Source: Nocardiopsis sp. FR4 (lineage in GTDB: Bacteria > Actinomycetota > Actinomycetes > Streptosporangiales > Streptosporangiaceae). From it: a stretch of DNA of 64,000 nucleotides. Shown one piece after another: positions 1-64,000 of this stretch. A program made the position numbers and the translations under genes. Within the stretch, counting starts at the first letter, position 1; each line of letters opens with the position of its first letter. Under the pieces are notes generated by a model. It did not search any database. It saw nothing but the letters and a program-made list of their open reading frames with translations, and was not told the origin of the DNA. The stretch covers positions 1 to 64,000 of the forward strand of contig NZ_VWVV01000036.1 of assembly GCF_009830945.1 (NCBI RefSeq), written 5' to 3'.

Positions 1-1
1 G

Positions 2-124
2 GTCTTCGAAGCGGACCTGCGTTCACCCACCGCACCAGCGGAGTTGTACGCACGCGTGCATGAACGGATGGGAGCTCCGAACATCCTTGTCAGCGCAGCC
101 GGAGACTACCCCCGGACGCCGCAC
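2..124 (+). pseudogene. Fragment of a short-chain dehydrogenase (SDR), cut by window edge
   Basis: In the second reading frame, bases 2 to about 109 encode a stretch resembling the segment of an SDR from beta-strand 3 to the NNAG motif (EADLRSPTAPAELYARV, then NILVSAAGDYP). The 5' part lies outside the window. After about base 109 the frame loses SDR character, turning into a proline/arginine-rich string until a stop at 215-217. Codon choice here (TCA, GCA, CCA, TTG, CAT, GCT, CTT, GGA) is far less G/C-biased at third positions than every gene that follows. I read this as a truncated remnant joined to the next gene. An assembly join or a real recombination junction are both possible. Confidence 0.4.
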
Positions 125-207
125 GCGCCCTGTGGGCGGCGCGCACGGCCGCCTTCGCCCGGCGGCGCCTGCGCGGCGGGCCCGGCACCGCCGCCGAGGT
201 CACCGAC

Positions 208-819
208 ATGGTGGTGACCAGCGCGCTCATCCCGCCGCTGGCCTGCTGGCACCGGTTGCGCGGTGAACTGCGCCACGCCGGGGCCCGCCCCGCCCCGGGG
301 GTGCGCGTGATCCTGTTCGACCGGGACGGCACCCTGGTCGAGGACGTGCCCTACAACGGCGACCCCGACAAGGTGCGCCCCACGGCCTCGGCGGCGCGGG
401 CCCTGGACCTGGCCCGCCGCGCCGGACTCGCCGTGGGCGTGGTCACCAACCAGTCCGGGATCGCCCGCGGACTGCTCACCCGCGCACAGGTGGACGCGGT
501 CAACCGGCGCGTGGAGGAGCTCCTGGGCCCCTTCGACCTGTGGCGGGTGTGCCCGCACGGCGAACGGGACGGCTGCGGCTGCCGCAAGCCCCGGCCCGGC
601 ATGGTCCGCTCCGCGGCCGCGGAACGCGGCCTGCTCCCCGCCCAGTGCGCCCTCGTCGGCGACATCGGCTCCGACGTGGAGGCCGCCCGGGCCGCGGGCG
701 CGCGCGGGGTGCTCGTTCCCACCGCCGCGACCCTGGACGCCGAGGTCCGGGACGCGCCCGAGACCGCCCCCGACCTGGAGGCGGCCGTCCTCCGCCTTCT
801 GGGAGGGTGCACCCCGTGA
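208..819 (+). CDS. gmhB: HAD-IIIA phosphatase, GmhB-like (heptose bisphosphate 7-phosphatase)
   Basis: Predicted cytoplasmic phosphatase removing the 7-phosphate from D-glycero-D-manno-heptose-1,7-bisphosphate. The HAD nucleophile motif DRDGT (Asp38 and Asp40) opens the domain. A TNQSG motif, a zinc-loop-like cluster (CPHGERDGCGCRKPRPG) and the acidic motif GDIGSDVEAARAAG follow, all as in GmhB/HisB-N proteins. The first 30 residues (SALIPPLACWHRLRGEL) do not belong to HAD. The frame is open back to the stop at 61-63 and looks like the tail of a longer, probably glycosyltransferase, domain that has been lost. GTG at 301, right before the HAD core, is an alternative start. The stop overlaps the next start (GTGA). 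The function is supported by gmhA and hldE in the same operon. Confidence 0.8.
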   Translation: MVVTSALIPPLACWHRLRGELRHAGARPAPGVRVILFDRDGTLVEDVPYNGDPDKVRPTASAARALDLARRAGLAVGVVTNQSGIARGLLTRAQVDAVNRRVEELLGPFDLWRVCPHGERDGCGCRKPRPGMVRSAAAERGLLPAQCALVGDIGSDVEAARAAGARGVLVPTAATLDAEVRDAPETAPDLEAAVLRLLGGCTP

Positions 820-1832
820 GCGAAGGCACCGTACTGGTGGCACGGCTGGACAGCATGGGCGACGTCCTGCTGTCCGGACCCGCCGTGCGCGCCGTCGCCC
901 ACCACGCCGAACGGGTGGTCTACCTCGCCGGGCCCCGGGGCGCCGAGGCCGCCGCGCTGCTGCCCGGCGTGGACCGGGTCCTGACCTGGTGCGCGCCCTG
1001 GATCGCCGCCGACCCGCCGCCCGTGGACCGCGCCGACGTCACCGCGCTGGTCGACCGCCTGTCCCGACTGGGCGCGCAGGCCGCCGTGCTGCTGACCTCC
1101 TTCCACCAGTCGCCCCTGCCGCTGGCCCTGCTCCTGCGCATGGCCGGGGTGCCCCGGATCTCGGCGGTCAGCGAGGACTACCCGGGCAGCCTGCTGGACG
1201 TGCGCCACCACGTGGAGTTCGGCGTCCCCGAGGCCGAGCGGATGCTCTCGGTGGCCGAGGCCGCCGGGTACCCGCCGCCCGCGGGGGAGACCGGGCGCTT
1301 GGCCGTGCGCCGACCGCTGCCCGACACCCGCGCCCTGACCGGACCGGACGGGTACGCGGTGGTGCACGTCGGCGCGGACGCCCCCTCCCGGGAGCTGCCG
1401 CCCGACCTGGCCGCCAAGACCGTCGCCGCGCTCGCCGAGCGCGGGCACCGGGTGCTGGTCACCGGTGCGGCGGGCGAGGCAGACCAGGCCGCGGAGGTGG
1501 CCGCGCACGGCGGCACCAGCCTGGCCGGGCGCACCGGCCTGGCCGAACTCGCCGACGTGCTCGACCGCGCCGCCGTCCTGGTCTCGGGCAACACCGGCCC
1601 CGCCCACCTGGCCGCCGCGGTCGGCACACCCGTGGTCTCGCTCTTCGCGCCCGTCGTGCCCGCCTCGGCCTGGGCGCCCTACGGCACCCCGGTGCGGGTC
1701 CTGGGCGACCAGCGGGCGCCCTGCGCCGACACGCGCGCCCGGGTCTGCCCGGTCCCGGGCCACCCGTGCCTGGCGTCGGTGTCCTCCGACGACGTCCTGA
1801 CCGCAGTCGACGAACTCCTGGGGGAACGATGA
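816..1832 (+). CDS. Glycosyltransferase family 9, heptosyltransferase-like
   Basis: 338-residue GT-B enzyme of the ADP-heptose:LPS heptosyltransferase family (GT9). It has the N-terminal LVARLDSMGDVLLSGPAVRA motif typical of GT9, and the C-terminal nucleotide-binding segment LVSGNTGPAHLAAAVGTPVV followed by SLFAPVVPASAWAPYG. It should transfer a heptose from a nucleotide-activated donor to a glycan or other acceptor on the cytoplasmic side. GTG start at 816, overlapping the stop of the phosphatase gene by 4 bases. The next gene overlaps its stop as ATGA. The acceptor cannot be deduced, since Gram-positive cells lack LPS. Confidence 0.88.
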   Translation: MSEGTVLVARLDSMGDVLLSGPAVRAVAHHAERVVYLAGPRGAEAAALLPGVDRVLTWCAPWIAADPPPVDRADVTALVDRLSRLGAQAAVLLTSFHQSPLPLALLLRMAGVPRISAVSEDYPGSLLDVRHHVEFGVPEAERMLSVAEAAGYPPPAGETGRLAVRRPLPDTRALTGPDGYAVVHVGADAPSRELPPDLAAKTVAALAERGHRVLVTGAAGEADQAAEVAAHGGTSLAGRTGLAELADVLDRAAVLVSGNTGPAHLAAAVGTPVVSLFAPVVPASAWAPYGTPVRVLGDQRAPCADTRARVCPVPGHPCLASVSSDDVLTAVDELLGER

Positions 1833-2869
1833 CGCTCCAGCAACCGGTGCCCACCGCCCCGGCCGGCATGGCCCAGGGCCGGGCCAGGACGCCCGCGCGC
1901 GTCCTGCGGATCCTGCTCTGGCACGTGCACGGCTCGTGGACGACCGCGTTCGTCCACGGCGGGCACACCTGCCTGCTGCCGGTGACCCCGGACCGGGGGC
2001 CCGACGGGCGGGGCCGGGCGCGCACCTGGGACTGGCCCGCCAACGCCGAGGAGGTCCCCTGGGACGCGGTGCGCGACAGCGAACCCGACCTGGTCATCCT
2101 CCAGCGCCCGCACGAGCTCGAACTGGCCGCGCGGCTGCTGGGCCGCTCCCTGGGCCGGGACGTGCCCGCCCTGTACGTCGAGCACAACACCCCGCGCCAG
2201 GACGTGCCGCTCACCCGCCACCCCGTGGCCGACCGCAGCGACATCCCCGTCGTGCACGTGACCTACTTCAACGACCTGTTCTGGGACTGCGGGCGCGCCC
2301 CCACGTACGTGGTCGAGCACGGGGTGCCCGACCCCGGCCACCGCTACACCGGCGAGGTGGACCGCGTGGGCGTGGTGCTCAACGAACCCCTGCGCCGCTG
2401 GCGCTTCACCGGCACCGACCTGCTCCCGGGGCTGGCCGAGAAGGTGCCGCTGGACCTGTTCGGGATGGACGTGGCCGGGGTACCCGACCGCTTCGGGCTG
2501 CCGCCCTCGCGGCTGCGCGCCTACGAGGACCTGCCGCAGGCGGCGATGCACGAGCAGCTCGCCCGCCGCCGCGCCTACGTCCACCCGCTGCGCTGGACCT
2601 CGCTGGGGCTGTCCCTCATCGAGGCCATGATGCTCGGCCTCCCCGTCGCCGTCCTCGGCACCACCGAGGCGCACGAGGCCGTACCACCGGAGGCGGGAAC
2701 CGTCTCCACCGATCCCCGCGTACTCGCGGAGGCGCTGCACGCGTTCCGACAGGACCGCGACCTGGCCCTCCGCACCGGCACGGCCGCCCGCGCCGCGGCT
2801 CTGCGCCGCTACGGGCTCACCCGTTTCCTCGACGACTGGGACCGGGTGCTACAGGAGGTGACGTCATGA
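1829..2869 (+). CDS. Glycosyltransferase (GT4-like, GT-B fold)
   Basis: 346-residue protein. The start of the fold (RILLWHVHGSWTTAFVHGGH), the central VEHGVPDPGHRYTGE and the C-terminal WTSLGLSLIEAMMLGLPVAV indicate a GT-B glycosyltransferase. The last carries the E-x7-E-like donor-site motif of GT4. The N-terminal half is atypical for GT4, so the donor and acceptor cannot be named. Translationally coupled at both ends (ATGA overlap at 1829-1832; 4-base overlap with the next gene at 2866-2869). It is probably one of the chain-building enzymes of the heptose-containing glycan. Confidence 0.82.
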   Translation: MTLQQPVPTAPAGMAQGRARTPARVLRILLWHVHGSWTTAFVHGGHTCLLPVTPDRGPDGRGRARTWDWPANAEEVPWDAVRDSEPDLVILQRPHELELAARLLGRSLGRDVPALYVEHNTPRQDVPLTRHPVADRSDIPVVHVTYFNDLFWDCGRAPTYVVEHGVPDPGHRYTGEVDRVGVVLNEPLRRWRFTGTDLLPGLAEKVPLDLFGMDVAGVPDRFGLPPSRLRAYEDLPQAAMHEQLARRRAYVHPLRWTSLGLSLIEAMMLGLPVAVLGTTEAHEAVPPEAGTVSTDPRVLAEALHAFRQDRDLALRTGTAARAAALRRYGLTRFLDDWDRVLQEVTS

Positions 2870-4125
2870 GAATCGCCATGGTCTCCGAACACGCCAGCCC
2901 GCTGGCCGTGATCAGCGGAGAGGACGCGGGCGGACAGAACGTGCATGTGGCCGAGCTGGCCGCGGCGCTCGCCGCGCGAGGACACGAGGTCGCCGTCTAC
3001 ACGCGCCGCACCGACACCGAGCGGCCCGACACCGTGTCCCTGGGGCCGGGGGTGCGGGTGGAACACGTACGGGCCGGGCCGGCGGCACCCATCAGCAAGG
3101 ACGAAATGCCCCGGTACATGCCCGAGTTCGCCCAGCGGCTACGGGCCGCCTGGCGCATCCACCGGCCCGACGTCGTCCACGCCCACTTCTGGATGAGCGG
3201 CTTCGCCTCGCTGCGCGCGGCCAACGGCCTGGACCTGCCGGTCCTGCAGACCTTCCACGCCCTGGGCACCGTCAAGCACCGCCACCAGGGGTCGGAGGAC
3301 ACCAGCCCCGTCGAGCGCATCCCGACCGAGCGCGCCGTGGCCAGCCAGTGCGACATGGTCGTGGCCACCTCCACCGAGGAGCGCCGCGAGCTGGCCGAGT
3401 GGGGCGTCCCGCCCGGGCGTGTGGCGGTCGTGCCCTGCGGGGTGGACACCGCACGCTTCGCCCCGAAGGGTCCGGCCGCCCCGCGCGGCGACCGGCCGCG
3501 CCTGCTCAGCCTGGGCCGCCTGGTCAAGCGCAAGGGCGTGGACACCGTGATCCGCGCGCTCGCCGAGGTGCCCGAGGCCGAACTGGTCATCGCCGGGGGA
3601 GCCGACCGCGAACGCCTGTGGACCCAACCCGAGGCGGTGCGGCTGCGCATGGTGGCCGAGCGCGTGGGCGTGGCCGACCGGGTCGCCTTCCTGGGCTGTG
3701 TGGACCGCCACGAGGTGCCCGCGCTGCTGCGGTCGATCGACGTCGCGGTCAACGTGCCCTGGTACGAGCCCTTCGGCATCTCCACCGTCGAGGCGATGGC
3801 CTGCGGTGTCCCCGTGGTCGCCTCCCGGGTGGGCGGCCACGTGGACACCGTCGTGCACGGGGAGACCGGCCTGCTCGTGCCGCCCCGCTCGCCCAAACGG
3901 CTGGGCCGCGCCGTGCGCTGGCTGCTCTCGGACGAGTCGACCCGGGCCGGTTTCGGCGAGGCGGCGGCCGAGCGCGCCCGCGACCACTACTCCTGGGCGG
4001 AGGTGGCCCGGCGCACCGAGGAGTGCTACCTGCACGTGACCGGCACGTCCGCCACGGGGGTCCCGGCTCCCCGCGCCGTCCGCAGCACGCCGGTCGGCAC
4101 CACGGTCACGGGAGGCGAGGAGTGA
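2866..4125 (+). CDS. Glycosyltransferase family 4 (MshA/sucrose-phosphate-synthase-like)
   Basis: 419-residue retaining GT4 enzyme. The N-terminus (MRIAMVSEHASPLA, then GGQNVHVAELAAALAARGHEV) is the acceptor-side pattern shared with MshA and sucrose synthases. VHAHFWMSG, the Rossmann-like SLGRLVKRKGVDTVIRA, and EPFGISTVEAMACGVPVVAS with the two donor-binding glutamates follow in family order. Cytoplasmic or peripheral on the membrane. ATG at 2866 overlaps the previous stop, and its own stop TGA (4123-4125) shares a base with the next ATG. Nucleotide-sugar specificity is unknown. Confidence 0.9.
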   Translation: MRIAMVSEHASPLAVISGEDAGGQNVHVAELAAALAARGHEVAVYTRRTDTERPDTVSLGPGVRVEHVRAGPAAPISKDEMPRYMPEFAQRLRAAWRIHRPDVVHAHFWMSGFASLRAANGLDLPVLQTFHALGTVKHRHQGSEDTSPVERIPTERAVASQCDMVVATSTEERRELAEWGVPPGRVAVVPCGVDTARFAPKGPAAPRGDRPRLLSLGRLVKRKGVDTVIRALAEVPEAELVIAGGADRERLWTQPEAVRLRMVAERVGVADRVAFLGCVDRHEVPALLRSIDVAVNVPWYEPFGISTVEAMACGVPVVASRVGGHVDTVVHGETGLLVPPRSPKRLGRAVRWLLSDESTRAGFGEAAAERARDHYSWAEVARRTEECYLHVTGTSATGVPAPRAVRSTPVGTTVTGGEE

Positions 4126-4715
4126 TGCACGCGCACCTGCTCCAGCTCAGCCGGGCCCTCGACGACATCGACGCGGCCCGCGTGGAACGGTGGGGGGCCC
4201 GCGCGGCCCGCGCACTGGGCACCGGGCAGCGCCTGTTCGCCTGCGGCAACGGCGGCAGCGCGGCCGAGGCCCAGCACCTGACGGCCGAGCTCACCGGACG
4301 CTTCGAGGACGAGCGAGCGCCCCTGTCGGCGATCGCGCTGCACGCGGAGACCTCCAGCGTCACCGCCATCGCCAACGACTACGGCTACCACCAGGTCTAC
4401 GCCCGCCAGCTGCGCGCGCACGCCCGCCCGGGCGACCTGCTGGTGTGCATGTCCACCAGCGGCAACAGCGAGAACGTCGTGGCCGCGGCCAAGGCCGCGC
4501 AGGAGCTGGACGTCACCTGCTGGTCCATGACCGGACCCGGGCCCAGCGCCCTGGAGTCGCTCAGCGACGAGACGGTGGCGGTCCCCGCGCCGCGCACCTC
4601 GACCGTGCAGGAGGTGCACCTGGCGCTGGTCCACGTGTTCTGCGCCGCGGTGGACCGGGAGTTGGCCGCCCGCGAGCACGGGGCGTTCGTCCCGCGGAGG
4701 AGGGCCGCCACGTGA
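4125..4715 (+). CDS. gmhA: Sedoheptulose-7-phosphate isomerase (phosphoheptose isomerase)
   Basis: 196-residue SIS-domain enzyme converting sedoheptulose 7-phosphate to D-glycero-D-manno-heptose 7-phosphate, the first step of activated heptose synthesis. Family motifs CGNGGSAAEAQHLTAELTGR, ANDYGYHQVYARQL and STSGNSENVV are intact and the length matches GmhA (about 190 residues). ATG start at 4125 shares its A with the stop of the preceding gene (TGATG). The stop overlaps the hldE start (GTGA). Co-transcription with hldE and the GmhB-like gene supports the heptose role over other SIS sugar isomerases. Confidence 0.93.
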   Translation: MHAHLLQLSRALDDIDAARVERWGARAARALGTGQRLFACGNGGSAAEAQHLTAELTGRFEDERAPLSAIALHAETSSVTAIANDYGYHQVYARQLRAHARPGDLLVCMSTSGNSENVVAAAKAAQELDVTCWSMTGPGPSALESLSDETVAVPAPRTSTVQEVHLALVHVFCAAVDRELAAREHGAFVPRRRAAT

Positions 4716-6094
4716 GCGACGGACCCGTGGTGGTGCTCGGCGACGCACTGCTGGACGTGGACCTGCGCGGGGTGTCCCGGCGGGACTGCCCCGACGCGCC
4801 CGCGCCCGTCCTGGAGGGGACCGAGGCCTGGTATCGACCGGGCGGCGCGGCCCTGGCCGCGCTGTGCGCCGGTGCGGGCGGGCGCGAGGTGGTCCTGGTG
4901 ACCGCGCTGGGCGGCGACCCCGCCGCCGAGGACCTGGCCGAGCTGCTCAGGGGAAGCGTGCGGCTGGTGGGACTACCGTTGATGGAGCGCACCCCCACCA
5001 AGACCCGGGTGCAGGCCAACGGGCGCACCGTGGCCCGCCTGGACGAGGGGTGCGACGGGGTGGAGCGCGAGGCCCGCGCCGAGGACGTGGCCCGGGCCCT
5101 GGACGGGGCCTCGGCCGTGCTCGTGGCCGACTACGGGCACGGGCTCACCCGGCAGGCCCCGGTACGCGAGGCCCTGGCGGCCCGCGCCCGCCGGGTCCCG
5201 CTGGTGTGGGACCCGCACCCGCGCGGCGCGGTGCCGCTGCCCGGGGCGCGGTTGGTCACGCCCAACGCGGCCGAGGCCGAGGTCCCCGAGGGCGAGGAGG
5301 AGCGGGCCCTGCGCCGGGCCGGTGAGCTGGCCGGGGTGTGGGACGTGCGCTCGGTGGCCGTCACCCTGGGCGCCCGCGGGGCCGCCTGGTCCGACCGCTC
5401 GGGCGGGCGCGCCCTGGTCCCCGGCCGCCCCGTGGAGTCGCCCGCGGACACCTGCGGGGCCGGGGACGCCTTCGCCGCGGCGTGCGCCGTGGCGCTGGCC
5501 GAGGGGGCGCGCGTCCCCGACGCCGTCCGGCGGGGGGTGGCCTCCGCCTCGGAGTTCGTGGCCGGGGGCGGCGCCTCGGCGCACACCCGGCCCCGTCCCG
5601 GGGCGGCCGTGCCCGACCCGCGCGCGGCCGACGCGGCGGCGGGCGGTGCGCCCGGGCGGCCGGGACGGCTCGTGGCCACCGGCGGCTGCTTCGACGTGCT
5701 GCACGCGGGCCACGTCGACCTGCTGCGCCGGGCCCGCGCCCTGGGCGACCGCCTCGTGGTGCTGCTCAACAGCGACGCCTCGGTGCGGGCGCTCAAGGGC
5801 AGCGGCCGGCCCGTGGTCGGCGAGCGCGACCGCGCCCGCGTGCTCTCCGCCCTGGACTGCGTGGACGAGGTCGTCGTGTTCGGCGAGACCACTCCGGTGC
5901 GCGCCCTGGAGCGGCTGCGGCCGGACGTGTGGGTCAAGGGCGGCGACTACGACGTGGAGGAACTGCCGGAGACGCCCGTGGTGCGCCGGGCCGGGGGAGA
6001 GGTGGTCACCGTGCCGCTGGTTCCCGGCCACTCCACCACCGGGCTGATCACCCGCATTCGGGGCCGGGGCCGCGACGGCGTGCCCGCCCGGTAG
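4712..6094 (+). CDS. hldE: Bifunctional heptose-7-phosphate kinase / heptose-1-phosphate nucleotidyltransferase
   Basis: 460 residues in two domains, as in RfaE/HldE. Residues 1 to about 300 are a PfkB-family sugar kinase with the ATP/anion-hole motif DTCGAGDAFAA near residue 247. From about residue 322 there is a cytidylyltransferase-like domain with GGCFDVLHAGHVDLLRRAR, the HxGH signature, then VKGGDYDVEELPE and a final GHSTTGLI. The first half makes heptose-1,7-bisphosphate and the second makes nucleotide-activated heptose (ADP in known HldE). GTG start at 4712 overlaps gmhA. The operon then pauses for 87 bases before the SDR gene. Confidence 0.93.
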   Translation: MSDGPVVVLGDALLDVDLRGVSRRDCPDAPAPVLEGTEAWYRPGGAALAALCAGAGGREVVLVTALGGDPAAEDLAELLRGSVRLVGLPLMERTPTKTRVQANGRTVARLDEGCDGVEREARAEDVARALDGASAVLVADYGHGLTRQAPVREALAARARRVPLVWDPHPRGAVPLPGARLVTPNAAEAEVPEGEEERALRRAGELAGVWDVRSVAVTLGARGAAWSDRSGGRALVPGRPVESPADTCGAGDAFAAACAVALAEGARVPDAVRRGVASASEFVAGGGASAHTRPRPGAAVPDPRAADAAAGGAPGRPGRLVATGGCFDVLHAGHVDLLRRARALGDRLVVLLNSDASVRALKGSGRPVVGERDRARVLSALDCVDEVVVFGETTPVRALERLRPDVWVKGGDYDVEELPETPVVRRAGGEVVTVPLVPGHSTTGLITRIRGRGRDGVPAR

Positions 6095-6181
6095 CGGCCG
6101 CCGCGCCCGCCAGGGCCAGGCCGCCGGAACGAACGACCGGCCCCGAGCCGGTCACCGAGGAACGAGGAAACGGGGAAAGAG

Positions 6182-6868
6182 ATGCGTCCACTGGGGAACA
6201 CGCTGATCACCGGAGGGGCCTCCGGCCTGGGAGCGGCCACCGCCGAGGCCGTGGCCGCCGAGGGCGGGCACCCCATCCTCCTGGACCGCCAGCACCCGGG
6301 CAGCGACCTGCCCTTCGAACAGGTCGACCTGGCCGACCGCGAGGCGGTCGAACGCGCCGTGCACCGGGTCAGCATCGAACACGGCAGGATCGACGCCCTG
6401 GTCAACGCGGCCGGGACTGACGCCTGCGGCACCCTCACCGACGTGTCCGCCGACGACTGGGAACGGGTCATCCAGGTCAACCTCATCGGCACCGCCTCCG
6501 TCACCCGCGCGGCCCTGCCCCACCTGCGCGCCTCCCGGGGCACGGTCGTCAACTGCGCCTCCACGCTGGGCCTGCGCGCGCTCAGCGACGCCACCGCCTA
6601 CTGCGCCTCCAAGTTCGGAGTCGTGGGCTTCACCCGGGCGCTGGCCGCCGAACTCGCCGGCCAGGTCGGGGTGACGCTCCTGGTCCCCGGGGGGATGAGC
6701 ACGTCCTTCTTCGACGGCCGCCCCGAGCAGTACAAGCCCGGACCCGACGCCAAGCTCAACGCGCCCGAGGACGTGGCCCGCGCGGTGGTGTTCGCGCTGC
6801 GCCAGCCCCCCGGCTGCGAGGTGCGCGAACTGGTCATCTGCCCCTCCCAGGAGACCTCCTGGCCCTGA
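6182..6868 (+). CDS. Short-chain dehydrogenase/reductase (SDR)
   Basis: 228-residue classical SDR. Cofactor loop TGGASGLG (residues 10-17), NAAG (75-78), and catalytic Ser127, Tyr140 and Lys144 in YCASK. A good ribosome site (GAGGAAACGGGGAAAGAG) precedes the ATG. Lying between hldE and the epimerase gene, it may oxidise or reduce a sugar intermediate or a lipid-linked acceptor, but SDR substrates cannot be read from sequence. It is a complete gene, unlike the SDR fragment at the window start, and the two are not obviously the same family. Confidence 0.88.
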   Translation: MRPLGNTLITGGASGLGAATAEAVAAEGGHPILLDRQHPGSDLPFEQVDLADREAVERAVHRVSIEHGRIDALVNAAGTDACGTLTDVSADDWERVIQVNLIGTASVTRAALPHLRASRGTVVNCASTLGLRALSDATAYCASKFGVVGFTRALAAELAGQVGVTLLVPGGMSTSFFDGRPEQYKPGPDAKLNAPEDVARAVVFALRQPPGCEVRELVICPSQETSWP

Positions 6869-6968
6869 GGCCCGGAAGACGGGTAACCGGGAGTGCAGGG
6901 GGCCGAGGCCCCGAAGAGCTCTGCCCGAGAAGCGCCGCCTGGGCGGCGAGATCCGGAAGGTGGGCGAC

Positions 6969-7961
<993 letters not shown>

Positions 7962-8006
7962 CGGGCCCGGCCGAAGGGGAGACGGGGCGCACGAGGAAGG
8001 AGCGAC

Positions 8007-8882
8007 GTGGAACACCCGGAGCACCCGAGGGTCACCGTGGTGGTGGCCACTCGCGACCGCCGCGAGGAGCTGCTGCGCACTCTGCGGCACGTGGAGGCGC
8101 TGGAGCCCCGGCCGCCCGTGGTGGTGGTGGACAACGCCTCCGCCGACGGCACCGCCGCGGCCGTGCGCGCGGAGTTCCCGCGCGTGCGGCTCGTGCGCCA
8201 GTCCCGCAACACCGGGTGCGCGGCCCGCAACACCGGAGTGTTCTGCGCCACGACGCCCTACGTCGCCTTCTGCGACGACGACTCCTGGTGGGCTCCGGGG
8301 GCCCTGGAGGCGGCGGCCGACGCCCTGGACGCCCACCCGCGCCTGGGGCTGGTCGCCGCCTCCGTGTTCGTCGGCGAGCAGGAGCGCCCCGACCCGGTCA
8401 ACGAGGCGCTGGCGCGCAGCCCGCTGCCGGCGGAGGGCGACCTGCCCGGGCCGCGGATCCTGGGGTTCCTGGCCTGCGCGGCGGTGGTGCGGCGCCGGGC
8501 CTTCGAGGAGGCGGGCGGTTTCAGCTCCCTGCTGTTCTTCGCCGGGGAGGAGGCGCTGCTGGCCCAGGACCTGGCCGCCCGCGGCTGGGAGCTGTGCCAC
8601 CTGGAACACGTGCGCGTGCACCACCACCCCTCCTCCACCCGCCCGCCCGGACGGTGGCGGCGGACCCTGGAGGAGCGCAACGCGCTGCTGACCGTCTGGC
8701 TGCGCCGCCGCCCGGCCCTGGCCCTGGCCCGCACGGCGCGGCTGGCCGGGCGCGCGCTGCGCGACCCGGTCTCGCGCGGTGCGCTGACCGGGGCGCTGCG
8801 GGTGCTGCCCGCGGCGATGGCGCGGCGCCGCCCGGTGCCCGCGCGGCTGGAACGCGATCTGTCCCTGTTGGAGGAGGCATGA
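8007..8882 (+). CDS. Glycosyltransferase family 2
   Basis: 291-residue GT-A enzyme. VTVVVATRDRREELLRTLRH, VVVVDNASADGT and VAFCDDDSWW (the DxD-type metal/donor motif) are seen in family order, and EAGGFSSLLFFAGEEALLAQ lies in the acceptor region. GTG start at 8007 behind GAAGGAGCGAC. The last codons overlap the next gene (ATGA). No membrane helix is evident. Together with its neighbour at 8879 it looks like a tandem duplication of one GT2 ancestor. Confidence 0.87.
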   Translation: MEHPEHPRVTVVVATRDRREELLRTLRHVEALEPRPPVVVVDNASADGTAAAVRAEFPRVRLVRQSRNTGCAARNTGVFCATTPYVAFCDDDSWWAPGALEAAADALDAHPRLGLVAASVFVGEQERPDPVNEALARSPLPAEGDLPGPRILGFLACAAVVRRRAFEEAGGFSSLLFFAGEEALLAQDLAARGWELCHLEHVRVHHHPSSTRPPGRWRRTLEERNALLTVWLRRRPALALARTARLAGRALRDPVSRGALTGALRVLPAAMARRRPVPARLERDLSLLEEA

Positions 8883-9778
8883 GCGAGGGCGCCCGCGTCG
8901 GGGTCGTGGTCATCACCCGCGACCGCAGGCAGGAGCTGCTGCGCACCCTGGACCGCCTGGCGGAGCTGCCGGGACCGCCGCCGACCGTCGTGGTGGACAA
9001 CGCCTCCGCCGACGGCACCGCCGCGGCCGTGGACGAGCACCACCCCTGGGTCCGCCTGGTCCGGGCCGGGACCAACCTGGGGTCGGTGGGCCGCAACATC
9101 GGGGTGGAGGCCCTGGACACGCCCTACGTCGCCTTCTGCGACGACGACACCTGGTGGGAGCCCGGCGCCCTGGAGCGGGCCGCCGACCTGCTGGACGCCC
9201 ACCCCCGCCTGGGCTCGGTGACGGCGCGCCTGCTCGTGGAGCCCGGCGGGCACGAGGACCCCCTCACCCCCGAACTGCGCCACTCCCCGGTCCCCGGGCC
9301 AGACTGGCTGCCCGGGCCCGCCCTGCTGGGGGTGCTGGCCGGGGTCACGGTGTTCCGCGTGCGCGCCTTCGAGCAGGCGGGCGGGTTCTCCCGGCGCCTG
9401 TGGATGGGCGGGGAGGAGGAGCTGCTGGCGCTGGACCTGGCCGCCGCCGGGTGGTGGATGTGCTGGGACGAGAGGACGGTGGCCCACCACGCCGCCTCCC
9501 CGGTGCGCGATCCCTCCCGGCGTCGCCGCCTCGGGATCCGCAACACCCTGTGGACCGCGTGGCTGCGCCGTCCCCTGGACGGCGCGTGGCGGCACACGTG
9601 GCAGACCCTGAGGTCGGTGCCGCGCGACGGCACCAGCGCCCTGGCCGTGGCCGAGGCCCTGGCCGGGCTGCCCTGGGTGCTGCGCGAGCGCGCACCGGTC
9701 CCGCCGCGCGTGGAACGGGGGCTGCGCGCCCTGGAGGCCCCCCGGCGCGAGTCCGGGGCCCGGCGCTACGTGGGCTGA
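8879..9778 (+). CDS. Glycosyltransferase family 2 (paralogue of the preceding gene)
   Basis: 299 residues with the same order of motifs as the gene before it: VVVITRDRRQELLRTLDR, VVVDNASADGTAAAV, YVAFCDDDTWWEPGALE, EQAGGFSRRLWMGGEEELLA. The DNA-level match in VVVDNASADGTAAAV and YVAFCDDD is very close, which supports duplication. The ATG overlaps the previous stop. It ends the operon: a short inverted repeat (9775-9799) spans its stop and that of the convergent gene. Confidence 0.87.
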   Translation: MSEGARVGVVVITRDRRQELLRTLDRLAELPGPPPTVVVDNASADGTAAAVDEHHPWVRLVRAGTNLGSVGRNIGVEALDTPYVAFCDDDTWWEPGALERAADLLDAHPRLGSVTARLLVEPGGHEDPLTPELRHSPVPGPDWLPGPALLGVLAGVTVFRVRAFEQAGGFSRRLWMGGEEELLALDLAAAGWWMCWDERTVAHHAASPVRDPSRRRRLGIRNTLWTAWLRRPLDGAWRHTWQTLRSVPRDGTSALAVAEALAGLPWVLRERAPVPPRVERGLRALEAPRRESGARRYVG

Positions 9779-9799
9779 CCCAGGGGCCGACCGGGTCAG
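9775..9799. terminator. Short hairpin shared by convergent stops
   Basis: CTGACCC (9775-9781) pairs with GGGTCAG (9793-9799). The two arms contain the stop codons of the + strand GT2 gene and the - strand membrane-protein gene. It may serve as a bidirectional transcription end. No T-run is present, which is usual in such GC-rich DNA. Confidence 0.4.
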
Positions 9800-10296
9800 G
9801 CGTTGACCGTGGGCAGGGTCGGCACCACCGGCGACTCCTCCTCCTCGCCGCCGCCACCGCGGCACCAGGGGCACCACACCGCGACGCGCGTGTGCCGCAT
9901 GGCCCACAGCAGTCCCGTCGAGACGAGCACGAAGAACAGGGAGATCCCAGCGGCGGGGAGGAGGAGGCCGAGCCCGATCATCGCCGCGGCGGCGACCAGG
10001 GCGGTGCGGCCCATGCGGTCGACCACCCAGTGGAAGGTGCGCAGGGGGCGCCGCCACCGGTCGGCGACCTCGGATCCGTGCAGGGGCATCTCGGCCACGC
10101 ACAGCTCGCACAGCCTGCCGCGGTGGGCCGCCCAGTGCAGGGCCATGGCCGCGTACATCGGCACGAAGGCCAGGGCCAGGGCCCAGGCGGGCAGGCCGGG
10201 GATCCACAGTCCCGGCACCGCCAGGAGCACGGTCCAGGGGACGGCCCGCTCGGCGTGGTGGCCCACGGCGACGGGGACACGGAGGTCGTTCTTCAC
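9796..10296 (-). CDS. Small membrane protein with two CxxC pairs, function unknown
   Basis: 166 residues, not recognised. Four hydrophobic segments are visible (around WTVLLAVPGLWIPGLP, ALALAFVPMYAAMALHW, ALVAAAAMIGLGLLLP and ISLFFVLVSTGLLWAM). A cysteine pair CELC sits in the loop after helix 2 and CPWC follows helix 4. The C-terminal tail is glycine- and glutamate-rich. The two CxxC pairs could bind a metal or form a redox pair. GTG start at 10296 was chosen because of AGGA five bases upstream. It is convergent with the glycan operon and has its own promoter region in 10297-10437. Confidence 0.7.
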   Translation of the reverse strand: MKNDLRVPVAVGHHAERAVPWTVLLAVPGLWIPGLPAWALALAFVPMYAAMALHWAAHRGRLCELCVAEMPLHGSEVADRWRRPLRTFHWVVDRMGRTALVAAAAMIGLGLLLPAAGISLFFVLVSTGLLWAMRHTRVAVWCPWCRGGGGEEEESPVVPTLPTVNA

Positions 10297-10437
10297 GGTG
10301 TTCCTCAGAGGGTCCGGGTGCACGGGAGGGGTTGTCCGCCAGGCGTCCTCGCGCGGAGGGGCGCACGGACGGCACCCGCCCCGGCGCGCGGCCGGGATGT
10401 TCTCCGGGTACTCGTGTCCGCCCTGGCGGGCTGGTCC

Positions 10438-10456
10438 GAAAAAGGAGGATGCCTCC
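10438..10456 (-). terminator. Rho-independent terminator of the acyl-CoA dehydrogenase gene
   Basis: Read on the - strand, GGAGG-CAT-CCTCC (10456-10444) is followed directly by a T5 run (10443-10439), about 45 bases past the stop of the acyl-CoA dehydrogenase gene. It is one of the few hairpins in the window with a classical T-run. The rest of the 10297-10502 gap holds only the presumed promoter of the small membrane protein gene. Confidence 0.65.
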
Positions 10457-10502
10457 ATTGTGCGCGCCGCCGACGAGTGCCGGCGCCCCGCCCCCTCCTG
10501 AT

Positions 10503-12299
10503 TCAGAGCACGTCGGGGGAGACGTCCAGGACCGTGCGGTCGCGGGAGGCCACCAGGTCGAACTGTGGGCCGGTGCGCGGCAGTTCGTGCCGGAAGAAGT
10601 AGGCCGCCGCTGCGCGCTTGCCCTCGTAGAAGCCCCCCTCGCGGCCGTGCGCGGCCACCAGCTGTTCCAGCCACAGCCACGCCACCACGACGTGGCCGAC
10701 CGCCTCCAGGTACGGGGTGGCGTTGGCCAGGGCCACGGCCGGGTCGCCCTCGGCCCAGGCCGCGGCGGCCGTCTCCGTGGTCCGGTCCAGGGCCGCCGAG
10801 AGCAGGCCGGCGTACTCGGCCTCCCGGCCGCCCAGCTCCCGGGCCCGTTCGACGGTCGCGCGGGCCGTCTCCACCAGCAGCGACAGCCGTGAGCCGCCGT
10901 CGAGCACCGCCTTGCGCCCCAGCAGGTCCAGGGCCTGGACGCCGTGGGTGCCCTCGTGGATCGGGTTGAGCCGGTTGTCGCGGTAGTGCTGCTCCACGTC
11001 GTACTCGCGGGTGTACCCGTAGCCGCCGTGCACCTGGATGGCCAGGCTGTTGGCCTCCACGCACCACTGGGAGGGCCAGCTCTTGGCGATCGGGGTGAGC
11101 ACGTCCAGCAGCAGGTCGGCGCGCTCGCGGGCGGCCCCGTCCTCGGCGCTGGCGGTCTCGTCCACCAGGCGCGCGCAGTACAGCACCAGGGCGAGCGCGC
11201 CCTCGACGTAGCTCTTCTGGGCGAGCAGCATCCGGCGCACGTCGGTGTGCTCGATGATGGGCACCTGCGGCCGGGAGGGGTCCTTGGCGCCCAGGGGACG
11301 GCCCTGGAGGCGCTCGCGGGCGTAGGCCAGCGACTTGAGGTAGCCGGTGTAGCCGACGGCGGCGGCGCCCGCGCCCACGCCGATGCGGGCGCCGTTCATC
11401 ATGTGGAACATGTACCTCAGGCCCTGGTGGGGCTCGCCGACCAGGTAGCCCACCGCGCCCGGCCGGCCCCCGGGGGTGTGGCGGCCCTCGCCGAAGTTGA
11501 GCAGCGCGTTGACCGTGCCCCGGTAGCCCATCTTGTGGTTGAGCCCGGCGGGCACGACGTCGTTGCGCTCGCCGATCGAGCCGTCGTCCGCCACCAGGTA
11601 CTTGGGCACGACGAACAGGGAGATGCCCTTGACCCCGGGCGGGCCGCCGGGGATCTTGGCCAGCACCAGGTGCACGATGTTCTCGGTCAGCTCGTGGTCC
11701 CCGGCCGAGATCCACATCTTGTTGCCGAACAGGCGGTAGGTGCCGTCCGGGTCGGCCTCGGCGCGGGTGGTGATGTCGGCGAGGGAGCTGCCCGCCTGCG
11801 GCTCGGACAGGCACATGGTGCCGGTGAAGCGCCCCTCGACCATGGGGCGGACGAAGGTGTCGATCTGCTCGGGGCTGCCGTGCGCCAGGAGCAGGCGCGC
11901 GTTGCCCGAGGTGAGGAAGGGGTAGGCGGAGGTGCCCAGGTTGGCGGCCTGGAAATAGGCGCCGCAGGCGCTGGTGACCACGTGCGGGAGCTGGCCGCCG
12001 CCCACCGAGGCGGGCATCCCGGCGGCGGCCAGGCCGGTCTCGGCGTAGGCCTCCAGGGCCTTCTTCACCTCGGGGATGACGTGGACGCGTTCGCCGTCGA
12101 AGCGCGGCTCGTTGGCGTCGTTGGCCTTGTTGTGCGGCGCGAAGTGGTCGGTGGCCACGCGCTCGGCCAGCTCCAGGGCGGCGTCGAAGGTCTCGCGGGA
12201 GTGGTCGGCGTACCGGGGGCGTCGGGTGAGCGCCTCGGTGTCGAGCCACTCGTGGAGCAGGAAGTGCAGGTCGCGCGTGGACAGCAGGGTGGACGCCAC
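10503..12299 (-). CDS. Acyl-CoA dehydrogenase, long-form
   Basis: 598 residues, longer than the classical 380-residue acyl-CoA dehydrogenases and typical of the FadE5/DmdC-like long form with an extra C-terminal helical domain. It introduces the alpha,beta double bond into acyl-CoA using FAD. Visible motifs: MCLSEPQAGSSLADITTRA (FAD/substrate loop), YRLFGNKMWISAGDHELTEN, and the C-terminal core QVHGGYGYTREYDVEQHYRD. GTG start at 12299 with AGGAGG six bases upstream. A TetR-type operator candidate lies in its promoter at 12323-12336. Acyl chain length cannot be predicted. Confidence 0.9.
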   Translation of the reverse strand: MASTLLSTRDLHFLLHEWLDTEALTRRPRYADHSRETFDAALELAERVATDHFAPHNKANDANEPRFDGERVHVIPEVKKALEAYAETGLAAAGMPASVGGGQLPHVVTSACGAYFQAANLGTSAYPFLTSGNARLLLAHGSPEQIDTFVRPMVEGRFTGTMCLSEPQAGSSLADITTRAEADPDGTYRLFGNKMWISAGDHELTENIVHLVLAKIPGGPPGVKGISLFVVPKYLVADDGSIGERNDVVPAGLNHKMGYRGTVNALLNFGEGRHTPGGRPGAVGYLVGEPHQGLRYMFHMMNGARIGVGAGAAAVGYTGYLKSLAYARERLQGRPLGAKDPSRPQVPIIEHTDVRRMLLAQKSYVEGALALVLYCARLVDETASAEDGAARERADLLLDVLTPIAKSWPSQWCVEANSLAIQVHGGYGYTREYDVEQHYRDNRLNPIHEGTHGVQALDLLGRKAVLDGGSRLSLLVETARATVERARELGGREAEYAGLLSAALDRTTETAAAAWAEGDPAVALANATPYLEAVGHVVVAWLWLEQLVAAHGREGGFYEGKRAAAAYFFRHELPRTGPQFDLVASRDRTVLDVSPDVL

Positions 12300-12322
12300 G
12301 GGTCGCCTCCTAGGGATCGTGA

Positions 12323-12336
12323 ACCGACTGGTCGGT
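12323..12336. promoter_or_regulatory. TetR-type operator candidate (site 1)
   Basis: The 14-mer ACCGACTGGTCGGT is an inverted repeat ACCGAC/GTCGGT around TG. It lies 24 bases upstream of the acyl-CoA dehydrogenase start. Such ACCGAC-type palindromes are common targets of TetR-family regulators of fatty acid metabolism in actinomycetes. An identical copy lies at 12952-12965. No TetR gene is adjacent. Confidence 0.55.
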
Positions 12337-12424
12337 ATGCTACCTGGTCCGTGTACGCGGGAGGCGGCCAGGGCCGCCGGGTCCTAAGCTGGCGGGACCG
12401 ACCCGAGAAGGAGCGCTGACCCGC

Positions 12425-12901
12425 ATGTCCGCTGTGTCCGACCCGTCCCGTACCGTTCTGCTGCTCAACGGCCCCAACCTCAACCTGTTGGGGACCCGTG
12501 ACCCCGCACAGTACGGCACCACCACCCTGGCCGAGGTCGAGGCGCGGGTGACCGCGCTGGGCGGGGAGCTGGGCGTGGAGGTGGTGTGCGCGCAGAGCAA
12601 CAGCGAGGGCGCCCTGGTGGACCGGGTCCACGCCGCCCGGGACTGGGCGGGCGTGGTGCTCAACCCCGGTGCCTACGCGCACTACAGCATCGCCCTGCGA
12701 GACGCGGTCGACGCGATCGAGGCGCCCGTGGTGGAGGTGCACATCTCCAACGTGTACGCGCGCGAGGAGTTCCGGCACACCTCGGTGACCGCGCCGGTGG
12801 CGGCGGGCTACGTCGCCGGGTGCGGGGTCTTCGGCTACGAGCTGGCCCTGCGCGCGGTGCTCCAACGCGCCGCCGAGCGCCGCGGCGCCGACGCCGGGTA
12901 G
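12425..12901 (+). CDS. aroQ: 3-dehydroquinate dehydratase, type II
   Basis: 158-residue shikimate-pathway enzyme that removes water from 3-dehydroquinate. It works as a dodecamer in the cytoplasm. Type II hallmarks: NGPNLNLLGTRDP at residues 15-27 with Arg25, catalytic Tyr30, the substrate-binding NPGAYAHYS (80-88), and VEVHISN with His106 and Asn109. ATG at 12425 follows GAGAAGGAGCGCTGACCCGC. The gene stands alone here, without other aro genes, and is followed by a strong hairpin. Confidence 0.95.
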   Translation: MSAVSDPSRTVLLLNGPNLNLLGTRDPAQYGTTTLAEVEARVTALGGELGVEVVCAQSNSEGALVDRVHAARDWAGVVLNPGAYAHYSIALRDAVDAIEAPVVEVHISNVYAREEFRHTSVTAPVAAGYVAGCGVFGYELALRAVLQRAAERRGADAG

Positions 12902-12908
12902 GGGAGCG

Positions 12909-12933
12909 GGGCCCGCCGGAACGCGGCGGGCCC
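12909..12933. terminator. Bidirectional terminator hairpin after aroQ
   Basis: GGGCCCGCCG (12909-12918) and CGGCGGGCCC (12924-12933) form a perfect 10-bp stem with a 5-base loop, 8 bases after the aroQ stop. It lies between convergent genes, so it may end transcription from both sides. Confidence 0.65.
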
Positions 12934-12951
12934 GTCCCCCGACCCTGAGGT

Positions 12952-12965
12952 ACCGACTGGTCGGT
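12952..12965. promoter_or_regulatory. TetR-type operator candidate (site 2, identical to site 1)
   Basis: Exact second copy of ACCGACTGGTCGGT. It sits in an unexpected place: between the terminator hairpin of aroQ and the 3' end of the convergent histidine-phosphatase gene, where no promoter is expected. Confidence 0.45.
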
Positions 12966-12982
12966 TTGTGTGGGGCACGGGT

Positions 12983-13618
12983 TCAGCGGTAGGTCATCAG
13001 CGCGGGACCGCCCTGTTCCAGGTGGGCGTGGTCGTTGAAGGAGAGCAGCTGTGTGCCGCCTCGCCCGTGCGCCAGCTTGGTGACCGAGCCGTTGACCACC
13101 ACCCGGTTCATGGCCAGGAATCCGGCCGGGGAGGCGCCCAGGAGCGAGGAGCACACCGCCGCGATGACCCCGGCGGAGGTGAACACCAGCGCGGTCCGGC
13201 CCCGGTCCAGCCCGGCGGCCACGTCGTCCAGGGCCTGCCGGCCCCCGGATCGGAAGCCCTCCCACGTGCCCGGGCCGCTGCCCCCGGCCTCGATCCAGGC
13301 GGTCAGGGAGGCGTCGAGCCGCTCCTGCAGGGAGCCCCCGTCCGCCGCGTGCGCGCCCAGCAGGCCCAGGTGGTCGTACTCGTTCCAGCGCGCGTCGCCC
13401 TCCGGTTCCCGGTCCAGGCCCGCTTCGGCCAGGGCCGCGGCCGCCGTCTGGCGCTGGCGGCGCAGCAGGCCGGTGACCACCCGGCCCACGCGCAGCTCCC
13501 GCCGTTTGAGCTCGGCGCCCAGCAGGCGGGCCTGTTCGTAGCCGGTCGGGCTCAGTTCGTCGTAGTCCTCCGCCTCCGGAGAGGCCTTGCCGTGGCGGAT
13601 CAGATAGATAGCTGGCAT
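12983..13618 (-). CDS. Histidine phosphatase family protein (phosphoglycerate-mutase-like)
   Basis: 211 residues. The catalytic RHG motif is at the very N-terminus (MPAIYLIRHGKASPEAEDYD), followed by LSPTGYEQARLLG. The second half carries the conserved acidic and histidine region of the branch less clearly (VFTSAGVIAAVCSSLLG in place of a VSHG-type motif). The canonical second-histidine motif is therefore not obvious, and activity could be altered. The ATG at 13618 has no strong ribosome site. Substrate unknown. It stands alone on the - strand. Confidence 0.83.
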   Translation of the reverse strand: MPAIYLIRHGKASPEAEDYDELSPTGYEQARLLGAELKRRELRVGRVVTGLLRRQRQTAAAALAEAGLDREPEGDARWNEYDHLGLLGAHAADGGSLQERLDASLTAWIEAGGSGPGTWEGFRSGGRQALDDVAAGLDRGRTALVFTSAGVIAAVCSSLLGASPAGFLAMNRVVVNGSVTKLAHGRGGTQLLSFNDHAHLEQGGPALMTYR

Positions 13619-13783
13619 CGCACCAGAGTAGGACCGGGCCCGCGCGCGTCCGCGCGGCGGGGTCGCCGGGGCGCCCGGGCCAGCGTCGGGAGACCCGCGG
13701 CCGCAGGGACCGCCGGTTGCGCGGGGGTCCTCGCGAGCAGCACAATACGGGGGCGAACGACGCTTCCCGCCGAGAGGGCTCCC

Positions 13784-14572
13784 ATGACGGACACACCCCC
13801 CATCGACACCACCGTGGCGCACTCCGCCCGGGTGTGGAACTACTGGCTGGGAGGCAAGGACAACTACCCGGCCGACCGCGAGGTGGGCGACTACGTGCTC
13901 CAGGCCTACCCGGAGATGGTCACCGCGGCCCGCGCCGACCGGGAGTTCCTCATCCGCGCGGTCACCCACCTGGCCGCGGAGGAGGGGATCCGACAGTTCC
14001 TGGACGTGGGCACCGGACTGCCCACGCACAACAACACCCACGAGGTCGCCCAGGCGGTCGCGCCCGGCTCGCGCGTGGTCTACGTCGACAACGACCCGCT
14101 GGTGCTCACCCACGCCCGGGCGCTGCTCGTGGGGGAGAAGACGGGCGACGTCCACTACGTCGACGCCAACCTGCACGAGCCGGAGAAGGTCCTGGCGGCG
14201 GCCGCCGAACACCTGGACTTCTCCCGGCCCATCGGTCTGACCATCCTGGGCACCATGGGGCACACCCCCGACAACGAGCGGGCCTACGCCACGGTGCGCG
14301 CCTACGTGGACGCGCTGCCCTCGGGCAGCTTCCTGGCCATGTGCGACGGCACCAACACCAGCGAGCCGATGATCGAGGCGGCCCGCCGCTGGAACGAGAC
14401 CGCCCCGCTGCCCTACCACCTGCGCAGCCCCGAGGAGATCGCGGGCTTCTTCGAGGGCCTGGAACTGCTGGAGCCGGGCGTGGTCTCGGCACCCCTGTGG
14501 CGGCCCGCCCCGGCCGAGGTGGGCACGGTCGCCGAGGCCGACCAGTACTGCGGGGTCGCCCGCAAGCCCTGA
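13784..14572 (+). CDS. SAM-dependent methyltransferase, DUF574 family
   Basis: 262 residues of the actinomycete-typical DUF574/Methyltransf_19 group. The N-terminus ARVWNYWLGGKDNYPADRE, the SAM-binding FLDVGTGLPTHNNTHEVAQ and VVYVDNDPLVLTHARALL are diagnostic. The group is highly amplified in streptomycetes and relatives, and its targets are largely unknown. The preceding 165-base gap holds its promoter. The stop codon lies inside a short hairpin shared with the convergent molybdoenzyme gene. Confidence 0.88.
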   Translation: MTDTPPIDTTVAHSARVWNYWLGGKDNYPADREVGDYVLQAYPEMVTAARADREFLIRAVTHLAAEEGIRQFLDVGTGLPTHNNTHEVAQAVAPGSRVVYVDNDPLVLTHARALLVGEKTGDVHYVDANLHEPEKVLAAAAEHLDFSRPIGLTILGTMGHTPDNERAYATVRAYVDALPSGSFLAMCDGTNTSEPMIEAARRWNETAPLPYHLRSPEEIAGFFEGLELLEPGVVSAPLWRPAPAEVGTVAEADQYCGVARKP

Positions 14573-14590
14573 CCCGCCGTCCGGGGTCAG
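14569..14590. terminator. Short hairpin shared by convergent stops
   Basis: CTGACCC (14569-14575) pairs with GGGTCAG (14584-14590). The arms contain both stop codons of the convergent pair, with the same stem sequence as the hairpin at 9775-9799. A weak bidirectional terminator is the simplest reading. Confidence 0.4.
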
Positions 14591-16893
14591 GGCGCCCCCG
14601 AGTCGGGTTCGAAGCGCACGACCACCGACTTGGACGTGGGGGTGTTGCTGATCTCGGCGGTGGAGTCCAGCGGCACCAGCACGTTGGTCTCGGGGAAGTA
14701 GGCGGCGGCGCACCCGCGCGCGGTCGGGTAGCGCACCACGCGGAAGTGCGCGGCGCGCCGCTCACGGCCGTCGGGCCACTCGCTGACGATGTCGGTGAAG
14801 GCGCCCTCGGCCAGGCCCAGCCCACGGGCGTCCTCGGGGTTGACCAGGACCACTCGGCGGCCGCCGGTGATGCCCCGGTAGCGGTCGTCCAAGCCGTACA
14901 CGGTGGTGTTGTACTGGTCGTGCGAGCGCAGCGTCTGCAGGAGGAGCCGCCCCTCGGGGACCTCCGGGGCGTGGAAGCCGTTCACGGTGAAGTTGGCCAG
15001 CCCGGTCGCGGTGGGGAAGCGCCGGTCGTCGCGCGGGGCGTGCGGCAGGGTGAACCCGCCGGGCCGCCGGGCGCGCTCGTTGAAGTCGGCGAAGCCCGGC
15101 ACGACCGCCGCCACGCGGTCGCGCACCCGGTCGTAGTCCGTCAGCTCCGACCACCGCACGGGCGTCTCGCCCAGTACGCGCCCGGCCAGGTCGCAGATGA
15201 TGTCCACCTCCGAGCGCATTCCCGGCGAGAGCGGCGGCAGCACCCCGTGGGAGGCGTGCACCCTGCCCATGGAGTCCTCCACCGTCACCCAGCGGGCCCG
15301 CCCGTCGCGCAGGTCGCGGTCGCTGCGCCCCAGCGCGGGCAGGATGAGCGCGCGGGTCCCGGTGACCACGTGCGAGCGGTTCAGCTTGGTGGACACGTGC
15401 ACCGTCAGCCCCACTCTGCGCATGGCCTCCTCGGTGACCCCGGTGTCGGGGGTGGCCGCCACGAAGTTGCCGCCCATCGCGAAGAACACCCGCACGTCGC
15501 CGCGCGCCATGGCGCGGATGGCGTTGACGGTGTCGTACCCGTGCTCGCGCGGCGGGGCGAAGCCGAACTCCGCCTCCAGCGCGTCCAGGAAGGCGGGCGC
15601 GGGGCGCTCGAAGATCCCCATCGTGCGGTCGCCCTGGACGTTGGAGTGCCCGCGCACCGGGCACACGCCCGCGCCCGGGCGGCCCACGTTGCCGCGCAGC
15701 AGCAGGAAGTTGACCACCTCGCGGATGGTGGGCACCGAGTGCCGGTGCTGGGTCAGGCCCATCGCCCAGCACACCACGATGCGCTCGGAGGCGGTGACCA
15801 TCTCCGCGATCCGCTCGATGAGCTCCCGATCCAGCCCGGTGGCCCGCTCGGTGCGCGCCCAGAACTCCTCCCCGGGTTCGGCGAGCAGGGCCTTGGCGAA
15901 CTCCTCGAAGCCGTGGGTGCGGGCGGCCACGAACTCCCGGTCCAGCACCGGCTCACCGCGCTGGTCGGCCTCCAGCAGCAGGCGGTTCAGGGCGCTGAAC
16001 AGCGCGAGGTCGCCGCCCAGGCGCACTTGCGCGAACAGGTCGGTCAGCTCGGTGCCGCGCCCCAGCAGGCCGTCCGGGCGCTGCGGGTTGCGGAACTCGC
16101 GCATGCCCGCCTCCGGCAGCGGGTTGACGGTGACGACGCGCGTTCCGGCCCGCTTGGCGCCTTCCAGCGCGGTGAGCATCCGGGGGTGGTTGGTGCCCGG
16201 GTTCTGCCCCGCCACGATGATGAGGTCGGCCTCGCGCAGGTCCTCCAGGGAGACGCTGCCCTTGCCCACGCCCAGGGTCTCGGTCAGCGCCGACCCCGAG
16301 GACTCGTGGCACATGTTCGAGCAGTCGGGCAGGTTGTTCGTGCCCAGCGCCCGGGCGAAGAGCTGGTAGCAGAAGGCCGCCTCGTTGCTGGTGCGCCCGG
16401 AGGTGTAGAAGACAGCCTCGTCGGGGGAGTCCAGCGTCCGCAGCTCCTCGGCGACCAGGTCCAGGGCCCGGTCCCAGGAGACCGGCGTGTAGTGGGCGGC
16501 GCCCTCGGCCAGGTACATCGGCTCGGTGAGACGGCCCTGCCGCCCCAGCCAGTAACCGGAGCGCCCGGCCAGGTCGGCCACGGGGTGCGCGGCGAAGAAG
16601 CCGGCGGTCAGCGCCGTGGCGGTGGCCTCCTCGGCGACGGCCTTGGCGCCGTTCTCGCAGAACTCGGCGCGGTGCCGCTTGTCGCCCTCGGGCCAGGCGC
16701 AGCCGGGGCAGTCGAAGCCGCGCTTCTGGTTGACCGCGAGCATCGCGGGCAGGCCGCGCCGCACCCCGGTGTGCTCTCCCAGGTGGCGGAGGCTGCTGAG
16801 GACCGCCGGGAGCCCCGCCGCGCTGGCCTTGGGCGGGCCGACCGCGGGGGAGTCCTGCGGGGGGTCCGGCTTCTCGGGGTTCTGGTGTCTCAC
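14587..16893 (-). CDS. FdhF/YdeP family molybdopterin oxidoreductase
   Basis: 768 residues matching the formate-dehydrogenase-alpha-like (YdeP) branch of molybdenum oxidoreductases. CPGCAWPEG is near residue 62 and the pterin-domain segments YTSGRTSNEAAFCYQLFAR and SNMCHESSGSALTETLGVG follow. The cysteine in NMCHESS is where true formate dehydrogenases carry their Cys/Sec molybdenum ligand. VRGHSNVQGDRTMGI and the C-terminal pterin-cap NTTVYGLDDRYRGI complete the fold. The classical N-terminal 4Fe-4S motif of FdhF is not present. In vivo substrate is uncertain, and YdeP relatives are linked to acid resistance rather than proven formate oxidation. It is divergent from the alcohol dehydrogenase gene. 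Confidence 0.87.
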   Translation of the reverse strand: MRHQNPEKPDPPQDSPAVGPPKASAAGLPAVLSSLRHLGEHTGVRRGLPAMLAVNQKRGFDCPGCAWPEGDKRHRAEFCENGAKAVAEEATATALTAGFFAAHPVADLAGRSGYWLGRQGRLTEPMYLAEGAAHYTPVSWDRALDLVAEELRTLDSPDEAVFYTSGRTSNEAAFCYQLFARALGTNNLPDCSNMCHESSGSALTETLGVGKGSVSLEDLREADLIIVAGQNPGTNHPRMLTALEGAKRAGTRVVTVNPLPEAGMREFRNPQRPDGLLGRGTELTDLFAQVRLGGDLALFSALNRLLLEADQRGEPVLDREFVAARTHGFEEFAKALLAEPGEEFWARTERATGLDRELIERIAEMVTASERIVVCWAMGLTQHRHSVPTIREVVNFLLLRGNVGRPGAGVCPVRGHSNVQGDRTMGIFERPAPAFLDALEAEFGFAPPREHGYDTVNAIRAMARGDVRVFFAMGGNFVAATPDTGVTEEAMRRVGLTVHVSTKLNRSHVVTGTRALILPALGRSDRDLRDGRARWVTVEDSMGRVHASHGVLPPLSPGMRSEVDIICDLAGRVLGETPVRWSELTDYDRVRDRVAAVVPGFADFNERARRPGGFTLPHAPRDDRRFPTATGLANFTVNGFHAPEVPEGRLLLQTLRSHDQYNTTVYGLDDRYRGITGGRRVVLVNPEDARGLGLAEGAFTDIVSEWPDGRERRAAHFRVVRYPTARGCAAAYFPETNVLVPLDSTAEISNTPTSKSVVVRFEPDSGAP

Positions 16894-17085
16894 AGGGGCA
16901 TTGTGGCACCGTCGGCCGGGTCGTGGGGCTCAGGGGGAGCAACCTTGGTCTGCGCGGACCGCTCCCTCCGCACGGCGACCGTTTTCGGGTCCCGGGCCCG
17001 GGTAGATGGGGCGGGAGCGGCCCCCGGAGGGCGGCGCGCCCTCGGGGACCGGCCGACCACGACCGGCACGAGACCAGGGGGAAGC

Positions 17086-18264
17086 ATGAAGGCAGTGGTG
17101 TGGAACGGAACGAGGGACGTCGCTGTCGCCGAGGTCCCCGATCCGCGGATCGAGGAGCCCGGGGACGCGGTCATCCGGGTCACCAGTTCGGGTCTGTGCG
17201 GCTCGGACCTGCACCTGTACGAGGTGCTCGGCCCCTTCATGCACGAGGGGGACATCCTCGGACACGAGCCCATGGGCGTGGTCGAGGAGGTCGGCCCCGG
17301 GGTCACCTCCCTCGTCCCCGGGCAGCGGGTCGTCATCCCCTTCCAGATCTCCTGCGGCGAGTGCTTCATGTGCCGCGGCGGCCTGCAGACCCAGTGCGAG
17401 AACACCCAGATGAGGGAACAGGGCATGGGCGCGGCCATCTACGGCTACAGCTCGCTCTACGGCTCCGTGCCCGGGGCGCAGGCCGAGTACCTGCGGGTGC
17501 GGCGGGCCGACCACAACGCGATCGTCGTGCCCCCCGAGGGGCCCGACGACCGGTACGTGTTCCTGTCCGACGTGCTGCCGACCGCCTGGCAGGCCGTGCG
17601 CTACGCCGACGTGCCCGAGGGCGGGTCGGTCGCGGTGCTGGGCCTGGGGCCGATCGGCGACATGTGCTGCCGGGTCGCCCACCACCTGGGTGCGGGGCGG
17701 GTGTTCGGCGTGGACCCGGTGCCCGAGCGGCGCGCGCGTGCGGCCGCCCGGGGCACGGAGGTGTTCGACCCCTCCGGTGGCGACGCGGTCGAGCAGATCC
17801 GCGAGCGAACTGAGGGCCGCGGCCCCGACGCGGTCATCGACGCGGTCGGCATGGAGGCGGAGGGGCACGGAACGGCCAAGTTCGCCCAGCGCATGGCCGC
17901 GTTCCTGCCCAAGGGGGTCGCGGCCAGGATGATGGAGACGGCCGGGGTGGACCGGTTGAGCGCCCTGCAGACCGCCATCGACCTGGTGCGGCGCGGCGGG
18001 ACCATCTCCCTGATCGGCGTCTACGGCGGCATGGCCGACCCGATGCCGATGCTGACGCTCTTCGACAAGCAGATCCAGCTGCGCATGGGGCAGGCCAACG
18101 TGCGCCGCTGGGCACCGGAGATCCTGCCGCTGCTGGACGACGCCGACCGGCTCGGCGCGCAGGACTTCGCCACCCACCACGTCCCCCTGGACGAGGCGCC
18201 GCGCGCCTACGCCAAGTTCCAGAAGAAGGAGGACGGCGTGTTCAAGGTGGTCTTCCGGCCCTGA
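17086..18264 (+). CDS. Zinc-dependent alcohol dehydrogenase (FDH/threonine-dehydrogenase-like)
   Basis: 392-residue medium-chain dehydrogenase. Catalytic zinc region CGSDLHLYEVLG and GHEPMGVVEEVG, structural zinc cysteines in CGECFMCRGGLQTQC, and the NAD-binding AVLGLGPIGDMCCRVAHHLG. The insert around QMREQGMGAAIYGYSSLYG and the 392-residue length fit the glutathione-independent formaldehyde-dehydrogenase-like subgroup. The substrate is not fixed by sequence. AGGGGGAAGC precedes the ATG. Divergent with the YdeP-type oxidoreductase across 192 bases that hold both promoters. Confidence 0.88.
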   Translation: MKAVVWNGTRDVAVAEVPDPRIEEPGDAVIRVTSSGLCGSDLHLYEVLGPFMHEGDILGHEPMGVVEEVGPGVTSLVPGQRVVIPFQISCGECFMCRGGLQTQCENTQMREQGMGAAIYGYSSLYGSVPGAQAEYLRVRRADHNAIVVPPEGPDDRYVFLSDVLPTAWQAVRYADVPEGGSVAVLGLGPIGDMCCRVAHHLGAGRVFGVDPVPERRARAAARGTEVFDPSGGDAVEQIRERTEGRGPDAVIDAVGMEAEGHGTAKFAQRMAAFLPKGVAARMMETAGVDRLSALQTAIDLVRRGGTISLIGVYGGMADPMPMLTLFDKQIQLRMGQANVRRWAPEILPLLDDADRLGAQDFATHHVPLDEAPRAYAKFQKKEDGVFKVVFRP

Positions 18265-18276
18265 TCCGGAACGCGT

Positions 18277-18310
18277 CGGGTCCCGCGGGGCGCACGCTCC
18301 GCGGGACCCG
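18277..18310. terminator. Bidirectional terminator hairpin
   Basis: CGGGTCCCGCGG (18277-18288) pairs perfectly with CCGCGGGACCCG (18299-18310), a 12-bp stem with a 10-base loop, between the 3' ends of the convergent alcohol dehydrogenase and siderophore-binding genes. Confidence 0.7.
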
Positions 18311-18325
18311 TGGCGTGGGGCGGGC

Positions 18326-19330
18326 TCAGCCCTCCAGGGTCTCCTGGATCAGCGGGACCAGCTCGTCCAGCACGTGGGAGACGCCCAGGGCCGAACCGCT
18401 GGAGAAGGCGTTGGCCAGCTCCAGGTCGTCCACGATGATCAGACGCCCGTCCTTGGCGGAGGGGATGCCCTGGAGCACCGGGTCCTCGCGCAGGAAGTCC
18501 GCGGTGTCCCCGAGCGGGAACATGACCGTCAGGTCGGCGTCCATGACCTCCAGCCGCTCGGGGCTCAGGTCGATGTAGAAGGTGTCCCCGGCCATCTCCA
18601 GGACCTCGGGCTCGTACTGGAAGCCCAGCTCCTGGAGCAGGTCCACACGGGTGTCACCGGGTACGTAGGCGCCGTACTGGCCGTCGAAGTAGGCGCCCAC
18701 GGCGATGGTCTTGTCGGCGAAGCCGGGGTTGTCCTCGCGGATCCGGGCGAAGCGGTCCTCCAGCTCCCGGATGATCTCCTCGCCGCGCTCCTGCTCGTTG
18801 AAGACCTGGGCGACCTGACGGGTCTGCTGCTGCCAGGTGGTGCCGTAGGTGACCTCCACGCCGGGCGGGGGGCCGACCACCGGGGCCACCGGCGCGAGCA
18901 GGTCGTGGCGCTCCTGGCTGTTGTCGGAGCGGGTGTCGAGGATGACGTCGGGGTTCAGCGAGGCGATGGCCTCCAGGTTGGGCTCCATGGTGCCCACCTC
19001 GGTCGGCTCCTCGTCGAACAGGTCCGAGGCCCAGGGGCCCACGCCCGTGCCGCCGTAGGCCTGCCAGTCGGCCACGCCCACCGGCTGCACGCCCAGGGCG
19101 AGCGCGGTCTCGGCGTCGGACCAGCCCAGGGCGACGACGTTGACGGGCCGGTCCTCGATCTCCACGTCGCCGAAGAGTGTCTCGACGGTGACCGGGTAGC
19201 CCTCGGCGGTCCCGCCGCCCGCCTCGTCCGCACCCGGGTCGGAGGCCGGGCCGCCGCAGGCGGCGAGCAGCAGGAGGGAGAGCGCGCCGGCGGCGATCGA
19301 GCCGCCGCGGGTCAGCGGACCGCGGTTCAT
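18326..19330 (-). CDS. Iron-siderophore ABC transporter substrate-binding lipoprotein
   Basis: 334 residues. Lipoprotein signal with lipobox LLAAC (residues 21-25), then the class III (FepB/FhuD-like) binding fold: VEIEDRPVNVVALGWSDAET, LNPDVILDTRSDN, and a long interdomain helix. It should catch a ferri-siderophore at the outer face of the membrane. No FecCD-type permease is next to it. The nearest transporter is the exporter-fold ABC pair at 20576-24194. A palindromic iron box lies 28 bases upstream, so iron repression is expected. Confidence 0.9.
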   Translation of the reverse strand: MNRGPLTRGGSIAAGALSLLLLAACGGPASDPGADEAGGGTAEGYPVTVETLFGDVEIEDRPVNVVALGWSDAETALALGVQPVGVADWQAYGGTGVGPWASDLFDEEPTEVGTMEPNLEAIASLNPDVILDTRSDNSQERHDLLAPVAPVVGPPPGVEVTYGTTWQQQTRQVAQVFNEQERGEEIIRELEDRFARIREDNPGFADKTIAVGAYFDGQYGAYVPGDTRVDLLQELGFQYEPEVLEMAGDTFYIDLSPERLEVMDADLTVMFPLGDTADFLREDPVLQGIPSAKDGRLIIVDDLELANAFSSGSALGVSHVLDELVPLIQETLEG

Positions 19331-19357
19331 GGGGCCTCATTCGGTCGGAAGGATCAG

Positions 19358-19373
19358 CTTAGCCTTGCCTAAG
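19358..19373. promoter_or_regulatory. Iron box (IdeR/DmdR1-type operator)
   Basis: CTTAGCCTTGCCTAAG, with CTTAG/CTAAG arms around six bases, resembles the actinobacterial iron-repressor consensus TTAGGTTAGGCTAACCTAA. It lies 28 bases upstream of the substrate-binding protein start on the - strand. Confidence 0.75.
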
Positions 19374-19544
19374 CAAAGGACATGGTGGACGAAAGGGACG
19401 TTGCTCCGCAAGCGCGCCCAACGTTGGCGGAGATGACCGCACGGTGACCGGGGTGCGCGGGACCCGGGCTTCGCCGCGCTTCTCCTTTCGCCGTCGTGGC
19501 CGGCGAGGACCCGGTGGTGGCGATCCTCACACCCGGCCGGAGGG

Positions 19545-20345
19545 TCAGGGGTAGGCCTGCACGCCGTGGCGCCAGTAGCCGATGAAGGTGATGTCGTCCT
19601 TGGGGACGGCGTGGTCGCGGACGAGGGTGCGGCGTAGTCCGGTGGGCAGGGCGTTCTCTCCGGCGAGGAAGCAGTAGGGGCGGCCCGGGGGGAGTGGGGT
19701 GGTGCTGACGGTGTGTAGGGCGAGTCGTCCGGGGATGGTGTGGGGGTCGGTGCGGGGGAGCCAGTGCACCTGGACTCCGGGTGGTGTGTGCAGGTCGCGG
19801 ATGTCGTCGGGGGTGGGGATTTCGAGGTAGGCGTGGCCTTCCAGGTCGGGTGGGGCCTGTTCGAGGATGGCGGCGATGGCGGGCAGGGCGCTTTCGTCGC
19901 CGGCCAGCAGGTGCCAGTCCACCCCCTCGGGCGGCAGGTAGTAGATCCCCTCCGGGTACAGGCCGAGCTCGTCGCCCTCGCGGGCGCCCAGCGCCCAGGC
20001 CGAGGCCGGGCCCTCCTCGCCGTGGTCCACGAACTCGATGTCCAGCTCCAGCGCCCCGGGGTCGAAGCGGCGCACGGTGTAGTTGCGCACGTGGGGCCGC
20101 CGCTCGTCGGGCATGGCGCGGAACTCCTCCACCCACCCGTCCTGGTCGGTCGCGACGGGCATGTGCAGCCGGTCCTGCCCGGGGCGGGCGAAGAGGATCC
20201 GCGTGCACTGGTCCAACCCGAGGAACTCGAACCCGCCCAGCTCGGGTCCGGTGAGCGTCACGGTCAGGAAGCTCTCGGTGGTGCGCTCGGTACGCGCCAC
20301 CCTGGTCCGGATCATGCCGCGTCGGCTCGGATGCCTGATGCGCAA
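19545..20345 (-). CDS. Siderophore-interacting protein (FAD-dependent ferric-siderophore reductase), SIP1
   Basis: 266-residue member of the ViuB/SIP family that reduces ferric siderophores in the cytoplasm. FAD-binding NYTVRRFDPGALELDIEFVD, then the NAD(P)H half GDESALPAIAAILE and RPYCFLAGENALPTGLRR. The C-terminus FIGYWRHGVQAYP is complete. TTG at 20345 aligns with the GTG start of the second SIP gene and has GGGGAAG upstream. ATG 20315 is the alternative. Bases 19563-19943 are identical to 24979-25359 in SIP2. An iron box is 65 bases upstream, shared with the divergent ABC genes. Confidence 0.92.
   Translation of the reverse strand: MRIRHPSRRGMIRTRVARTERTTESFLTVTLTGPELGGFEFLGLDQCTRILFARPGQDRLHMPVATDQDGWVEEFRAMPDERRPHVRNYTVRRFDPGALELDIEFVDHGEEGPASAWALGAREGDELGLYPEGIYYLPPEGVDWHLLAGDESALPAIAAILEQAPPDLEGHAYLEIPTPDDIRDLHTPPGVQVHWLPRTDPHTIPGRLALHTVSTTPLPPGRPYCFLAGENALPTGLRRTLVRDHAVPKDDITFIGYWRHGVQAYP
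19563..19943. repeat. 381-bp block identical to 24979-25359 (copy 1)
   Basis: Every base matches the second copy at a constant offset of 5,416 bases. It covers the C-terminal half of SIP1. A second identical block of 90 bases (19993-20082 versus 25409-25498) follows at the same offset, with a diverged stretch between them. Codons in the block (CTA, CGA, CCA, GGA) are less G/C-biased than in the flanks. Confidence 0.95.
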
Positions 20346-20409
20346 GGCGCTTCCCCTTCGGTCTGCGGTCGTCGGCGGCTCGGGCGGAGGTGTACACCCC
20401 GGACCGGGA

Positions 20410-20425
20410 AGGTTAGCCTAACCAA
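20410..20425. promoter_or_regulatory. Iron box between SIP1 and the ABC transporter genes
   Basis: AGGTTAGCCTAACCAA, holding the perfect 13-base palindrome GGTTAGCCTAACC (20411-20423), the core of the IdeR/DmdR iron box. The same 16 bases recur at 25800-25815. It lies in the divergent 230-base region and could control both SIP1 and the ABC pair. Confidence 0.82.
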
Positions 20426-20575
20426 GGTTGGCGTATTCGGGTAGTTCGGGGTGGATGCGGGACATCGCGTACCGAACGGGGCACTAGCCTGGCCCGGGCA
20501 CGAAACGGCGGGGAAGGGACACCGGATGAGACGTCTGTGCGGGGCCGCGCGCCCCAGGCCGAGGGGACGTGCCGC

Positions 20576-22339
20576 GTGAGCGCACTGACCACCGGAACCC
20601 CCGTGGCGGAAGCCGTCCGAACCCCCGCCGAGCCCCCCGCCGCCCCCGCCACCGTGCGCGCGCTGGGCGGGCGCACCCTGCGCCGCAACCGCGCGCACGT
20701 GCTCGCCGGTGTGGTGCTGCTGTCCCTGCACCAGGCGGCCGAGGCCCTGGTGCCCGTCGCCATCGGCCTGACCATCGACTGGGCCGTCGTCCCCGGGGAC
20801 GTGCGCGCCCTGGCGGTGTGCGTGGCGGGCACGGCCGTCCTCTTCACCGTCCTGGCCACGGCCTACCGGACCGGGGCCCGCTTCACCCTGCGCGCCGTGG
20901 AGAACGAGGCCCACCTTCTGCGCGTGGAGGCCGCCCGCAGGGCCCTGGACCCCCGCGGCGAGCGCAGCGGGCTGCGCGCGGGCGAGGTGCTGTCGGTGGC
21001 CACCTCCGACGCCGAACAGGCCGCTCAGTACGTGCGCGCCTGGTCCTCGGCGATCGCGGTGGCGGTCGCCATCATCGTCACCACCGTCGCCCTGCTGGCC
21101 GTGGACGTCCCCCTCGGCCTCGGCGTGCTCGTCGGCGTCCCCCTGCTGATGCTCCTGCTGCGCTTCCCCGCCGCGCGCATCACCCGGCGCAGCGAGGCCA
21201 AGCAGGCCACCGCGGCCGGGGCCACGGCCCTGGCCACCGACCTGGTCAGCGGCCTGCGCGTGCTGATGGGCATCAACGCCCGGCACAACGCCGCGAACCG
21301 CTACCGCGAGGCCAGCACCCGAGCCCTGGAGGCCTCGGTCGGCGCCGCCGCCAGCAACGGCCTCTACCGGGGTCTGGTCACCGCCGCCAGCGCCGTCTTC
21401 CTCGCCTGCGTGGCGGGCACCGCCGGGTGGATGGCGCTCAACGGACGCCTGAGCGTCGGCGAACTCGTCATCGTCGTCGGCCTGGCCCAGTTCCTCGCCG
21501 AACCCGTCCAGGCCCTGGGCATGGTCGGCCAGCTGTTCGCCACCGCCCGCGCCTCCGCCCGGCGGCTGGTGCGCCTGCTCAACGCCCCCGACGCCGTGAC
21601 CCCGGGGAACCGCTCCTGCGGGGAGGAACCGCTCGTGGCCCTGACCGGGGTCGGCTACCGCACCCTGCGCGACGTCGACCTGGAACTGGCCCCGGGCGAG
21701 CTGGTGGGCGTGGTCACCACCGATCCCCGCGACGCCGAGGCCCTGCTGGAACTGCTCTCCGGCCGGGCCGAGCCCGAGGAGGTGCGCGGCACCGTCACCG
21801 TGGGCGGGGTCCCCGTCCACGAGCTGGGCCTGGACGCCCTGCGCGGCGCGGTCCTGGTGGAGGAGCACGGCGCGGCCCTGTTCGAGGGAAGCCTGCGCTC
21901 CAACCTGGCCGTCGGCACCGACGCGGGCGAGCCCCGCCTGCTGGAGGCCCTGCGCTCTGCCGCCGCCGAGGACCTGGTCAGCGGCCACTCCCAGGGGCTG
22001 GACCGCCCGATCGCCGACCGCGCCGCCAACCTGTCCGGGGGCCAGCGCCAGCGCGTGGCCCTGGCCCGCGCCCTGGCCGCAGACCCGCCGGTGCTCGTAC
22101 TGCACGACCCCACCACCGCCGTGGACGCGGTCACCGAGGAGGCCATCGCCCGGGGCGTGGCCGCCGCCCGCGCGGGTACCGTTCCGGCCCGGGCGACCCT
22201 GGTCGTGGCCAACAGCCCCGCGCTGCTGGCCCGCGCCGACCGCGTGGTCGTCCTGGTCCGGGGCCGGGTCCGCCGCACCGGGACCCACGCCCGCCTGGTC
22301 GAGGAGGACCAGGCCTACGGCGAGGCGGTGCTGCGGTGA
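20576..22339 (+). CDS. ABC transporter permease/ATPase, subunit with degenerate Walker motifs (IrtA/IrtB-like half)
   Basis: 587 residues: six-helix type IV (exporter-fold) membrane domain, then a nucleotide-binding domain. The signature LSGGQRQR is perfect. The P-loop is lost (GELVGVVTTDPRDAEALL in place of GxxGxGKST), and Walker B reads LVLHDPTTAVD, with the usual Asp-Glu changed to His-Asp. This subunit can therefore only provide the signature half of an ATP site. GTG 20576 behind GAGGGG was preferred, with GTG 20537 as an in-frame alternative. The iron box upstream and flanking SIP genes suggest siderophore transport, perhaps import as for mycobacterial IrtAB. Export is also possible. Confidence 0.88.
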   Translation: MSALTTGTPVAEAVRTPAEPPAAPATVRALGGRTLRRNRAHVLAGVVLLSLHQAAEALVPVAIGLTIDWAVVPGDVRALAVCVAGTAVLFTVLATAYRTGARFTLRAVENEAHLLRVEAARRALDPRGERSGLRAGEVLSVATSDAEQAAQYVRAWSSAIAVAVAIIVTTVALLAVDVPLGLGVLVGVPLLMLLLRFPAARITRRSEAKQATAAGATALATDLVSGLRVLMGINARHNAANRYREASTRALEASVGAAASNGLYRGLVTAASAVFLACVAGTAGWMALNGRLSVGELVIVVGLAQFLAEPVQALGMVGQLFATARASARRLVRLLNAPDAVTPGNRSCGEEPLVALTGVGYRTLRDVDLELAPGELVGVVTTDPRDAEALLELLSGRAEPEEVRGTVTVGGVPVHELGLDALRGAVLVEEHGAALFEGSLRSNLAVGTDAGEPRLLEALRSAAAEDLVSGHSQGLDRPIADRAANLSGGQRQRVALARALAADPPVLVLHDPTTAVDAVTEEAIARGVAAARAGTVPARATLVVANSPALLARADRVVVLVRGRVRRTGTHARLVEEDQAYGEAVLR

Positions 22340-22391
22340 CCTCCCCCGCCTCCGGCCGCCCCCGCACACCCGCCACCCCGAAGGGCCGCCC

Positions 22392-24194
22392 ATGAGCACG
22401 TCGGCGGACACGTCCGCGCCGGCGCACGGCGAACTGCTCCCCACCGCCTCCGCCCGCCGCACCTGGAGCGTGCTCGGCGGGGCGGTGCGCCGCACCGGCT
22501 GGCACACCCCGCTGGCCCTGGCCACCGTGCTCGCGGGCAGCGCCGCCGGGCTGGTCGCCCCCTGGCTGCTGGGGCGGATGGTGGACGAGGTCTCGGCCGG
22601 CGGCGGCCTGGACGCGGTCCTGGCCCCGGCCGCGGTGATCGCGGTCGCGGGCGTGCTCGGCGGCCTGCTCACGGGGCTGGGCGGCTGGCTGGTCAGCCGG
22701 GTCGGCGAGACCGTCCTGGCCCGCCTGCGCGAACGCGTCATGGACCGGGTGCTGCGCATGCCCGCCGCCCGCCTGGAACGGGTCCGGATCGGCGACCTGC
22801 TCTCCCGGGTTGGCGACGACGTCGCGGTGGTCACCGCGAGCATCGCCCGCAACGGCCCCGAGGTGGTCGTGGCCCTGGCCACCGTGGTGCTCACCGGCGC
22901 GGGCATGACCGCCCTGGACTGGCGACTGGGCCTGGCCGGGATGCTCTCCCTGCCGGTGTACGCCCTGGCGGTGCGCTGGTACCTGCCGCGCTCGGGCCCC
23001 TACTACGCCCGCGAGCGGGTCGCCATGGGCGAGCGCTCGCACGCCATGATGGGCGCCCTGCGCGGCCGCGGCACCGTGCGCGCCTACCGGCTGGAGGACG
23101 AGCACGCCGGGCGCGTGGCCGAGCGCTCCCGCGAGGCCATGGACATCACGGTCGCGGTCTTCCGGCTGTTCACCCGGTTCGGTTCGCGCCTGAACGCCGC
23201 CGAGTGCGTGGGGCTGACCTCCGTGCTGGTCGTCGGGTTCTGGCTGGTGCGCGGCGACCTGGCCACGGTCGGCATGGTCACCGCCGCCGCGCTGTACTTC
23301 CACCGCCTGTTCGGGCCGCTGATCTTCCTGGTCATGAACTTCAACGAGGTCCAGTCGGCCGGGGCGAGCCTGGCCCGCCTGGCCGGGGTGGCCGACCTTC
23401 CTGAGGAGCCCGACGCGGGCGCCGGGGAGGGGCCCGCGGACTCCTCGGTGCGGGTGGAGTCGGTCAGCCACTCCTACGGCACCGGCGCCCCGCCCGCCCT
23501 GGACGGGGTCTCGCTCACCGTCGCCCCGGGCGAGCGCGTGGCCCTGGTCGGGGCCAGCGGCGCGGGCAAGACCACCCTGGCCGCGCTGGTCAGCGGTCTG
23601 CGCGCGCCCACCTCCGGCACCGTGTACCTGGGCGGGATCCCCCTGGACGAGCTCGGAGAGCGCCGGGTGCGCGAACACGTCTTCCTCGTCAGCCAGGAGA
23701 CCCACGTGTTCGCCGGACCGCTGCTGGAGGACCTGCGCCTGGCCCGCGCCGGAGCCACCCCCGCCGAGGCGGAGGCCGCCCTGGAGACGGTCGGCGCCCT
23801 GGAGTGGGTGCGTGCCCTGCCCGAGGGGCTGGACACGGTGGTCGGCGAGGGCGGGCACGCCCTGACCGCCGAGCAGGCCCAGCACCTGGCCCTGGCCCGC
23901 CTGGTGCTGGCCGACCCGGACGTGGCGGTGCTGGACGAGGCCACCGCCGAGGCGGGCAGTTCGGGGGCCCGGAACCTGGAGCGGGCCGCCGCCGCGGCCA
24001 CCGCCGGACGCACCACCCTGGTGGTGGCGCACCGGCTGACCCAGGCCCAGACCGCGGACCGCGTGGTGGTCATGGACCGCGGCCGGATCGTGGAGCAGGG
24101 CGCGCACGCCGACCTGGTGGCCGCCGACGGCCGCTACGCCGCCCTGTGGCGCAGCTGGCAGGGGGGTGTTGACCAGGGAGAACGCGTGTGCTGA
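22392..24194 (+). CDS. ABC transporter permease/ATPase, partner subunit with intact Walker A/B but altered signature
   Basis: 600 residues with the same type IV layout. Walker A (GASGAGKTT) and Walker B (VAVLDEAT) are intact, while the signature has become LTAEQAQHLALAR instead of LSGGQ. It complements the preceding subunit exactly: its P-loop with the partner's LSGGQ makes one canonical site, and the other site is fully degenerate. ATG at 22392 follows the stop of its partner by 52 bases. The membrane part includes the coupling segment MMGALRGRGTVRAYRLEDEH. An obligate heterodimer is expected. Confidence 0.9.
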   Translation: MSTSADTSAPAHGELLPTASARRTWSVLGGAVRRTGWHTPLALATVLAGSAAGLVAPWLLGRMVDEVSAGGGLDAVLAPAAVIAVAGVLGGLLTGLGGWLVSRVGETVLARLRERVMDRVLRMPAARLERVRIGDLLSRVGDDVAVVTASIARNGPEVVVALATVVLTGAGMTALDWRLGLAGMLSLPVYALAVRWYLPRSGPYYARERVAMGERSHAMMGALRGRGTVRAYRLEDEHAGRVAERSREAMDITVAVFRLFTRFGSRLNAAECVGLTSVLVVGFWLVRGDLATVGMVTAAALYFHRLFGPLIFLVMNFNEVQSAGASLARLAGVADLPEEPDAGAGEGPADSSVRVESVSHSYGTGAPPALDGVSLTVAPGERVALVGASGAGKTTLAALVSGLRAPTSGTVYLGGIPLDELGERRVREHVFLVSQETHVFAGPLLEDLRLARAGATPAEAEAALETVGALEWVRALPEGLDTVVGEGGHALTAEQAQHLALARLVLADPDVAVLDEATAEAGSSGARNLERAAAAATAGRTTLVVAHRLTQAQTADRVVVMDRGRIVEQGAHADLVAADGRYAALWRSWQGGVDQGERVC

Positions 24195-24314
24195 GGTTCG
24201 GGGGGCCGGTGCCCGGAGCCGGTCAATTCCGGGTTGGCTTTCGGCCAAGGATCACTGTGTCGGGCAACCTTTCCGGGGTGTGTGCCGGAGTGTTTCTGCC
24301 GTAGGAACACCCGC

Positions 24315-24332
24315 GGCCCCCGCCCGGGGGCC
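24315..24332. terminator. Possible hairpin downstream of the ABC pair
   Basis: GGCCCCCG (24315-24322) pairs with CGGGGGCC (24325-24332) around a two-base loop, in the 232-base gap between the ABC pair and the secreted-protein gene. It could end the ABC transcript. No T-run follows. Confidence 0.35.
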
Positions 24333-24426
24333 CGCAGGCCGGCACCGCCGTCGCGCGTGTGGTCCCACCCCGAGAACCCGCTCCCGGGGGAGGCGTCTGC
24401 GCAGGGTGCACGCAGCCAGGAGGAAC

Positions 24427-24948
24427 ATGATGTCGCTAGCCCCCACCCGAATGGCCGCCGCCGCGCTGGCCGGGACGGTACTGGCGGTGCTCGCACCGGT
24501 GGGCGCGCACGCGGACGAGTACGCGCACAAGGAGCTGGCCTCGGTGAAGAGGTACCTGTCCGAGTACGAGGACGAGGAGCGGGCGATCGCCGACGGCTAC
24601 GCGCGGACCGACGAGTGCGTGGAGAGCCCCGAGGGCGTGATGGGCTACCACTACGTCGACATGGACCTGATCGACCGCGAGCTCGACGCGCGCAGGCCCG
24701 AGGCGCTGGTCTACCAGCCCGACGGCTACGGCGGCCGCGAGCTCGTCGCGGCGGAGTACATCTACGTGGACGAGGACCAGGACGTCTCGACCGACGACGA
24801 CCGGCCCTCCCTCTTCGGGCAGCCCTTCGACGGGCCCAACGAGCCCCAGACCGAGGGCCTGCCGGTCAACTACACCCTGCACGTGTGGTTCTGGCAGAAG
24901 AACCCGGACGGTCTCTTCGCCGCCTGGAACCGGGCGGGCACCTGCTGA
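24427..24948 (+). CDS. Secreted protein of unknown function
   Basis: 173 residues, with a Sec signal peptide (hydrophobic AAAALAGTVLAVLAPVGAHA) and likely cleavage after AHA near residue 28. The mature part is strongly acidic. It has a mid-protein Cys (TDECVES) and a C-terminal Cys (RAGTC), which could form a disulfide. Motifs VMGYHYVDMDLIDRELD, RRPEALVYQP and LVAAEYIYVDED recall conserved secreted hypothetical proteins of soil bacteria. AGGAGG lies 3 bases before ATG 24427 and 6 before ATG 24430, so the second may be the true start. It lies among iron genes, but no iron box is seen in front of it. It overlaps the run-on frame of SIP2 on the other strand. Confidence 0.8.
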   Translation: MMSLAPTRMAAAALAGTVLAVLAPVGAHADEYAHKELASVKRYLSEYEDEERAIADGYARTDECVESPEGVMGYHYVDMDLIDRELDARRPEALVYQPDGYGGRELVAAEYIYVDEDQDVSTDDDRPSLFGQPFDGPNEPQTEGLPVNYTLHVWFWQKNPDGLFAAWNRAGTC

Positions 24949-25758
24949 GCCGCGCACCCGGGCGCTGATCCCGGCGGTGCCGTGGCGCCAGTAGCCGATG
25001 AAGGTGATGTCGTCCTTGGGGACGGCGTGGTCGCGGACGAGGGTGCGGCGTAGTCCGGTGGGCAGGGCGTTCTCTCCGGCGAGGAAGCAGTAGGGGCGGC
25101 CCGGGGGGAGTGGGGTGGTGCTGACGGTGTGTAGGGCGAGTCGTCCGGGGATGGTGTGGGGGTCGGTGCGGGGGAGCCAGTGCACCTGGACTCCGGGTGG
25201 TGTGTGCAGGTCGCGGATGTCGTCGGGGGTGGGGATTTCGAGGTAGGCGTGGCCTTCCAGGTCGGGTGGGGCCTGTTCGAGGATGGCGGCGATGGCGGGC
25301 AGGGCGCTTTCGTCGCCGGCCAGCAGGTGCCAGTCCACCCCCTCGGGCGGCAGGTAGTACACGCTGTCGGCCAGCAGCCCCGCCTCGCCGCCGGGCACGG
25401 CGCGGTTGGCCCAGGCCGAGGCCGGGCCCTCCTCGCCGTGGTCCACGAACTCGATGTCCAGCTCCAGCGCCCCGGGGTCGAAGCGGCGCACGGTGTAGGC
25501 GCGCACGTGCGGCAGGCGGCTCGGCGGCATGGCGTGGAGTTCCTCCACCCAGCGCCTGTCGGCGGACCCGGGCATGTGCAGCCGGTCCTGGCCCCGGCGG
25601 GGCAGGAACAGGCGCACGAACTGGTCGCGGCCCAGGTGGGTGAAGTCGGCGAGCTCGGACCCGCCCAGGGTCACCGTGACGAAATGTTTGCTCAGGCGCT
25701 CGGTGCGCACCACGCGGGTACGGACCATCGCGCGGTGGCCGGGCTGTTCGATGCGCAC
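24436..25758 (-). CDS. Siderophore-interacting protein SIP2, stop codon lost (homology ends at 24979)
   Basis: Residues 1 to about 260 (25758-24979) are a SIP-family flavin reductase closely related to SIP1: AYTVRRFDPGALELDIEFVD, GDESALPAIAAILE, RPYCFLAGENALPTGLRR. Just after FIGYWRHG the match to SIP1 stops, and the last five codons and stop are missing. The frame stays open to 24436, adding about 180 low-complexity residues antisense to the secreted-protein gene. GTG 25758 has GGAGGG six bases upstream. The natural product is either an unusually long protein or a damaged gene. Bases 24979-25359 are identical to SIP1. An iron box lies 42 bases upstream. Confidence 0.8.
   Translation of the reverse strand: MRIEQPGHRAMVRTRVVRTERLSKHFVTVTLGGSELADFTHLGRDQFVRLFLPRRGQDRLHMPGSADRRWVEELHAMPPSRLPHVRAYTVRRFDPGALELDIEFVDHGEEGPASAWANRAVPGGEAGLLADSVYYLPPEGVDWHLLAGDESALPAIAAILEQAPPDLEGHAYLEIPTPDDIRDLHTPPGVQVHWLPRTDPHTIPGRLALHTVSTTPLPPGRPYCFLAGENALPTGLRRTLVRDHAVPKDDITFIGYWRHGTAGISARVRGSAGARPVPGGEETVRVLLPEPHVQGVVDRQALGLGLVGPVEGLPEEGGPVVVGRDVLVLVHVDVLRRDELAAAVAVGLVDQRLGPARVELAVDQVHVDVVVAHHALGALHALVGPRVAVGDRPLLVLVLGQVPLHRGQLLVRVLVRVRAHRCEHRQYRPGQRGGGHSGGG
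24979..25359. repeat. 381-bp block identical to 19563-19943 (copy 2)
   Basis: Second copy of the SIP C-terminal block. Its left border (24979) is exactly where SIP2 loses its homologous 3' end, so the border is likely the recombination endpoint. A further 90 identical bases lie at 25409-25498. Confidence 0.95.
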
Positions 25759-25799
25759 GGGAGCCCTCCGGTCGTGTGAGCGGAAACCTTCATTAAGTG

Positions 25800-25815
25800 A
25801 GGTTAGCCTAACCAA
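25800..25815. promoter_or_regulatory. Iron box upstream of SIP2
   Basis: AGGTTAGCCTAACCAA, identical to 20410-20425, with palindrome GGTTAGCCTAACC at 25801-25813. It lies 42 bases from the SIP2 start. The tetR stop (25853) is on the other side, so this site should serve SIP2 only. Confidence 0.82.
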
Positions 25816-25852
25816 ATCTTTTCGTCGACGCCGACGGCCGCCCGGTTCGGCG

Positions 25853-26500
25853 TCAGGCGGTGGCGTAGTCGGGCAGGGCGCCTTCCAGCAGGTCGAAGGC
25901 CTGGGTGGCCTCGGCGGTGACGGTACGGGCGATCTCGTCGTTGGGGCTTCCGGAGAGGGTGAGCGTCTGGATGCGCTGGAACAGCACCCGGTGGACGCCG
26001 CCCAGCAGCGCGGCGGCGGTCTGGACGGTGATGTCGTCGGGCTGGGCGCCGGTGGCGTCGGCGAGCGCCTGGGCGAGGCGGTGTTCGCGCTGGTCGTGCA
26101 GGCCGCGCAGGCAGACGGTCAGGGTGGGGCTCTCGGCGATCATGCGGGCGAACCGCTGGCCGGAGAACCCGGCGACCGGGTTCTGGGTGGCGGTGTCGGC
26201 GGCGAACGCGCGGCGCAGCGCGGCCAGTGCCGATTCCCCCGGGCGCCGCGCGGCGACGGCGCGGGCCAGGGAGGCGGCGAACTCCTCCTGGTGGTCCAGG
26301 GCCAGATCCTCCTTGCGGGGGAAGTAGTTGGTGACGGTCTTCTTGGCGACACGGGCGGCGGCGGCGATCTGGGCGATGGTCGTCTGCTCGAAGCCCTGGG
26401 CGATGAACAGTCGGGTCGCGTGGTCGGAGATGAGCCGCCGTGTCTCCTGCTTCTTGGCCTCGCGCAGCCCGGTGGTCGGAGCGGGCGTCTCGGTAGTCAT
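25853..26500 (-). CDS. TetR family transcriptional regulator
   Basis: 215 residues. N-terminal helix-turn-helix (QETRRLISDHATRLFIAQGF, then TTIAQIAAAARVAKKTVTNYF) and a variable ligand domain. It is divergent from the Vat-like gene, and two operator-like arms lie between them (26501-26516 and 26551-26566). The first begins at the base next to its own ATG. It should therefore repress itself and the vat-vgb-like pair, with an antibiotic as a plausible inducer. Confidence 0.9.
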   Translation of the reverse strand: MTTETPAPTTGLREAKKQETRRLISDHATRLFIAQGFEQTTIAQIAAAARVAKKTVTNYFPRKEDLALDHQEEFAASLARAVAARRPGESALAALRRAFAADTATQNPVAGFSGQRFARMIAESPTLTVCLRGLHDQREHRLAQALADATGAQPDDITVQTAAALLGGVHRVLFQRIQTLTLSGSPNDEIARTVTAEATQAFDLLEGALPDYATA

Positions 26501-26566
26501 GGCGTAAACTTACTCCTGTCATATATTTATGTCGACACTCCTCGGGTGCTGGAGTAAGTTTACGCC
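26501..26566. promoter_or_regulatory. Two inverted TetR operator arms in the divergent promoter
   Basis: GGCGTAAACTTACTCC (26501-26516) and GGAGTAAGTTTACGCC (26551-26566) are exact reverse complements, 34 bases apart. Each holds a GTAA-N2-TTAC core, so each can bind a TetR dimer. The intervening DNA is AT-rich (CATATATTTATG), as expected for overlapping promoters. Confidence 0.8.
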
Positions 26567-26718
26567 CGTCGTAAAAATATGGCGAGAGAACGACGAGTCC
26601 GGAGGGCGCGTCCATACCCGTGGCTCCCGGCCACGCCGCCGTCGCGGCCTTCCCCGACACGGTCGGGAACCCGCCGCCCGGTCCCGTCACCTGGTTCCCC
26701 GCAGACAGGAGTTCCCTC

Positions 26719-27375
26719 TTGGTCCCCGACCCGATGGCGGTGCACCCGCTGCCCGCCCACCAGCGGGTGGTCTTCCTCAAGCCGCTGGTCAGCTCGCCGA
26801 CGATCGAGGTGGGCGAGTACACCTACTACGACGACCCCGAGAGCGCGACCGAGTTCGAGCACCGCAACGTGCTGTACGCCTACGGGCCCGAGCGGTTGAC
26901 CATCGGCAGGTACTGCGCGATCGCCTCGGGAGCCAGGTTCCTGATGGCGGGCGCCGAGCACCCGACGATGGGGGTGTCCGCCTTCCCGTTCACCATGTTC
27001 GGCGGTGAGTGGGCCGAGCGCACCCTGGACATCGTCACCGGTATGCCCAGCCGGGGCGACACCGTCGTCGGCAACGACGTCTGGTTCGGCTACCAGGCCA
27101 CCGTCATGCCCGGGGTGACCGTCGGCGACGGCGCCATCATCGCGGCCGGAGCCGTGGTCACCGCCGACGTCCCGCCCTACACGGTCGTGGGCGGGAACCC
27201 GGCCAGGCCGATCCGGCGGCGCTTCGACGACTCCGACGCCGAACGCCTGCTGCGGGCCGCCTGGTGGGACTGGCCCGCCGACCTGGTCACCGAACACGCC
27301 CGCACCATCATGGCCGGTACCCCGGCCGACATCGCCCGCGTCGCCGCCGAACACGGACTGGAGAAGAGTCTTTGA
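26719..27375 (+). CDS. Vat/CatB-type O-acetyltransferase (streptogramin A acetyltransferase-like)
   Basis: 218-residue left-handed beta-helix (hexapeptide) acetyltransferase. The sequence [40 protein letters not shown] and the catalytic-histidine region AGAEHPTMG (His81) match the Vat/XAT group. [20 protein letters not shown] and [12 protein letters not shown] close the helix. It would acetylate a hydroxyl of group A streptogramins or a related compound using acetyl-CoA. TTG at 26719 was chosen because GGAG (26708-26711) is 7 bases upstream and homologues begin near this point. GTG 26620 is an in-frame alternative. The TetR operators upstream indicate inducible expression. Confidence 0.87.
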
Positions 27376-27629
27376 CCCGTGTGACCATCGAGGAGTGCGC
27401 CGTGGCCGACCGCGCCGCCGGGCCCTACGCGATCACCACGGGGGCCGACGGCGCGCTGTGGTTCACCGAATGGAGCGGTAACCGCGTCGGCTCCGTTACC
27501 GGTGGGGGTGTGATCGAGGCGCACGATCTGCCCACACCCGCCTCGGAGCCGCACGGCATCACCCTCGGCCCGGACGGCGCCCTGTGGACGGCGCTGGAAA
27601 CCGGCGCCCTCGCCGGTATCGCCCTCTGA
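27372..27629 (+). CDS. Shortened virginiamycin B lyase-like protein (two propeller blades)
   Basis: 85 residues with the Vgb repeat signature twice ([17 protein letters not shown] and [17 protein letters not shown]). Vgb lyases that linearise group B streptogramins have about 290 residues in seven blades. Here a convincing N-terminus ([20 protein letters not shown]) runs straight into a convincing C-terminus ([11 protein letters not shown], then stop). The simplest reading is an in-frame deletion between repeats that removed about five blades, including the catalytic region, so lyase activity is doubtful. TTG 27372 overlaps the acetyltransferase stop (TTGA). GTG 27381 is an alternative. Confidence 0.7.
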
Positions 27630-27661
27630 CCACCCGGCCACCGGACCGCTGAAAGGACACC

Positions 27662-28213
27662 ATGACAACGATCGACGCGGGCGCGGAATTCGACCGCCAG
27701 ACGAACAACCTGATCGAGCTGGGCTACCCGGGGATGGGGGGCCTGACGCCTGAGCGGTTCCAGACCCTGGCCGCACCCCTGCGCGACGTCGCGGCGCAGG
27801 CCGGGAACACCGCCTACGAGCCCGGGACCGGTCGGATTCCGTTCGTGCTGGTGGTCACCCGCGAGGTCGTCCCCATCGAGCGGATGATGCCCCGCACCGC
27901 ACTCCGCGGAAAGGCCAAGCCCGGCTTCGTCGACCCTTCCTTCGAGCCCGGATCCCTGGAGCGATTCGCCGCCATCGAGGAAACCGGGCTCACGGACCAG
28001 CCGGTCTACCTGCTGTCGGACATCGAACGCGGCGAGGAGTTCTGCGGCGCCGTTCCCCGCGACGCCATGGACACCATCACCGCCAGGAACCGCACCCCGC
28101 TCACCATCGAGGAGGGCATCGCGGTGATCACCCGGTTCCCGGAGGCGCTGGTCAAGAACAAGTGCTTCTCCCTCGGCGGATCCCGCTCGGGCGACCGCCG
28201 CGCGACCGCGTAG
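27662..28213 (+). CDS. DUF5701 family protein
   Basis: 183 residues, recognised as the actinobacterial DUF5701 family from EFDRQTNNLIELGYPGM, the central VYLLSDIERGEEFCGAVP, and the C-terminal RTPLTIEEGIAVITRFPEAL and NKCFSLGGSRSGDRR. Function unknown, with no signal peptide or membrane segment. Family members usually continue some residues past GDRR, so this one may be slightly shortened. GAAAGGACACC precedes the ATG. It is 32 bases after the Vgb-like gene and possibly in the same transcript. The following 28214-28460 gap holds only a small AT-richer patch with TTGATC (28346-28351)/GATCAA (28358-28363) arms. Confidence 0.8.
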   Translation: MTTIDAGAEFDRQTNNLIELGYPGMGGLTPERFQTLAAPLRDVAAQAGNTAYEPGTGRIPFVLVVTREVVPIERMMPRTALRGKAKPGFVDPSFEPGSLERFAAIEETGLTDQPVYLLSDIERGEEFCGAVPRDAMDTITARNRTPLTIEEGIAVITRFPEALVKNKCFSLGGSRSGDRRATA

Positions 28214-28460
28214 CCGATGGCCGGGGCCCACGCCACACCGGTGGCCGGAGACGGTACCGCCGCCGACCACCGTTCGGGGGTGGTGCCCCATGGGCCCGCT
28301 ACGACCCTTGTGCCAGATTTGGGATCTACATCATCAAGGTGGCGTTTGATCAGTATGGATCAAGAGAGTGGGAACAACACGACGACCGCGGTCGGGTAAG
28401 CGGGAGCGGTGCGACCACCACCGCGGAGCCGGTTCCGCCGGTGGCGCCGGCGCCCCGCGG

Positions 28461-29897
28461 TCAGTGGCGGCGCAGCACCTCGTTGAGGACCCCGCAGGCG
28501 CGGCGCAGCTCGGCGGGGCTGGCCGTCCCGTAGCCGATCACCAGGCCGTGCACGTCCGGTGCGCCGTGGCTGTTGCGGGAGACGTCGTCGAGCAGCACGC
28601 CGCGTTCGGCCGCCTCGGCGACCACCGGGGCCACGGCCGTCGCGGGCAGCGGGAGCAGGACGTGCAGGCCCGCCGTGTCACCCCGCAGTCGCGGGCCGAG
28701 CAGTTCGATCAGCATCCGGCGGCGGCGGGCGTACTCCAGGCGCATCCGCCGCAGGTGCCGGTCCAGGTCGCCGCGCTCCAGCAGCAGGGCGGTCGCGGCC
28801 TGGGCGGGCACGCTGGTGCGGTCCGACAGGTCGCGGCGGACCGCGGCCAGGTGTTCGAGCCGGGCGGGCTCGGCGACCACCCAGCCGACCCCCAGGTCCG
28901 GGGACAGGGTCTTGGAGAGGGTGCCGAGCAGGATGACCCGGCCGGGGTCCAGGCCGTACAGCGCGGGCAGGGGCGCCACGTCGTAGCGGAACTCGGCGTC
29001 GTAGTCGTCCTCCACGACCATCGCCCCGGTGCGGCGGGCCCAGGCCAGGAGGCGTTCGCGGCGGGGGATCGGCAGCCGTCCGCCGAGCGGGTACTGGTGT
29101 GCGGGCGTGGTGTAGAGCACCGACAGGTCCTCGGGCAGCGCCTCGGTGAGGATGCCGTCGTGGTCCACCGGGCAGGGGTGCACCCGGGCCCCGCGCGCGG
29201 CCAGGATCGTGCGGGCCTTCTGGTAGCCGGGCTCCTCCACGCCCGCGCGGGTGCCCGCGCCGAGCAGGGCCGCGCCGACCAGGTCCAGGCCGTTGCCGGT
29301 GCCGCGGGTGACCATGACGCTCTCCGGGCCGATCCGCACGCCCCGGGTGCGGCGCAGGTGGTCGGCCAGGAGTTCGCGCAGGCGGGGCAGGCCGCGGGGG
29401 TCGGGGTCGTCGTCGGGCGGCTGCTCGGCCGCGTACCGCCAGGCCCGGCGCCAGGCGGCCGGGTCGTGGCCGCCCACCCACGGGCCGCCCGGGCGCAGGT
29501 CGATCAGCCCCTGCTCCCGGGCCTGCCCGCGGGACGGGCGCGGCGCGGCGGCCAGGAGCGGCTCGGCGGGAGCCGGGGCGGGGTGCGGGGCGGGGTGCGC
29601 GGCCTCGTGCCGGGCGACGAAGGTGCCCGATCCGTGCCGTCCCTCCAGCCAGCCCTCGGCGTACAGCTGCTGGTAGGCCTCGGTGACCACGGTCCTGCTC
29701 ACGCCCAGCTGCGCGGCCAGGACGCGGCTGGAGGGCAGGCGCTCGCCGGGGTGGAGCACGCCGCCGGACATGGCCTCGCGCAGGGCGTCGGACAGTTGGA
29801 CGGTCAGCGGCCGGGCGGCGGAGCGGTCCAGGCTCAGGGCGGGTTCGGCGGCGCGGCGGGGCACAGTGGTCTTTCCTTTTCGGCTGTAAGTGGCCAT
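28461..29897 (-). CDS. MocR/PdxR family regulator (GntR DNA-binding domain fused to aminotransferase fold)
   Basis: 478 residues. The GntR winged helix is at about 25-95 (LPSSRVLAAQLGVSRTVVTE, AEGWLEGRHGSGTFVAR). A type I PLP fold follows from about 120, with VEDDYDAEFRY and the PLP-lysine segment LLGTLSKTLSPDLGVGW. The domain senses PLP or a PLP-amino acid adduct rather than acting as an enzyme. It is divergent from the flavin-binding protein gene, with an AAGTGG/CCACTT site straddling its start codon, so it likely controls that neighbour and itself. Confidence 0.9.
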   Translation of the reverse strand: MATYSRKGKTTVPRRAAEPALSLDRSAARPLTVQLSDALREAMSGGVLHPGERLPSSRVLAAQLGVSRTVVTEAYQQLYAEGWLEGRHGSGTFVARHEAAHPAPHPAPAPAEPLLAAAPRPSRGQAREQGLIDLRPGGPWVGGHDPAAWRRAWRYAAEQPPDDDPDPRGLPRLRELLADHLRRTRGVRIGPESVMVTRGTGNGLDLVGAALLGAGTRAGVEEPGYQKARTILAARGARVHPCPVDHDGILTEALPEDLSVLYTTPAHQYPLGGRLPIPRRERLLAWARRTGAMVVEDDYDAEFRYDVAPLPALYGLDPGRVILLGTLSKTLSPDLGVGWVVAEPARLEHLAAVRRDLSDRTSVPAQAATALLLERGDLDRHLRRMRLEYARRRRMLIELLGPRLRGDTAGLHVLLPLPATAVAPVVAEAAERGVLLDDVSRNSHGAPDVHGLVIGYGTASPAELRRACGVLNEVLRRH

Positions 29898-29913
29898 GGT
29901 GGGGTGTCCACTT
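29888..29913. promoter_or_regulatory. Inverted repeat over the mocR start (operator candidate)
   Basis: AAGTGG (29888-29893) and CCACTT (29908-29913), 14 bases apart, cover the ATG of the MocR gene (29895-29897) and lie 19 bases from the divergent start. The position fits autoregulation plus control of the divergent gene. Confidence 0.5.
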
Positions 29914-29931
29914 GCTTCCTAGGCTAGGCGC

Positions 29932-30573
29932 ATGCTCTCCACCACAGAACGCACCCGGCTGCGCCGCGGCAAGCACAAGGCCCGTACCGACCGGGCGGAC
30001 CTGTACGCGGTCCTGGACGCGGGGACGGTCTGCCACCTGGGGGTGGTCGTCGACGGCGCGCCCATGGTCGTGCCGACCGCCTACGGCCGGATCGGTGACA
30101 CCCTCTACCTGCACGGTTCCACCGGTGCGCGGTCGCTGCGCGCGGGTGGCGAGGTGTGCGTCACCGTGACCCTGCTGGACGGCCTGGTGCTGGCCCGGTC
30201 GGCCTTCCACCACTCGGTCAACCACCGCTCGGCCATGGTCTACGGGGTGCCGCGCGTGGTCACCGACGAGCGCGAGCGCCTGGACGGGCTGCGCGCGCTG
30301 ACCGAGCAGTTGGTGCCGGGGCGCTGGGACGCGGTTCGCCCGCCCACGCCCAAGGAGATGGCGGCCACCCGGGTGCTGGCGCTGTCGCTGGAGGAGGCGT
30401 CGGTGAAGGTGCGCACCGGGCCGCCCGGGGACGACGAGGGGGACCTCGCCCTGCCGGTGTGGGCGGGAGTGCTGCCGGTGCGCGAGGTGTTCGGTGCGCC
30501 GGAGCCGGACCCGGCGCAGGACCCGGGCCTGGCGGTGCCCGACCACGTGGCGTTGCGGGGGCCGCGGGGATAG
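29932..30573 (+). CDS. Pyridoxamine-5'-phosphate-oxidase-fold flavin-binding protein (NimA-like)
   Basis: 213 residues of the FMN-binding split-barrel family. RTDRADLYAVLDAGTVCHLG, APMVVPTAYGRIGDTLYLHG, GEVCVTVTLLDGLVLARSAF and HSVNHRSAMVYG follow the order seen in NimA-like/PNPOx-like proteins that bind FMN or heme. The actual reaction is unknown. The ATG has no ribosome site, and a TAGGCT lies 7 bases upstream (29920-29925), so the mRNA may be leaderless. The partner regulator is a MocR, which fits a vitamin B6-related role. A very strong terminator follows. Confidence 0.86.
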   Translation: MLSTTERTRLRRGKHKARTDRADLYAVLDAGTVCHLGVVVDGAPMVVPTAYGRIGDTLYLHGSTGARSLRAGGEVCVTVTLLDGLVLARSAFHHSVNHRSAMVYGVPRVVTDERERLDGLRALTEQLVPGRWDAVRPPTPKEMAATRVLALSLEEASVKVRTGPPGDDEGDLALPVWAGVLPVREVFGAPEPDPAQDPGLAVPDHVALRGPRG

Positions 30574-30579
30574 GGACCG

Positions 30580-30616
30580 CCGTGGCCGCCCGCCGTCCCC
30601 CGGCGGGCGGCCACGG
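30580..30616. terminator. Strong terminator hairpin
   Basis: CCGTGGCCGCCCGCCG (30580-30595) and CGGCGGGCGGCCACGG (30601-30616) form a perfect 16-bp stem with loop TCCCC, 7 bases past the stop of the flavin-binding gene. The rest of the gap up to 30778 should carry the Mrp promoter, which I could not identify. Confidence 0.8.
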
Positions 30617-30778
30617 TGTACGGCTGTGTCTGGAGCACACCGGGATCCGGGTTTTGTCCGGCTTCCTGGCGTGTCCGGACGGCCTATCGCCCGTCGCACA
30701 CCGAGCATGGGACCCGTGCCCTCTTCAGCTCGTTGACCGCCCGCCCCCCCGCGGCGGACGGCCCGAAAGGACGGCGGT

Positions 30779-33589
30779 GTGCTCCACCTCCTGGCCGCGC
30801 TCGTAGCGGTTACGCTCCTGGCTCCGGCCGTGGACCGTGTGCTCGGGCGCTCCACCGGGTGGCTGGTGGCCGGGGCGCTCGCCCTGCTGACCGGACTGGT
30901 CCTGCTCGGGGGCGGCCGCGTGCTGGAGGGGGAGCGCCCGCCGGAGGCGGCCCTGTCGTGGATGCCGACCCTGGGGGTGGGGCTGTACCTGCGCATGGAC
31001 GGCCTGGCGTGGCTGTTCTGCGTGCTGGTGCTCGGGGTGGGCGCGCTCGTCCTGGCCTACTCGGCCCGCTACTTCCCTCCGGGCGGGCAGGGCGGTTTCT
31101 TCTTCGCCATGAGCGCGTTCGCCACGGCGATGACCGGGCTGGTGCTGGCCGACGACGTGGTCCTGCTGTTCGTGTGCTGGGAGCTGACCACCGTCTGCTC
31201 CTTCTGGCTGATCGGCCTGCCGGGGGCGGAGGGGGCCCGGCCCGCCGTGCGCGCGTTCCTGCCGACGGCGATGGGCGGTCTGGCGCTGCTGACCGCGGTG
31301 CTGCTGCTGTGGACGCGCACCGGCACCACCCGGCTCAGCGTCATCGTCGAGGACTCGTCGTGGACCCGGGACACCGGGTTCGCCACGGTGGTGGCGCTGC
31401 TGGTCGTGGTCGCGGTCCTGACCAAGTCGGCGCAGTTCCCCTTCCACGCCTGGCTGCCCGACGCCATGGTGGCCGCCACCCCGGTGAGCGCCTACCTGCA
31501 CGCCGCCGCGATGGTCAAGGCGGGGGTGTACGTGGCGATGCGGTTCTCCCCGGCCTTCGCGGACGTGGTGGCGTGGCAGGTCGCCCTGGTGGGCCTGGGC
31601 CTGCTGACAGCGGTGATGGGCGCGGTCTTCGCGCTGCAGAAGAACGACATCAAGGAACTCGTCGCCTACTCCACGATCAGCCAGTTGGGCCTGATCGTGG
31701 CGGCGGTGGGCGTGGGTACCGCCGAGGCGCTCGTGGCGGCGGCCATGCACACCCTGGCGCACGCGCTGTTCAAGGCGGCGCTGTTCATGGCGGTGGGTGT
31801 GGTCGACCACCAGACGCACACCCGTGACCTGCGTGAACTGGGGGGTCTGCGCCGGTCGATGCCCATCACCACGGCCACGAGCGCGCTGGCCGCCCTGTCG
31901 ATGGCCGGAATCCCCCCGTTGCTGGGTTTCGTCAGCAAGGAGGGGCTGCTGGAGGCCTTCCTGCACGCTCCCGGCCCGGTCTGGGCGGGACCGGTGGCGG
32001 CGGGGGCGGCGGTGGTCGCGTCCGCCCTGACCTTCGCCTACGCCTTCCGGTTCGTGTACCCGGTCTTCGGCGGGCGCGTCGTGCGCAACCCGGAGAGGGA
32101 ACCGTCGCGGGAGGCCCCCTGGTCCTTCGTGGCCTGGCCCGCGCTGGCCGCCGCGGGCGGCCTGGTGCTGGGTCCGGCCGTGTCGCTGCTGAACCCGCTG
32201 GCCGGGCGGATCGCGGAGGAGACCGCCCGTGCGGGGGGAGAGGCGGACCTGGCGCTGTGGCACGGTTTCACCCCGGCCCTGGGCATGTCGGCCGCGGCGG
32301 TACTGCTCGGGGCGCTGCTGGCCTGGCGCACCTCCTTCGGGGCGGTCCTGGCCGGAAGGCGGCTCTTCCCGGTGCGGGGCACGGAGGCCTTCGAGCGGCT
32401 GTACGCGGGGGTGGTGGCACTCGGTGAGCGCACCGGTGACCTGACGCGCACCGACGCGCCCGTGCGTCACCTGGCGGCGCCGATCGTGCTGGTCCTGGTC
32501 CTGGCCGCGGTGGTGGCCGGGGCCGGGCTGGACTACGGGGTGGCGCCCGCGCCGGTCGTGCGCCCCCAGGACTGGGTGCTGGTGGCGCTGCTGACCGCGT
32601 CCGTGTCCGCCGCGGTGCTGACCCGTTCGCGGATCGCGGCGCTGGTGCTGGTGGGAACGGCCGGGTTCACCACGGCGCTGTGGTTCCTCTTCCTCGGCGC
32701 CTTCGACGTGGCGCTGACCCAGTTGCTGGTCGAGGTGCTGACCGTGGTCGTGGCGGTGCTGGTGCTGCGCCGCCTGCCCCGGGGCTTCCACGCGGTCCGG
32801 CGCGCGCGCACGGTCGCGACCGGGGCGGTCGCGGTCGCCGCCGGGCTCGCGGCGGGGCTGGCCGCGTACGCGCTCACCGGTCGCAGGGAGCTGTCCCCGG
32901 TGGGTGACTACCTGCTGTCGAACGCCCGGGAGGACACCGGCGGTACGAACGTGGTCAACACGGTCCTGGTGGACTACCGGGCGCTGGACACGCTGGGTGA
33001 GCTCACCGTCCTGGGGGCGGCGGGGCTGATCGTCATCGCGGTCCTGCACTCGGCGGGCCTGAGCGACCAGGGTCGGGTCCTTCTGAACGTGCCCCGGACC
33101 AGTCCGGTCTGGGACTCCGACGACAACACCGTCGCCATGCGCACCGTGGCCCGGTGGCTCATTCCGCTGTTGCTGGTGTGGTCGTTGTACCTGTTGTTGC
33201 GCGGGCACGACGAGCCGGGCGGAGGGTTCATCGCCGGGCTGGTCGGCGGCGCGGGGTTCGCGCTGGCCTATCTGGCCTCGTCCAGCGCCTCCGTGGAGCA
33301 TGTCCGCCGGGCCTATCCAATCTACATCGCCTGCGGGGTGGCACTGGCGTTGGGCGCGGGACTGCTCGGATACGCCGAGGGCTCCTTCCTGCGTCCGCTG
33401 CACTTCGACCTCCTTCTGCCCTGGGGCGGGTTCAGCACCACCACGGCGCTGGTCTTCGACGCGGGGATCTACCTCGCCGTGGTCGGTGTGGTGCTGACGG
33501 CGCTCAACCAGTTGGGCCTGGAGCGGCCCGTGGAGCGTTCGGGGCGGGCTCCCGACGCGCGGGAGCGGGGACTGGGGGGTGGCCGGTGA
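30779..33589 (+). CDS. mrpA: Na+/H+ antiporter Mrp/Mnh subunit A with fused MnhB domain
   Basis: 936 residues, mostly membrane. The first 500 residues are complex-I ND5-like, with the proton-channel lysine region [20 protein letters not shown] and [20 protein letters not shown]. The middle holds the MrpA C-terminal and MbeB-like segments. The last 170 residues (from [20 protein letters not shown], with [17 protein letters not shown]) are the MnhB domain, which in other bacteria is a separate gene. The complex exports Na+ in exchange for protons. GTG at 30779. The stop overlaps mrpC (GTGA). Confidence 0.93.
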
Positions 33590-33894
33590 CCCTGTCCCTG
33601 GCGATCGGTGTCCTGACCGCGGCCGCCGTGTACCTGGTCCTGCAACGCGGGATGGTCCGGATCGTGCTCGGTCTGGTGCTGTTGGGCAACGCGGTGAACC
33701 TGCTGCTGGTGTCGGCGGGCGGGGCGTTCCGGCGTGACCGGCCCCTGTTGACGGAGGCGCCGGAGCGGGCGGCGGATCCGCTGCCGCAGGCCTTCGTGCT
33801 GACCGCGATCGTCATCACCTTCTCCATCACCGTGTACATGCTCACCCTCGCCGGTGCGGGCGAGGACGACGACGACACCGAGGACGGTCCGTGA
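33586..33894 (+). CDS. mrpC: Na+/H+ antiporter subunit C
   Basis: 102-residue NuoK-like subunit with three membrane helices: [40 protein letters not shown] and [18 protein letters not shown]. The sequence [14 protein letters not shown] is the MnhC hallmark. GTG start overlaps the mrpA stop and its end overlaps mrpD by 4 bases. The acidic tail (EDDDDTEDG) is cytoplasmic or external. Confidence 0.93.
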
Positions 33895-35393
33895 ACGCCG
33901 CTCTCCTGCTTCTGTTGGTCGCGGTTCCGATTCTGGGGGCCGCGCTGCTCATCGTCGTGTCCTGGCCGGTGTGGCTGCGCCGGACCGTGCTGCTGGGCAC
34001 GTGCGCTGCGGCCCTGGTCGCGGGCCTGGCCCTGGCCGTGCTCACCCGGGACGGGCGGGTGTACGCGCACCAGGTGGGGCTGTGGCCCGGCGGTGTGGCC
34101 ATCCCGTTCGTGGCCGACGCCTTCAGCTCGCTGATGGTGGCCACCACGGCCCTGCTGATCCTGGTCTGCTCGGGGTTCGCCGTGGCCACGGGTGAGGCCG
34201 GGAGGCGGCTCTTCGCCCCGCTGGTCCTGGTGCTGGCGGCGGGGGTGTTCGGGGCGCTGCTCACCGGTGACCTGTTCAACCTGTTCGTGTTCGTGGAGGT
34301 CATGCTGCTGCCCGCCTACGGGCTGATGGCCCTCGCGGGCACGCCGCGCGGCCTGCGCGGCGGTCGGCTCCTGGTGGTGGTCAGCCTGCTGACCTCCTCG
34401 CTCCTGCTCGCCGGGGTGGCGCTGGTCTACGGTACGGCCGGAACGGTGCAGCTGGGCGAGCTGGCCGGGGCCGCCCGGGAGTCGCCGACGGTGGCGGCCG
34501 GTGCGGGCCTGGTGCTGCTGGCGCTGTGGGTCAAGGCCGCGGTGGTGCCGGTGCACGGTTGGTTGGTGCGCTCCTACACGGCGTGTTCGCCCGCGGTGAC
34601 GGCGCTGCTGTCGGGGCTGCACACCAAGGTCGCGATCTACGCCCTCTACCGGATCTACGCGGTGGTCTTCGACGGCCAGTCCTCGCTGTTGTGGGTGGGG
34701 TTGGCGGTCTTCACCGCGACCATGCTGGTCGGGGTGCTGGGTGCGGTGGGCGAGCACGGCACCCGTTCGATCCTGGTCTTCCACATGGTCAGCCAGATCG
34801 GCTACATCCTGGTCGGGGTCGCCCTGTTCAGCGAGCTGGGACTGATGGCGGGCATCTTCTACCTGGTGCACAACATGGTGGTGAAGGCGTCGCTGTTCCT
34901 GTCCACGGGGGCGGTGGAGTACGCCTACGGCACCGGGGAGCTGGACCGGCTGGGCGGGGTGGCCCGCCGGGATCCCCTGGTGGGCCTGGCGTTCCTGGGG
35001 GCGGCCCTGTCGCTGGCCGGGCTGCCGCCCTTCTCGGGGTTCGTGGCCAAGGCCGCCCTGGTCGCGGCGGCCCTGGAACAGGGGCAGTGGGTGGTGGCGG
35101 GGGTGGCTGTCGCGGTCAGCCTGCTCACCCTGATGTCGATGCTCAAGATCTGGGGCGGGGTGTTCTGGGGCGCGCCGCCCGAGAAGGAGGAGGAGCCCGG
35201 GGCCGGGGGCGCGGCCGTCGCGACGGCGCGGCGCGGCGGGGTGCGCACCGCCGTGCTGCTGCCCTCGCTGGTGCTGACCGCGGTGACGCTGGGCCTGGGC
35301 CTGGGCGCGGAGGTCCTGCTGGGATTGAGCGCGCAGGCGGCCGCCCAGCTCCTGGACACCTCCGCCTACGTCGGGGCGGTGACGGACTGGTGA
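33891..35393 (+). CDS. mrpD: Na+/H+ antiporter subunit D
   Basis: 500-residue ND2/ND4-like proton-channel subunit. FNLFVFVEVMLLPAYGLMAL carries the conserved membrane glutamate, LALWVKAAVVPVHGWLVRSY the key lysine, and YLVHNMVVKASLFLSTGAVE and PPFSGFVAKAALVAAAL are further family segments. About 14 helices. GTG start. Both ends overlap neighbours by 4 bases, so strict coupling of subunit synthesis is likely. Confidence 0.93.
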   Translation: MNAALLLLLVAVPILGAALLIVVSWPVWLRRTVLLGTCAAALVAGLALAVLTRDGRVYAHQVGLWPGGVAIPFVADAFSSLMVATTALLILVCSGFAVATGEAGRRLFAPLVLVLAAGVFGALLTGDLFNLFVFVEVMLLPAYGLMALAGTPRGLRGGRLLVVVSLLTSSLLLAGVALVYGTAGTVQLGELAGAARESPTVAAGAGLVLLALWVKAAVVPVHGWLVRSYTACSPAVTALLSGLHTKVAIYALYRIYAVVFDGQSSLLWVGLAVFTATMLVGVLGAVGEHGTRSILVFHMVSQIGYILVGVALFSELGLMAGIFYLVHNMVVKASLFLSTGAVEYAYGTGELDRLGGVARRDPLVGLAFLGAALSLAGLPPFSGFVAKAALVAAALEQGQWVVAGVAVAVSLLTLMSMLKIWGGVFWGAPPEKEEEPGAGGAAVATARRGGVRTAVLLPSLVLTAVTLGLGLGAEVLLGLSAQAAAQLLDTSAYVGAVTDW

Positions 35394-35767
35394 TCGTGCG
35401 CAGAATCGTCCACGCGCTGGGGCTGCCCTCCGCCTTCGGAGCGCGGGTGGTGGCCGCCTCGGCCCGTCTGGCCTGGGACGTGCTCACCCCCGGGAGCGCG
35501 TCGGTGCCGGCCTTCGTCCGGGTGCCGTTGCGGTGCCGCAGCGAGTTGGAGGTGACCGCGATCGCGAACATGGTCACCCTGACCCCGGGGACGGTGACCG
35601 TGGCGATCCGGATGGATCCGCCCACGTTGTGGGTGTACGGGATGTACGCGTCCGATGAGGCGGAGCTGCGGGAGGGGGTCCGCGCGATGGAGGACCGGCT
35701 GCTGGCCGTGACGCGTGCGGACGGTGCTCCGGCGCGGCCCGGGAACGGGGAGGGGAGGCGGCGGTGA
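35390..35767 (+). CDS. mrpE: Na+/H+ antiporter subunit E
   Basis: 125 residues. The typical MnhE middle is present: PLRCRSELEVTAIANMVTLT, then PGTVTVAI and LWVYGMYA. The N-terminal part is shorter and less hydrophobic than in many MnhE proteins, which normally start with two more helices (about 160 residues). This is therefore a compact form. GTG start at 35390 overlapping mrpD. Confidence 0.88.
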   Translation: MIVRRIVHALGLPSAFGARVVAASARLAWDVLTPGSASVPAFVRVPLRCRSELEVTAIANMVTLTPGTVTVAIRMDPPTLWVYGMYASDEAELREGVRAMEDRLLAVTRADGAPARPGNGEGRRR

Positions 35768-36021
35768 ACCCGCTCGACGTGGCCCTGGTGCTGCTCGTGG
35801 CCTCGATGGTGGCGGCCACCTACCGGGTTCTGAGGGGGCCGGGCAAGGCCGACCGGGGAGCGGGCGCCGACGTGGTGTTCTTCGGTTTCGTCAGTGTGGT
35901 GATCGTTCTGGGGCTCCGGTTGGAGACCGAGTTGGTGGTGGACATCGTGCTGGTGAGCACTCTGGTGGGTTTCCTGGCGGCCCTGTCACTGGCCCGGTTG
36001 GTGTCGGGGGGCAAGCGGTGA
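35764..36021 (+). CDS. mrpF: Na+/H+ antiporter subunit F
   Basis: 85-residue three-helix subunit: LDVALVLLVASMVAATYRVL, RGPGKADRGAGADVVFF and the long helices VSVVIVLGLRLETELVVDIV and LVSTLVGFLAALSLARLV. GPxxxDRxxAxD is the MnhF hallmark. GTG start overlaps mrpE and the stop overlaps mrpG. Confidence 0.92.
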   Translation: MNPLDVALVLLVASMVAATYRVLRGPGKADRGAGADVVFFGFVSVVIVLGLRLETELVVDIVLVSTLVGFLAALSLARLVSGGKR

Positions 36022-36374
36022 ACACGGTTGTGGAGGTGCTCAGCACTGCCTGTGTGGTGGCGGGCGCGCTCGTCTTCTCGGTGGGGGCGCTGGGGCTGCT
36101 GCGGCTGCGGGACTTCTACGCCCGACTGAACGGGATCGCGGTCTCGGCGGGTCTGGGTACGGCCCTGCCGCTGCTGGGTCTGCTGTTGCGTTTTCCTTCG
36201 GTGGAGAACGCACTGAAGATCGGCTTGGCCCTGGTGGTGCAGTTGGCCACGGCCGCGGTGGGTGGCACCGCGCTGGCCCGCGCGGGGTACCTCGCCGGGA
36301 CCCCGGCCGCGTCGGAGACCCGGCGCGACGCGTTGGCGGAGGCCTCCGGCGAGGAGGGGGACGGCGCGGGCTGA
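36018..36374 (+). CDS. mrpG: Na+/H+ antiporter subunit G
   Basis: 118 residues with the MnhG signature GALGLLRLRDFYARLNGIAV and three helices. The C-terminal tail (SETRRDALAEASGEEG) is hydrophilic. It closes the six-gene operon. The next gene follows after 96 bases on the same strand and may or may not share the transcript. Confidence 0.92.
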   Translation: MNTVVEVLSTACVVAGALVFSVGALGLLRLRDFYARLNGIAVSAGLGTALPLLGLLLRFPSVENALKIGLALVVQLATAAVGGTALARAGYLAGTPAASETRRDALAEASGEEGDGAG

Positions 36375-36470
36375 GCGGGGGCGGGTTGGCTCCGCGGGCG
36401 AGGGGGAGCAGACTCGGAACCGTCGCGCGCCCGCGACCGCGTTCGCTCCCCGTCGCCCGAGGATGTGTCC

Positions 36471-37325
36471 ATGGCCGAGCAGGTCGTCACCGTGGAGGAC
36501 CTGAGGGTCCGTTACCCGGGCAGCGCCGAGCCCGCCGTGGAGGGGATGAGCTTCTCGGTCGCCCGGGGCGAGGTCTTCGGGTTCCTGGGCCCCACCGGGG
36601 CGGGCAAGTCCACGACCCAGAGGGTGCTGACCCGCCTGCTGCGCCGTTACCAGGGTCGGGTGGGCGTACTGGGGCGGCCGCTGGAGCGGTGGGGGCCGGA
36701 CTACTTCGAGCGGGTGGGGGTGGGCTTCGAGCTGCCCGCGGGGTTCGGCAGGCTCACCGCCCGGGAGAACCTGGCGGCCTTCGCCTCGCTCTACCGCGGT
36801 CCGGTCCGGGACCCGGACGAACTGTTGGCCCGGGTGGATCTGGCCGACGCCGCCGACCGCCGGGTGGAGGAGCTGTCCAAGGGGATGAGGATGCGGCTGA
36901 ACCTGGCGCGCGCCCTGGTCAACCGGCCCGACCTGTTGTTCCTGGACGAGCCCACGAGCGGGCAGGACCCGGTGCGGGCCGCGCTGCTGCGCGGGGTCGT
37001 GCGCGAGGCGGCCGACGCGGGTGCCACCGTGTTCCTCACCACGCACGACATGGCCACCGCCGACGACCTGTGCGACCGGGTGGCCTTCGTCGTGCGGGGG
37101 CGCATCGCGGCCGTGGACACCCCGCGCGGGTTCCGGCTCGGGCACGGGCGGCCCGGGCTGGTGGCGGAGGTGCGGGGCCAGGGCGGGCGGGAGTTCCCGA
37201 TGGAGGCCCTGGCCGAGGGCGGTGAGCTCCAGCGGTTGGTGGCGCGAGGTGAGGTGGAGACCCTGCACACCCGTGAGGCGACACTGGACGAGGTCTTCGC
37301 GGCCGTGACCCGGGAGCGGTTGTGA
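36471..37325 (+). CDS. ABC exporter ATP-binding protein (drug/fluoroquinolone-export-like)
   Basis: 284-residue ATPase. Walker A GPTGAGKST, Q-loop near GVGFELPAGFGRLTARENLA, signature LSKGMRMRLNLARAL, Walker B LLFLDEPTSGQD, and H-loop TTHD. The C-terminal extension (REATLDEVFAAVTRERL) is that of the DrrA/Rv2688c-like export group. ATG 36471 has GAGGA 7 bases upstream, and GTG 36465 is an alternative. The stop overlaps the permease start. Substrate unknown. Confidence 0.88.
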   Translation: MAEQVVTVEDLRVRYPGSAEPAVEGMSFSVARGEVFGFLGPTGAGKSTTQRVLTRLLRRYQGRVGVLGRPLERWGPDYFERVGVGFELPAGFGRLTARENLAAFASLYRGPVRDPDELLARVDLADAADRRVEELSKGMRMRLNLARALVNRPDLLFLDEPTSGQDPVRAALLRGVVREAADAGATVFLTTHDMATADDLCDRVAFVVRGRIAAVDTPRGFRLGHGRPGLVAEVRGQGGREFPMEALAEGGELQRLVARGEVETLHTREATLDEVFAAVTRERL

Positions 37326-38827
37326 GGCGGCTGCGGGCGGCCGCCGCGCTGGAGTGGCGGGTGCAGTGGCGGTACGGGGTGGTGGGGGTGGCCGCGGCCC
37401 TGGGCGGGGTGTGGACCGTGGTGCTGCTCGCGGTCCCTGCCGGGGCGGCCCGGGTGGCGGCGCCCTACCTGCTCTTCCTGGACACCGCGGGGTTCGGGGC
37501 GCTGTTCGTGGTGGCCCTGCTGCTGTTCGAGCGGACCGAGGGGGCGCGCCAGGCGCTGGCGGCCACTCCGCTGCGGGGCGCGGAGGCGGTCGCGGTCAAG
37601 GCGGCGGTGCTCACCGCTCTGGCGGTGCTGGCCGCCGTGCCGATGGTGGTCGCGGCCGTGCGGGGGCGGATCCCCGAGGTGCCGTGGGCTCTGGCGGCGG
37701 CGTTGCCCGGGGTGGCGCTGACCTCCCTGGTGCTGCTCACGGCGTGCCTGGTGGTCGGGGCGCGGGCCCGGGACCTGTCGGGGTTCCTGTTGGCGGTGCC
37801 GCTGGCCGCTGTCCCGCTCATCACGGTGCCGCTGCTGTACGTGTCGGGGGTCGCGGCGCATCCGCTGGCCTACCTGGTGCCGACCACGGTGGGGGCGGAG
37901 CTGGTGCGGTGGGGGGTGGGCGGGGGTCCGGGGCCCGGTCCGGCGGTCCTGGTCGCGGGGGCGGTCTACTGCGCGCTCTGGGTGGGCGGTGGGATCGCGG
38001 CGGCCGGTCGCCGGGCCGAGCGGGGCGGGCGGGCCGGGTCCGGGCGGCGTTCCCGGGCCCGGCGGGGAGTCGGCGGCCGGGGAGGGCTGCCCGCGGTGGT
38101 GCGGTTCGTCCGGGTCGACCTGCGGGGTGTCGGCCGGGGTCAGTCGCTGGTGGTGATGCTCCTGGCGCCGGTACTGCTGGCCGTGCTCCTTCGCCTGGCG
38201 TTCCCGCCGGTGGCGGAGTTCCTGCGGGCGGCGTACGGCTTCGAGCCGGAGCCGCACGCCCCGGTCCTGCTGGCCGCGCTGGTGCTGTTGCACGTGCCCC
38301 TGATGTTCGGGGTGGTGGGCGGGCTGCGCGCGGTGGAGGACCGGGACGAGGGGGTGCTGCTCGTGCTGCGGGTCTCCCCGCTCTCGCTGCGCTCCTACGC
38401 CGCCTATCGTCTGGCGGCCGTCACCGCGGCCTCGGCGGTGGGGCTGGCCGTGGCGCTGCCGCTGAGCGGCCTGATGGTGTCGGGGTGGTCGTGGTCGGTG
38501 GTCCCGGCCCTGGTGCTGGCGGCTCCGCAGGCGGCCGTGCTGCTGGCCGCGATGACCGCGTGGGCGGCCAACAAGGTGGAGGCCCTGGTCGTGATGAAGG
38601 CCGTCGGTGCGGTGATGACGCTGGTTCCGGTGGCGCTGTGGGCGCTGCCGGGGCCCTGGGGGCTGTTGTTGCTGGTGCTCCCCCCGGCCTGGCCGGTGCT
38701 GGTCCTGCCGGGGTACGACGCCGGTCCGCTGGGCCCGTGGGGGTGTCTGGTGGGAGGAGCGGTGGTCACGGGTGTGGTGCTGGTCCTGTTGCTGCGGCGC
38801 ACCCGGCGGGCCCTCGACGCGGTCTGA
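37322..38827 (+). CDS. ABC exporter permease, tandem fusion of two six-helix halves
   Basis: 501 residues made of two similar halves. The first (1 to about 230) begins RRLRAAAALEWRVQWRYGVV. An Arg/Gly-rich linker (about 230-260) follows, then a second half beginning VRFVRVDLRGVGRGQSLVVM. In the Mycobacterium fluoroquinolone exporter (Rv2686c-Rv2688c) two separate permeases of about 250 residues pair with one ATPase. Here they appear joined in one chain. GTG start, 4-base overlap with the ATPase gene. The gene ends just before a 54-bp perfect palindrome. Confidence 0.8.
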   Translation: MRRLRAAAALEWRVQWRYGVVGVAAALGGVWTVVLLAVPAGAARVAAPYLLFLDTAGFGALFVVALLLFERTEGARQALAATPLRGAEAVAVKAAVLTALAVLAAVPMVVAAVRGRIPEVPWALAAALPGVALTSLVLLTACLVVGARARDLSGFLLAVPLAAVPLITVPLLYVSGVAAHPLAYLVPTTVGAELVRWGVGGGPGPGPAVLVAGAVYCALWVGGGIAAAGRRAERGGRAGSGRRSRARRGVGGRGGLPAVVRFVRVDLRGVGRGQSLVVMLLAPVLLAVLLRLAFPPVAEFLRAAYGFEPEPHAPVLLAALVLLHVPLMFGVVGGLRAVEDRDEGVLLVLRVSPLSLRSYAAYRLAAVTAASAVGLAVALPLSGLMVSGWSWSVVPALVLAAPQAAVLLAAMTAWAANKVEALVVMKAVGAVMTLVPVALWALPGPWGLLLLVLPPAWPVLVLPGYDAGPLGPWGCLVGGAVVTGVVLVLLLRRTRRALDAV

Positions 38828-38867
38828 GCGGGCCGATACGCCTCTTCGGTCTGCCGTCTGACCTGCT

Positions 38868-38921
38868 GGTCCTGTACCTGTGGCGAGTTCGGGCGCCCGA
38901 ACTCGCCACAGGTACAGGACC
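38868..38921. terminator. Perfect 54-bp palindrome, probable bidirectional terminator
   Basis: Bases 38868-38894 and 38895-38921 are exact reverse complements (27+27) with no spacer. The centre is GGGCGCCC. It sits between the convergent permease and GT1 genes (41 and 27 bases from their stops). The size and perfection exceed every other hairpin in the window. Confidence 0.75.
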
Positions 38922-38947
38922 GCGGTGCAGGGGGCGGGTTCGGCGGC

Positions 38948-40234
38948 CTAGGCGCGGTCGCGCCGGGAGGCCGCCACCTCCTCCAGCAGGCGCACCGCCG
39001 TGCCCACGCCGTCCTCGGCCCGGACCCGCTCGCCCAGGACTCCGGCGCGCTCGGCCGTGGCCGGTTCCCGGGCGAGGACCAGGGCCCGGGTGAGGGCGTC
39101 CTCGGTCAGGCGCTGGCCGCGCAGCGGGGCGGGGGCGGCCCCGGCGGCGTGGACCCGCGCGGCCCAGAAGGGCTGGTCGCCCCAGAAGGGGCACACGACC
39201 TGGGGGCGTCCGGCGGCGAGGGCGGCCCCGGTGGTTCCGGCGCCGCCGTGGTGCACGACGGCGGAGCAGCGGGGGAAGAGCCGCTCGTGCGGGGCCCGGT
39301 CGATGGACAGCACCCCGGCCCCGCCCGCCTCCGCGGCGATGCCGCCCCAGCCGGAGGCGACGACGGCGCGCACGCCCGCCCGGCGTACGGCGGAGGCCAC
39401 CATGCGCCCGGTGGCGGCGGGGTCGGCGGTGGGCAGGCTGCTGAAGCCGACGAACACCGGGGGTGCGCCGTCGCCGAGGAAGGCGTCGAGTTCGGGGGAG
39501 GGCCGCCAGTCGCGGTCCGGCGGCACGAACCAGAAGCCGGTGGTGTGCACGTGCGGCGGGTACGCGGCCGTGTCCGGCAGCAGGTGGCGGCTGAAGGCCT
39601 GCAGGACGGTGGAGGGGGTGCCGTCGGTCTGGCGTAGGGGGTCGTGGGAGCCGGGGCGCGCGGGCAGGCCGAGGCGGTCGCGGCGCAGTTCCTCGGCGAC
39701 CGAGCGCTGGCCGCGCAGGGTCAGGGCTACCAGCCGGTAGCTCAGCGGGTTGAGGGCCCCGGGCAGCCACCCGGGCCAGGGCAGGCCGGGGGCGGGGAAG
39801 GCGCGGGTGGGCACCCAGGAGGGCTGGAGCGCGACGGGTACCGCGGGTACGCCCAGGCGTTCGGCGATGTGCCCTCCCGGCATGCCGGGGACGTGCACGA
39901 CCACGTCGGCCTCCTCGTCGGCGGTGGCGGCCGTGTCGCGGTAGACCCGCCGCATGAGCGGGGTGATCCTGCGCAGGAGGGTGACGGCGTGGGCGGCGCC
40001 GCGCGGTCCGCGCAGGCCGGTGTCGCGGACGCCGCTGAGTTCGGGGTCGCCCATGAGGGTGTTGGGGCCGTCGTCCACCGGGCGGTAGGCGACGCCCTGT
40101 TCGGCGGCGAGCGGGGCGCAGGCCCGTGGCCCGGCGACGGTGCTGGTGTGTCCGGCCGCTTCCAGGCCCCGGGCCAGGGCCAGGAAGGGTTGGACGTCGC
40201 CGCGGGTGCCGTGGGTCAGCAGGAGGGCGTGCAC
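38948..40234 (-). CDS. Glycosyltransferase family 1, sterol glucosyltransferase (UGT80)-like
   Basis: 428 residues. The N-terminal HALLLTHGTRGDVQPFLALA is typical of GT1 enzymes acting on lipids and natural products (N-terminal domain of UGT80/GT28 type). The donor-binding VVHHGGAGTTGAALAAGRPQ with VVCPFWGDQPFWAARV matches sterol 3-beta-glucosyltransferase-like enzymes. It would attach a hexose to a hydrophobic acceptor, such as an antibiotic or hopanoid/sterol-like lipid. The start overlaps the end of the upstream TetR gene by 19 bases, so the two form one operon. Confidence 0.87.
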   Translation of the reverse strand: MHALLLTHGTRGDVQPFLALARGLEAAGHTSTVAGPRACAPLAAEQGVAYRPVDDGPNTLMGDPELSGVRDTGLRGPRGAAHAVTLLRRITPLMRRVYRDTAATADEEADVVVHVPGMPGGHIAERLGVPAVPVALQPSWVPTRAFPAPGLPWPGWLPGALNPLSYRLVALTLRGQRSVAEELRRDRLGLPARPGSHDPLRQTDGTPSTVLQAFSRHLLPDTAAYPPHVHTTGFWFVPPDRDWRPSPELDAFLGDGAPPVFVGFSSLPTADPAATGRMVASAVRRAGVRAVVASGWGGIAAEAGGAGVLSIDRAPHERLFPRCSAVVHHGGAGTTGAALAAGRPQVVCPFWGDQPFWAARVHAAGAAPAPLRGQRLTEDALTRALVLAREPATAERAGVLGERVRAEDGVGTAVRLLEEVAASRRDRA

Positions 40235-40854
40235 GCTGGTGGTTCCTCTCGGGTGGTCAGACCCGCGGCGACGATGTCGATGAGCAGGTCGACGGTGGCG
40301 TGGTAGTGCTCGGGTGCGGCCAGGCGGGCGGCGTTCACGGGCAGGAGCAGTACGGCCTGCAGGACGCCGATGATCGCGGCGGGGTGGGCCGGTACCAGGT
40401 CCCCGTTCTCGCGTCCGGCCTCGACGAACGCGGCCAGGGCGTTGGCGGGGTTGTCGGGGAAGGCGGCCACGCGGGCGGCGTCGGTCCTGCGCATGACCGC
40501 GTCCATCTCCTCGGGGTGGGTGGTGAGCCGCGCGTAGAGGGGGTTGGCGGTGAGCTCCTCCAGGGTGGCGCGCAGAAAGCGCCGCAGTCCCTCGCGTACG
40601 TCGTCGGTGCTGGTGAGGGCCTCGTCGATGACGCGCCTCTTGACCGCGGCCATCTGCCGCAGCATCAGTTCCAGGTAGAGCGCCTCCTTGGAGTCGAAGA
40701 AGGCGTAGAAGCTGCTCTTGGCGATTCCGGCGGGCGCCACGAGCTCCTCCAGGGAGGTCTTGCGCAGACCCCGGGTGGTGAACAGGGCGCGGCCCGACTC
40801 CAGCAGCAGTTCGGTGATGCGCTCCTTCTCCTGCGCGGAGAACGCGGGTGGCAT
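40216..40854 (-). CDS. TetR family transcriptional regulator
   Basis: 212 residues. N-terminal helix-turn-helix ERITELLLESGRALFTTRGL, then TSLEELVAPAGIAKSSFYAF with the FFDSKEALYLEL cap. It is co-transcribed with the GT1 gene (19-base overlap) and 29 bases downstream of the small membrane protein gene, so all three may form one unit. The ligand-binding domain gives no hint of the effector. Confidence 0.9.
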   Translation of the reverse strand: MPPAFSAQEKERITELLLESGRALFTTRGLRKTSLEELVAPAGIAKSSFYAFFDSKEALYLELMLRQMAAVKRRVIDEALTSTDDVREGLRRFLRATLEELTANPLYARLTTHPEEMDAVMRRTDAARVAAFPDNPANALAAFVEAGRENGDLVPAHPAAIIGVLQAVLLLPVNAARLAAPEHYHATVDLLIDIVAAGLTTREEPPACTPSC

Positions 40855-40883
40855 GGTCTTCCTCCTCGGCGGGTGGTGTCCGG

Positions 40884-41429
40884 TCACCGGGCGGCGGCCG
40901 GGGCGCGCTCCCGGTCCGTGTCGCGGCGGCCGGTCAGGGACAGGGGGAGCGAACGCCAGCGTGCCACGGCGACCACGACCGCGGTCATCACCGCCATGGC
41001 CAGGCCGAGGGGGAGCAGGGTGGCCAGTCCGTCGGAGCCGGAGTTGGCGACAGTCCAGGCGATCTTCAGGGCCAGACCGCCGTTGACGACGACCAGCCCC
41101 CAGCCCAGGGAGCGGTACCAGAACGCGGCGCACAGCGAGCCGATCAGGGCGGGGATCAGGGGCAGGGTGGCCCAGGTGACCCAGGTGGGGTCGGTGAACA
41201 GCTCCTTCTCCATCTCCAGGACCGCGGCCATGGCCGGGTCGGTCTCCTCGGGGGCGGGGAACCAGAAGAAGCTGGTCAGCATGGCCACGATGGTCAGGGC
41301 CAGCGCCAGAGGTCTGCGCGTCCAGCAGAAGTAGGCGATGGGTAGGAAGAACAGCGGGCGGACGTACCAGCTCAGCGGGTTGAGGTGGCGCGGCCAGGCC
41401 CAGGTGAGGAAGTCGGTGAGCAGGTCCAT
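40884..41429 (-). CDS. Membrane protein of unknown function
   Basis: 181 residues with about five hydrophobic segments (YVRPLFFLPIAYFCW, ALALTIVAMLTSFFWF, TWATLPLIPALIGSLCAAFW, GWGLVVVNGGLALKIAWTV, ATLLPLGLAMAVMTAVVVAV). The N-terminus MDLLTDFLTWAWPRHLNPLS and the acidic loop PAPEETDPAMAAVLEMEKEL recall small conserved actinobacterial membrane proteins. I cannot name the family. ATG at 41429 has AAGGAGC 5 bases upstream. An AT-rich region with an 8-bp inverted repeat lies directly in front. Confidence 0.72.
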   Translation of the reverse strand: MDLLTDFLTWAWPRHLNPLSWYVRPLFFLPIAYFCWTRRPLALALTIVAMLTSFFWFPAPEETDPAMAAVLEMEKELFTDPTWVTWATLPLIPALIGSLCAAFWYRSLGWGLVVVNGGLALKIAWTVANSGSDGLATLLPLGLAMAVMTAVVVAVARWRSLPLSLTGRRDTDRERAPAAAR

Positions 41430-41448
41430 GGGGGCTCCTTCGCGAGTA

Positions 41449-41488
41449 CCTTGAAACATAAAAACACTTTGGACTTTTGTTTTCAAGG
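41449..41488. promoter_or_regulatory. AT-rich promoter region with inverted repeat
   Basis: CCTTGAAA (41449-41456) and TTTCAAGG (41481-41488) flank 24 bases of unusually AT-rich sequence (CATAAAAACACTTTGG, CTTTTG). This is the promoter of the membrane protein/TetR/GT1 unit and a candidate operator for its TetR. Confidence 0.5.
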
Positions 41489-41526
41489 GAGGGGCGCCAG
41501 CGACCCGGGGAGCGGGGGGTGCGGGT

Positions 41527-44055
41527 TCAGACGGTGGCCACCGGCAGGGTCAGCCGCAGTGTCAGCCCGCCGCCGGGCGTGGTCTCCGGGCGCAGCGAGC
41601 CCCCCATGGCCTCCATGAGCCCGCGCGAGAGCGCCAGACCCAGGCCGAGACCGGTCTCGTTGTCGGTGTCACCGAGCCTCTGGAAGGGGACGAACATGCG
41701 CTCTCGCTCATGCTCGGGCACGCCGGGGCCGTGGTCGGCCACCAGCAGCTCCACCTCGTCCCCCGTCCAGGACGCGGCCACCGTCGGCGGCCGGTCCGGC
41801 GGGCTGAAGCGCAGGGCGTTGCCCAGCACGTTGGCCAGCACCCGGTCCAGCAGCCCCGGATCGGCCGCGACCAGCGGCAGCTCCTCGGGGACGCGCACCC
41901 GCACCGCGCGCCCCGCCGGACCGAGCTCGTCCAGGGCGGCGAACACCGACTCGCGCGGCGACAGGTCCCGGACGGTCACCCCCAGCACTCCCGCCTGGAG
42001 GCGGCTCATGTCCAGCAGGTCCGTCACCAGGCGCGAGAGCCGGTCCAGGGACTCGTCCGCGGTGGCCAGGAACTCGGCCTGGTCCTCCTCGCTGAAGCGC
42101 ACCTCCCGGCTGCGCAGGCTGGTCACCGACGCCTTGGCCGAGGCCAGGGGGGCGCGCAGGTCGTGGCTGACCGCCGCCAGCAGCGCGGTGCGCATCCGGT
42201 CCGCCTCGGCCAGCGGAACGGCGGCCGCCGCCTCCTGGGCCAGCCGCTGCTGGCGCAGCGCGACGGCGGCCTGCGCGGCGAAGGCCCCGATGATGCGCCG
42301 CTCGGCCGCACGGGGCCGGTGCCCGTACAGCACCAGGGTCAGTTCCTCGTCCACCGGAACGTCGACGTCGGCCCCGCCCGGGGCCCCGCACGGGCGGTCC
42401 CCGACCGAGGCGACCGCCTCCCACGCCCGGGGATCCTGGCGGTGGTCCGGGCGGGCCGAGGCGCCGGGCCTGCGCTCCAGCAGCGCCACCGACTCCAGGG
42501 AGAAGGTCTCGCGCAGCCGCTCCAGCAGTGCCTCCAGGGGCCGCGAGCCGCGCAGCACGCTTCCGGCCACCGCGGCCAGCGTCTGGGCCTCGGCGCTGGC
42601 CCGGGCGGCCTCGCGGGTGCGCCGCGCCGCCTGGTCGACCACGACGCTGACCGCCACGGCCACCACCACGAACACCACCAGGGCGAGTGTGTCCCGGGAG
42701 TGGGTGACCGTCAGGGTCAGGTAGGGCTCGGTGAAGTACAGGTTGAGCAGCACGAAACCGCCCAGGGCCGCCACCAGCGCGGGCCACAGCCCGCCCACCA
42801 GCGCTGTCACCGTCACCGTCGCGAACACCAGCAGGATCCCGTTGCTGAGGTAGGCCTCGCCCCGGGGCATCCACGGGAGGGCCAGGAGCAGCAGGGCGAT
42901 GAGCGCCAGGGCGTGCCCCGCGGCCTCCCGGCGCCCCGAGACCGCGCCGGTCCGGGGGCGGCGCGGCCGGGCGCAGGACTCCTCGTGGGTGACCAGGTGG
43001 ACGTCGATGGGGCCCGACCGGGCCATGGTGGCCACCCCCACCCCCGGCCGCAGCAGGTTGGCGATCCGGCCGCGCCTGCTGGCGCCCACCACCAGCTGGG
43101 TGGCGTCCACGGCCCGGGCGAAGTCGATCAGGGCGCTGGGCACGTCCTCGCCCAGGACCTGGTGGTAGGTGCCGCCCAGGTCCTCCACCAGCATCCGCTG
43201 CCGGGCCAGCTGGGCGGGGTCGGCGCCCACCGGACCGTCGCCCAGGGACACGTGCACGGCCAGCAGGTCGGCGCCCCTGTCGCGCCCGGCGATGCGGGCG
43301 GCCCGGCGGATGAGCGCCTCCCCGCCGGGGCCGCCGGTCAGGGCCACGACCACGCGTTCACGGGCCTGCCAGGCCGGTGCCGCGGCGTGCGCGCCCCGGT
43401 GCCGTTCCAGTTCCTCGTCCACCCGCCCGGCCAGCCACAGCAGCGCCAGTTCGCGCAGGGCGGTCAGGGCGCCGATCCGGAAGTGGTGGCCCAGCGCGGC
43501 GTCGATCTGGTCCACGCCGTAGACGTTGCCGTGCGCCAGCCTGCGCCGCAGCGCCTCGGGGGTCATGTCCACCAGTTCGATCTGGTCGGCCTCGCGGACC
43601 CAGGCGTCGGGCACGGTCTCGTGCTGGCGGACGCCGGTGATCTTCTCCACGACGTCGTTGAGCGACTCCAGGTGCTGGACGTTGAGCGTGGACAGCACCG
43701 TTACGCCCGCGTCCAGCAGGACCTGGATGTCCTGCCAGCGCTTGGCGTTGCGCGCCCCGGGGGCGTTGGTGTGCGCGAGTTCGTCCACGAGGACCACCTG
43801 GGGGCGGCGCGCGAGCACGGCGTCCAGGTCCATCTCCTCGAACCGCTCGCCGTGGGAGGTGAACACCGCGCGCGGCACGGTCTCCAGGTCGTCGATCATC
43901 GCCTCCGTGAGCGTGCGGCCGTGGCTCTCCACGAAGCCGATCACCACGTCGGCACCGCGGTCGCGGCGCCGGTGCGCCTCGTCCAGCATCCGGTAGGTCT
44001 TGCCCACCCCCGGAGCCGCGCCCAGGTAGACGCGCAGGTGGCCGCGTGCGGTCAT
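41527..44055 (-). CDS. kdpD: Sensor histidine kinase KdpD
   Basis: 842 residues in full KdpD order. N-terminal KdpD domain with Walker A GAAPGVGKT (residues 12-20) and Walker B VVLVDELAHTN. Usp-like domain (about 230-365, VVALTGGPGGEALIRRAARI). Four short helices (DUF4118, about 385-490), GAF-like region, HisKA with His631 in SHDLRAPLAS, and HATPase (NVLGNALRFS, ADHGPGVPEHE, TGLGLGLALSRGL). It senses K+ limitation or turgor. ATG behind GAGGGAGGGG. Unusually, it is divergent from kdpE rather than overlapping it, and no kdpFABC genes are present here. Confidence 0.94.
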   Translation of the reverse strand: MTARGHLRVYLGAAPGVGKTYRMLDEAHRRRDRGADVVIGFVESHGRTLTEAMIDDLETVPRAVFTSHGERFEEMDLDAVLARRPQVVLVDELAHTNAPGARNAKRWQDIQVLLDAGVTVLSTLNVQHLESLNDVVEKITGVRQHETVPDAWVREADQIELVDMTPEALRRRLAHGNVYGVDQIDAALGHHFRIGALTALRELALLWLAGRVDEELERHRGAHAAAPAWQARERVVVALTGGPGGEALIRRAARIAGRDRGADLLAVHVSLGDGPVGADPAQLARQRMLVEDLGGTYHQVLGEDVPSALIDFARAVDATQLVVGASRRGRIANLLRPGVGVATMARSGPIDVHLVTHEESCARPRRPRTGAVSGRREAAGHALALIALLLLALPWMPRGEAYLSNGILLVFATVTVTALVGGLWPALVAALGGFVLLNLYFTEPYLTLTVTHSRDTLALVVFVVVAVAVSVVVDQAARRTREAARASAEAQTLAAVAGSVLRGSRPLEALLERLRETFSLESVALLERRPGASARPDHRQDPRAWEAVASVGDRPCGAPGGADVDVPVDEELTLVLYGHRPRAAERRIIGAFAAQAAVALRQQRLAQEAAAAVPLAEADRMRTALLAAVSHDLRAPLASAKASVTSLRSREVRFSEEDQAEFLATADESLDRLSRLVTDLLDMSRLQAGVLGVTVRDLSPRESVFAALDELGPAGRAVRVRVPEELPLVAADPGLLDRVLANVLGNALRFSPPDRPPTVAASWTGDEVELLVADHGPGVPEHERERMFVPFQRLGDTDNETGLGLGLALSRGLMEAMGGSLRPETTPGGGLTLRLTLPVATV

Positions 44056-44112
44056 GGACCCCTCCCTCTCTCCGCTTCCATTCTCACCCGGACGGTTCAG
44101 GGCGTTTCACCT

Positions 44113-44161
44113 GCTAACAGGACGCTAATTACCACACTGCCGGTGCTAAGGGGGCGTTAGC
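44113..44161. promoter_or_regulatory. Helically spaced GCTAA repeats in the kdpD/kdpE divergent region
   Basis: GCTAA occurs at 44113-44117, 44124-44128 and 44145-44149, with starts 11 and 21 bases apart (one and two helical turns). An inverted TTAGC is at 44157-44161. OmpR-type regulators such as KdpE bind direct repeats with this spacing, so this is a candidate autoregulatory site. Confidence 0.5.
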
Positions 44162-44304
44162 GTGCTGGCCCGCCCCGGCCCTTCTCCTCCAGAGTCGGTC
44201 CGGTGCCAGCGCCGCCGGGGGGCGGTCCCCGCACGCCCCTACCATCGTTTCCGCGGGACCCACCCTGAGTTGGGGGGACCCGGACAGGCGAAGAACGGAT
44301 CACC

Positions 44305-45066
44305 ATGGACACCGACACCAGCACGGACACCGGCGGGGGCAGATCCCCCGCAGTCCTGGTCGTCGACGACGACCCCCGCATCCGCAGGACGCTGGAGGTG
44401 AACCTGCGCGTGCGCGGCTACACCTCCTACCTGGCCGACACCGGCGAGCACGCACTGCGGCTGGTGGCCCGGCACCACCCCGACCTGCTCCTGCTCGACC
44501 TGGGGCTGCCCGGGATGGACGGCCTGGAGGTCCTGCGGGGGCTACGCGGATGGACCGACGTGCCGGTGGTCGTGCTCTCGGGGCGCGACACCGAGGCGAT
44601 GAAGGTGGAGGCGCTGGACCTGGGCGCCGACGACTACGTGATCAAGCCCTTCGGCATGGACGAGCTGTTCGCCCGGGTGCGCGCGGCCATGCGCCGCTCG
44701 GTGGTGCCCGAGTACGAGCCGCCCGTGGCCACCGGTCACTTCACGATCGACCTGGCCGCCAAACAGGTCCTCAAGGACGGCGCCCCGGTGCGCCTGACCC
44801 CGCGCCAGTGGCACATCGTGGAGGTGCTGGCCCGCAACCCCGACCGCCTGGTCACCCACAAGCACCTGCTCAACGAGGTGTGGGGGCCCGCGTACGGGCG
44901 CGAGACCAACTACCTGCGGGTGTTCATGACCAAGATCCGCCAGCGGCTGGAACCGGACCCGCCGCGCCCGCGCTACTTCCTCACCGAGCCGGGCCTGGGC
45001 TACCGGTTCCGGCCGGACGGGGGCGCGGGGTCCCCGGAGCGCCGCGACGGGACCGGTGGCGCGTGA
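44305..45066 (+). CDS. kdpE: Response regulator KdpE
   Basis: 253-residue OmpR/PhoB-family regulator. Receiver domain with acidic pair VVDDDP (20-24), phospho-acceptor Asp65 in LLLLDLGLPGMDG and Lys114 in YVIKPFGMDELFARV. C-terminal winged helix with LTPRQWHIVEVLARNPDRLV and NYLRVFMTKIRQRLEPDPPR, the KdpE-like end. It is the partner of the divergent KdpD. The stop overlaps the trkH start (GTGA), so K+ sensing and the Trk-type channel gene are translationally coupled. Confidence 0.92.
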   Translation: MDTDTSTDTGGGRSPAVLVVDDDPRIRRTLEVNLRVRGYTSYLADTGEHALRLVARHHPDLLLLDLGLPGMDGLEVLRGLRGWTDVPVVVLSGRDTEAMKVEALDLGADDYVIKPFGMDELFARVRAAMRRSVVPEYEPPVATGHFTIDLAAKQVLKDGAPVRLTPRQWHIVEVLARNPDRLVTHKHLLNEVWGPAYGRETNYLRVFMTKIRQRLEPDPPRPRYFLTEPGLGYRFRPDGGAGSPERRDGTGGA

Positions 45067-46493
45067 GCCACGGCACCAGGGAACCCTCGGCGGCCTCGCG
45101 CGCCTCGCGCGTGCTGGTGCGGGTCAACGGCGCGCTCGACCACAGGCTGCGCGACCTGGCCCGGTGGGTCAAGCCGCCCCAGCTGACGGTGCTGGCCTTC
45201 GCCGCCCTGGTCCTGGTCGGCACGGCCGCGCTGTCGCTGCCCGCCGCCACGGAGAGCGGGGAGCGGGCCTCCCTCCCCGACGCCCTGTTCACCGCCACGT
45301 CGGCGGCCAGCGTGACGGGTCTGGTGGTGGAGGACACCGCGGGCTACTGGTCGGCCTTCGGCGAGCTGGTGATCCTGGCCCTGATCCAGGTCGGCGGGTT
45401 CGGCATCATGGCCCTGGCCACCGTGCTGACCCTGGTGGTGGGCCGCCAGCTGGGGCTGCGCATGGCGCTGCGCACCGGCTCGGAGGCCAAGGTGGTCACG
45501 CTGGGCGAGGTGCGCCAGCTGGTCAAGGGCATCCTGGCGGTGACGCTGGTCTTCGAGGCGGTCCTGGCCGTGGTGCTGACGCTGCGCTGGTGGCTGGCGT
45601 ACGACCTGGCGCTGGGCCGGGCCTGCTACACGGGGGTCTTCCACGCCGTCTCGGCCTTCAACAACGCCGGTTTCTCGCTCTACGCCGACAGCATGACGGG
45701 GTTCGCCAGGGACCCGTGGATCACGGTTCCCATCGCCGTGGCGGTGGTCGCGGGAGGGCTGGGTTTTCCCATCTGGGTGGAGTTGTGGCGCTTCACCCGG
45801 CGGCGCCGGGAGGCGCGCCACTGGTCCCTGCACGCCAAGATCACCCTGGTGATGACGGGTGTCCTGCTGGTGATCGGCTTCGCGGCCTTCCTCCTGCTGG
45901 AGTGGGCCAACCCGGCGACGATGGGTCCCCTGACGCCGCGCGACAAGGTCCTCACCGCCTTCTTCCAGGCGGTGATGCCGCGCACGGCGGGCTTCAACAG
46001 CCTCGACTTCGGCGCGATGCACACCCAGACCCTGCTGGTCACCGACATGCTCATGTTCGTCGGCGGGGGCAGCGCGGGCACCGCCGGGGGCATCAAGGTG
46101 ACGACCTTCGCCGTGCTGGCCTTCGTGGTCTACGCCAACGTGAGAGGGGAGCCGACGGTGCACGTGGGGGGCCGCCGCCTGGCCGACGGCACCGCCTCCC
46201 AGGCGACCACGGTGGTGCTTCTGGCCCTGGGGCTGGTGCTGGCGGCGACGCTGACCCTGATGACCGTCACACCCTTCACCCTGGACCAGATCCTGTTCGA
46301 GACGGTCTCGGCCTTCGGCACGGTCGGCCTGTCCACCGGCATCACCGGGGACCTGCCGCCGCTCGGTGAGATGGTCGTCGTCTTCCTCATGTTCGTGGGG
46401 CGGATCGGGCCGATCACCCTGGCCTCGGCCCTGGCGCTGCGCCGCCGGGCGCGCCTGTACGAGCTGCCCCAGGAGCGGCCGATCGTCGGCTGA
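45063..46493 (+). CDS. trkH: TrkH/KtrB family potassium transporter subunit
   Basis: 476 residues, a four-fold repeated membrane-pore-membrane protein of the SKT superfamily. Selectivity-filter glycines are visible in TSAASVTGLVVED, AFNNAGFSLY, PRTAGFNSLDF and SAFGTVGLSTGI. GGSAGTAGGIKVTTFAVL precedes the last repeat. A cytoplasmic regulator (TrkA/KtrA) is needed in known systems but none is nearby. GTG start overlaps kdpE. The 46494-46691 gap after it holds no convincing gene. Confidence 0.92.
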   Translation: MSHGTREPSAASRASRVLVRVNGALDHRLRDLARWVKPPQLTVLAFAALVLVGTAALSLPAATESGERASLPDALFTATSAASVTGLVVEDTAGYWSAFGELVILALIQVGGFGIMALATVLTLVVGRQLGLRMALRTGSEAKVVTLGEVRQLVKGILAVTLVFEAVLAVVLTLRWWLAYDLALGRACYTGVFHAVSAFNNAGFSLYADSMTGFARDPWITVPIAVAVVAGGLGFPIWVELWRFTRRRREARHWSLHAKITLVMTGVLLVIGFAAFLLLEWANPATMGPLTPRDKVLTAFFQAVMPRTAGFNSLDFGAMHTQTLLVTDMLMFVGGGSAGTAGGIKVTTFAVLAFVVYANVRGEPTVHVGGRRLADGTASQATTVVLLALGLVLAATLTLMTVTPFTLDQILFETVSAFGTVGLSTGITGDLPPLGEMVVVFLMFVGRIGPITLASALALRRRARLYELPQERPIVG

Positions 46494-46691
46494 GGGCGGC
46501 GGCGCGGCGTGTGACCGGCGCCGACCCGCCCCCCGTGTCGTCCGGGCGGCCCGGAGGCGGGGAAGCGCACCCGGTTCGGCCCGTGGTTGACGTCCATCCG
46601 CACGCCGTTGGTCTCCAGCAGTTCGCCGGGCAGCGGGATGGGCGGTGCCGGGGCCGGATAGCCGTGTGCGCGGGGACCCCGCGTGAGCCGT

Positions 46692-47630
46692 TCAGGAGCG
46701 CGGTGCCTCAGCGGGACCGCAGTCCGCGCCGCAGGTCGCGGTCCGGTGCTCCGGGCGGCGCCGCTCCAGCAGGACGCTGTCCCGCCAGCGGCCGTCCAGG
46801 CACGCGATGCTCTCGCGCACGCCCACGGTGCGGTACCCCGCCGAGCGGTGCAGGGCCAGGGCGGCCTTGTTCTCGGGGAGGACCGAGGCCTGCAGGGTCC
46901 ACAGCCCGGCGGCGTCGGCCTCGGTGACCTGCCGGTGGAGCAGTGCCTTGCCCGTGCCCCGGCCCCGGGCGTCCTCGGCCACGTAGACCGAGGTCTCGGC
47001 GGCGCCGGAGTAGGCGGCCAGGGAGGAGACCGGGGCGGCGGCGGCCCAACCCACCAGGCGCCCGCTGCGCTCGGCGACCCAGCGGTGACCGGGCAGCCAC
47101 CGCTCGAACAGGGCGTCCTCCTCGGGCGCCTCGGTCTCGAAGGCGGCGTCGCCGGTGGCGATTCCCTGGGCGTAGATCTCGCGGACCGTCGGCAGATCCG
47201 CCTCGGTCATGGCGCGTACGTCCACGTCGGCGGGCAGGTCGGCGGGGCAGCACGGGCGCGAGCCGAGCAGTCCCATGACGGCGTCGGCGGCGTGCGGCAG
47301 GCCGGTGCAGCAGGCCGGATTGACCGCGACCCGGGTGGAGGTGCCCACGCGGGTCAGGGTCACGAAGCCCACCTCGGTCAGTTTGCGCAGGTGGTGGGAG
47401 GCGGTCGGCTGGCTGATGCCCACCGCCGCGGCGAGTTCGCCCACGCTGATCGTGCCCGGGTACGCGGCGACGGTGTGCAGCAGGCGTACGCGCATCGGCT
47501 CGGCCAGGCAGGCGAACCAGGCGGCGTAGGTCTGGGCGTCACTGGCGGGGAGGGTCTCGGGTGCGGGGCTCGTTACGGTCACCCCCCCAGTATCGGTGAC
47601 GACATCGACCAAAGTCGATGTTGCATCCAT
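46692..47630 (-). CDS. ArsR repressor fused to a GNAT N-acetyltransferase (ArsN-like)
   Basis: 312 residues in two domains. Residues about 30-105 are an ArsR winged helix (ISVGELAAAVGISQPTASHH). Residues about 137-290 are a GNAT acetyltransferase of the ArsN/phosphinothricin-acetyltransferase type (VRAMTEADLPTVREIYAQGI, ETSVYVAEDARGRGTGKALL). Vicinal cysteine pairs Cys107-Cys108 and Cys127-Cys128 in the linker are likely As(III) ligands. ArsN1 enzymes acetylate the organoarsenical antibiotic arsinothricin. The ATG 47630 has no ribosome site but a TATAGA just upstream suggests a nearly leaderless mRNA. GTG 47582 is an alternative start. Confidence 0.88.
   Translation of the reverse strand: MDATSTLVDVVTDTGGVTVTSPAPETLPASDAQTYAAWFACLAEPMRVRLLHTVAAYPGTISVGELAAAVGISQPTASHHLRKLTEVGFVTLTRVGTSTRVAVNPACCTGLPHAADAVMGLLGSRPCCPADLPADVDVRAMTEADLPTVREIYAQGIATGDAAFETEAPEEDALFERWLPGHRWVAERSGRLVGWAAAAPVSSLAAYSGAAETSVYVAEDARGRGTGKALLHRQVTEADAAGLWTLQASVLPENKAALALHRSAGYRTVGVRESIACLDGRWRDSVLLERRRPEHRTATCGADCGPAEAPRS
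47602..47621. promoter_or_regulatory. Inverted repeat at the arsR-arsN start (operator candidate)
   Basis: ACATCGAC (47602-47609) and GTCGATGT (47614-47621) around CAAA. It lies within the first codons if ATG 47630 is used, or in the leader if GTG 47582 is used, and about 65 bases from the divergent flavoprotein start. Likely site for the ArsR domain. Confidence 0.6.
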
Positions 47631-47686
47631 TGATGGAAGTCTATATCTTCTTCTTGCATAGATGTCAGTCGATGAAAGGATGCGTC

Positions 47687-49129
47687 ATGGTCGAGGAGTA
47701 CCCGGTCGTGGTGATCGGAGCCGGTCCGGTGGGCCTGGCCGCGGCGGCGGAGCTGGTCGAGCGGGGGCTGCCGGTCCTGGTGCTGGAGAAGGGCGGAAGC
47801 GCCGGAGCGGCGGTGCGCGAGTGGGGGCACGTGCGCCTGTTCTCGATGTGGCGCGACCTGGTCGACCCCGCCGCGGAGAAGCTGCTCACCGGCACCGGAT
47901 GGCAGCGCCCGGACGACGAGGTCTACCCCACCGGCGGGGAGTGGGCCGAGCTCTACCTGTCCCCGCTCGCCGGGGCACTGGGAGAGCGGGTGCGCTTCGG
48001 CGCCGAGGTCACCGGTGTCAGCCGCCGGGGCCGGGACCGGGTCGTGGACGCCGAACGGGCCGAACAGCCCTTCACCGTGCGGCTGCGCACCGACGCGGGT
48101 GAGGAGCGCCTGCTGGCCCGTGCGGTGATCGACGCCTCCGGGACCTGGGGCTCCCCCAACCCGGTGGGCGGCGACGGCCTGCCCGCGCTGGGGGAGGAGG
48201 CCGCCGCCGACCGGATCTCCCACCGGATCCCCGATCTGGCCGACCCGGCCGTGAGGGCCCGTTACGCGGGCCGCACCACGGCCGTGGTGGGCCGGGGCCA
48301 CTCCGCGCTGACCGCCCTGGTCTCCCTGGCCGCGCTGGCCGGGGAGGAGCCGGACACCCGCGCTCTGTGGGTGCTGCGCCGGGGGGAGGTCGGCGACGCC
48401 TTCGGAGGAGGGGACGCAGACCAGCTGCCCGCCCGGGGAGCCCTGGGCCAGCGGGCGAAGGCGGCCGTGGCGGCCGGGCACATCCGGGTGGTCGCGGGCT
48501 TCCGGACCGCCGAGGTGCGCACCGAGGACGGCGGCCTGGTCCTGGCGGACGAGAACGGTCGGGAACTGGAGCCGGTGGACGAGGTCGTCGCCCTGACCGG
48601 GTTCCGCCCCGACCTGGCTCCGCTGTCGGAGATCCGCCTGGGACTGGACGCCACGCTTCAGGCGCCGGTGGAGCTGGCTCCGCTCATCGACCCCAACGTG
48701 CACTCCTGCGGCACCGTCTACCCGCACGGGGCCCGGGAGCTGGCCCATCCGGAGGAGGGGTTCTTCCTGGCCGGGATGAAGTCCTACGGGCGCGCGCCCA
48801 CCTTCCTGGCGCTGACCGGGTTCGAGCAGGTGCGCAGCATCGCCGCCCACCTCGCGGGCGACCACGAGGGCGCGGCCCGGGTGGAGCTGACCCTGCCCGA
48901 GACCGGGGTGTGCAGCGGAGGCGGCCTGACCGAGGAGGTCGAGGTCCAGGACGAGGGCGGCTGCTGCGGTGCTCCGGAGCCCTCGGGCGCCGCTGACACC
49001 ACGGAGCCGGGCGGGCGGGAGCGCGAGGCCGCGGTGACCGTGGCGCGGAGCGGGCCGGACGCCGGAAGCTGCTGCTCGGCCCCCGTCCCGCAGGCGGTCG
49101 AGGCGCCCGCTCCGGTCACGACGGCGTGA
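47687..49129 (+). CDS. FAD-dependent oxidoreductase with paired C-terminal cysteines
   Basis: 480 residues. N-terminal FAD motif VVVIGAGPVGLAAAAELVER, then WGHVRLFSMWRDLVDPAAEK, NAD(P)-binding TAVVGRGHSALTALVSLAAL and the final FAD motif DEVVALTGFRPD. This is the flavin-monooxygenase/thioredoxin-reductase-like fold. The last 70 residues are a poorly structured tail with CCGAPEP and SCCSAP, plus single cysteines at GVCSGG and HSCGT: typical vicinal thiols for trivalent arsenic. Directly divergent from arsR-arsN and followed by an overlapping MFS gene. ATG 47687 has AAAGGA 7 bases upstream. It could oxidise or reduce an arsenical. The exact reaction is unknown. Confidence 0.85.
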   Translation: MVEEYPVVVIGAGPVGLAAAAELVERGLPVLVLEKGGSAGAAVREWGHVRLFSMWRDLVDPAAEKLLTGTGWQRPDDEVYPTGGEWAELYLSPLAGALGERVRFGAEVTGVSRRGRDRVVDAERAEQPFTVRLRTDAGEERLLARAVIDASGTWGSPNPVGGDGLPALGEEAAADRISHRIPDLADPAVRARYAGRTTAVVGRGHSALTALVSLAALAGEEPDTRALWVLRRGEVGDAFGGGDADQLPARGALGQRAKAAVAAGHIRVVAGFRTAEVRTEDGGLVLADENGRELEPVDEVVALTGFRPDLAPLSEIRLGLDATLQAPVELAPLIDPNVHSCGTVYPHGARELAHPEEGFFLAGMKSYGRAPTFLALTGFEQVRSIAAHLAGDHEGAARVELTLPETGVCSGGGLTEEVEVQDEGGCCGAPEPSGAADTTEPGGREREAAVTVARSGPDAGSCCSAPVPQAVEAPAPVTTA

Positions 49130-50358
49130 GCTCCCCGACCACGGGTGGGCCCGCGCGGGTGCTGGGCGCCGCGCGGGCCCACCGCGGGCTCCTGGCCCTG
49201 TCCGTCACCGTGACCACGAGCTACGGGGTGCTGTTCTACGCCTTCCCGGTGCTGGCCCCCGCCATCACCGCCGACACCGGGTGGTCGCTGGCGGCCCTCA
49301 CCGCCTGCTTCTCGGCCGCACAGGTCGTGGCGGGGCTCACGGGGATCGCGGTGGGGCGGTGGCTGCACCGCCGCGGGCCCCGACCGGCCATGACGGCCGC
49401 GGCCGTTCTCGCGGTCCCGGCCCTGGCCGCGGTCGCGTCGGCGCGCGACCTCTGGCTGTTCGGCGCGGCCTGGCTGGTGGCCGGGACGGCGATGGCCGGG
49501 TTGTTCTACCCGCCCGCCTTCGCCGCGCTGACCCGCTGGTACGACGCCGGGCGGGTGCGCGCGCTGACCGTGCTGACCCTGGTCGCCGGGCTGGCCAGCA
49601 CCGTCTTCGCCCCGCTCACCGCGGTCCTGGAGGCCTCGCTGGGTTGGCGCGGCGCCTACCTGGCCCTGGGCGGGGTGCTCGTCGCGGTGGTGGTTCCCCT
49701 GCACGCCTTCGCCCTGCCCCGGGCCTGGGACGGAACGGCCACGGCGAGGGGGCCCGGCGGTACCGGGCACGTGCGCGCCGTGGTCGGGTCGGCGGCGTTC
49801 TGGGCGCTGGCCGCGGCGCTGACCGCGGGCTCCCTCACGGTGTACGCCGTCGTGATCAACCTGGTCCCGCTCCTGCAGGAGCGGGGGTTCGACACCACGA
49901 CGGCGGCCTGGGCCCTGGGCGCGGGCGGTGTGGGCCAGGTCCTGGGCCGCCTGGTCTACGGGCCCCTGGAACGTCGGACGGCCCCGGTGCCGCGCGCCCT
50001 GGCGGTCCTGGGCGCCTGCTCGGTGACCACGCTGCTCCTGGCCCTGGTCCCCGGACCGCTCGGGTTGGTCATGGCCGTCGCGGTGCTGGCGGGAACGGCG
50101 CGCGGAGTGCTCACCCTCCTCCAGGCCACGGCCGTCGTGGACTGGTGGGGCACACGGGACCACGCCACCCTCAACGGCCTCCTGCACGTGCCCGTCATGG
50201 TGGCCGTCGCCCTGGCCCCCTGGGCGGGGGCCGCGCTGGCCGGACCGGTGGGCGGCTACCCGGCCGCGTTCACTCTGCTGGGCGTCCTGGCGGGGGTCGG
50301 CGCCCTGGCGGTCCTGGCCAGCCGTCCGAGCCCGGTCCCCGCCCCAGCCCCTTCCTGA
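49126..50358 (+). CDS. MFS transporter in the arsenic island
   Basis: 410 residues with 12 predicted helices, MFS fold. VTVTTSYGVLFYAFPVLAPA in helix 1 and GRWLHRRGPRPAM in the loop 2-3 motif are seen. The first half resembles the oxalate/formate-like MFS group to which several arsenic-linked carriers belong. GTG start overlaps the flavoprotein stop by 4 bases, so the two products probably work together: modify the compound, then export it. Substrate inferred only from context. Confidence 0.85.
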   Translation: MSSPTTGGPARVLGAARAHRGLLALSVTVTTSYGVLFYAFPVLAPAITADTGWSLAALTACFSAAQVVAGLTGIAVGRWLHRRGPRPAMTAAAVLAVPALAAVASARDLWLFGAAWLVAGTAMAGLFYPPAFAALTRWYDAGRVRALTVLTLVAGLASTVFAPLTAVLEASLGWRGAYLALGGVLVAVVVPLHAFALPRAWDGTATARGPGGTGHVRAVVGSAAFWALAAALTAGSLTVYAVVINLVPLLQERGFDTTTAAWALGAGGVGQVLGRLVYGPLERRTAPVPRALAVLGACSVTTLLLALVPGPLGLVMAVAVLAGTARGVLTLLQATAVVDWWGTRDHATLNGLLHVPVMVAVALAPWAGAALAGPVGGYPAAFTLLGVLAGVGALAVLASRPSPVPAPAPS

Positions 50359-50427
50359 AGAACCCTTCCCCGAGAACCGGTCCCCCGCCCGCGCCGGCGG
50401 CGGGACCCCATCCCCTGAGGAGAGAAC

Positions 50428-51483
50428 GTGGAACACGTGTCCCTGGCCGTCATCGGAGCCGGACAGGCCGGGCTGGCCACCGCACGGGCCGCCCGTCGGC
50501 GCGGCCTCACCCCCCTGGTGCTGGAGGCCGCCGACAGCGCGGGCGGCTCCTGGCCGCACTACTACGACAGCCTGACCCTGTTCTCCCCGGCCCGTTTCTC
50601 CGCCCTGCCCGGGCACCCCCTGCCCGGGGACCCCGACCGCTACCCGCGGCGCGATGAGATCGTGGCCTACCTGCGCGACTACACCGAACACCTGGACGCC
50701 GACCTGCGCTACGGCCAGCGCGTGGAGCGGGTCGAACCCCGGGGGGACGCCCTCGTGCTGACCACCGCCGACGGCTCCCGGTTCCGGGCTTCGGCGGTGG
50801 TCGCGGCCACCGGCGGCTTCTCCCGGCCGCACCGTCCGGCCCTGCCGGGCCTGGACGCCTTTCCCGGGACCGTGCTGCACTCGGCCGGCTACCGGCGCCC
50901 CGACGCCTTCGCCGGACAGCGCGTGGTGGTGGTCGGCGGCGGCAACTCCGGCGTGCAGATCGCAGCCGACCTGGCCTCCGTGGCCCGGGTCAGCCTGGCC
51001 ACCCGAGGGCCCGTGGCCTGGGTGAACCAGCGCCCCCTCGGCCGGGACCTGCACTGGTGGTTCACCCGCAGCGGCCTGGACACGGCACCGCTGCGCCGGG
51101 TGTGGGAACGGGGGGCCACCCTGGTCATCGACGACGGCCGGTACCGGGCGGCCTTCGCCACGGGCAACCCCGACCGGCGGGAGATGTTCTCCGAACTGCG
51201 GGGGGAGAAGGTCACCTGGGCCGACGGCACGGTGGAGCGGGTGGACACCCTCCTGCTGGCCACCGGCTACCGGCCCGCCCTGGACTACCTGGCCCCCACC
51301 GGGGCGCTGGACGCCCGGGGCCGACCGCTGCACCGCGGCGGGATCTCCACCACCGTCCCCGGCCTGGGGTACGTGGGGTTGGAGTTCCAGCGCAGCTTCT
51401 CCTCGGCCACCCTGCGCGGGGTCGGCCGTGACGCGCGCCGGGTCCTTCGCGGCCTCAGCCCCCGGCTGCGAGGGAGTCGCTGA
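50428..51483 (+). CDS. Flavin-containing monooxygenase, ArsO-like (first copy)
   Basis: 351 residues with FAD motif AVIGAGQAGLATARAARRRG, the FMO-type SWPHYYDSLTLFSPARFSAL, the NADPH motif VVVVGGGNSGVQIAADLASV and the closing VDTLLLATGYRPALDYL. Similar in plan to the opposite-strand gene at 51455-52528, so the island holds two ArsO-like enzymes. GTG at 50428 has GAGGAGAGAAC in front. Its 3' end overlaps the 3' end of the convergent copy by 29 bases. Confidence 0.87.
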   Translation: MEHVSLAVIGAGQAGLATARAARRRGLTPLVLEAADSAGGSWPHYYDSLTLFSPARFSALPGHPLPGDPDRYPRRDEIVAYLRDYTEHLDADLRYGQRVERVEPRGDALVLTTADGSRFRASAVVAATGGFSRPHRPALPGLDAFPGTVLHSAGYRRPDAFAGQRVVVVGGGNSGVQIAADLASVARVSLATRGPVAWVNQRPLGRDLHWWFTRSGLDTAPLRRVWERGATLVIDDGRYRAAFATGNPDRREMFSELRGEKVTWADGTVERVDTLLLATGYRPALDYLAPTGALDARGRPLHRGGISTTVPGLGYVGLEFQRSFSSATLRGVGRDARRVLRGLSPRLRGSR

Positions 51484-52528
51484 TCCGGGCGACGGTGGTC
51501 TTGGCGGTGCGTCCGGCGCCGATGAGGGTGGCCGAGGCGGGTCCGGTCCAGTCGCCGTAGCCGAGCAGGAACAGGCGCGGTTCGGCCGCGGCCCGGGTGC
51601 CCTCCACCGGGATCCGGCCCCGGCCGTCCGTCAGGCCCAGCGGGGCCAGGTGGTCCAGTGCCGGGGCGAAGCCCGTGCACCACACGATCGCGTCGCAGTC
51701 CAGGGAGCTGCCGTCCGACCAGACCACCCCGGTGGGGGTGAGGCGGTCGAACATCGGCTCGGCCTTGAGCGCGCCGCGCTCGCGAGCCTCGCGCACGGGC
51801 GGCACCACCACGATGTCGCCCAGGTCGCCGACCCCCGGAGGCAGCGGACCGCCGTCGCGTGCGGCGTTCTGGTGCCGGGTGGCGATGGCGAACAGGGCGC
51901 GCCCGTCCACCTCGTCGGGCAGGAACCGGGGCGGGCGCAGGGTGGCCCAGGTGGTCTGGGCGACCCGGGAGAGCTCGGCGAGGATCTGCGCCGCGGAGTT
52001 GCCGCCGCCCACGACCACGACCCGCTGCCCGGCGAACTCCTCGGGGGCACGGTAGTCGACGGTGTGCAGCTGGCGTCCCCGGTACAGGTCGCGGCCCGGG
52101 AGGTCGGGCACGCGCGGTGCCCGCCAGGTGCCGGTGGCGCTGATGACGTACCGGGCCCGCCAGGAGCCCTCCCGCGCGTTCACCCGCAGGGCGCCGCGGA
52201 CCCGTTCCACGCCCTCCACGTGGACCGGGCGGTGCACGGGCAGGCCGTAGCGGCGCTCGTACTCGCCCAGGTACCAGGTGACGTGCCGCGCGCTCGGGTA
52301 GGCCTGGCCCTCCTCCTCGGGCATCCACCAGCCCGGCAGCATGCTGTGCCCGGCGGGGGAGAAGAGCCGCAGCGAGTCCCAGTACTCGTTCCACGCCCCG
52401 CCCGGCTCGGTGCGGTCGTCCAGGATCACGAACTCCGCCCCGGTCCGCCGCAGGAAGTAGCCCGCGGCCAGACCTGCCTGTCCGCCGCCGACGACCGCGA
52501 CGTCGACGGTGTGCTCCCGGTGCTGCAT
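51455..52528 (-). CDS. arsO: Flavin-containing monooxygenase, ArsO-like (second copy)
   Basis: 357 residues: FAD motif VAVVGGGQAGLAAGYFLRRT, AWNEYWDSLRLFSPAGHSML, NADPH motif VVVVGGGNSAAQILAELSRV, and AIVWCTGFAPALDHL. It ends with a long SDSLAAGG tail. In actinomycete ars operons (for example plasmid pHZ227 arsRBOCT) arsO encodes such a flavin monooxygenase next to acr3, as here. ATG 52528 with GAAAGGAAC upstream. Third gene of the arsR-acr3-arsO unit. Role in arsenic tolerance is known genetically, but its chemistry is not. Confidence 0.86.
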   Translation of the reverse strand: MQHREHTVDVAVVGGGQAGLAAGYFLRRTGAEFVILDDRTEPGGAWNEYWDSLRLFSPAGHSMLPGWWMPEEEGQAYPSARHVTWYLGEYERRYGLPVHRPVHVEGVERVRGALRVNAREGSWRARYVISATGTWRAPRVPDLPGRDLYRGRQLHTVDYRAPEEFAGQRVVVVGGGNSAAQILAELSRVAQTTWATLRPPRFLPDEVDGRALFAIATRHQNAARDGGPLPPGVGDLGDIVVVPPVREARERGALKAEPMFDRLTPTGVVWSDGSSLDCDAIVWCTGFAPALDHLAPLGLTDGRGRIPVEGTRAAAEPRLFLLGYGDWTGPASATLIGAGRTAKTTVARISDSLAAGG

Positions 52529-52593
52529 CCGTGTTCCTTTCGCGTGCGGGGGTGGCGGCCGGGGGCGGTGGACCGCCCCCGGCTCCGGGGTTC

Positions 52594-53691
52594 CTAGGGG
52601 GTGGGGGCGGTGCTGGGGGTGCGGGCCGTGAAGCGCTTGCGCCAGGCCAGCGACACGTACACCAGGCCCACCAGCACGGGCACCTCGATCAGCGGTCCCA
52701 CGACCCCGGCCAGCGCCTGCCCCGAGGCGACGCCGAACGTGGCGATGGCCACCGCGATGGCCAGTTCGAAGTTGTTGCCCGCCGCGGTGAAGGCCAGCGT
52801 CGTGGTGCGGTCGTAGCCCAGCCCGATCGCCTTGCCCAGCACGAAGGTGCCGAACCACATGATCACGAAGTAGGCCAGCAGGGGCAGGGCGATGCGCACC
52901 ACGTCCAGCGGCTGGCTGGTGATGGTGCCGCCCTGGAGGGCGAACAGCAGCACGATGGTGAACAGCAGCCCGTACAGCGCCCACGGGCCGATCCGCGGCA
53001 GGAAGACGGACTCGTAGCGCTCCCGGCCCATGCGCCGCTCGCCGAGCGTGCGGGTGAGGAAGCCCGCGGCCAGCGGGACGCCCAGGAAGATGACCACGTT
53101 CAGCGCGATCAGCCACGGCGACACGTCCAGGCCGCCGGTGTCCAGGCCCAGCCACCCGGGCAGCAGGTCCAGGTAGAACCAGCCCAGCACGCCGAAGGCC
53201 AGCACCTGGAACACCGAGTTCAGCGCCACGAGCACCGCGGCGGCCTCGCGGTCGCCGCAGGCCAGGTCGTTCCAGATGATCACCATGGCGATGCACCGGG
53301 CCAGGCCCACGATGATCAGACCGGTGCGGTACTCGGGCAGGTCGGCCAGGAAGATCCAGGCCAGGGCGAACATCACCGCCGGGCCCACGACCCAGTTGAC
53401 CACCAGGGAGGAGACGAGCAGCCGCCGGTCGCGGGTGACGGTGTCCAGGCGGTCGTAGCGGACCTTGGCCAGCACCGGGTACATCATCACCAGCAGGCCC
53501 AGGGCGATGGGCAGCGAGATCCCGCCGACCTCCACCGCGGCCAGGGCCCCGTCCAGGCCCGGGACCAGGCGGCCCAGGCCCAGCCCCACGGCCATGGCGA
53601 GCAGGATCCACACCGCCAGGAACCGGTCCAGGGTGGACAGCTTGGCCACGACCGAGGGGGTGGCGGGGGAGGTGTCGTTGGTGGCCGTCAT
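52594..53691 (-). CDS. acr3: Arsenite efflux permease Acr3
   Basis: 365 residues, ten helices, ArsB/Acr3 (BART) superfamily. The conserved membrane cysteine required for As(III) transport sits in VGLARCIAMVIIWNDLACGD, and the conserved glutamate in AAGNNFELAIAVAIATFG. PLIEVPVLVGLVYVSLAWRK ends the protein. It exports arsenite with proton exchange. The start overlaps the arsR stop (ATGA), so repressor and pump are made from one message. Confidence 0.94.
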   Translation of the reverse strand: MTATNDTSPATPSVVAKLSTLDRFLAVWILLAMAVGLGLGRLVPGLDGALAAVEVGGISLPIALGLLVMMYPVLAKVRYDRLDTVTRDRRLLVSSLVVNWVVGPAVMFALAWIFLADLPEYRTGLIIVGLARCIAMVIIWNDLACGDREAAAVLVALNSVFQVLAFGVLGWFYLDLLPGWLGLDTGGLDVSPWLIALNVVIFLGVPLAAGFLTRTLGERRMGRERYESVFLPRIGPWALYGLLFTIVLLFALQGGTITSQPLDVVRIALPLLAYFVIMWFGTFVLGKAIGLGYDRTTTLAFTAAGNNFELAIAVAIATFGVASGQALAGVVGPLIEVPVLVGLVYVSLAWRKRFTARTPSTAPTP

Positions 53692-53996
53692 CAGCAGGGC
53701 CTCCTGGTGGTGCCGCTCTCGCGGGCGGTGCGGGCGAGTTCGGACAGCGCCCCGGACAGGGACTCCAGCGCCTCGGGGCGCAGGCGGTAGTAGGTGAAGC
53801 GGCCGCACGGCTCGGTCTCGACCACGCCCGTCTCGCGCAGGACGCGCAGGTGGTTGGACAGGTTGGTCTGGCGCGCGCCGGTCTCCCGGATCAGGTGGGT
53901 CGTGCACAGGGTCTCGCGGGCCAGCAGGGTCACGATCCGCAGCCGGAGCGGGTCGGACACCGCCTTGATCACATCAGGATCAACTGACATCAGCAT
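53691..53996 (-). CDS. arsR: ArsR family arsenic-responsive repressor
   Basis: 101-residue winged-helix repressor. ARETLCTTHLIRETGARQTN and LSNHLRVLRETGVVETEPCG carry cysteines of the actinobacterial As(III)-binding type (Cys in ETLCTTH and EPCGRF), and YYRLRPEALESL forms the wing end. It is divergent from arsC. Its own ATG (53994-53996) is in an ATCAGC/GCTGAT operator candidate. ATG 53990 is a possible shorter start. It regulates the acr3-arsO unit and probably arsC. Confidence 0.92.
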   Translation of the reverse strand: MLMSVDPDVIKAVSDPLRLRIVTLLARETLCTTHLIRETGARQTNLSNHLRVLRETGVVETEPCGRFTYYRLRPEALESLSGALSELARTARESGTTRRPC

Positions 53997-54004
53997 GGGC
54001 TGAT
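53989..54004. promoter_or_regulatory. ArsR operator candidate between arsR and arsC
   Basis: ATCAGC (53989-53994) and GCTGAT (53999-54004) around ATGG, overlapping the arsR start codon and lying 66 bases before arsC. Placed so that one bound dimer could silence both directions. Confidence 0.5.
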
Positions 54005-54069
54005 ACTATCGCATCATTCGTGCCCGACTTCCGATCCCCGATCCGCACCCCGCCAGAAGAGTAGGAACC

Positions 54070-54480
54070 ATGACCACGTCCGCCACGCCGTCCGTGCTGT
54101 TCGTCTGCGTCCACAACGCCGGAAGGTCGCAGATGGCCGCCGCCTGGCTGTCCCACCTGGCCGGGGACCGCGTCGAGGTGCGCTCGGCCGGGTCCGCGCC
54201 CGCCGACGCCCTCAACCCCGCCGTGGTCGAGGCCATGGCCGAGGTCGGTATCGACATCACCGACCAGAGCCCCAAGATCCTCACCACCGAGGCCGTGGAG
54301 GCCTCCGACGTGTGCGTGACCATGGGCTGCGGCGACACCTGCCCGATCTTCCCCGGCAAGCGCTACCTCGACTGGGCGCTGCCCGACCCCGCCGGACAGG
54401 GCGTGGCGGCGGTGCGCCCCATCCGCGACGAGATCAGGAAGCGCGTCGAGGAGCTTCTCGCGGAGGTCGCCCCCGCGTAG
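54070..54480 (+). CDS. arsC: Arsenate reductase, low-molecular-weight phosphatase type
   Basis: 136 residues. P-loop with nucleophile Cys13 in FVCVHNAGRSQ, and general acid Asp105 in DWALPDP. Cys82, Cys87 and Cys91 (VCVTMGCGDTC) include the redox pair used by thioredoxin-coupled ArsC, though mycothiol-coupled action is also known in actinobacteria. It reduces arsenate to arsenite, which Acr3 then exports. ATG 54070 with AGTAGGAACC upstream. Divergent from arsR. The stop lies inside a terminator hairpin. Confidence 0.93.
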   Translation: MTTSATPSVLFVCVHNAGRSQMAAAWLSHLAGDRVEVRSAGSAPADALNPAVVEAMAEVGIDITDQSPKILTTEAVEASDVCVTMGCGDTCPIFPGKRYLDWALPDPAGQGVAAVRPIRDEIRKRVEELLAEVAPA

Positions 54481-54501
54481 GGGAGGCTCCTCCCCTACGC
54501 G
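54474..54501. terminator. Bidirectional terminator at the arsC/usp convergence
   Basis: A perfect 13-bp stem, with arms CGCGTAGGGGAGG (54474-54486) and CCTCCCCTACGCG (54489-54501) around CT. It contains the arsC stop codon and faces the end of the universal stress protein gene. Confidence 0.7.
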
Positions 54502-54554
54502 CCGGGGCCGCGCGGTGGTCCCGCCCGGCCCCGGTCCGCGACCGCGCCGCCGTC

Positions 54555-55487
54555 CTACTCCCCGTCCTCGGAGTGCCGGGGCAGCACCGCGACGGGGACC
54601 GTGGCGTTGTGCAGCACACCCTGGGTGGCCGAGCCCAGCAGCAGGCCGCGCACGCTGCCCCGCCCGCGCGAGCCCACCACGATCAGATCGGCTCCGGCGC
54701 CCGCCCCGACCAGGGCGTCCACCGGGTTGTCACCGGTGCGCAGGACGCTGACGTCCACGCCCTCGGTGCTCTCGTCGATGACGTCGGCCAGCACGCCCGC
54801 CACCAGTTCCTCGGAGTAGCGGTCCAGCAGCTCGTCCGAGGGCGGAGCCCAGCCGCCGGCGACCATCGTCGCGGTGTCGAAGGGCAGGGGCACCCGCCAG
54901 CTGTGCACCACCACGACCGAGGAACCCGCGTGCTCGGCGGCGCGGTGCAGGGCGAATCGCAGGGCGCGCCGGGAGTCGTCCGATCCGTCCACGCCGACCA
55001 CGATGCGCTCCGGCCCCCTGGGCGGGGCCTCGTTCTGGGGGCGGCGGGGGACCACCACCACGGGGCACACCGCCTTGGCCGCCAGGCGCACCCCCGCCGA
55101 GCCCGCCAGCGCCGAGCGCACCGGCCCCAGCCCGCGCGAGCCCACGACCACCGTGTCCCCGTGGCCGAGCCGGCGCAGCAGCGCCAGCGGTGGCTCCTCC
55201 AGCGCCAGCTCCGTCTCCACCTTCAGGTTCGGCCACAGCGAGCGCACGTGGCCGACGGCCTCCTCCAGGACACCTCGGCCGTGCTGGGACACCTCCTCCG
55301 GCGGAGGGAAGCGGGTGGGACCGGTGTAGACCGACACCACCAGCGGCATGGACAGGGTGTGCACGATGTACAGGGGCAGGTGCGTGCGCTCGGCCTCGGC
55401 GGCCGCCCACTCCAGGGCGGCGCGCGCCGACTCGGAGCCGTCCACGCCCACCGCCACCTTGGGTGTGGGTACCTGTTCGTCGGTCAT
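54555..55487 (-). CDS. Universal stress protein, two tandem Usp domains
   Basis: 310 residues: Usp domain 1 (about 9-148) and 2 (about 160-303). Each begins with a VAVGVDGSESARAALEWA-type segment and ends with an ATP-binding loop (GSRGLGPVRSALAGS and GSRGRGSVRGLLLGS, the G-2x-G-9x-G-S/T pattern). ATP-binding Usps help dormancy and redox stress responses in actinobacteria. It lies downstream of a metal-ATPase gene on the same strand, a pairing also seen in hypoxia regulons. No operon overlap (132 bases apart). Confidence 0.9.
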   Translation of the reverse strand: MTDEQVPTPKVAVGVDGSESARAALEWAAAEAERTHLPLYIVHTLSMPLVVSVYTGPTRFPPPEEVSQHGRGVLEEAVGHVRSLWPNLKVETELALEEPPLALLRRLGHGDTVVVGSRGLGPVRSALAGSAGVRLAAKAVCPVVVVPRRPQNEAPPRGPERIVVGVDGSDDSRRALRFALHRAAEHAGSSVVVVHSWRVPLPFDTATMVAGGWAPPSDELLDRYSEELVAGVLADVIDESTEGVDVSVLRTGDNPVDALVGAGAGADLIVVGSRGRGSVRGLLLGSATQGVLHNATVPVAVLPRHSEDGE

Positions 55488-55619
55488 GTCTTCCTCGCCT
55501 TCGGGCAGCGTCCGCTTCCTCGTCTCCAGGATGACCCGCTCCCGGGTTCCCCAGTGGCTCCACAGGTCCCGGTTCGTCCGCGTCGAAGGTCCCCCGTTCC
55601 GGGCCGGCGACCGCGGGCG

Positions 55620-57527
55620 TCAGCGCGTCCAGGCCCGCGCGCGCAGCAGCCGCAGCCCGTTGAGGGCCACGATCACCGTGGAGCCCTCGTGCCCCGCCAC
55701 CGCCAGGGCCAGCGGCAGGGTGCCCACCAGGTCCCAGATGACCAGTACCAGGATGAACGCCGCCGCCACGCACAGGTTGGCGACCACGAACCTGCGGGCG
55801 CGCCGCGACAGGGCGATCAGCCGGGGCAGGGCCGCCAGGTCGTCGCGGACGATGACGGCGTCGGCGGTGTCCAGGGCCAGGTCCGAGCCGCGCCTCCCCA
55901 TGGCCACGCCTGTGGTGGCCGCGGCCATGGCCGGAGCGTCGTTGACCCCGTCGCCGACCAGCAGCACCCGGGTTCCGGACCGCTCCAGGTCGCGTACCAG
56001 CGCGGACTTGTCCTGGGGTAGCAGGTCGGCGCGGACCTCCCCGATCCCGGTGGCCCGGGCCACGTGCGCGGCGGTGGCCGCGTTGTCGCCGGTGAGCAGG
56101 CGCACCGGCGAGGTGGTGAGCGCACCGACCTCGGCCACGGCGGCGGGCGCCTCCGGGCGCAGGGCGTCGGACAGGGTGAGGGTGCCCGCCGGGGCTCCGT
56201 CGACCGTCACCGACACCCGGGTGCCCGCCGGGCCCCCGGGGCCGGCGGGTGCCCGTTCCACCCGCACCCCGCGGCCGTCGACACGGGCGCGCACCCCCAG
56301 TCCGGGCAGCGCGGCGAAGTCCTCGGCGCGGCTCCCCGAGGAGTCCGCCCCCCGTGCGGCGGCCGCGGCGCACACGGCGCGCGCCAGCGGGTGCTCGCTG
56401 TAGCGCTCCACGGCCGCGGCCAGGGCCAGGACCTCGTCGGCCTCCCGGCCCGGCGCGGGGTCGATCCCGGTGACCTCGGGCTCTCCCCGGGTGAGGGTGC
56501 CGGTCTTGTCGAAGGCCACCGCCCCGGTCCGGCCGATCTGCTCCATGACGGTCGCCGACTTGACCAGGACGCCGTGGCGCCCGGCGTTGGCGATCGCGGC
56601 CAGCAGGGGCGGCATGGTGGAGAGCACCACCGCGCAGGGCGAGGCCACGATCATGAACACGATGGCGCGCAGCAGCGCCTCCTCGAACCCCTGGCCCAGC
56701 AGCAGGGGGACGCCCAGTACGAGCAGGGTGGCCGCCACCACGGCGGCCGAGTAGCGCTGCTCGACCTTCTCGACGAACAGCTGCGTGCGCGCCTTGGTGG
56801 CCGAGGCCTCCTCCACCAGGGCCACGATGCGGGCGATCACCGAGTCCCGCGCGGGACGGTCGACCCGCACCCGCAGGACCCCGGTGCCGTTGATGGTGCC
56901 CGAGAGCACCTCCTGGCCCGCGGTCCGCGGTACGGGCACCGACTCGCCCGTGATGGCCTGCTGGTCCACCTCGCTGGCGCCCTCGACCACGGTGCCGTCG
57001 GCGCCCACGCGCTCGCCCGGGCGGACCAGGATCGTGTCGCCCACCCGCAGGTCGGCGGTGTCGACGGTCTCCTCGCGGTCGTCGCCGCTCAGGCGCACGG
57101 CCCGTTCCGGGGCCAGGGTGAGCAGGGAGCTGACGGAGTCGGCGGTGCGCTGGGTGACCACGGCCTCCAGCGCGCCGGAGGTGGCGAAGATGACGATGAG
57201 CAGGGCGCCGTCGAAGACCTGGCCGATCCCGGCGGCGGCCAGGGCGGCCACGATCATCAGCAGGTCCACGTCCAGGGTGCGCTCGCGGGCGGCGCGCAGA
57301 CCGGACAGGGCGGGGTCCCAGCCCCCGGCGGCGTAGCAGGCCAGGTACAGGCCCCACCACAGCCAGGCGGGCGCGCCCAGCAGCTGGGCGGCCCACCCGG
57401 CCAGGAACAAAGCCAGCGCGGCGGCGGCCCAGCGCACCTCGCCCAGCGCCAGGCCGGTGGCCAGCAGGGACGGGGGCCTGGGACGGGGGTCCTCGGAGAG
57501 GACCGGGGTGGTCGCGGTGGCGGTCAC
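55620..57527 (-). CDS. Heavy-metal P1B-type ATPase (P1B-4-like)
   Basis: 635 residues. TGES (actuator), membrane-metal motif SPC in VASPCAVVLSTMPPLLAAI, phosphorylation DKTGTLTRGEPEV, and GDGVNDAPAMAAA. The last-helix motif AGHEGSTVIVALNGLRLL is the HEGS/G type found in P1B-4 pumps (Co2+, Fe2+, Zn2+ or Cd2+). No N-terminal metal-binding domain. The GTG start overlaps the stop of the SmtB-type repressor gene (GTGA), so metal-responsive control is very likely. The exact metal is not fixed by sequence. Confidence 0.9.
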   Translation of the reverse strand: MTATATTPVLSEDPRPRPPSLLATGLALGEVRWAAAALALFLAGWAAQLLGAPAWLWWGLYLACYAAGGWDPALSGLRAARERTLDVDLLMIVAALAAAGIGQVFDGALLIVIFATSGALEAVVTQRTADSVSSLLTLAPERAVRLSGDDREETVDTADLRVGDTILVRPGERVGADGTVVEGASEVDQQAITGESVPVPRTAGQEVLSGTINGTGVLRVRVDRPARDSVIARIVALVEEASATKARTQLFVEKVEQRYSAAVVAATLLVLGVPLLLGQGFEEALLRAIVFMIVASPCAVVLSTMPPLLAAIANAGRHGVLVKSATVMEQIGRTGAVAFDKTGTLTRGEPEVTGIDPAPGREADEVLALAAAVERYSEHPLARAVCAAAAARGADSSGSRAEDFAALPGLGVRARVDGRGVRVERAPAGPGGPAGTRVSVTVDGAPAGTLTLSDALRPEAPAAVAEVGALTTSPVRLLTGDNAATAAHVARATGIGEVRADLLPQDKSALVRDLERSGTRVLLVGDGVNDAPAMAAATTGVAMGRRGSDLALDTADAVIVRDDLAALPRLIALSRRARRFVVANLCVAAAFILVLVIWDLVGTLPLALAVAGHEGSTVIVALNGLRLLRARAWTR

Positions 57528-57913
57528 GCTTCGGTGCTCCGTTCCCGGACGGTCGCGGGCGCGACGTTGGCGCGGTGGTGGGCGGGTTCGACCTCCAGGG
57601 CGTGTTCGGCCTGGTAGACGGCGTCGGCCACCAGTTGGCGGGCGTGCTCGTTGGCCAGGCTGTAGTACATCCGGTTGCCCTCGCGGCGGCAGGCCACCAC
57701 CCGCCCCATCCGCAGCTTGGCCAGGTGCTGGGAGACGGAGGGGCCGGGCCTGCCCAGGCGGTCGGCCAGCTCGTTGACGGACAGTTCGCCCCCGCGCAGG
57801 GCGAGGATGATCCGGACCCGGGTGGCGTCGGCCAGCAGGGTGAGGATCTCCACGGCGTATTCGACGTAGGGGCTGTTCTCGTCGAGACCGCATCTCTTGC
57901 TATCTGCGTTCAT
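57524..57913 (-). CDS. SmtB/ArsR family metal-responsive repressor
   Basis: 129-residue winged-helix repressor: LADATRVRIILALRGGELSV, NELADRLGRPGPSVSQHLAK, then MYYSLANEHARQLVADAVYQ and AEHALEVEPAHH. The histidines and glutamates of the last helix fit an alpha-5 type site for Zn, Ni or Co. An early Cys (KRCGLDE) may add a ligand. It is first in the operon with the P1B ATPase. Its ATG (57911-57913) lies in the spacer of a perfect 10-bp palindrome, so autoregulation is expected. Confidence 0.92.
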   Translation of the reverse strand: MNADSKRCGLDENSPYVEYAVEILTLLADATRVRIILALRGGELSVNELADRLGRPGPSVSQHLAKLRMGRVVACRREGNRMYYSLANEHARQLVADAVYQAEHALEVEPAHHRANVAPATVRERSTEA

Positions 57914-57923
57914 ACGCAGATAG
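57900..57923. promoter_or_regulatory. SmtB/ArsR operator palindrome over the start codon
   Basis: CTATCTGCGT (57900-57909), TCAT, ACGCAGATAG (57914-57923). A perfect 10-bp inverted repeat with the start codon in its centre, the geometry of SmtB-family operators. Confidence 0.82.
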
Positions 57924-58099
57924 TAGATCCTGAGAGGGGGCGGGTGAACCGGGGCCCGGGGTTCCCTTCGCCGTCGGCCCCGGATTCCGGAGGCCCGAAG
58001 CGGGAAGTGACTGTACGCGATCGGGCGAATACGCGATTCGCGGGCGGGGTAGAGGGTCTGGGGCAACGCCCGCCACACGGGCAACGGAGGGGGACACAG

Positions 58100-58534
58100 A
58101 TGCCGATCAACCAGGCGGGATCCTGGGGGCGTGCGGTCTCGGCCGCGCTGCTCGCCTTCTCGGTGCTGTCGCTCAGCGCCTGCGAGGACGAGGGCACCGA
58201 CGCCGAGGACGTGCAGGAGGAGGAGGGCGTCGGCGTGGGCCACAGGGTGACGGTCTCCTCGCAGGTCACCGAGGTGCTGTCGGACCAGGCGTTCGCGATG
58301 GAGGGAGACGACGACCCGGCCCAGGACGAACCGCTCCTCGTGGTCACCGCCGACCCGACGGACGTCAGCGAGGGCGACACCGTCACCGTGACCGGCACGA
58401 TCCAGGAGTTCGACTACCGCTCCTACCTCGAGGACTACGCGCTGGAGGACGAGGGGCTCTACCAGGACTTCGAGGGGGACCAGTTCATCGTGGCCGACGA
58501 GGTGCTGCGGGACGCCTCACCCGGAACCGGGTAG
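58100..58534 (+). CDS. Small secreted lipoprotein, OB-fold-like
   Basis: 144 residues. Lipobox LSAC after a hydrophobic signal (AVSAALLAFSVLSLSAC), then a very acidic linker. A domain follows with alternating strands (VGHRVTVSSQVTEVLSDQAF, LLVVTADPTDVSEGDTVTVT) that resembles an OB-fold, as in small secreted nucleic-acid or ligand-binding proteins. Function unknown. ACGGAGGGGGACACAG precedes the ATG. Its promoter lies in the 186-base gap from the divergent SmtB-type gene. Confidence 0.78.
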   Translation: MPINQAGSWGRAVSAALLAFSVLSLSACEDEGTDAEDVQEEEGVGVGHRVTVSSQVTEVLSDQAFAMEGDDDPAQDEPLLVVTADPTDVSEGDTVTVTGTIQEFDYRSYLEDYALEDEGLYQDFEGDQFIVADEVLRDASPGTG

Positions 58535-58674
58535 CGGGTCGGCCGACGGGGTGGGGGTCTTCGCGGCCTACCCGGCGGAGGGGCAGTCCCCGTCAGGACC
58601 GCGCCCCCCGCCGGCTGGGCTCCCGCGCGGACAGCGGGTCCGCGGTGCGGGTGCGGCCGAGGGGCTTCGACGCG

Positions 58675-58702
58675 CCCCCGGCGGCGGCGCGACCGCCGGG
58701 GG
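58675..58702 (-). terminator. Hairpin after the MFS exporter gene
   Basis: CCCCCGGCGG (58675-58684) pairs with CCGCCGGGGG (58693-58702), a 10-bp stem with an 8-base loop, 15 bases past the MFS stop on the - strand. The rest of the 58535-58717 gap shows nothing else. Confidence 0.6.
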
Positions 58703-58717
58703 AGCGGGGCGCGGTCG

Positions 58718-60298
58718 TCAGTCCGTCCGCGGCCTCTCCTCACGCCGCTCGTCCCGCTCCTCCCCGGCCGGCTTCGCGACGTCGCGCAGGAACAGGAACG
58801 TGACGGCGGCGACCCCGAGCACGACGGCCGCACCGGTGTAGCCCACCGCGGTCAGACCCGCCATGAACGCCCGCTCCGCGGCCGCCGTCACCTGCGCCGC
58901 CAGCGCCGGCTCCATGTCCCGGGCCGTCGCCACCGCACCGGGAAGGCCGTCGCGTGCGGCTTCGGTCCGGCCCGAGGGCACCCCCGGGAGCACGGCCTCG
59001 GAGATCCGCGACCGGTAGACGGCGGTTCCCAGCGCGCCCAGGGTGGCCACGCCCAGGGCCATACCGACCTCACTGCACGTCTCGGACAGGGACGAGGCCG
59101 AGCCGCTCTTCTCCCTGGGCGCGGAGGCGATGACCAGGTCGACGACCAACACCATCAACGGACCCAGCCCGAAGGTGACCAGGACGCTGCCCACCACCGC
59201 CGGGAGCGGGCCCGAGTCCGCCCCGCTCTGGACGAACACGACCAGACCCGCGGCCGAGACCACCAGGCCCAGGGCGATCGTGGTGGCCGCACGCAGCCGC
59301 GCGGCGACCAGCGGGGCCAGCATCGCGCCGGCGATGTTGCCCAGCGCGTAGGGGACCATCCACAGACCGGCGGCCGACGGCGACAGCTCCAGCACGAGCT
59401 GGAGGTACTGGGCGAACAGCAGCACGAACGCCCCCAGCACCACCGTGCCCGCCAACAGGCCGCCCAGCCCCACCGTGAACGGCGGCAGCCGGAACAGGGC
59501 CAGGTCCACCAGGGGGTTCTCCAACCGGCGCTGGCGTCGCACGAACAGCCAGCCGAAGACCGCACCGGTGAGGAGGGGAGCGGCCACGCCCGGCCCCCAC
59601 CCGTTCTCCGCGGCCTCCTTGACGGCGTAGACGACCGGCAGGACGGCCGCCAGCGACAGGGCCACGCTGACCGGGTCCAGCCGCCCGGGGGCGGGGTCGC
59701 GGAACTCCGGCAGCAGGAACGGGGCGGCGACCAGCAGCAGCGCCATCACCGGAACACCCATCAGGAAGACCGAGCCCCACCAGAACCACTGGAGCAGTAC
59801 GCCGCCGACCATCGGCCCGATGGCCCCGCCCGCGGAGAAACAGCTCATCCACACCGCCACGGCCAGACCCCGCTGCCTGGGATCGTGGAACATGTTGCTG
59901 ATCAGTGACAGGGTGGAGGGCATCAGCGTGGCACCCGCCACGCCCAGCAGGGCGCGGGCGGCGATGAGCATCCCGGCACTGGTGGAGTAGGCCGCGAACA
60001 GCGAGGCCGCGCCGAAGGCCGCGGCGCCGATCATCAGCAGCCGACGGCGGCCGATGCGGTCCCCGAGCGTTCCCATGGTGACGAGGAAACCGGCGATCAT
60101 GAAACCGTAGACGTCCAGGATCCACAGCTGCTGCGCGCTGGTGGGCGCCAGGTCCGCCGCCAGGTGCGGCAGGGCCAGGTGCAGGACCGTGAAGTCCAGG
60201 GAGAGCAGCAGGGTCGGCAGGGCCAGGACGGCCAGGCCGAGCCATCGGCGGCCCCCCGCACTCGCGGCGGGAGCGGACTTCGCTTCGTCCGGGGACAT
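58718..60298 (-). CDS. MFS multidrug exporter, 14-helix EmrB/QacA type
   Basis: 526 residues. LDFTVLHLALPHLAADL in helix 1, GTLGDRIGRRRLLMIGAAAF (motif A), and MLIAARALLGVAGATLMPST (motif B) with motif C region SAGGAIGPMVGGVLLQWFWW. The hydrophobic pattern fits 14 helices, the DHA2 family of drug/proton antiporters. It ends in a charged tail (EERDERREERPRTD). Divergent from a large BTAD regulator across 133 bases, which could control it. It may export an antibiotic made elsewhere or taken up. Confidence 0.9.
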   Translation of the reverse strand: MSPDEAKSAPAASAGGRRWLGLAVLALPTLLLSLDFTVLHLALPHLAADLAPTSAQQLWILDVYGFMIAGFLVTMGTLGDRIGRRRLLMIGAAAFGAASLFAAYSTSAGMLIAARALLGVAGATLMPSTLSLISNMFHDPRQRGLAVAVWMSCFSAGGAIGPMVGGVLLQWFWWGSVFLMGVPVMALLLVAAPFLLPEFRDPAPGRLDPVSVALSLAAVLPVVYAVKEAAENGWGPGVAAPLLTGAVFGWLFVRRQRRLENPLVDLALFRLPPFTVGLGGLLAGTVVLGAFVLLFAQYLQLVLELSPSAAGLWMVPYALGNIAGAMLAPLVAARLRAATTIALGLVVSAAGLVVFVQSGADSGPLPAVVGSVLVTFGLGPLMVLVVDLVIASAPREKSGSASSLSETCSEVGMALGVATLGALGTAVYRSRISEAVLPGVPSGRTEAARDGLPGAVATARDMEPALAAQVTAAAERAFMAGLTAVGYTGAAVVLGVAAVTFLFLRDVAKPAGEERDERREERPRTD

Positions 60299-60431
60299 GG
60301 GTGGTGTCCTTCCTTCCAGATCGTCGCGCCGTGGCGCGGGCGTGAGTCACCCGCCAACCTCGCGCCCCGGCGCTCCGGAAAGGCTCCGGTCGCGCCCCGG
60401 CCGGGCTTTGGCCGTGCACTACGGTTGTGCC

Positions 60432-63400
60432 ATGCGCTTCGGGATCCTGGGGCCACTGCGGGTGTGGAGCGGAGACGGGGAACCGGTCCGCGTCCCCGAG
60501 ACCAAGGTGCGCGTACTCCTGGCCGCGCTGCTCCTGGGCGAGGGACGGCCGGTCACCACCGAGGCGCTCATCGACGACCTTTGGGGCGAGCACCTGCCGG
60601 CCCATCCCGCGCGGGTCCTGCGCGCCAAGCTCTCCCAGCTGCGGGGCGTCCTCGCGGGCGCCGAGCCCGGTGCCCGCGACCGGGTGCCGCGCGCCCCCGG
60701 CGGCTACCGGCTGCGGACCGAACCCGACGAGGTGGACTTCACCCGTTTCCGCGCCCTGGTGGAACGGGCGCGCCTGGCCCCGGACCCGCGCGCGGCGGCC
60801 GCCGCCCTCAGCGAAGGGCTGTCGCTGTGGCGCGGGGACGCCCTCGCGGGACTCACCGGCACCCCGCGCCTGGCCCGCGCGGCCGCCCGGCTGGACGAGG
60901 AGCGCCTGTCGGCGGTGGAGGAGCACGCCCTGGTCCGGCTGGATCTGGGCGAACACCACCTGCGGGTGGAGGAGCTGGGTGAGCTGGTCGCCCGGCACCC
61001 GCTCCGCGAGCGCCTGTGCGCCGCCTACATGAGGGCGCTGTACGCCTCGGGCCGCCAAGCCGAGGCGCTGGGCGTCTTCGAGCGGCTGCGCCGGCGGCTC
61101 CGCGACGAACTCGGCGTCTCTCCCGGTCCCGAGGTCGCCGGACTGCACCTTCGGATACTGCGCCGGGACGGCGCCCTGGCCCCGCCGGGACAGGGCCCGC
61201 ACACGGCCGCCCTGCGGCCGCGCACCAACCTTCCGGCGCCGGTGAACGACACCGTCGGCCGCGAGGCCGACGTCGAACGGGTCCGCGGCCTCCTGCGGCG
61301 TTCCCGCCTGGTCACCCTCACCGGTCCGGGCGGCGTCGGCAAGACCCGGCTGTCCCTGGAGGCGGCGGCGGGCCTGGACGACCGCCACCCCGACGGTCTG
61401 TGGTTCGTGGAACTGGGCACCCTGCCCCCGGAACGGGGAGAGGGCCCCGGCGCGGCCGACCGCGTGGCCGACGCGGTCGTGTCCGTCACCGGCGCCCGCG
61501 ACCTCGTCCAGGCACTCAGCGCCACCCGCACCCTGCTGGTCCTGGACAACTGCGAACACGTCATCGAGTCGGCGGCCGCCCTGGCCCGGGACCTGCTGCG
61601 CGCGGCTCCCCGCCTGCACCTGCTGGTGACCAGCCGCGAACCCCTGGGCATCGACGGCGAGCACCTGCACGAGGTGCGCCCGCTCGCCCTCCCCGATCCC
61701 GCCGACCCGGCCGACGCGCGCTCCTCCGCCGCGGTGCGCCTGTTCGCCTCCCGCGCCTCGGCGGGCGCGCCCGACTTCGTCCTGAGCGAGGACACCGCCC
61801 CGACTGTGGCGTCGATCTGCCGCCGTCTGGACGGCCTGCCGCTGGCCCTGGAACTGGCGGCCAACCGGGTGCGCGCCCTGGGCGTGCGCCGCCTGGCCGA
61901 CGGCCTGGACGACCGGTTCCGACTGCTGTCGGCGGGCGGCCGGGGCGCGCCGGGGCGCCACCGGACCCTGCGCGCCGTCATCGACTGGAGCTGGGACCTG
62001 CTCGGCGAACCCGAGAGGACCGTCCTGCGCCGCCTGTCCGTGTACGCCGACGGCTGCACACCCGAGGGGGCCGAAGCGGTGGCCGGCGGCGACGGGATCG
62101 ACCCCGGCGAGGTCGTGGAGATCGTGGCCCGCCTGGTGGAGCGGTCCCTGGTCACCGCGGCCCGGGGCACCGAAGGGGTCCGCTACCGGCTGCTGGAGAC
62201 CATCGCCGCCTACGCCCGGGAGCACCTGGCGGCGGCGGGGGAGGCCGACGCGCTGCGCCGCCGCCACCTGCGCCACCTGGCGTCGCTGGCCGCCGAGGCC
62301 GACCCACGGCTGCGCGGTCGCCACCAGCACCTGTGGCTGCGCCGCCTGGACGAGGAGAACGCCGACCTGCGGGCCGCCGAGGACACCGCCGTCCGGTCGG
62401 GCGAGGCCGACGCTGCCCTGGGGCTGGCCCTGGACCTGGTCTGGTACCGCTACCTGCGGGGGCGCCCCGGTGAGGCGTACCGCTCCCTGACCCGGGCGCT
62501 GGAACTGCCCGGGGGCGGGCCCGGCTTGCGCGCCGCCGCCGGAGCCTGGTGGGCGGGCATGGCCCTCATGGTCGGTGAACCCGAGGACCCGGTGGAGCTG
62601 GTGCGGGCCGCGCTGGCCGACTGCACCGACCTGGTCCCCGCGCGGGAGCTGGCCCGGGTCGAGTGGTTCCTGGGCACCGCCCTGCTGGACTTCGGTGAGC
62701 TCCGGTTGAGCGGGGAACTCGTCGACCGCTCCCTGGCCGTGTTCCGCCGCGAGGACGACCGCTGGGGTACGGCCGCCGCACTGTGCACGCACGCGTGGCT
62801 GCTCAAGGCCCGGGGCCGGATGGCCGGTTTCGAGTCCGACGCCCGGCGCTCCCTCGAACTCTTCGACGAGATCGGGGACCGCTGGGGCCGCCTTCAGGCC
62901 ATGCCGGCCCTGGGCAGCCGGGCCGAGCTCGACGGCGACTACGCGGAGGCGGCCCGGCTGCACCGGGAGGGGCTCCGGCTGGCCGAGGAGCTCGGGCTGT
63001 GGTCGGAGGTCTCCTACCGGCTCTCCGAACTCGGCCGCAACGCCCTGCTGCGCGGCGAGTACCGGCGGGCCGAGGACTTCCACGAACGCGCCCGTCGCCT
63101 GGCGGTGGAGCAGGGGGACCGCTTCGGAGAACGCTTCGCCGAGTTCGGCCTGGGCATGGGCGCCCGCCGCGAGGGCCGGCTCGACCGGGCCGACCGGTAC
63201 CTGTCGGGGTGGTTGGAGCGGGTCCGGGGGACGAACGCCCCGGCGGCCGAGGCCACGGTCCTGGCCGAACTCGGGTTCGTCGCCGAGCAGCGCGGCGACA
63301 CCGAGGCCGCCCTGCGCCTGCACGACGAGGGGCTCACCGCCGCGCTCACCACCGGCAGCCCCCGCAAGACCGCCCTGGCACTGGAGGGCCTGGCCGGGGC

Positions 63401-63656
63401 ATGGGCGCTGGCCGGTCTGCCGTCGCGGGCCGCCCGGTTGCTGGGCGCGGCCTCGGCGGCGCGCGCCTCGGTGCGCACCCCGCTGCCGTCGGCCGAACGC
63501 GGGGACGTCGAACGGGTGCGCGCCGCGGCGGTCACCGCGCTGGGGGAGCGGGCGTTCGCCCGGGAGGAGGAACACGGCGTTCGCGAACCGCTGGAGGAGG
63601 CGGTGCGCCGGGCCCGCCGCTGGTACACGCGTCGCCCGGCCGGGACCTTCCGTTGA
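60432..63656 (+). CDS. AfsR/SARP-type BTAD regulator with ATPase and TPR domains
   Basis: 1074 residues. N-terminal OmpR-like winged helix (about 1-90, MRFGILGPLRVWSGDGE and EALIDDLWGEHLPAHPARVL), BTAD (about 95-245, RERLCAAYMRALYASGRQAE), STAND/NB-ARC ATPase with Walker A GPGGVGKTR near residue 298, Walker B LLVLDNCEHV and DGLPLALELAANRVRALGV, and a C-terminal helical TPR-like half. Such proteins activate secondary-metabolite or transport genes. ATG 60432 lacks a ribosome site and the mRNA may be leaderless. Its divergent MFS exporter is the nearest likely target. Confidence 0.9.
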   Translation: MRFGILGPLRVWSGDGEPVRVPETKVRVLLAALLLGEGRPVTTEALIDDLWGEHLPAHPARVLRAKLSQLRGVLAGAEPGARDRVPRAPGGYRLRTEPDEVDFTRFRALVERARLAPDPRAAAAALSEGLSLWRGDALAGLTGTPRLARAAARLDEERLSAVEEHALVRLDLGEHHLRVEELGELVARHPLRERLCAAYMRALYASGRQAEALGVFERLRRRLRDELGVSPGPEVAGLHLRILRRDGALAPPGQGPHTAALRPRTNLPAPVNDTVGREADVERVRGLLRRSRLVTLTGPGGVGKTRLSLEAAAGLDDRHPDGLWFVELGTLPPERGEGPGAADRVADAVVSVTGARDLVQALSATRTLLVLDNCEHVIESAAALARDLLRAAPRLHLLVTSREPLGIDGEHLHEVRPLALPDPADPADARSSAAVRLFASRASAGAPDFVLSEDTAPTVASICRRLDGLPLALELAANRVRALGVRRLADGLDDRFRLLSAGGRGAPGRHRTLRAVIDWSWDLLGEPERTVLRRLSVYADGCTPEGAEAVAGGDGIDPGEVVEIVARLVERSLVTAARGTEGVRYRLLETIAAYAREHLAAAGEADALRRRHLRHLASLAAEADPRLRGRHQHLWLRRLDEENADLRAAEDTAVRSGEADAALGLALDLVWYRYLRGRPGEAYRSLTRALELPGGGPGLRAAAGAWWAGMALMVGEPEDPVELVRAALADCTDLVPARELARVEWFLGTALLDFGELRLSGELVDRSLAVFRREDDRWGTAAALCTHAWLLKARGRMAGFESDARRSLELFDEIGDRWGRLQAMPALGSRAELDGDYAEAARLHREGLRLAEELGLWSEVSYRLSELGRNALLRGEYRRAEDFHERARRLAVEQGDRFGERFAEFGLGMGARREGRLDRADRYLSGWLERVRGTNAPAAEATVLAELGFVAEQRGDTEAALRLHDEGLTAALTTGSPRKTALALEGLAGAWALAGLPSRAARLLGAASAARASVRTPLPSAERGDVERVRAAAVTALGERAFAREEEHGVREPLEEAVRRARRWYTRRPAGTFR

Positions 63657-63693
63657 GGGCGGCCCCGATCACGTCGTGCAGCGGGCCGGGCGC

Positions 63694-64000
63694 TCAGGCG
63701 GCTTGGGAGCGGTCCGGAAGACCGGCGGCCCGGCGCAACCGGGCGAACTCCTCGGTGAGCGGCCCCAGCTGCCAGTGCGCGTTGCGGCCGCTGGGATTGG
63801 GCAGCAGCCACACCCGGGTGTCCCCGATCTCCAGCTCCTGGGGGCCCACCACCGCACGGCGGTCGTCGAAGGCCTGCCGGTAGGCGGTCACGCCCAGAAC
63901 GGCCAGCCAGCGGGGACGCCAGCGCAGCACCTTGCGCCGCAGCTCCCGGCCTCCCTCCACCATCTCCTCCCGGCTCAGCTCGTCGGCCTGGGCCGTGGTC
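63694..64000 (-). CDS. mug: Mug-type G/T(U) mismatch DNA glycosylase, 5' part outside window
   Basis: The last 102 residues of a uracil-DNA-glycosylase-superfamily enzyme of the Mug/TDG type: ELRRKVLRWRPRWLAVLGVT, AYRQAFDDRRAVVGPQELEI and VWLLPNPSGRNAHWQL, where NPSGxNAH is the conserved DNA-intercalation loop of Mug. It removes U or T from G mismatches. The catalytic N-terminal motif lies beyond base 64000. The stop at 63694-63696 is 37 bases from the BTAD gene's convergent stop. Confidence 0.85.
   Translation of the reverse strand, partial: TTAQADELSREEMVEGGRELRRKVLRWRPRWLAVLGVTAYRQAFDDRRAVVGPQELEIGDTRVWLLPNPSGRNAHWQLGPLTEEFARLRRAAGLPDRSQAA

Follow-up and report, generated by a model that had tools for sequence, protein, structure and literature searches.

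A candidate operon for the detoxification of trivalent organic arsenicals in the arsenic island of Nocardiopsis sp. FR4

Flavoenzymes and exporters that act together on methylated arsenic have been described from bacterial ars operons. According to excerpts of PMC10080717, PMC9144182 and PMC11719878, ArsV oxidizes methylarsenite (MAs(III)) and ArsW exports the resulting MAs(V) (Zhang 2022; Chen 2021). The ArsV paper mentions antimonite as a substrate in its title, which carries the phrase “widely present in soil bacteria.” On ArsO and ArsN the sources disagree. ArsN, ArsO, and ArsV are listed in part of PMC9144182 as conferring resistance to organic arsenicals, which is at odds with a review, likewise available as an excerpt, that calls the functions of ArsO and ArsN poorly understood. 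Literature passages further state that ArsK exports MAs(III), and that the ArsH protein of Paracoccus is reported to reduce organoarsenicals (PMC9137774).

A second related operon, ars1 (arsR1-orf3-orf4-orf5) of TnARS1 from Bacillus sp. MB24, was published in 2019 and encodes an ArsR protein, a “glutamate synthase”-like protein, a flavoprotein monooxygenase, and a GNAT protein (PMC6920998). As excerpted, the paper reports that arsR1 is induced by arsenite and that ars1 is one arsenite-inducible operon, whose function was left open. Its table shows that in B. subtilis lacking arsB, ars1 alone left the As(III) MTC/MIC at 2/4 mM, and that ars1 together with ars2 gave an As(III) MTC of 14 mM versus 4 mM for ars2 alone. 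The abstract of the same paper states that arsenite resistance was slightly raised by ars1.

The locus considered here occupies positions 46692-51483 of a 64,000-nucleotide stretch of DNA from the soil actinomycete Nocardiopsis sp. FR4, which we call the window (Table 1). It comprises an ArsR-GNAT fusion, a cysteine-tailed flavoprotein that we name FLV, an ArsK-like MFS protein, and an ArsO-like class-B monooxygenase that we name FMO2. A standard ArsR/Acr3/ArsO/ArsC set lies to its right. Open reading frames and profile matches place all four genes where the first-pass annotation had put them. They also bear out its + strand unit of a CC-tailed flavoprotein, an overlapping MFS carrier, and an ArsO-like monooxygenase (254 bits), the MFS start overlapping the FLV stop by 4 bp, as well as its reading of the right arm as the standard inorganic set.

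Table 1. Features of the left and right arms of the arsenic island, in window coordinates
Feature	Position	Strand	Basis
ArsR-GNAT fusion (sensor + ArsN1-like acetyltransferase)	46692..47582, ORF to 47630	-	profile matches; GTG start from relatives
Candidate operator palindrome ATCGACCAAAGTCGAT	47604..47619	no strand	sole strict match in window, expected 0.04
Second candidate operator ATAGATGTCAGTCGAT	47658..47673	no strand	13 bp before FLV start
FLV, FAD/NAD(P) flavoprotein, 480 aa, C-terminal cysteine tail	47687..49129	+	
MFS, ArsK-like, putative exporter	49126..50358	+	128.8 bits, cut-off 400
FMO2, class-B flavin monooxygenase, sister clade of ArsO	50428..51483	+	
ArsO proper, right arm	51455..52528	-	NF040505 546.3 bits, cut-off 425
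Acr3 arsenite exporter, right arm	52594..53691	-	TIGR00832 439.1 bits, cut-off 282.8
ArsR, right arm	53691..53996	-	NF033788 76.7 bits, cut-off 55
ArsC, LMW phosphatase-type arsenate reductase, right arm	54070..54480	+	PF01451 73.5 bits, above cut-off; ArsC models below theirs

The original impression that this combination had not been described as a system needs correction: the related-looking ars1 operon of TnARS1 has been in print since 2019 (PMC6920998), and ArsV/ArsW has been published for methylarsenicals. Like the module proposed here, ArsV/ArsW is a flavoenzyme-exporter pair of ars operons that acts on MAs(III), FLV being likened to ArsV by description. The range over which FLV occurs would agree with the phrase “widely present in soil bacteria.” To this pair the window adds the ArsR-GNAT fusion, a private operator, and FMO2. 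The ars1 operon resembles the window in all four of its encoded proteins when gene descriptions, and not the sequence AY780525, are compared, but it has no MFS gene and its ArsR is unfused. The available portions of PMC8297445, PMC13163355 and PMC8552651 do not mention the module.

Another instructive comparison is the ArsR-FLV-ArsK operon on plasmid p-3 of Ensifer adhaerens E-60 (Alphaproteobacteria), with a GNAT gene upstream and an FLV that is 48.8% identical to that of the window. Its ArsK scores 513 bits (cut-off 400) and shows the same 4-bp overlap as the window's MFS gene. However, no FMO2 occurs in that stretch, its ArsR is unfused, and the window MFS is only 28% identical to the Ensifer ArsK. 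The name ArsV is absent among the 120 homologues listed for the Ensifer FLV.

The N-terminal part of the fusion is an ArsR/SmtB helix-turn-helix domain (HTH_20, 4e-13; NF033788, 58.8 bits, cut-off 55). The Cys of a WFxCL motif and two CC pairs are each present in 35 of 37 fused ArsR sequences, with different exceptions. Counted from S[HF]H of the recognition helix rather than from an alignment with SpArsR, one CC pair lies at +29 (37/37) and the other at +48/49 (35/37). An MAs(III)-responsive ArsR is described in an excerpt of PMC6514093 as having a C-terminal vicinal pair, Cys101-102. Translation of the fusion probably begins at the GTG at 47582, the codon on which the Met starts of Nocardiopsis relatives fall when aligned, and this start leaves the operator outside the gene.

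That operator is a palindrome, ATCGA-N6-TCGAT, which fills the shared divergent promoter in fused loci. There are 72 sites in 6,568 bp of promoter from 35 fused loci (the window and 34 named loci with ArsR no more than 900 bp from FLV, two further fused loci being left out) versus 3 in 767,104 bp outside. In the 6.1-Mb genome to which the window belongs, the relaxed form ATMGAYNNNNRTCKAT matches only the two sites of Table 1 and is not found at the Acr3 and ArsC promoters. We rejected the palindrome as a site of unfused CgArsR-type regulators; its presence in only 1 of 28 such loci indicates that it belongs to the fusion. The ArsR core given in an excerpt of PMC9137774, ATCAA-N6-TTGAT, differs from it by one base per half-site. 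The left arm thus has its own sensor, as first proposed, together with a private candidate operator.

For the GNAT domain, the nearest curated family is ArsN1 (NF040503/NF040504), which is likewise a GNAT domain. The match to ArsN1 family A reaches 131.5 bits, below the cut-off of 170, and the other ArsN1 model gives 71.7 bits (cut-off 210); six relatives are also under the family A cut-off, at 129.2-148.5 bits. Unlike ArsN1, the window domain is fused to ArsR and has Ser-Ser-Leu at the Arg75-Ala76-Arg77 site, as placed via three solved acetyltransferases and not by alignment with the P. putida protein. Arg75 and Arg77 of P. putida ArsN1 contact arsinothricin, according to a passage of PMC6465285. 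Our earlier argument that Ser at position 75 excludes ArsN1 was dropped, since 4 of 6 genomic ArsN1a proteins over the cut-off have Ser there, and only the loss of Arg77 stands. Equivalents of Phe33 and of the catalytic Glu are retained.

The core of the module is FLV. Its cysteines are Cys 341, 409, 426-427, and 462-463, of which the first four do not vary among 23 homologues and 462-463 are extra in the window copy. Among plasmid homologues the tail contains TGVC plus further Cys in 19 of 19 and CC in 17 of 19. Class-B flavin monooxygenases carry the fingerprint [FY]xGxxxHxxx[FYW], which is found in 0 of 81 FLV proteins and 0 of 19 plasmid homologues, so oxygenation by FLV is not assured. 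FLV also has no active-site CxxC, and this absence ruled it out as a thioredoxin reductase, ArsT, or YpdA. TrxB genes stand separately in some loci, and in a tree built without FLV they are distant from ArsO and FMO2. One rhizobial FLV homologue (P0246) is annotated as “glutamate synthase,” the same misname as that of the ars1 protein. One scan of viral contigs, based on patterns from the window protein, gave no confirmed viral occurrence.

ArsO (NF040505) is the nearest named family of FMO2, and the class-B fingerprint is present in most members of both (22/23 FMO2 and 21/24 ArsO); a Paenibacillus relative lacks it. Yet FMO2 scores only 254.1 bits against a cut-off of 425 and forms a clade of its own alongside true ArsO in the same loci (SH-aLRT 95 for ArsO, 82 for FMO2). 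It is 48% identical to an FMO of Cytobacillus firmus, versus 34% for the ArsO of the window. For the window MFS, the best named family is ArsK (NF033733), at a score below its cut-off. The MFS neighbours of FLV are not one family: those of Pseudomonadota are ArsK-like, and those of Priestia, Paenibacillus, and C. firmus are not.

Conservation was examined in 80 FLV genome loci, the best 80 of 583 confirmed, and the sample therefore leans to close relatives. Neighbours were called as best BLAST hits to the window proteins and a few proteins from the loci, so that distant or frame-broken genes are missed; short-flank loci are counted among the 80 and dropped for counts over 68. In these best 80 of 583, arsR lies opposite FLV in 71, an MFS gene downstream in 38, FMO2 within 6 kb in 24, the MAs(III) lyase gene arsI directly behind FLV in 13, and arsM in 5. 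As for the joint occurrence of the four genes, pairs and triples are co-conserved, but the complete set is present in only 13 of the best 80 loci and in 12 of 68 with long flanks.

Among 296 evenly drawn genomes of the class, with fusion hits kept only where both domains were covered (53/60), all 37 ArsR-GNAT/FLV pairs no more than 500 bp apart are divergent. Genome-level association, with phylogeny ignored, gives p values of 1e-14 for the MFS, 9e-17 for FMO2, and 2e-22 for the fusion. On the FLV tree, at least 18 changes for an MFS behind FLV and 11 for ArsI indicate pairings made or broken repeatedly. Relatives of the module occur in many genera, in varying combinations in Actinomycetota, Bacillota, and Pseudomonadota and on plasmids, and this recurrence of neighbours makes the arrangement more than chance. 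Plasmid p1 of C. firmus carries MarR-FMO2-FLV-MFS-ArsN1a, with an MFS unrelated to that of the window and an ArsN1a of the curated arsinothricin acetyltransferase family, and Bosea has ArsR-FLV-MFS-ArsH. A CmtR-like regulator (“ArsRtail”) was considered as a module part and set aside, being found in few loci only. We also assembled 21 annotated plasmid regions, hand-picked for spread (a 22nd without annotation was left out); two were chosen while seeking Bacillus operons, so counts over 21 are not frequencies.

On balance, we lean towards reading the window module as a detoxification operon complete in itself and directed at trivalent organic arsenicals (methylarsenite or related RAs(III)), by analogy with ArsV/ArsW. 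Its relatives probably handle carbon-bound arsenic compounds. The first-pass annotation had suggested that the second set handles a different compound, such as arsinothricin or methylarsenite. ArsI, ArsM, and ArsN1a neighbours point to organic arsenicals; arsinothricin itself appears the weaker guess for the window, because its acetyltransferase has Leu in place of an arsinothricin-binding residue and scores below the ArsN1 cut-off.

In the proposed mechanism, the ArsR half, bound to two or three conserved palindromes, would repress both itself and FLV-MFS-FMO2 until its vicinal cysteine pairs bind a trivalent arsenical and release it from DNA. FLV would capture the arsenical through Cys 341 and the C-terminal C...CC tail and, with NADPH, FAD, and O2, may oxidize it, as ArsV is published to do, to a pentavalent form of much lower toxicity. 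Product or substrate would then be exported by the ArsK-like MFS. FMO2, which probably oxygenates, and the GNAT domain, which may cap the free amino group of amino-bearing arsenicals, would be accessories that widen the compound range. Several observations count against this preferred reading. The four parts are together in only 13 of the best 80 of 583 loci, the MFS is not one family, and in the genome neither ArsM nor ArsI exceeds its cut-off, so that it shows no known route of its own to methylarsenite. FLV is accompanied by ArsI in some loci and by ArsH in 3 of the 21 plasmid regions, where a second oxidase would be partly redundant.

Two alternatives seem unlikely to us. The module could be an accessory for inorganic As(III)/Sb(III), with FLV oxidizing or shuttling arsenite in aid of the Acr3 and ArsC of the island. 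Acr3, ArsC, or ArsO accompanies FLV in 52 of the best 80 of 583 loci, antimonite appears in the ArsV title, and arsR1 is arsenite-induced; the MTC of 14 versus 4 mM and the slight rise in the abstract (PMC6920998, in part) suggest that ars1 contributes to inorganic arsenite resistance, which also weighs against the organic arsenical reading. Against this, ars1 alone left the tabulated MTC/MIC unchanged, the window's operator is its own and absent from the Acr3 and ArsC promoters, and neither acr3 nor arsC accompanies the modules of Rhodococcus opacus pROB01 and C. firmus p1 within the stretch shown.

The other doubtful alternative is a cassette against an amino-arsenical antibiotic, arsinothricin or a relative, that GNAT would acetylate, FLV oxidize in its trivalent form, and MFS export. 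Five of the 21 plasmid regions, those from Paenibacillus, Pseudomonas, Niallia, Bacillus, and Cytobacillus, have an annotated ArsN1a next to FLV (the last two confirmed over cut-off), the six genomic ArsN1a over cut-off have [RS]xR at the arsinothricin site, and the Arg77 equivalent is kept, as SxR, in 41 of 46 GNATs of our set, the window counted. Among the best 80 of 583 FLV loci, the GNAT is fused to the sensor in 36 and separate in 9, but none is nearby in 35, some of them short-flanked. The window GNAT and the six relatives tested also fall under the ArsN1a cut-off, and the window has Leu for Arg77.

Quite improbable is that FLV is a reductase, converting pentavalent to trivalent organoarsenicals to feed ArsI or trivalent export. 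FLV is an NADPH-type flavoprotein with a vicinal-Cys tail that we take to be reminiscent of mercuric reductase, and ArsI is next to it in 13 of the best 80 of 583 loci. The Paracoccus ArsH report (PMC9137774, excerpt) offers a precedent, but FLV lacks the CxxC, and with no ArsI over cut-off in this genome reduction would yield a more toxic form without a lyase. Still less probable is a loose assemblage, in which ars islands merely gather arsenic genes without a joint pathway: parts are swapped often, MFS-FMO2 pairs lie away from FLV (12 of 36 MFS hits in the 296 class genomes, two of the 12 with FLV within 10 kb) and around two pairs (L134 and L135) no further ars gene was detected in the stretch, but the 4-bp overlaps in window and Ensifer, the strict divergent architecture with its private operator, and the three same enzyme types in one direction on a Bacillota plasmid all argue otherwise.

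Organic arsenicals act as natural antibiotics. As excerpted, the arsinothricin paper notes that ars genes whose function is unknown might protect against arsenical natural products not yet known (PMC6465285), and FLV and FMO2, which accompany ArsN1a or ArsI in several lineages, are candidates for such resistance. We entertain, tentatively and at low odds, a trans-phylum cassette against an arsenic-containing natural antibiotic, possibly not yet isolated, in which fusion, FLV, FMO2, and exporter act in series on one amino-arsenical. If this were true, the plasmid spread in Actinomycetota, Bacillota, and Pseudomonadota would map where arsenical antibiotics are made. Because the module comes with a single regulator and, in this genome, a single promoter, a reporter could find the ligand of the module, and that ligand would supply a substrate for FLV-like and ArsO-like enzymes. 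Natural organic arsenic poisons could also be tried directly with the module.

The module is real, recurring and separately regulated. The first-pass annotation had named an ArsR-ArsN sensor, a flavoprotein, an MFS carrier and a flavin monooxygenase, and all four genes are present at that place in the 6.12-Mb genome. They are called here the ArsR-GNAT fusion, FLV (a FAD/NAD(P) flavoprotein with a cysteine tail), the ArsK-like MFS and FMO2 (an ArsO-like monooxygenase). The right arm proved to be the standard inorganic set, as claimed, comprising Acr3, ArsR, ArsC and a genuine ArsO (546 bits, cut-off 425). GTG 47582 is the probable start of the fusion, since alignment places the Met starts of relatives from Nocardiopsis at this codon. 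By its nearest FLV relatives, the genome itself is Nocardiopsis-like.

Genes of the four-part block in the window
Feature	Coordinates	Remark
ArsR-GNAT fusion ORF	46692-47630	likely start GTG 47582
FLV	47687-49129	overlaps MFS gene start by 4 bp
MFS	49126-50358	directly after FLV
FMO2	50428-51483	69 bp downstream of MFS gene

To the right of the ars set, window positions 54555-58243 hold a Cd-type P-ATPase (TIGR01512, 503 bits) together with two genes named by eye, one for a universal-stress-like protein and an ORF resembling an ArsR/SmtB regulator. ORFs to the left of the module (41527-46493) resemble, by eye, a KdpD-type sensor kinase, a response regulator and a TrkH-type potassium transporter. 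Farther left, positions 30001-40000 differ from the rest of the window in a strong AT skew (-0.22 to -0.34) and a positive, mostly raised GC skew over the same 10 kb.

Only generic FAD/NAD(P) matches were obtained for FLV in Pfam and NCBIfam. A PDB profile search returned a chain annotated as thioredoxin reductase (7a76, 1e-14; matched over just 54 residues), along with flavin monooxygenases (4usr, 4c5o) and a Bdr of the YpdA family (7a7b). The class-B FMO fingerprint was found in 0 of 81 FLV proteins, in contrast to 22 of 23 FMO2 and 21 of 24 ArsO proteins. Cysteines 341, 409, 426 and 427 are invariant across 23 homologues, and the GVC...CC tail is kept in 80 of the 81 (window plus 80 named loci); the lone exception, at locus L084, retains one Cys. 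All 19 homologues on plasmids of Pseudomonadota, Bacillota and Actinomycetota carry TGVC and further Cys (CC in 17), and each of the 120 homologues of the Ensifer FLV among the matches listed has CC within its last 75 residues. FLV is present in 88 of 296 genomes of the class (E 1e-60), and on plasmids in 122 (E 1e-60) or 124 (E 1e-40) of 72,556 records.

Neighbors were counted in named genomes at 80 FLV loci, the best 80 of 583. An ArsR stands opposite FLV in 71 of these (64 of the 68 whose flanks reach 5.9 kb or more on each side), as the ArsR-GNAT fusion in 36 and as an unfused CgArsR-type regulator in 35; a separate GNAT occurs in 9. MFS follows FLV downstream in 38 loci, FMO2 lies within 6 kb in 24, and Acr3, ArsC or ArsO is found in 52. 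ArsM occurs in 5 loci (a piece of 166 aa scored 219.7 in NF008823, cut-off 263) and ArsI, a C-As lyase, directly downstream of FLV in 13 (a representative scored 203.8 in NF041414, cut-off 116). Streptomyces loci with ArsI directly behind FLV have no fusion opposite (L014, L018, L022, L033, L034, L037, L046, L048, L051, L063, L071, L081 and L083), and six Streptomyces loci have the order FLV-ArsI-MFS. None of the best 80 loci combines ArsI directly behind FLV with the fusion opposite; in the fused locus L066, an ArsI is found at another place of the stretch. Mapping onto the FLV tree requires 4 changes for the fusion, 18 for MFS and 11 for ArsI. Genome-wide co-occurrence of the four genes, proposed earlier as a check, was borne out in part: the full set with the fusion is found in only 13 of these best 80 of 583 loci, but pairs and triples of its parts recur.

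An evenly drawn sample of 296 genomes of the class gave 53 full-length fusion matches among the 60 listed. Within these, 37 lie no more than 500 bp from FLV, all divergent, and 13 lack an FLV inside 3 kb. The 36 MFS matches include 20 at most 3 kb from FLV and 19 at most 500 bp from FMO2; 16 of 38 FMO2 matches are within 3 kb of FLV. At L141 (genome G250), FMO2 and MFS are convergent rather than co-directional, and the fusion is ~2.5 kb from FLV.

FMO2 is a separate protein from the ArsO with which it is found in the same loci, each forming one clade in a tree of 23 FMO2 and 24 ArsO sequences (SH-aLRT 82 and 95). Sixteen of the 23 FMO2 proteins are cysteine-free. Three Bacillota FMO proteins near FLV share 46-48% identity with FMO2 and 33-34% with ArsO; the class-B fingerprint is absent from the Paenibacillus FMO near FLV. 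In 11 stretches (L126-L136) where no full FLV lies within 3 kb of the MFS-FMO2 pair, the pair is a two-gene unit of its own, accompanied by an ArsR-type gene in 9 and by ArsC or an aquaporin in 7; no further ars gene was detected in the stretches of L134 and L135. Because such pairs exist apart from FLV, the block in the window seems to join two modules, sensor with FLV and FMO2 with MFS. At L129 (G059), FLV fragments lie ~5 kb from the pair.

In fused loci, the sequence ATCGA-N6-TCGAT occurs as many as three times in the divergent promoter; the commonest spacing is 26 bp, followed by 33-34 bp. The strict form gave 72 sites across 6,568 bp, spread over 29 of the 35 fused loci (window included), as opposed to 3 sites in 767,104 bp elsewhere and 1 of 28 CgArsR loci; a relaxed form is present in all 35 fused loci. 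Across the window's genome, matches to the relaxed pattern ATMGAYNNNNRTCKAT are confined to 47604 and 47658, and the strict operator has one further site, at position 76215 of contig C28. The regulator accordingly looks dedicated to the module's promoter. The operator differs by one base per half from the ArsR core quoted as ATCAA-N6-TTGAT (PMC9137774). One of the three outside sites (L079:12283-12298) is 14 bp away from where the match to an arsM begins, as if methylation there shared its regulator with the FLV promoter.

A MAs(III)-responsive ArsR has been characterized by its C-terminal vicinal pair (PMC6514093). The Cys of WFxCL is present in 35 of 37 fused ArsR domains, and two CC pairs with constant spacing are likewise seen in 35; the exceptions differ between the two features. 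The ArsR of L084 (Nocardia xishanensis) is one of the two lacking the second CC, and it stands opposite the FLV without the tail CC, which hints at joint decay of the cysteines in tail and sensor. The GNAT site of this fusion is also unusual.

The window's GNAT is closest to ArsN1 family A yet falls below its cut-off, as do six relatives. Arsinothricin contacts in P. putida ArsN1 are Arg75, Ala76 and Arg77 (PMC6465285). This site reads Ser-x-Arg in 41 of the 46 GNATs of the set, and Arg (2) or Ser (4) followed by Arg (6/6) in over-cut-off ArsN1a proteins of six Actinomycetota genomes; the window's copy has Ser-Ser-Leu, while the copy of Nocardiopsis TSRI0078 retains Arg77. Arsinothricin is a possible substrate of the GNAT family and a doubtful one for the window's own copy.

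Similar company was found in other phyla. In 21 annotated, hand-chosen plasmid regions (one further, unannotated region was left out), MFS lies within ~3 kb of FLV in 12, a GNAT or fusion is nearby in 11 (annotated ArsN1a in five), and other ars genes occur in 16, with ArsH and an FMO2-like gene in 3 each. In Ensifer adhaerens the order is GNAT-ArsR-FLV-ArsK, and ArsN1a is immediately upstream of FLV in Pseudomonas nitroreducens and Niallia. The order in Cytobacillus firmus is MarR-FMO2-FLV-small ORF-MFS-ArsN1a (ArsN1a 219 bits, cut-off 170); its 11.3-kb stretch contains neither acr3 nor arsC. MFS neighbors from Pseudomonadota reach 200-513 bits against the ArsK model; the carriers of Priestia, Paenibacillus and C. 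firmus match neither this model nor the window's MFS (1e-5). The exporter slot has thus been filled on more than one occasion.

A probable relative of the window's module is the arsenite-inducible TnARS1 operon arsR1-orf3-orf4-orf5, whose products include a glutamate-synthase-like protein, a flavoprotein monooxygenase and a GNAT (PMC6920998). In B. subtilis without arsB, the operon alone leaves the As(III) MTC/MIC at 2/4 mM and raises that for As(V) from 2/4 to 6/8 mM, although the abstract, unlike the table, states that arsenite resistance is slightly raised. Together with ars2, it gives 14/16 mM for As(III) versus 4/6 for ars2 alone, and a lower As(V) value, 10/20 versus 20/30 (PMC6920998). 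The earlier suggestion that the combination was undescribed therefore needs qualifying: no title or abstract among the literature matches listed, which cover few subscription papers, describes the four-part set as an organoarsenical system, or an ArsR-ArsN fusion with this operator, but the TnARS1 operon is probably related.

What is observed of the module is its architecture, conservation and operator; every chemical step is inferred. The ArsR-GNAT protein would likely sense an arsenical, FLV would likely oxidize it and MFS would likely export it, with FMO2 and GNAT likely broadening the range of compounds. Reported precedents are methylarsenite oxidation by ArsV with methylarsenate export by ArsW (PMC10080717), MAs(III) export by ArsK (PMC12607644) and resistance to organic arsenicals ascribed to ArsN, ArsO and ArsV (PMC9144182). 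Because an ArsH is reported to be a reductase (PMC9137774), the flavin reaction of FLV could run either way. The company of ArsI, ArsM, ArsH, ArsN1 and ArsK suggests that the targets are organic arsenicals, mostly in trivalent form, and we lean modestly toward organoarsenical detoxification as the best reading of the module.
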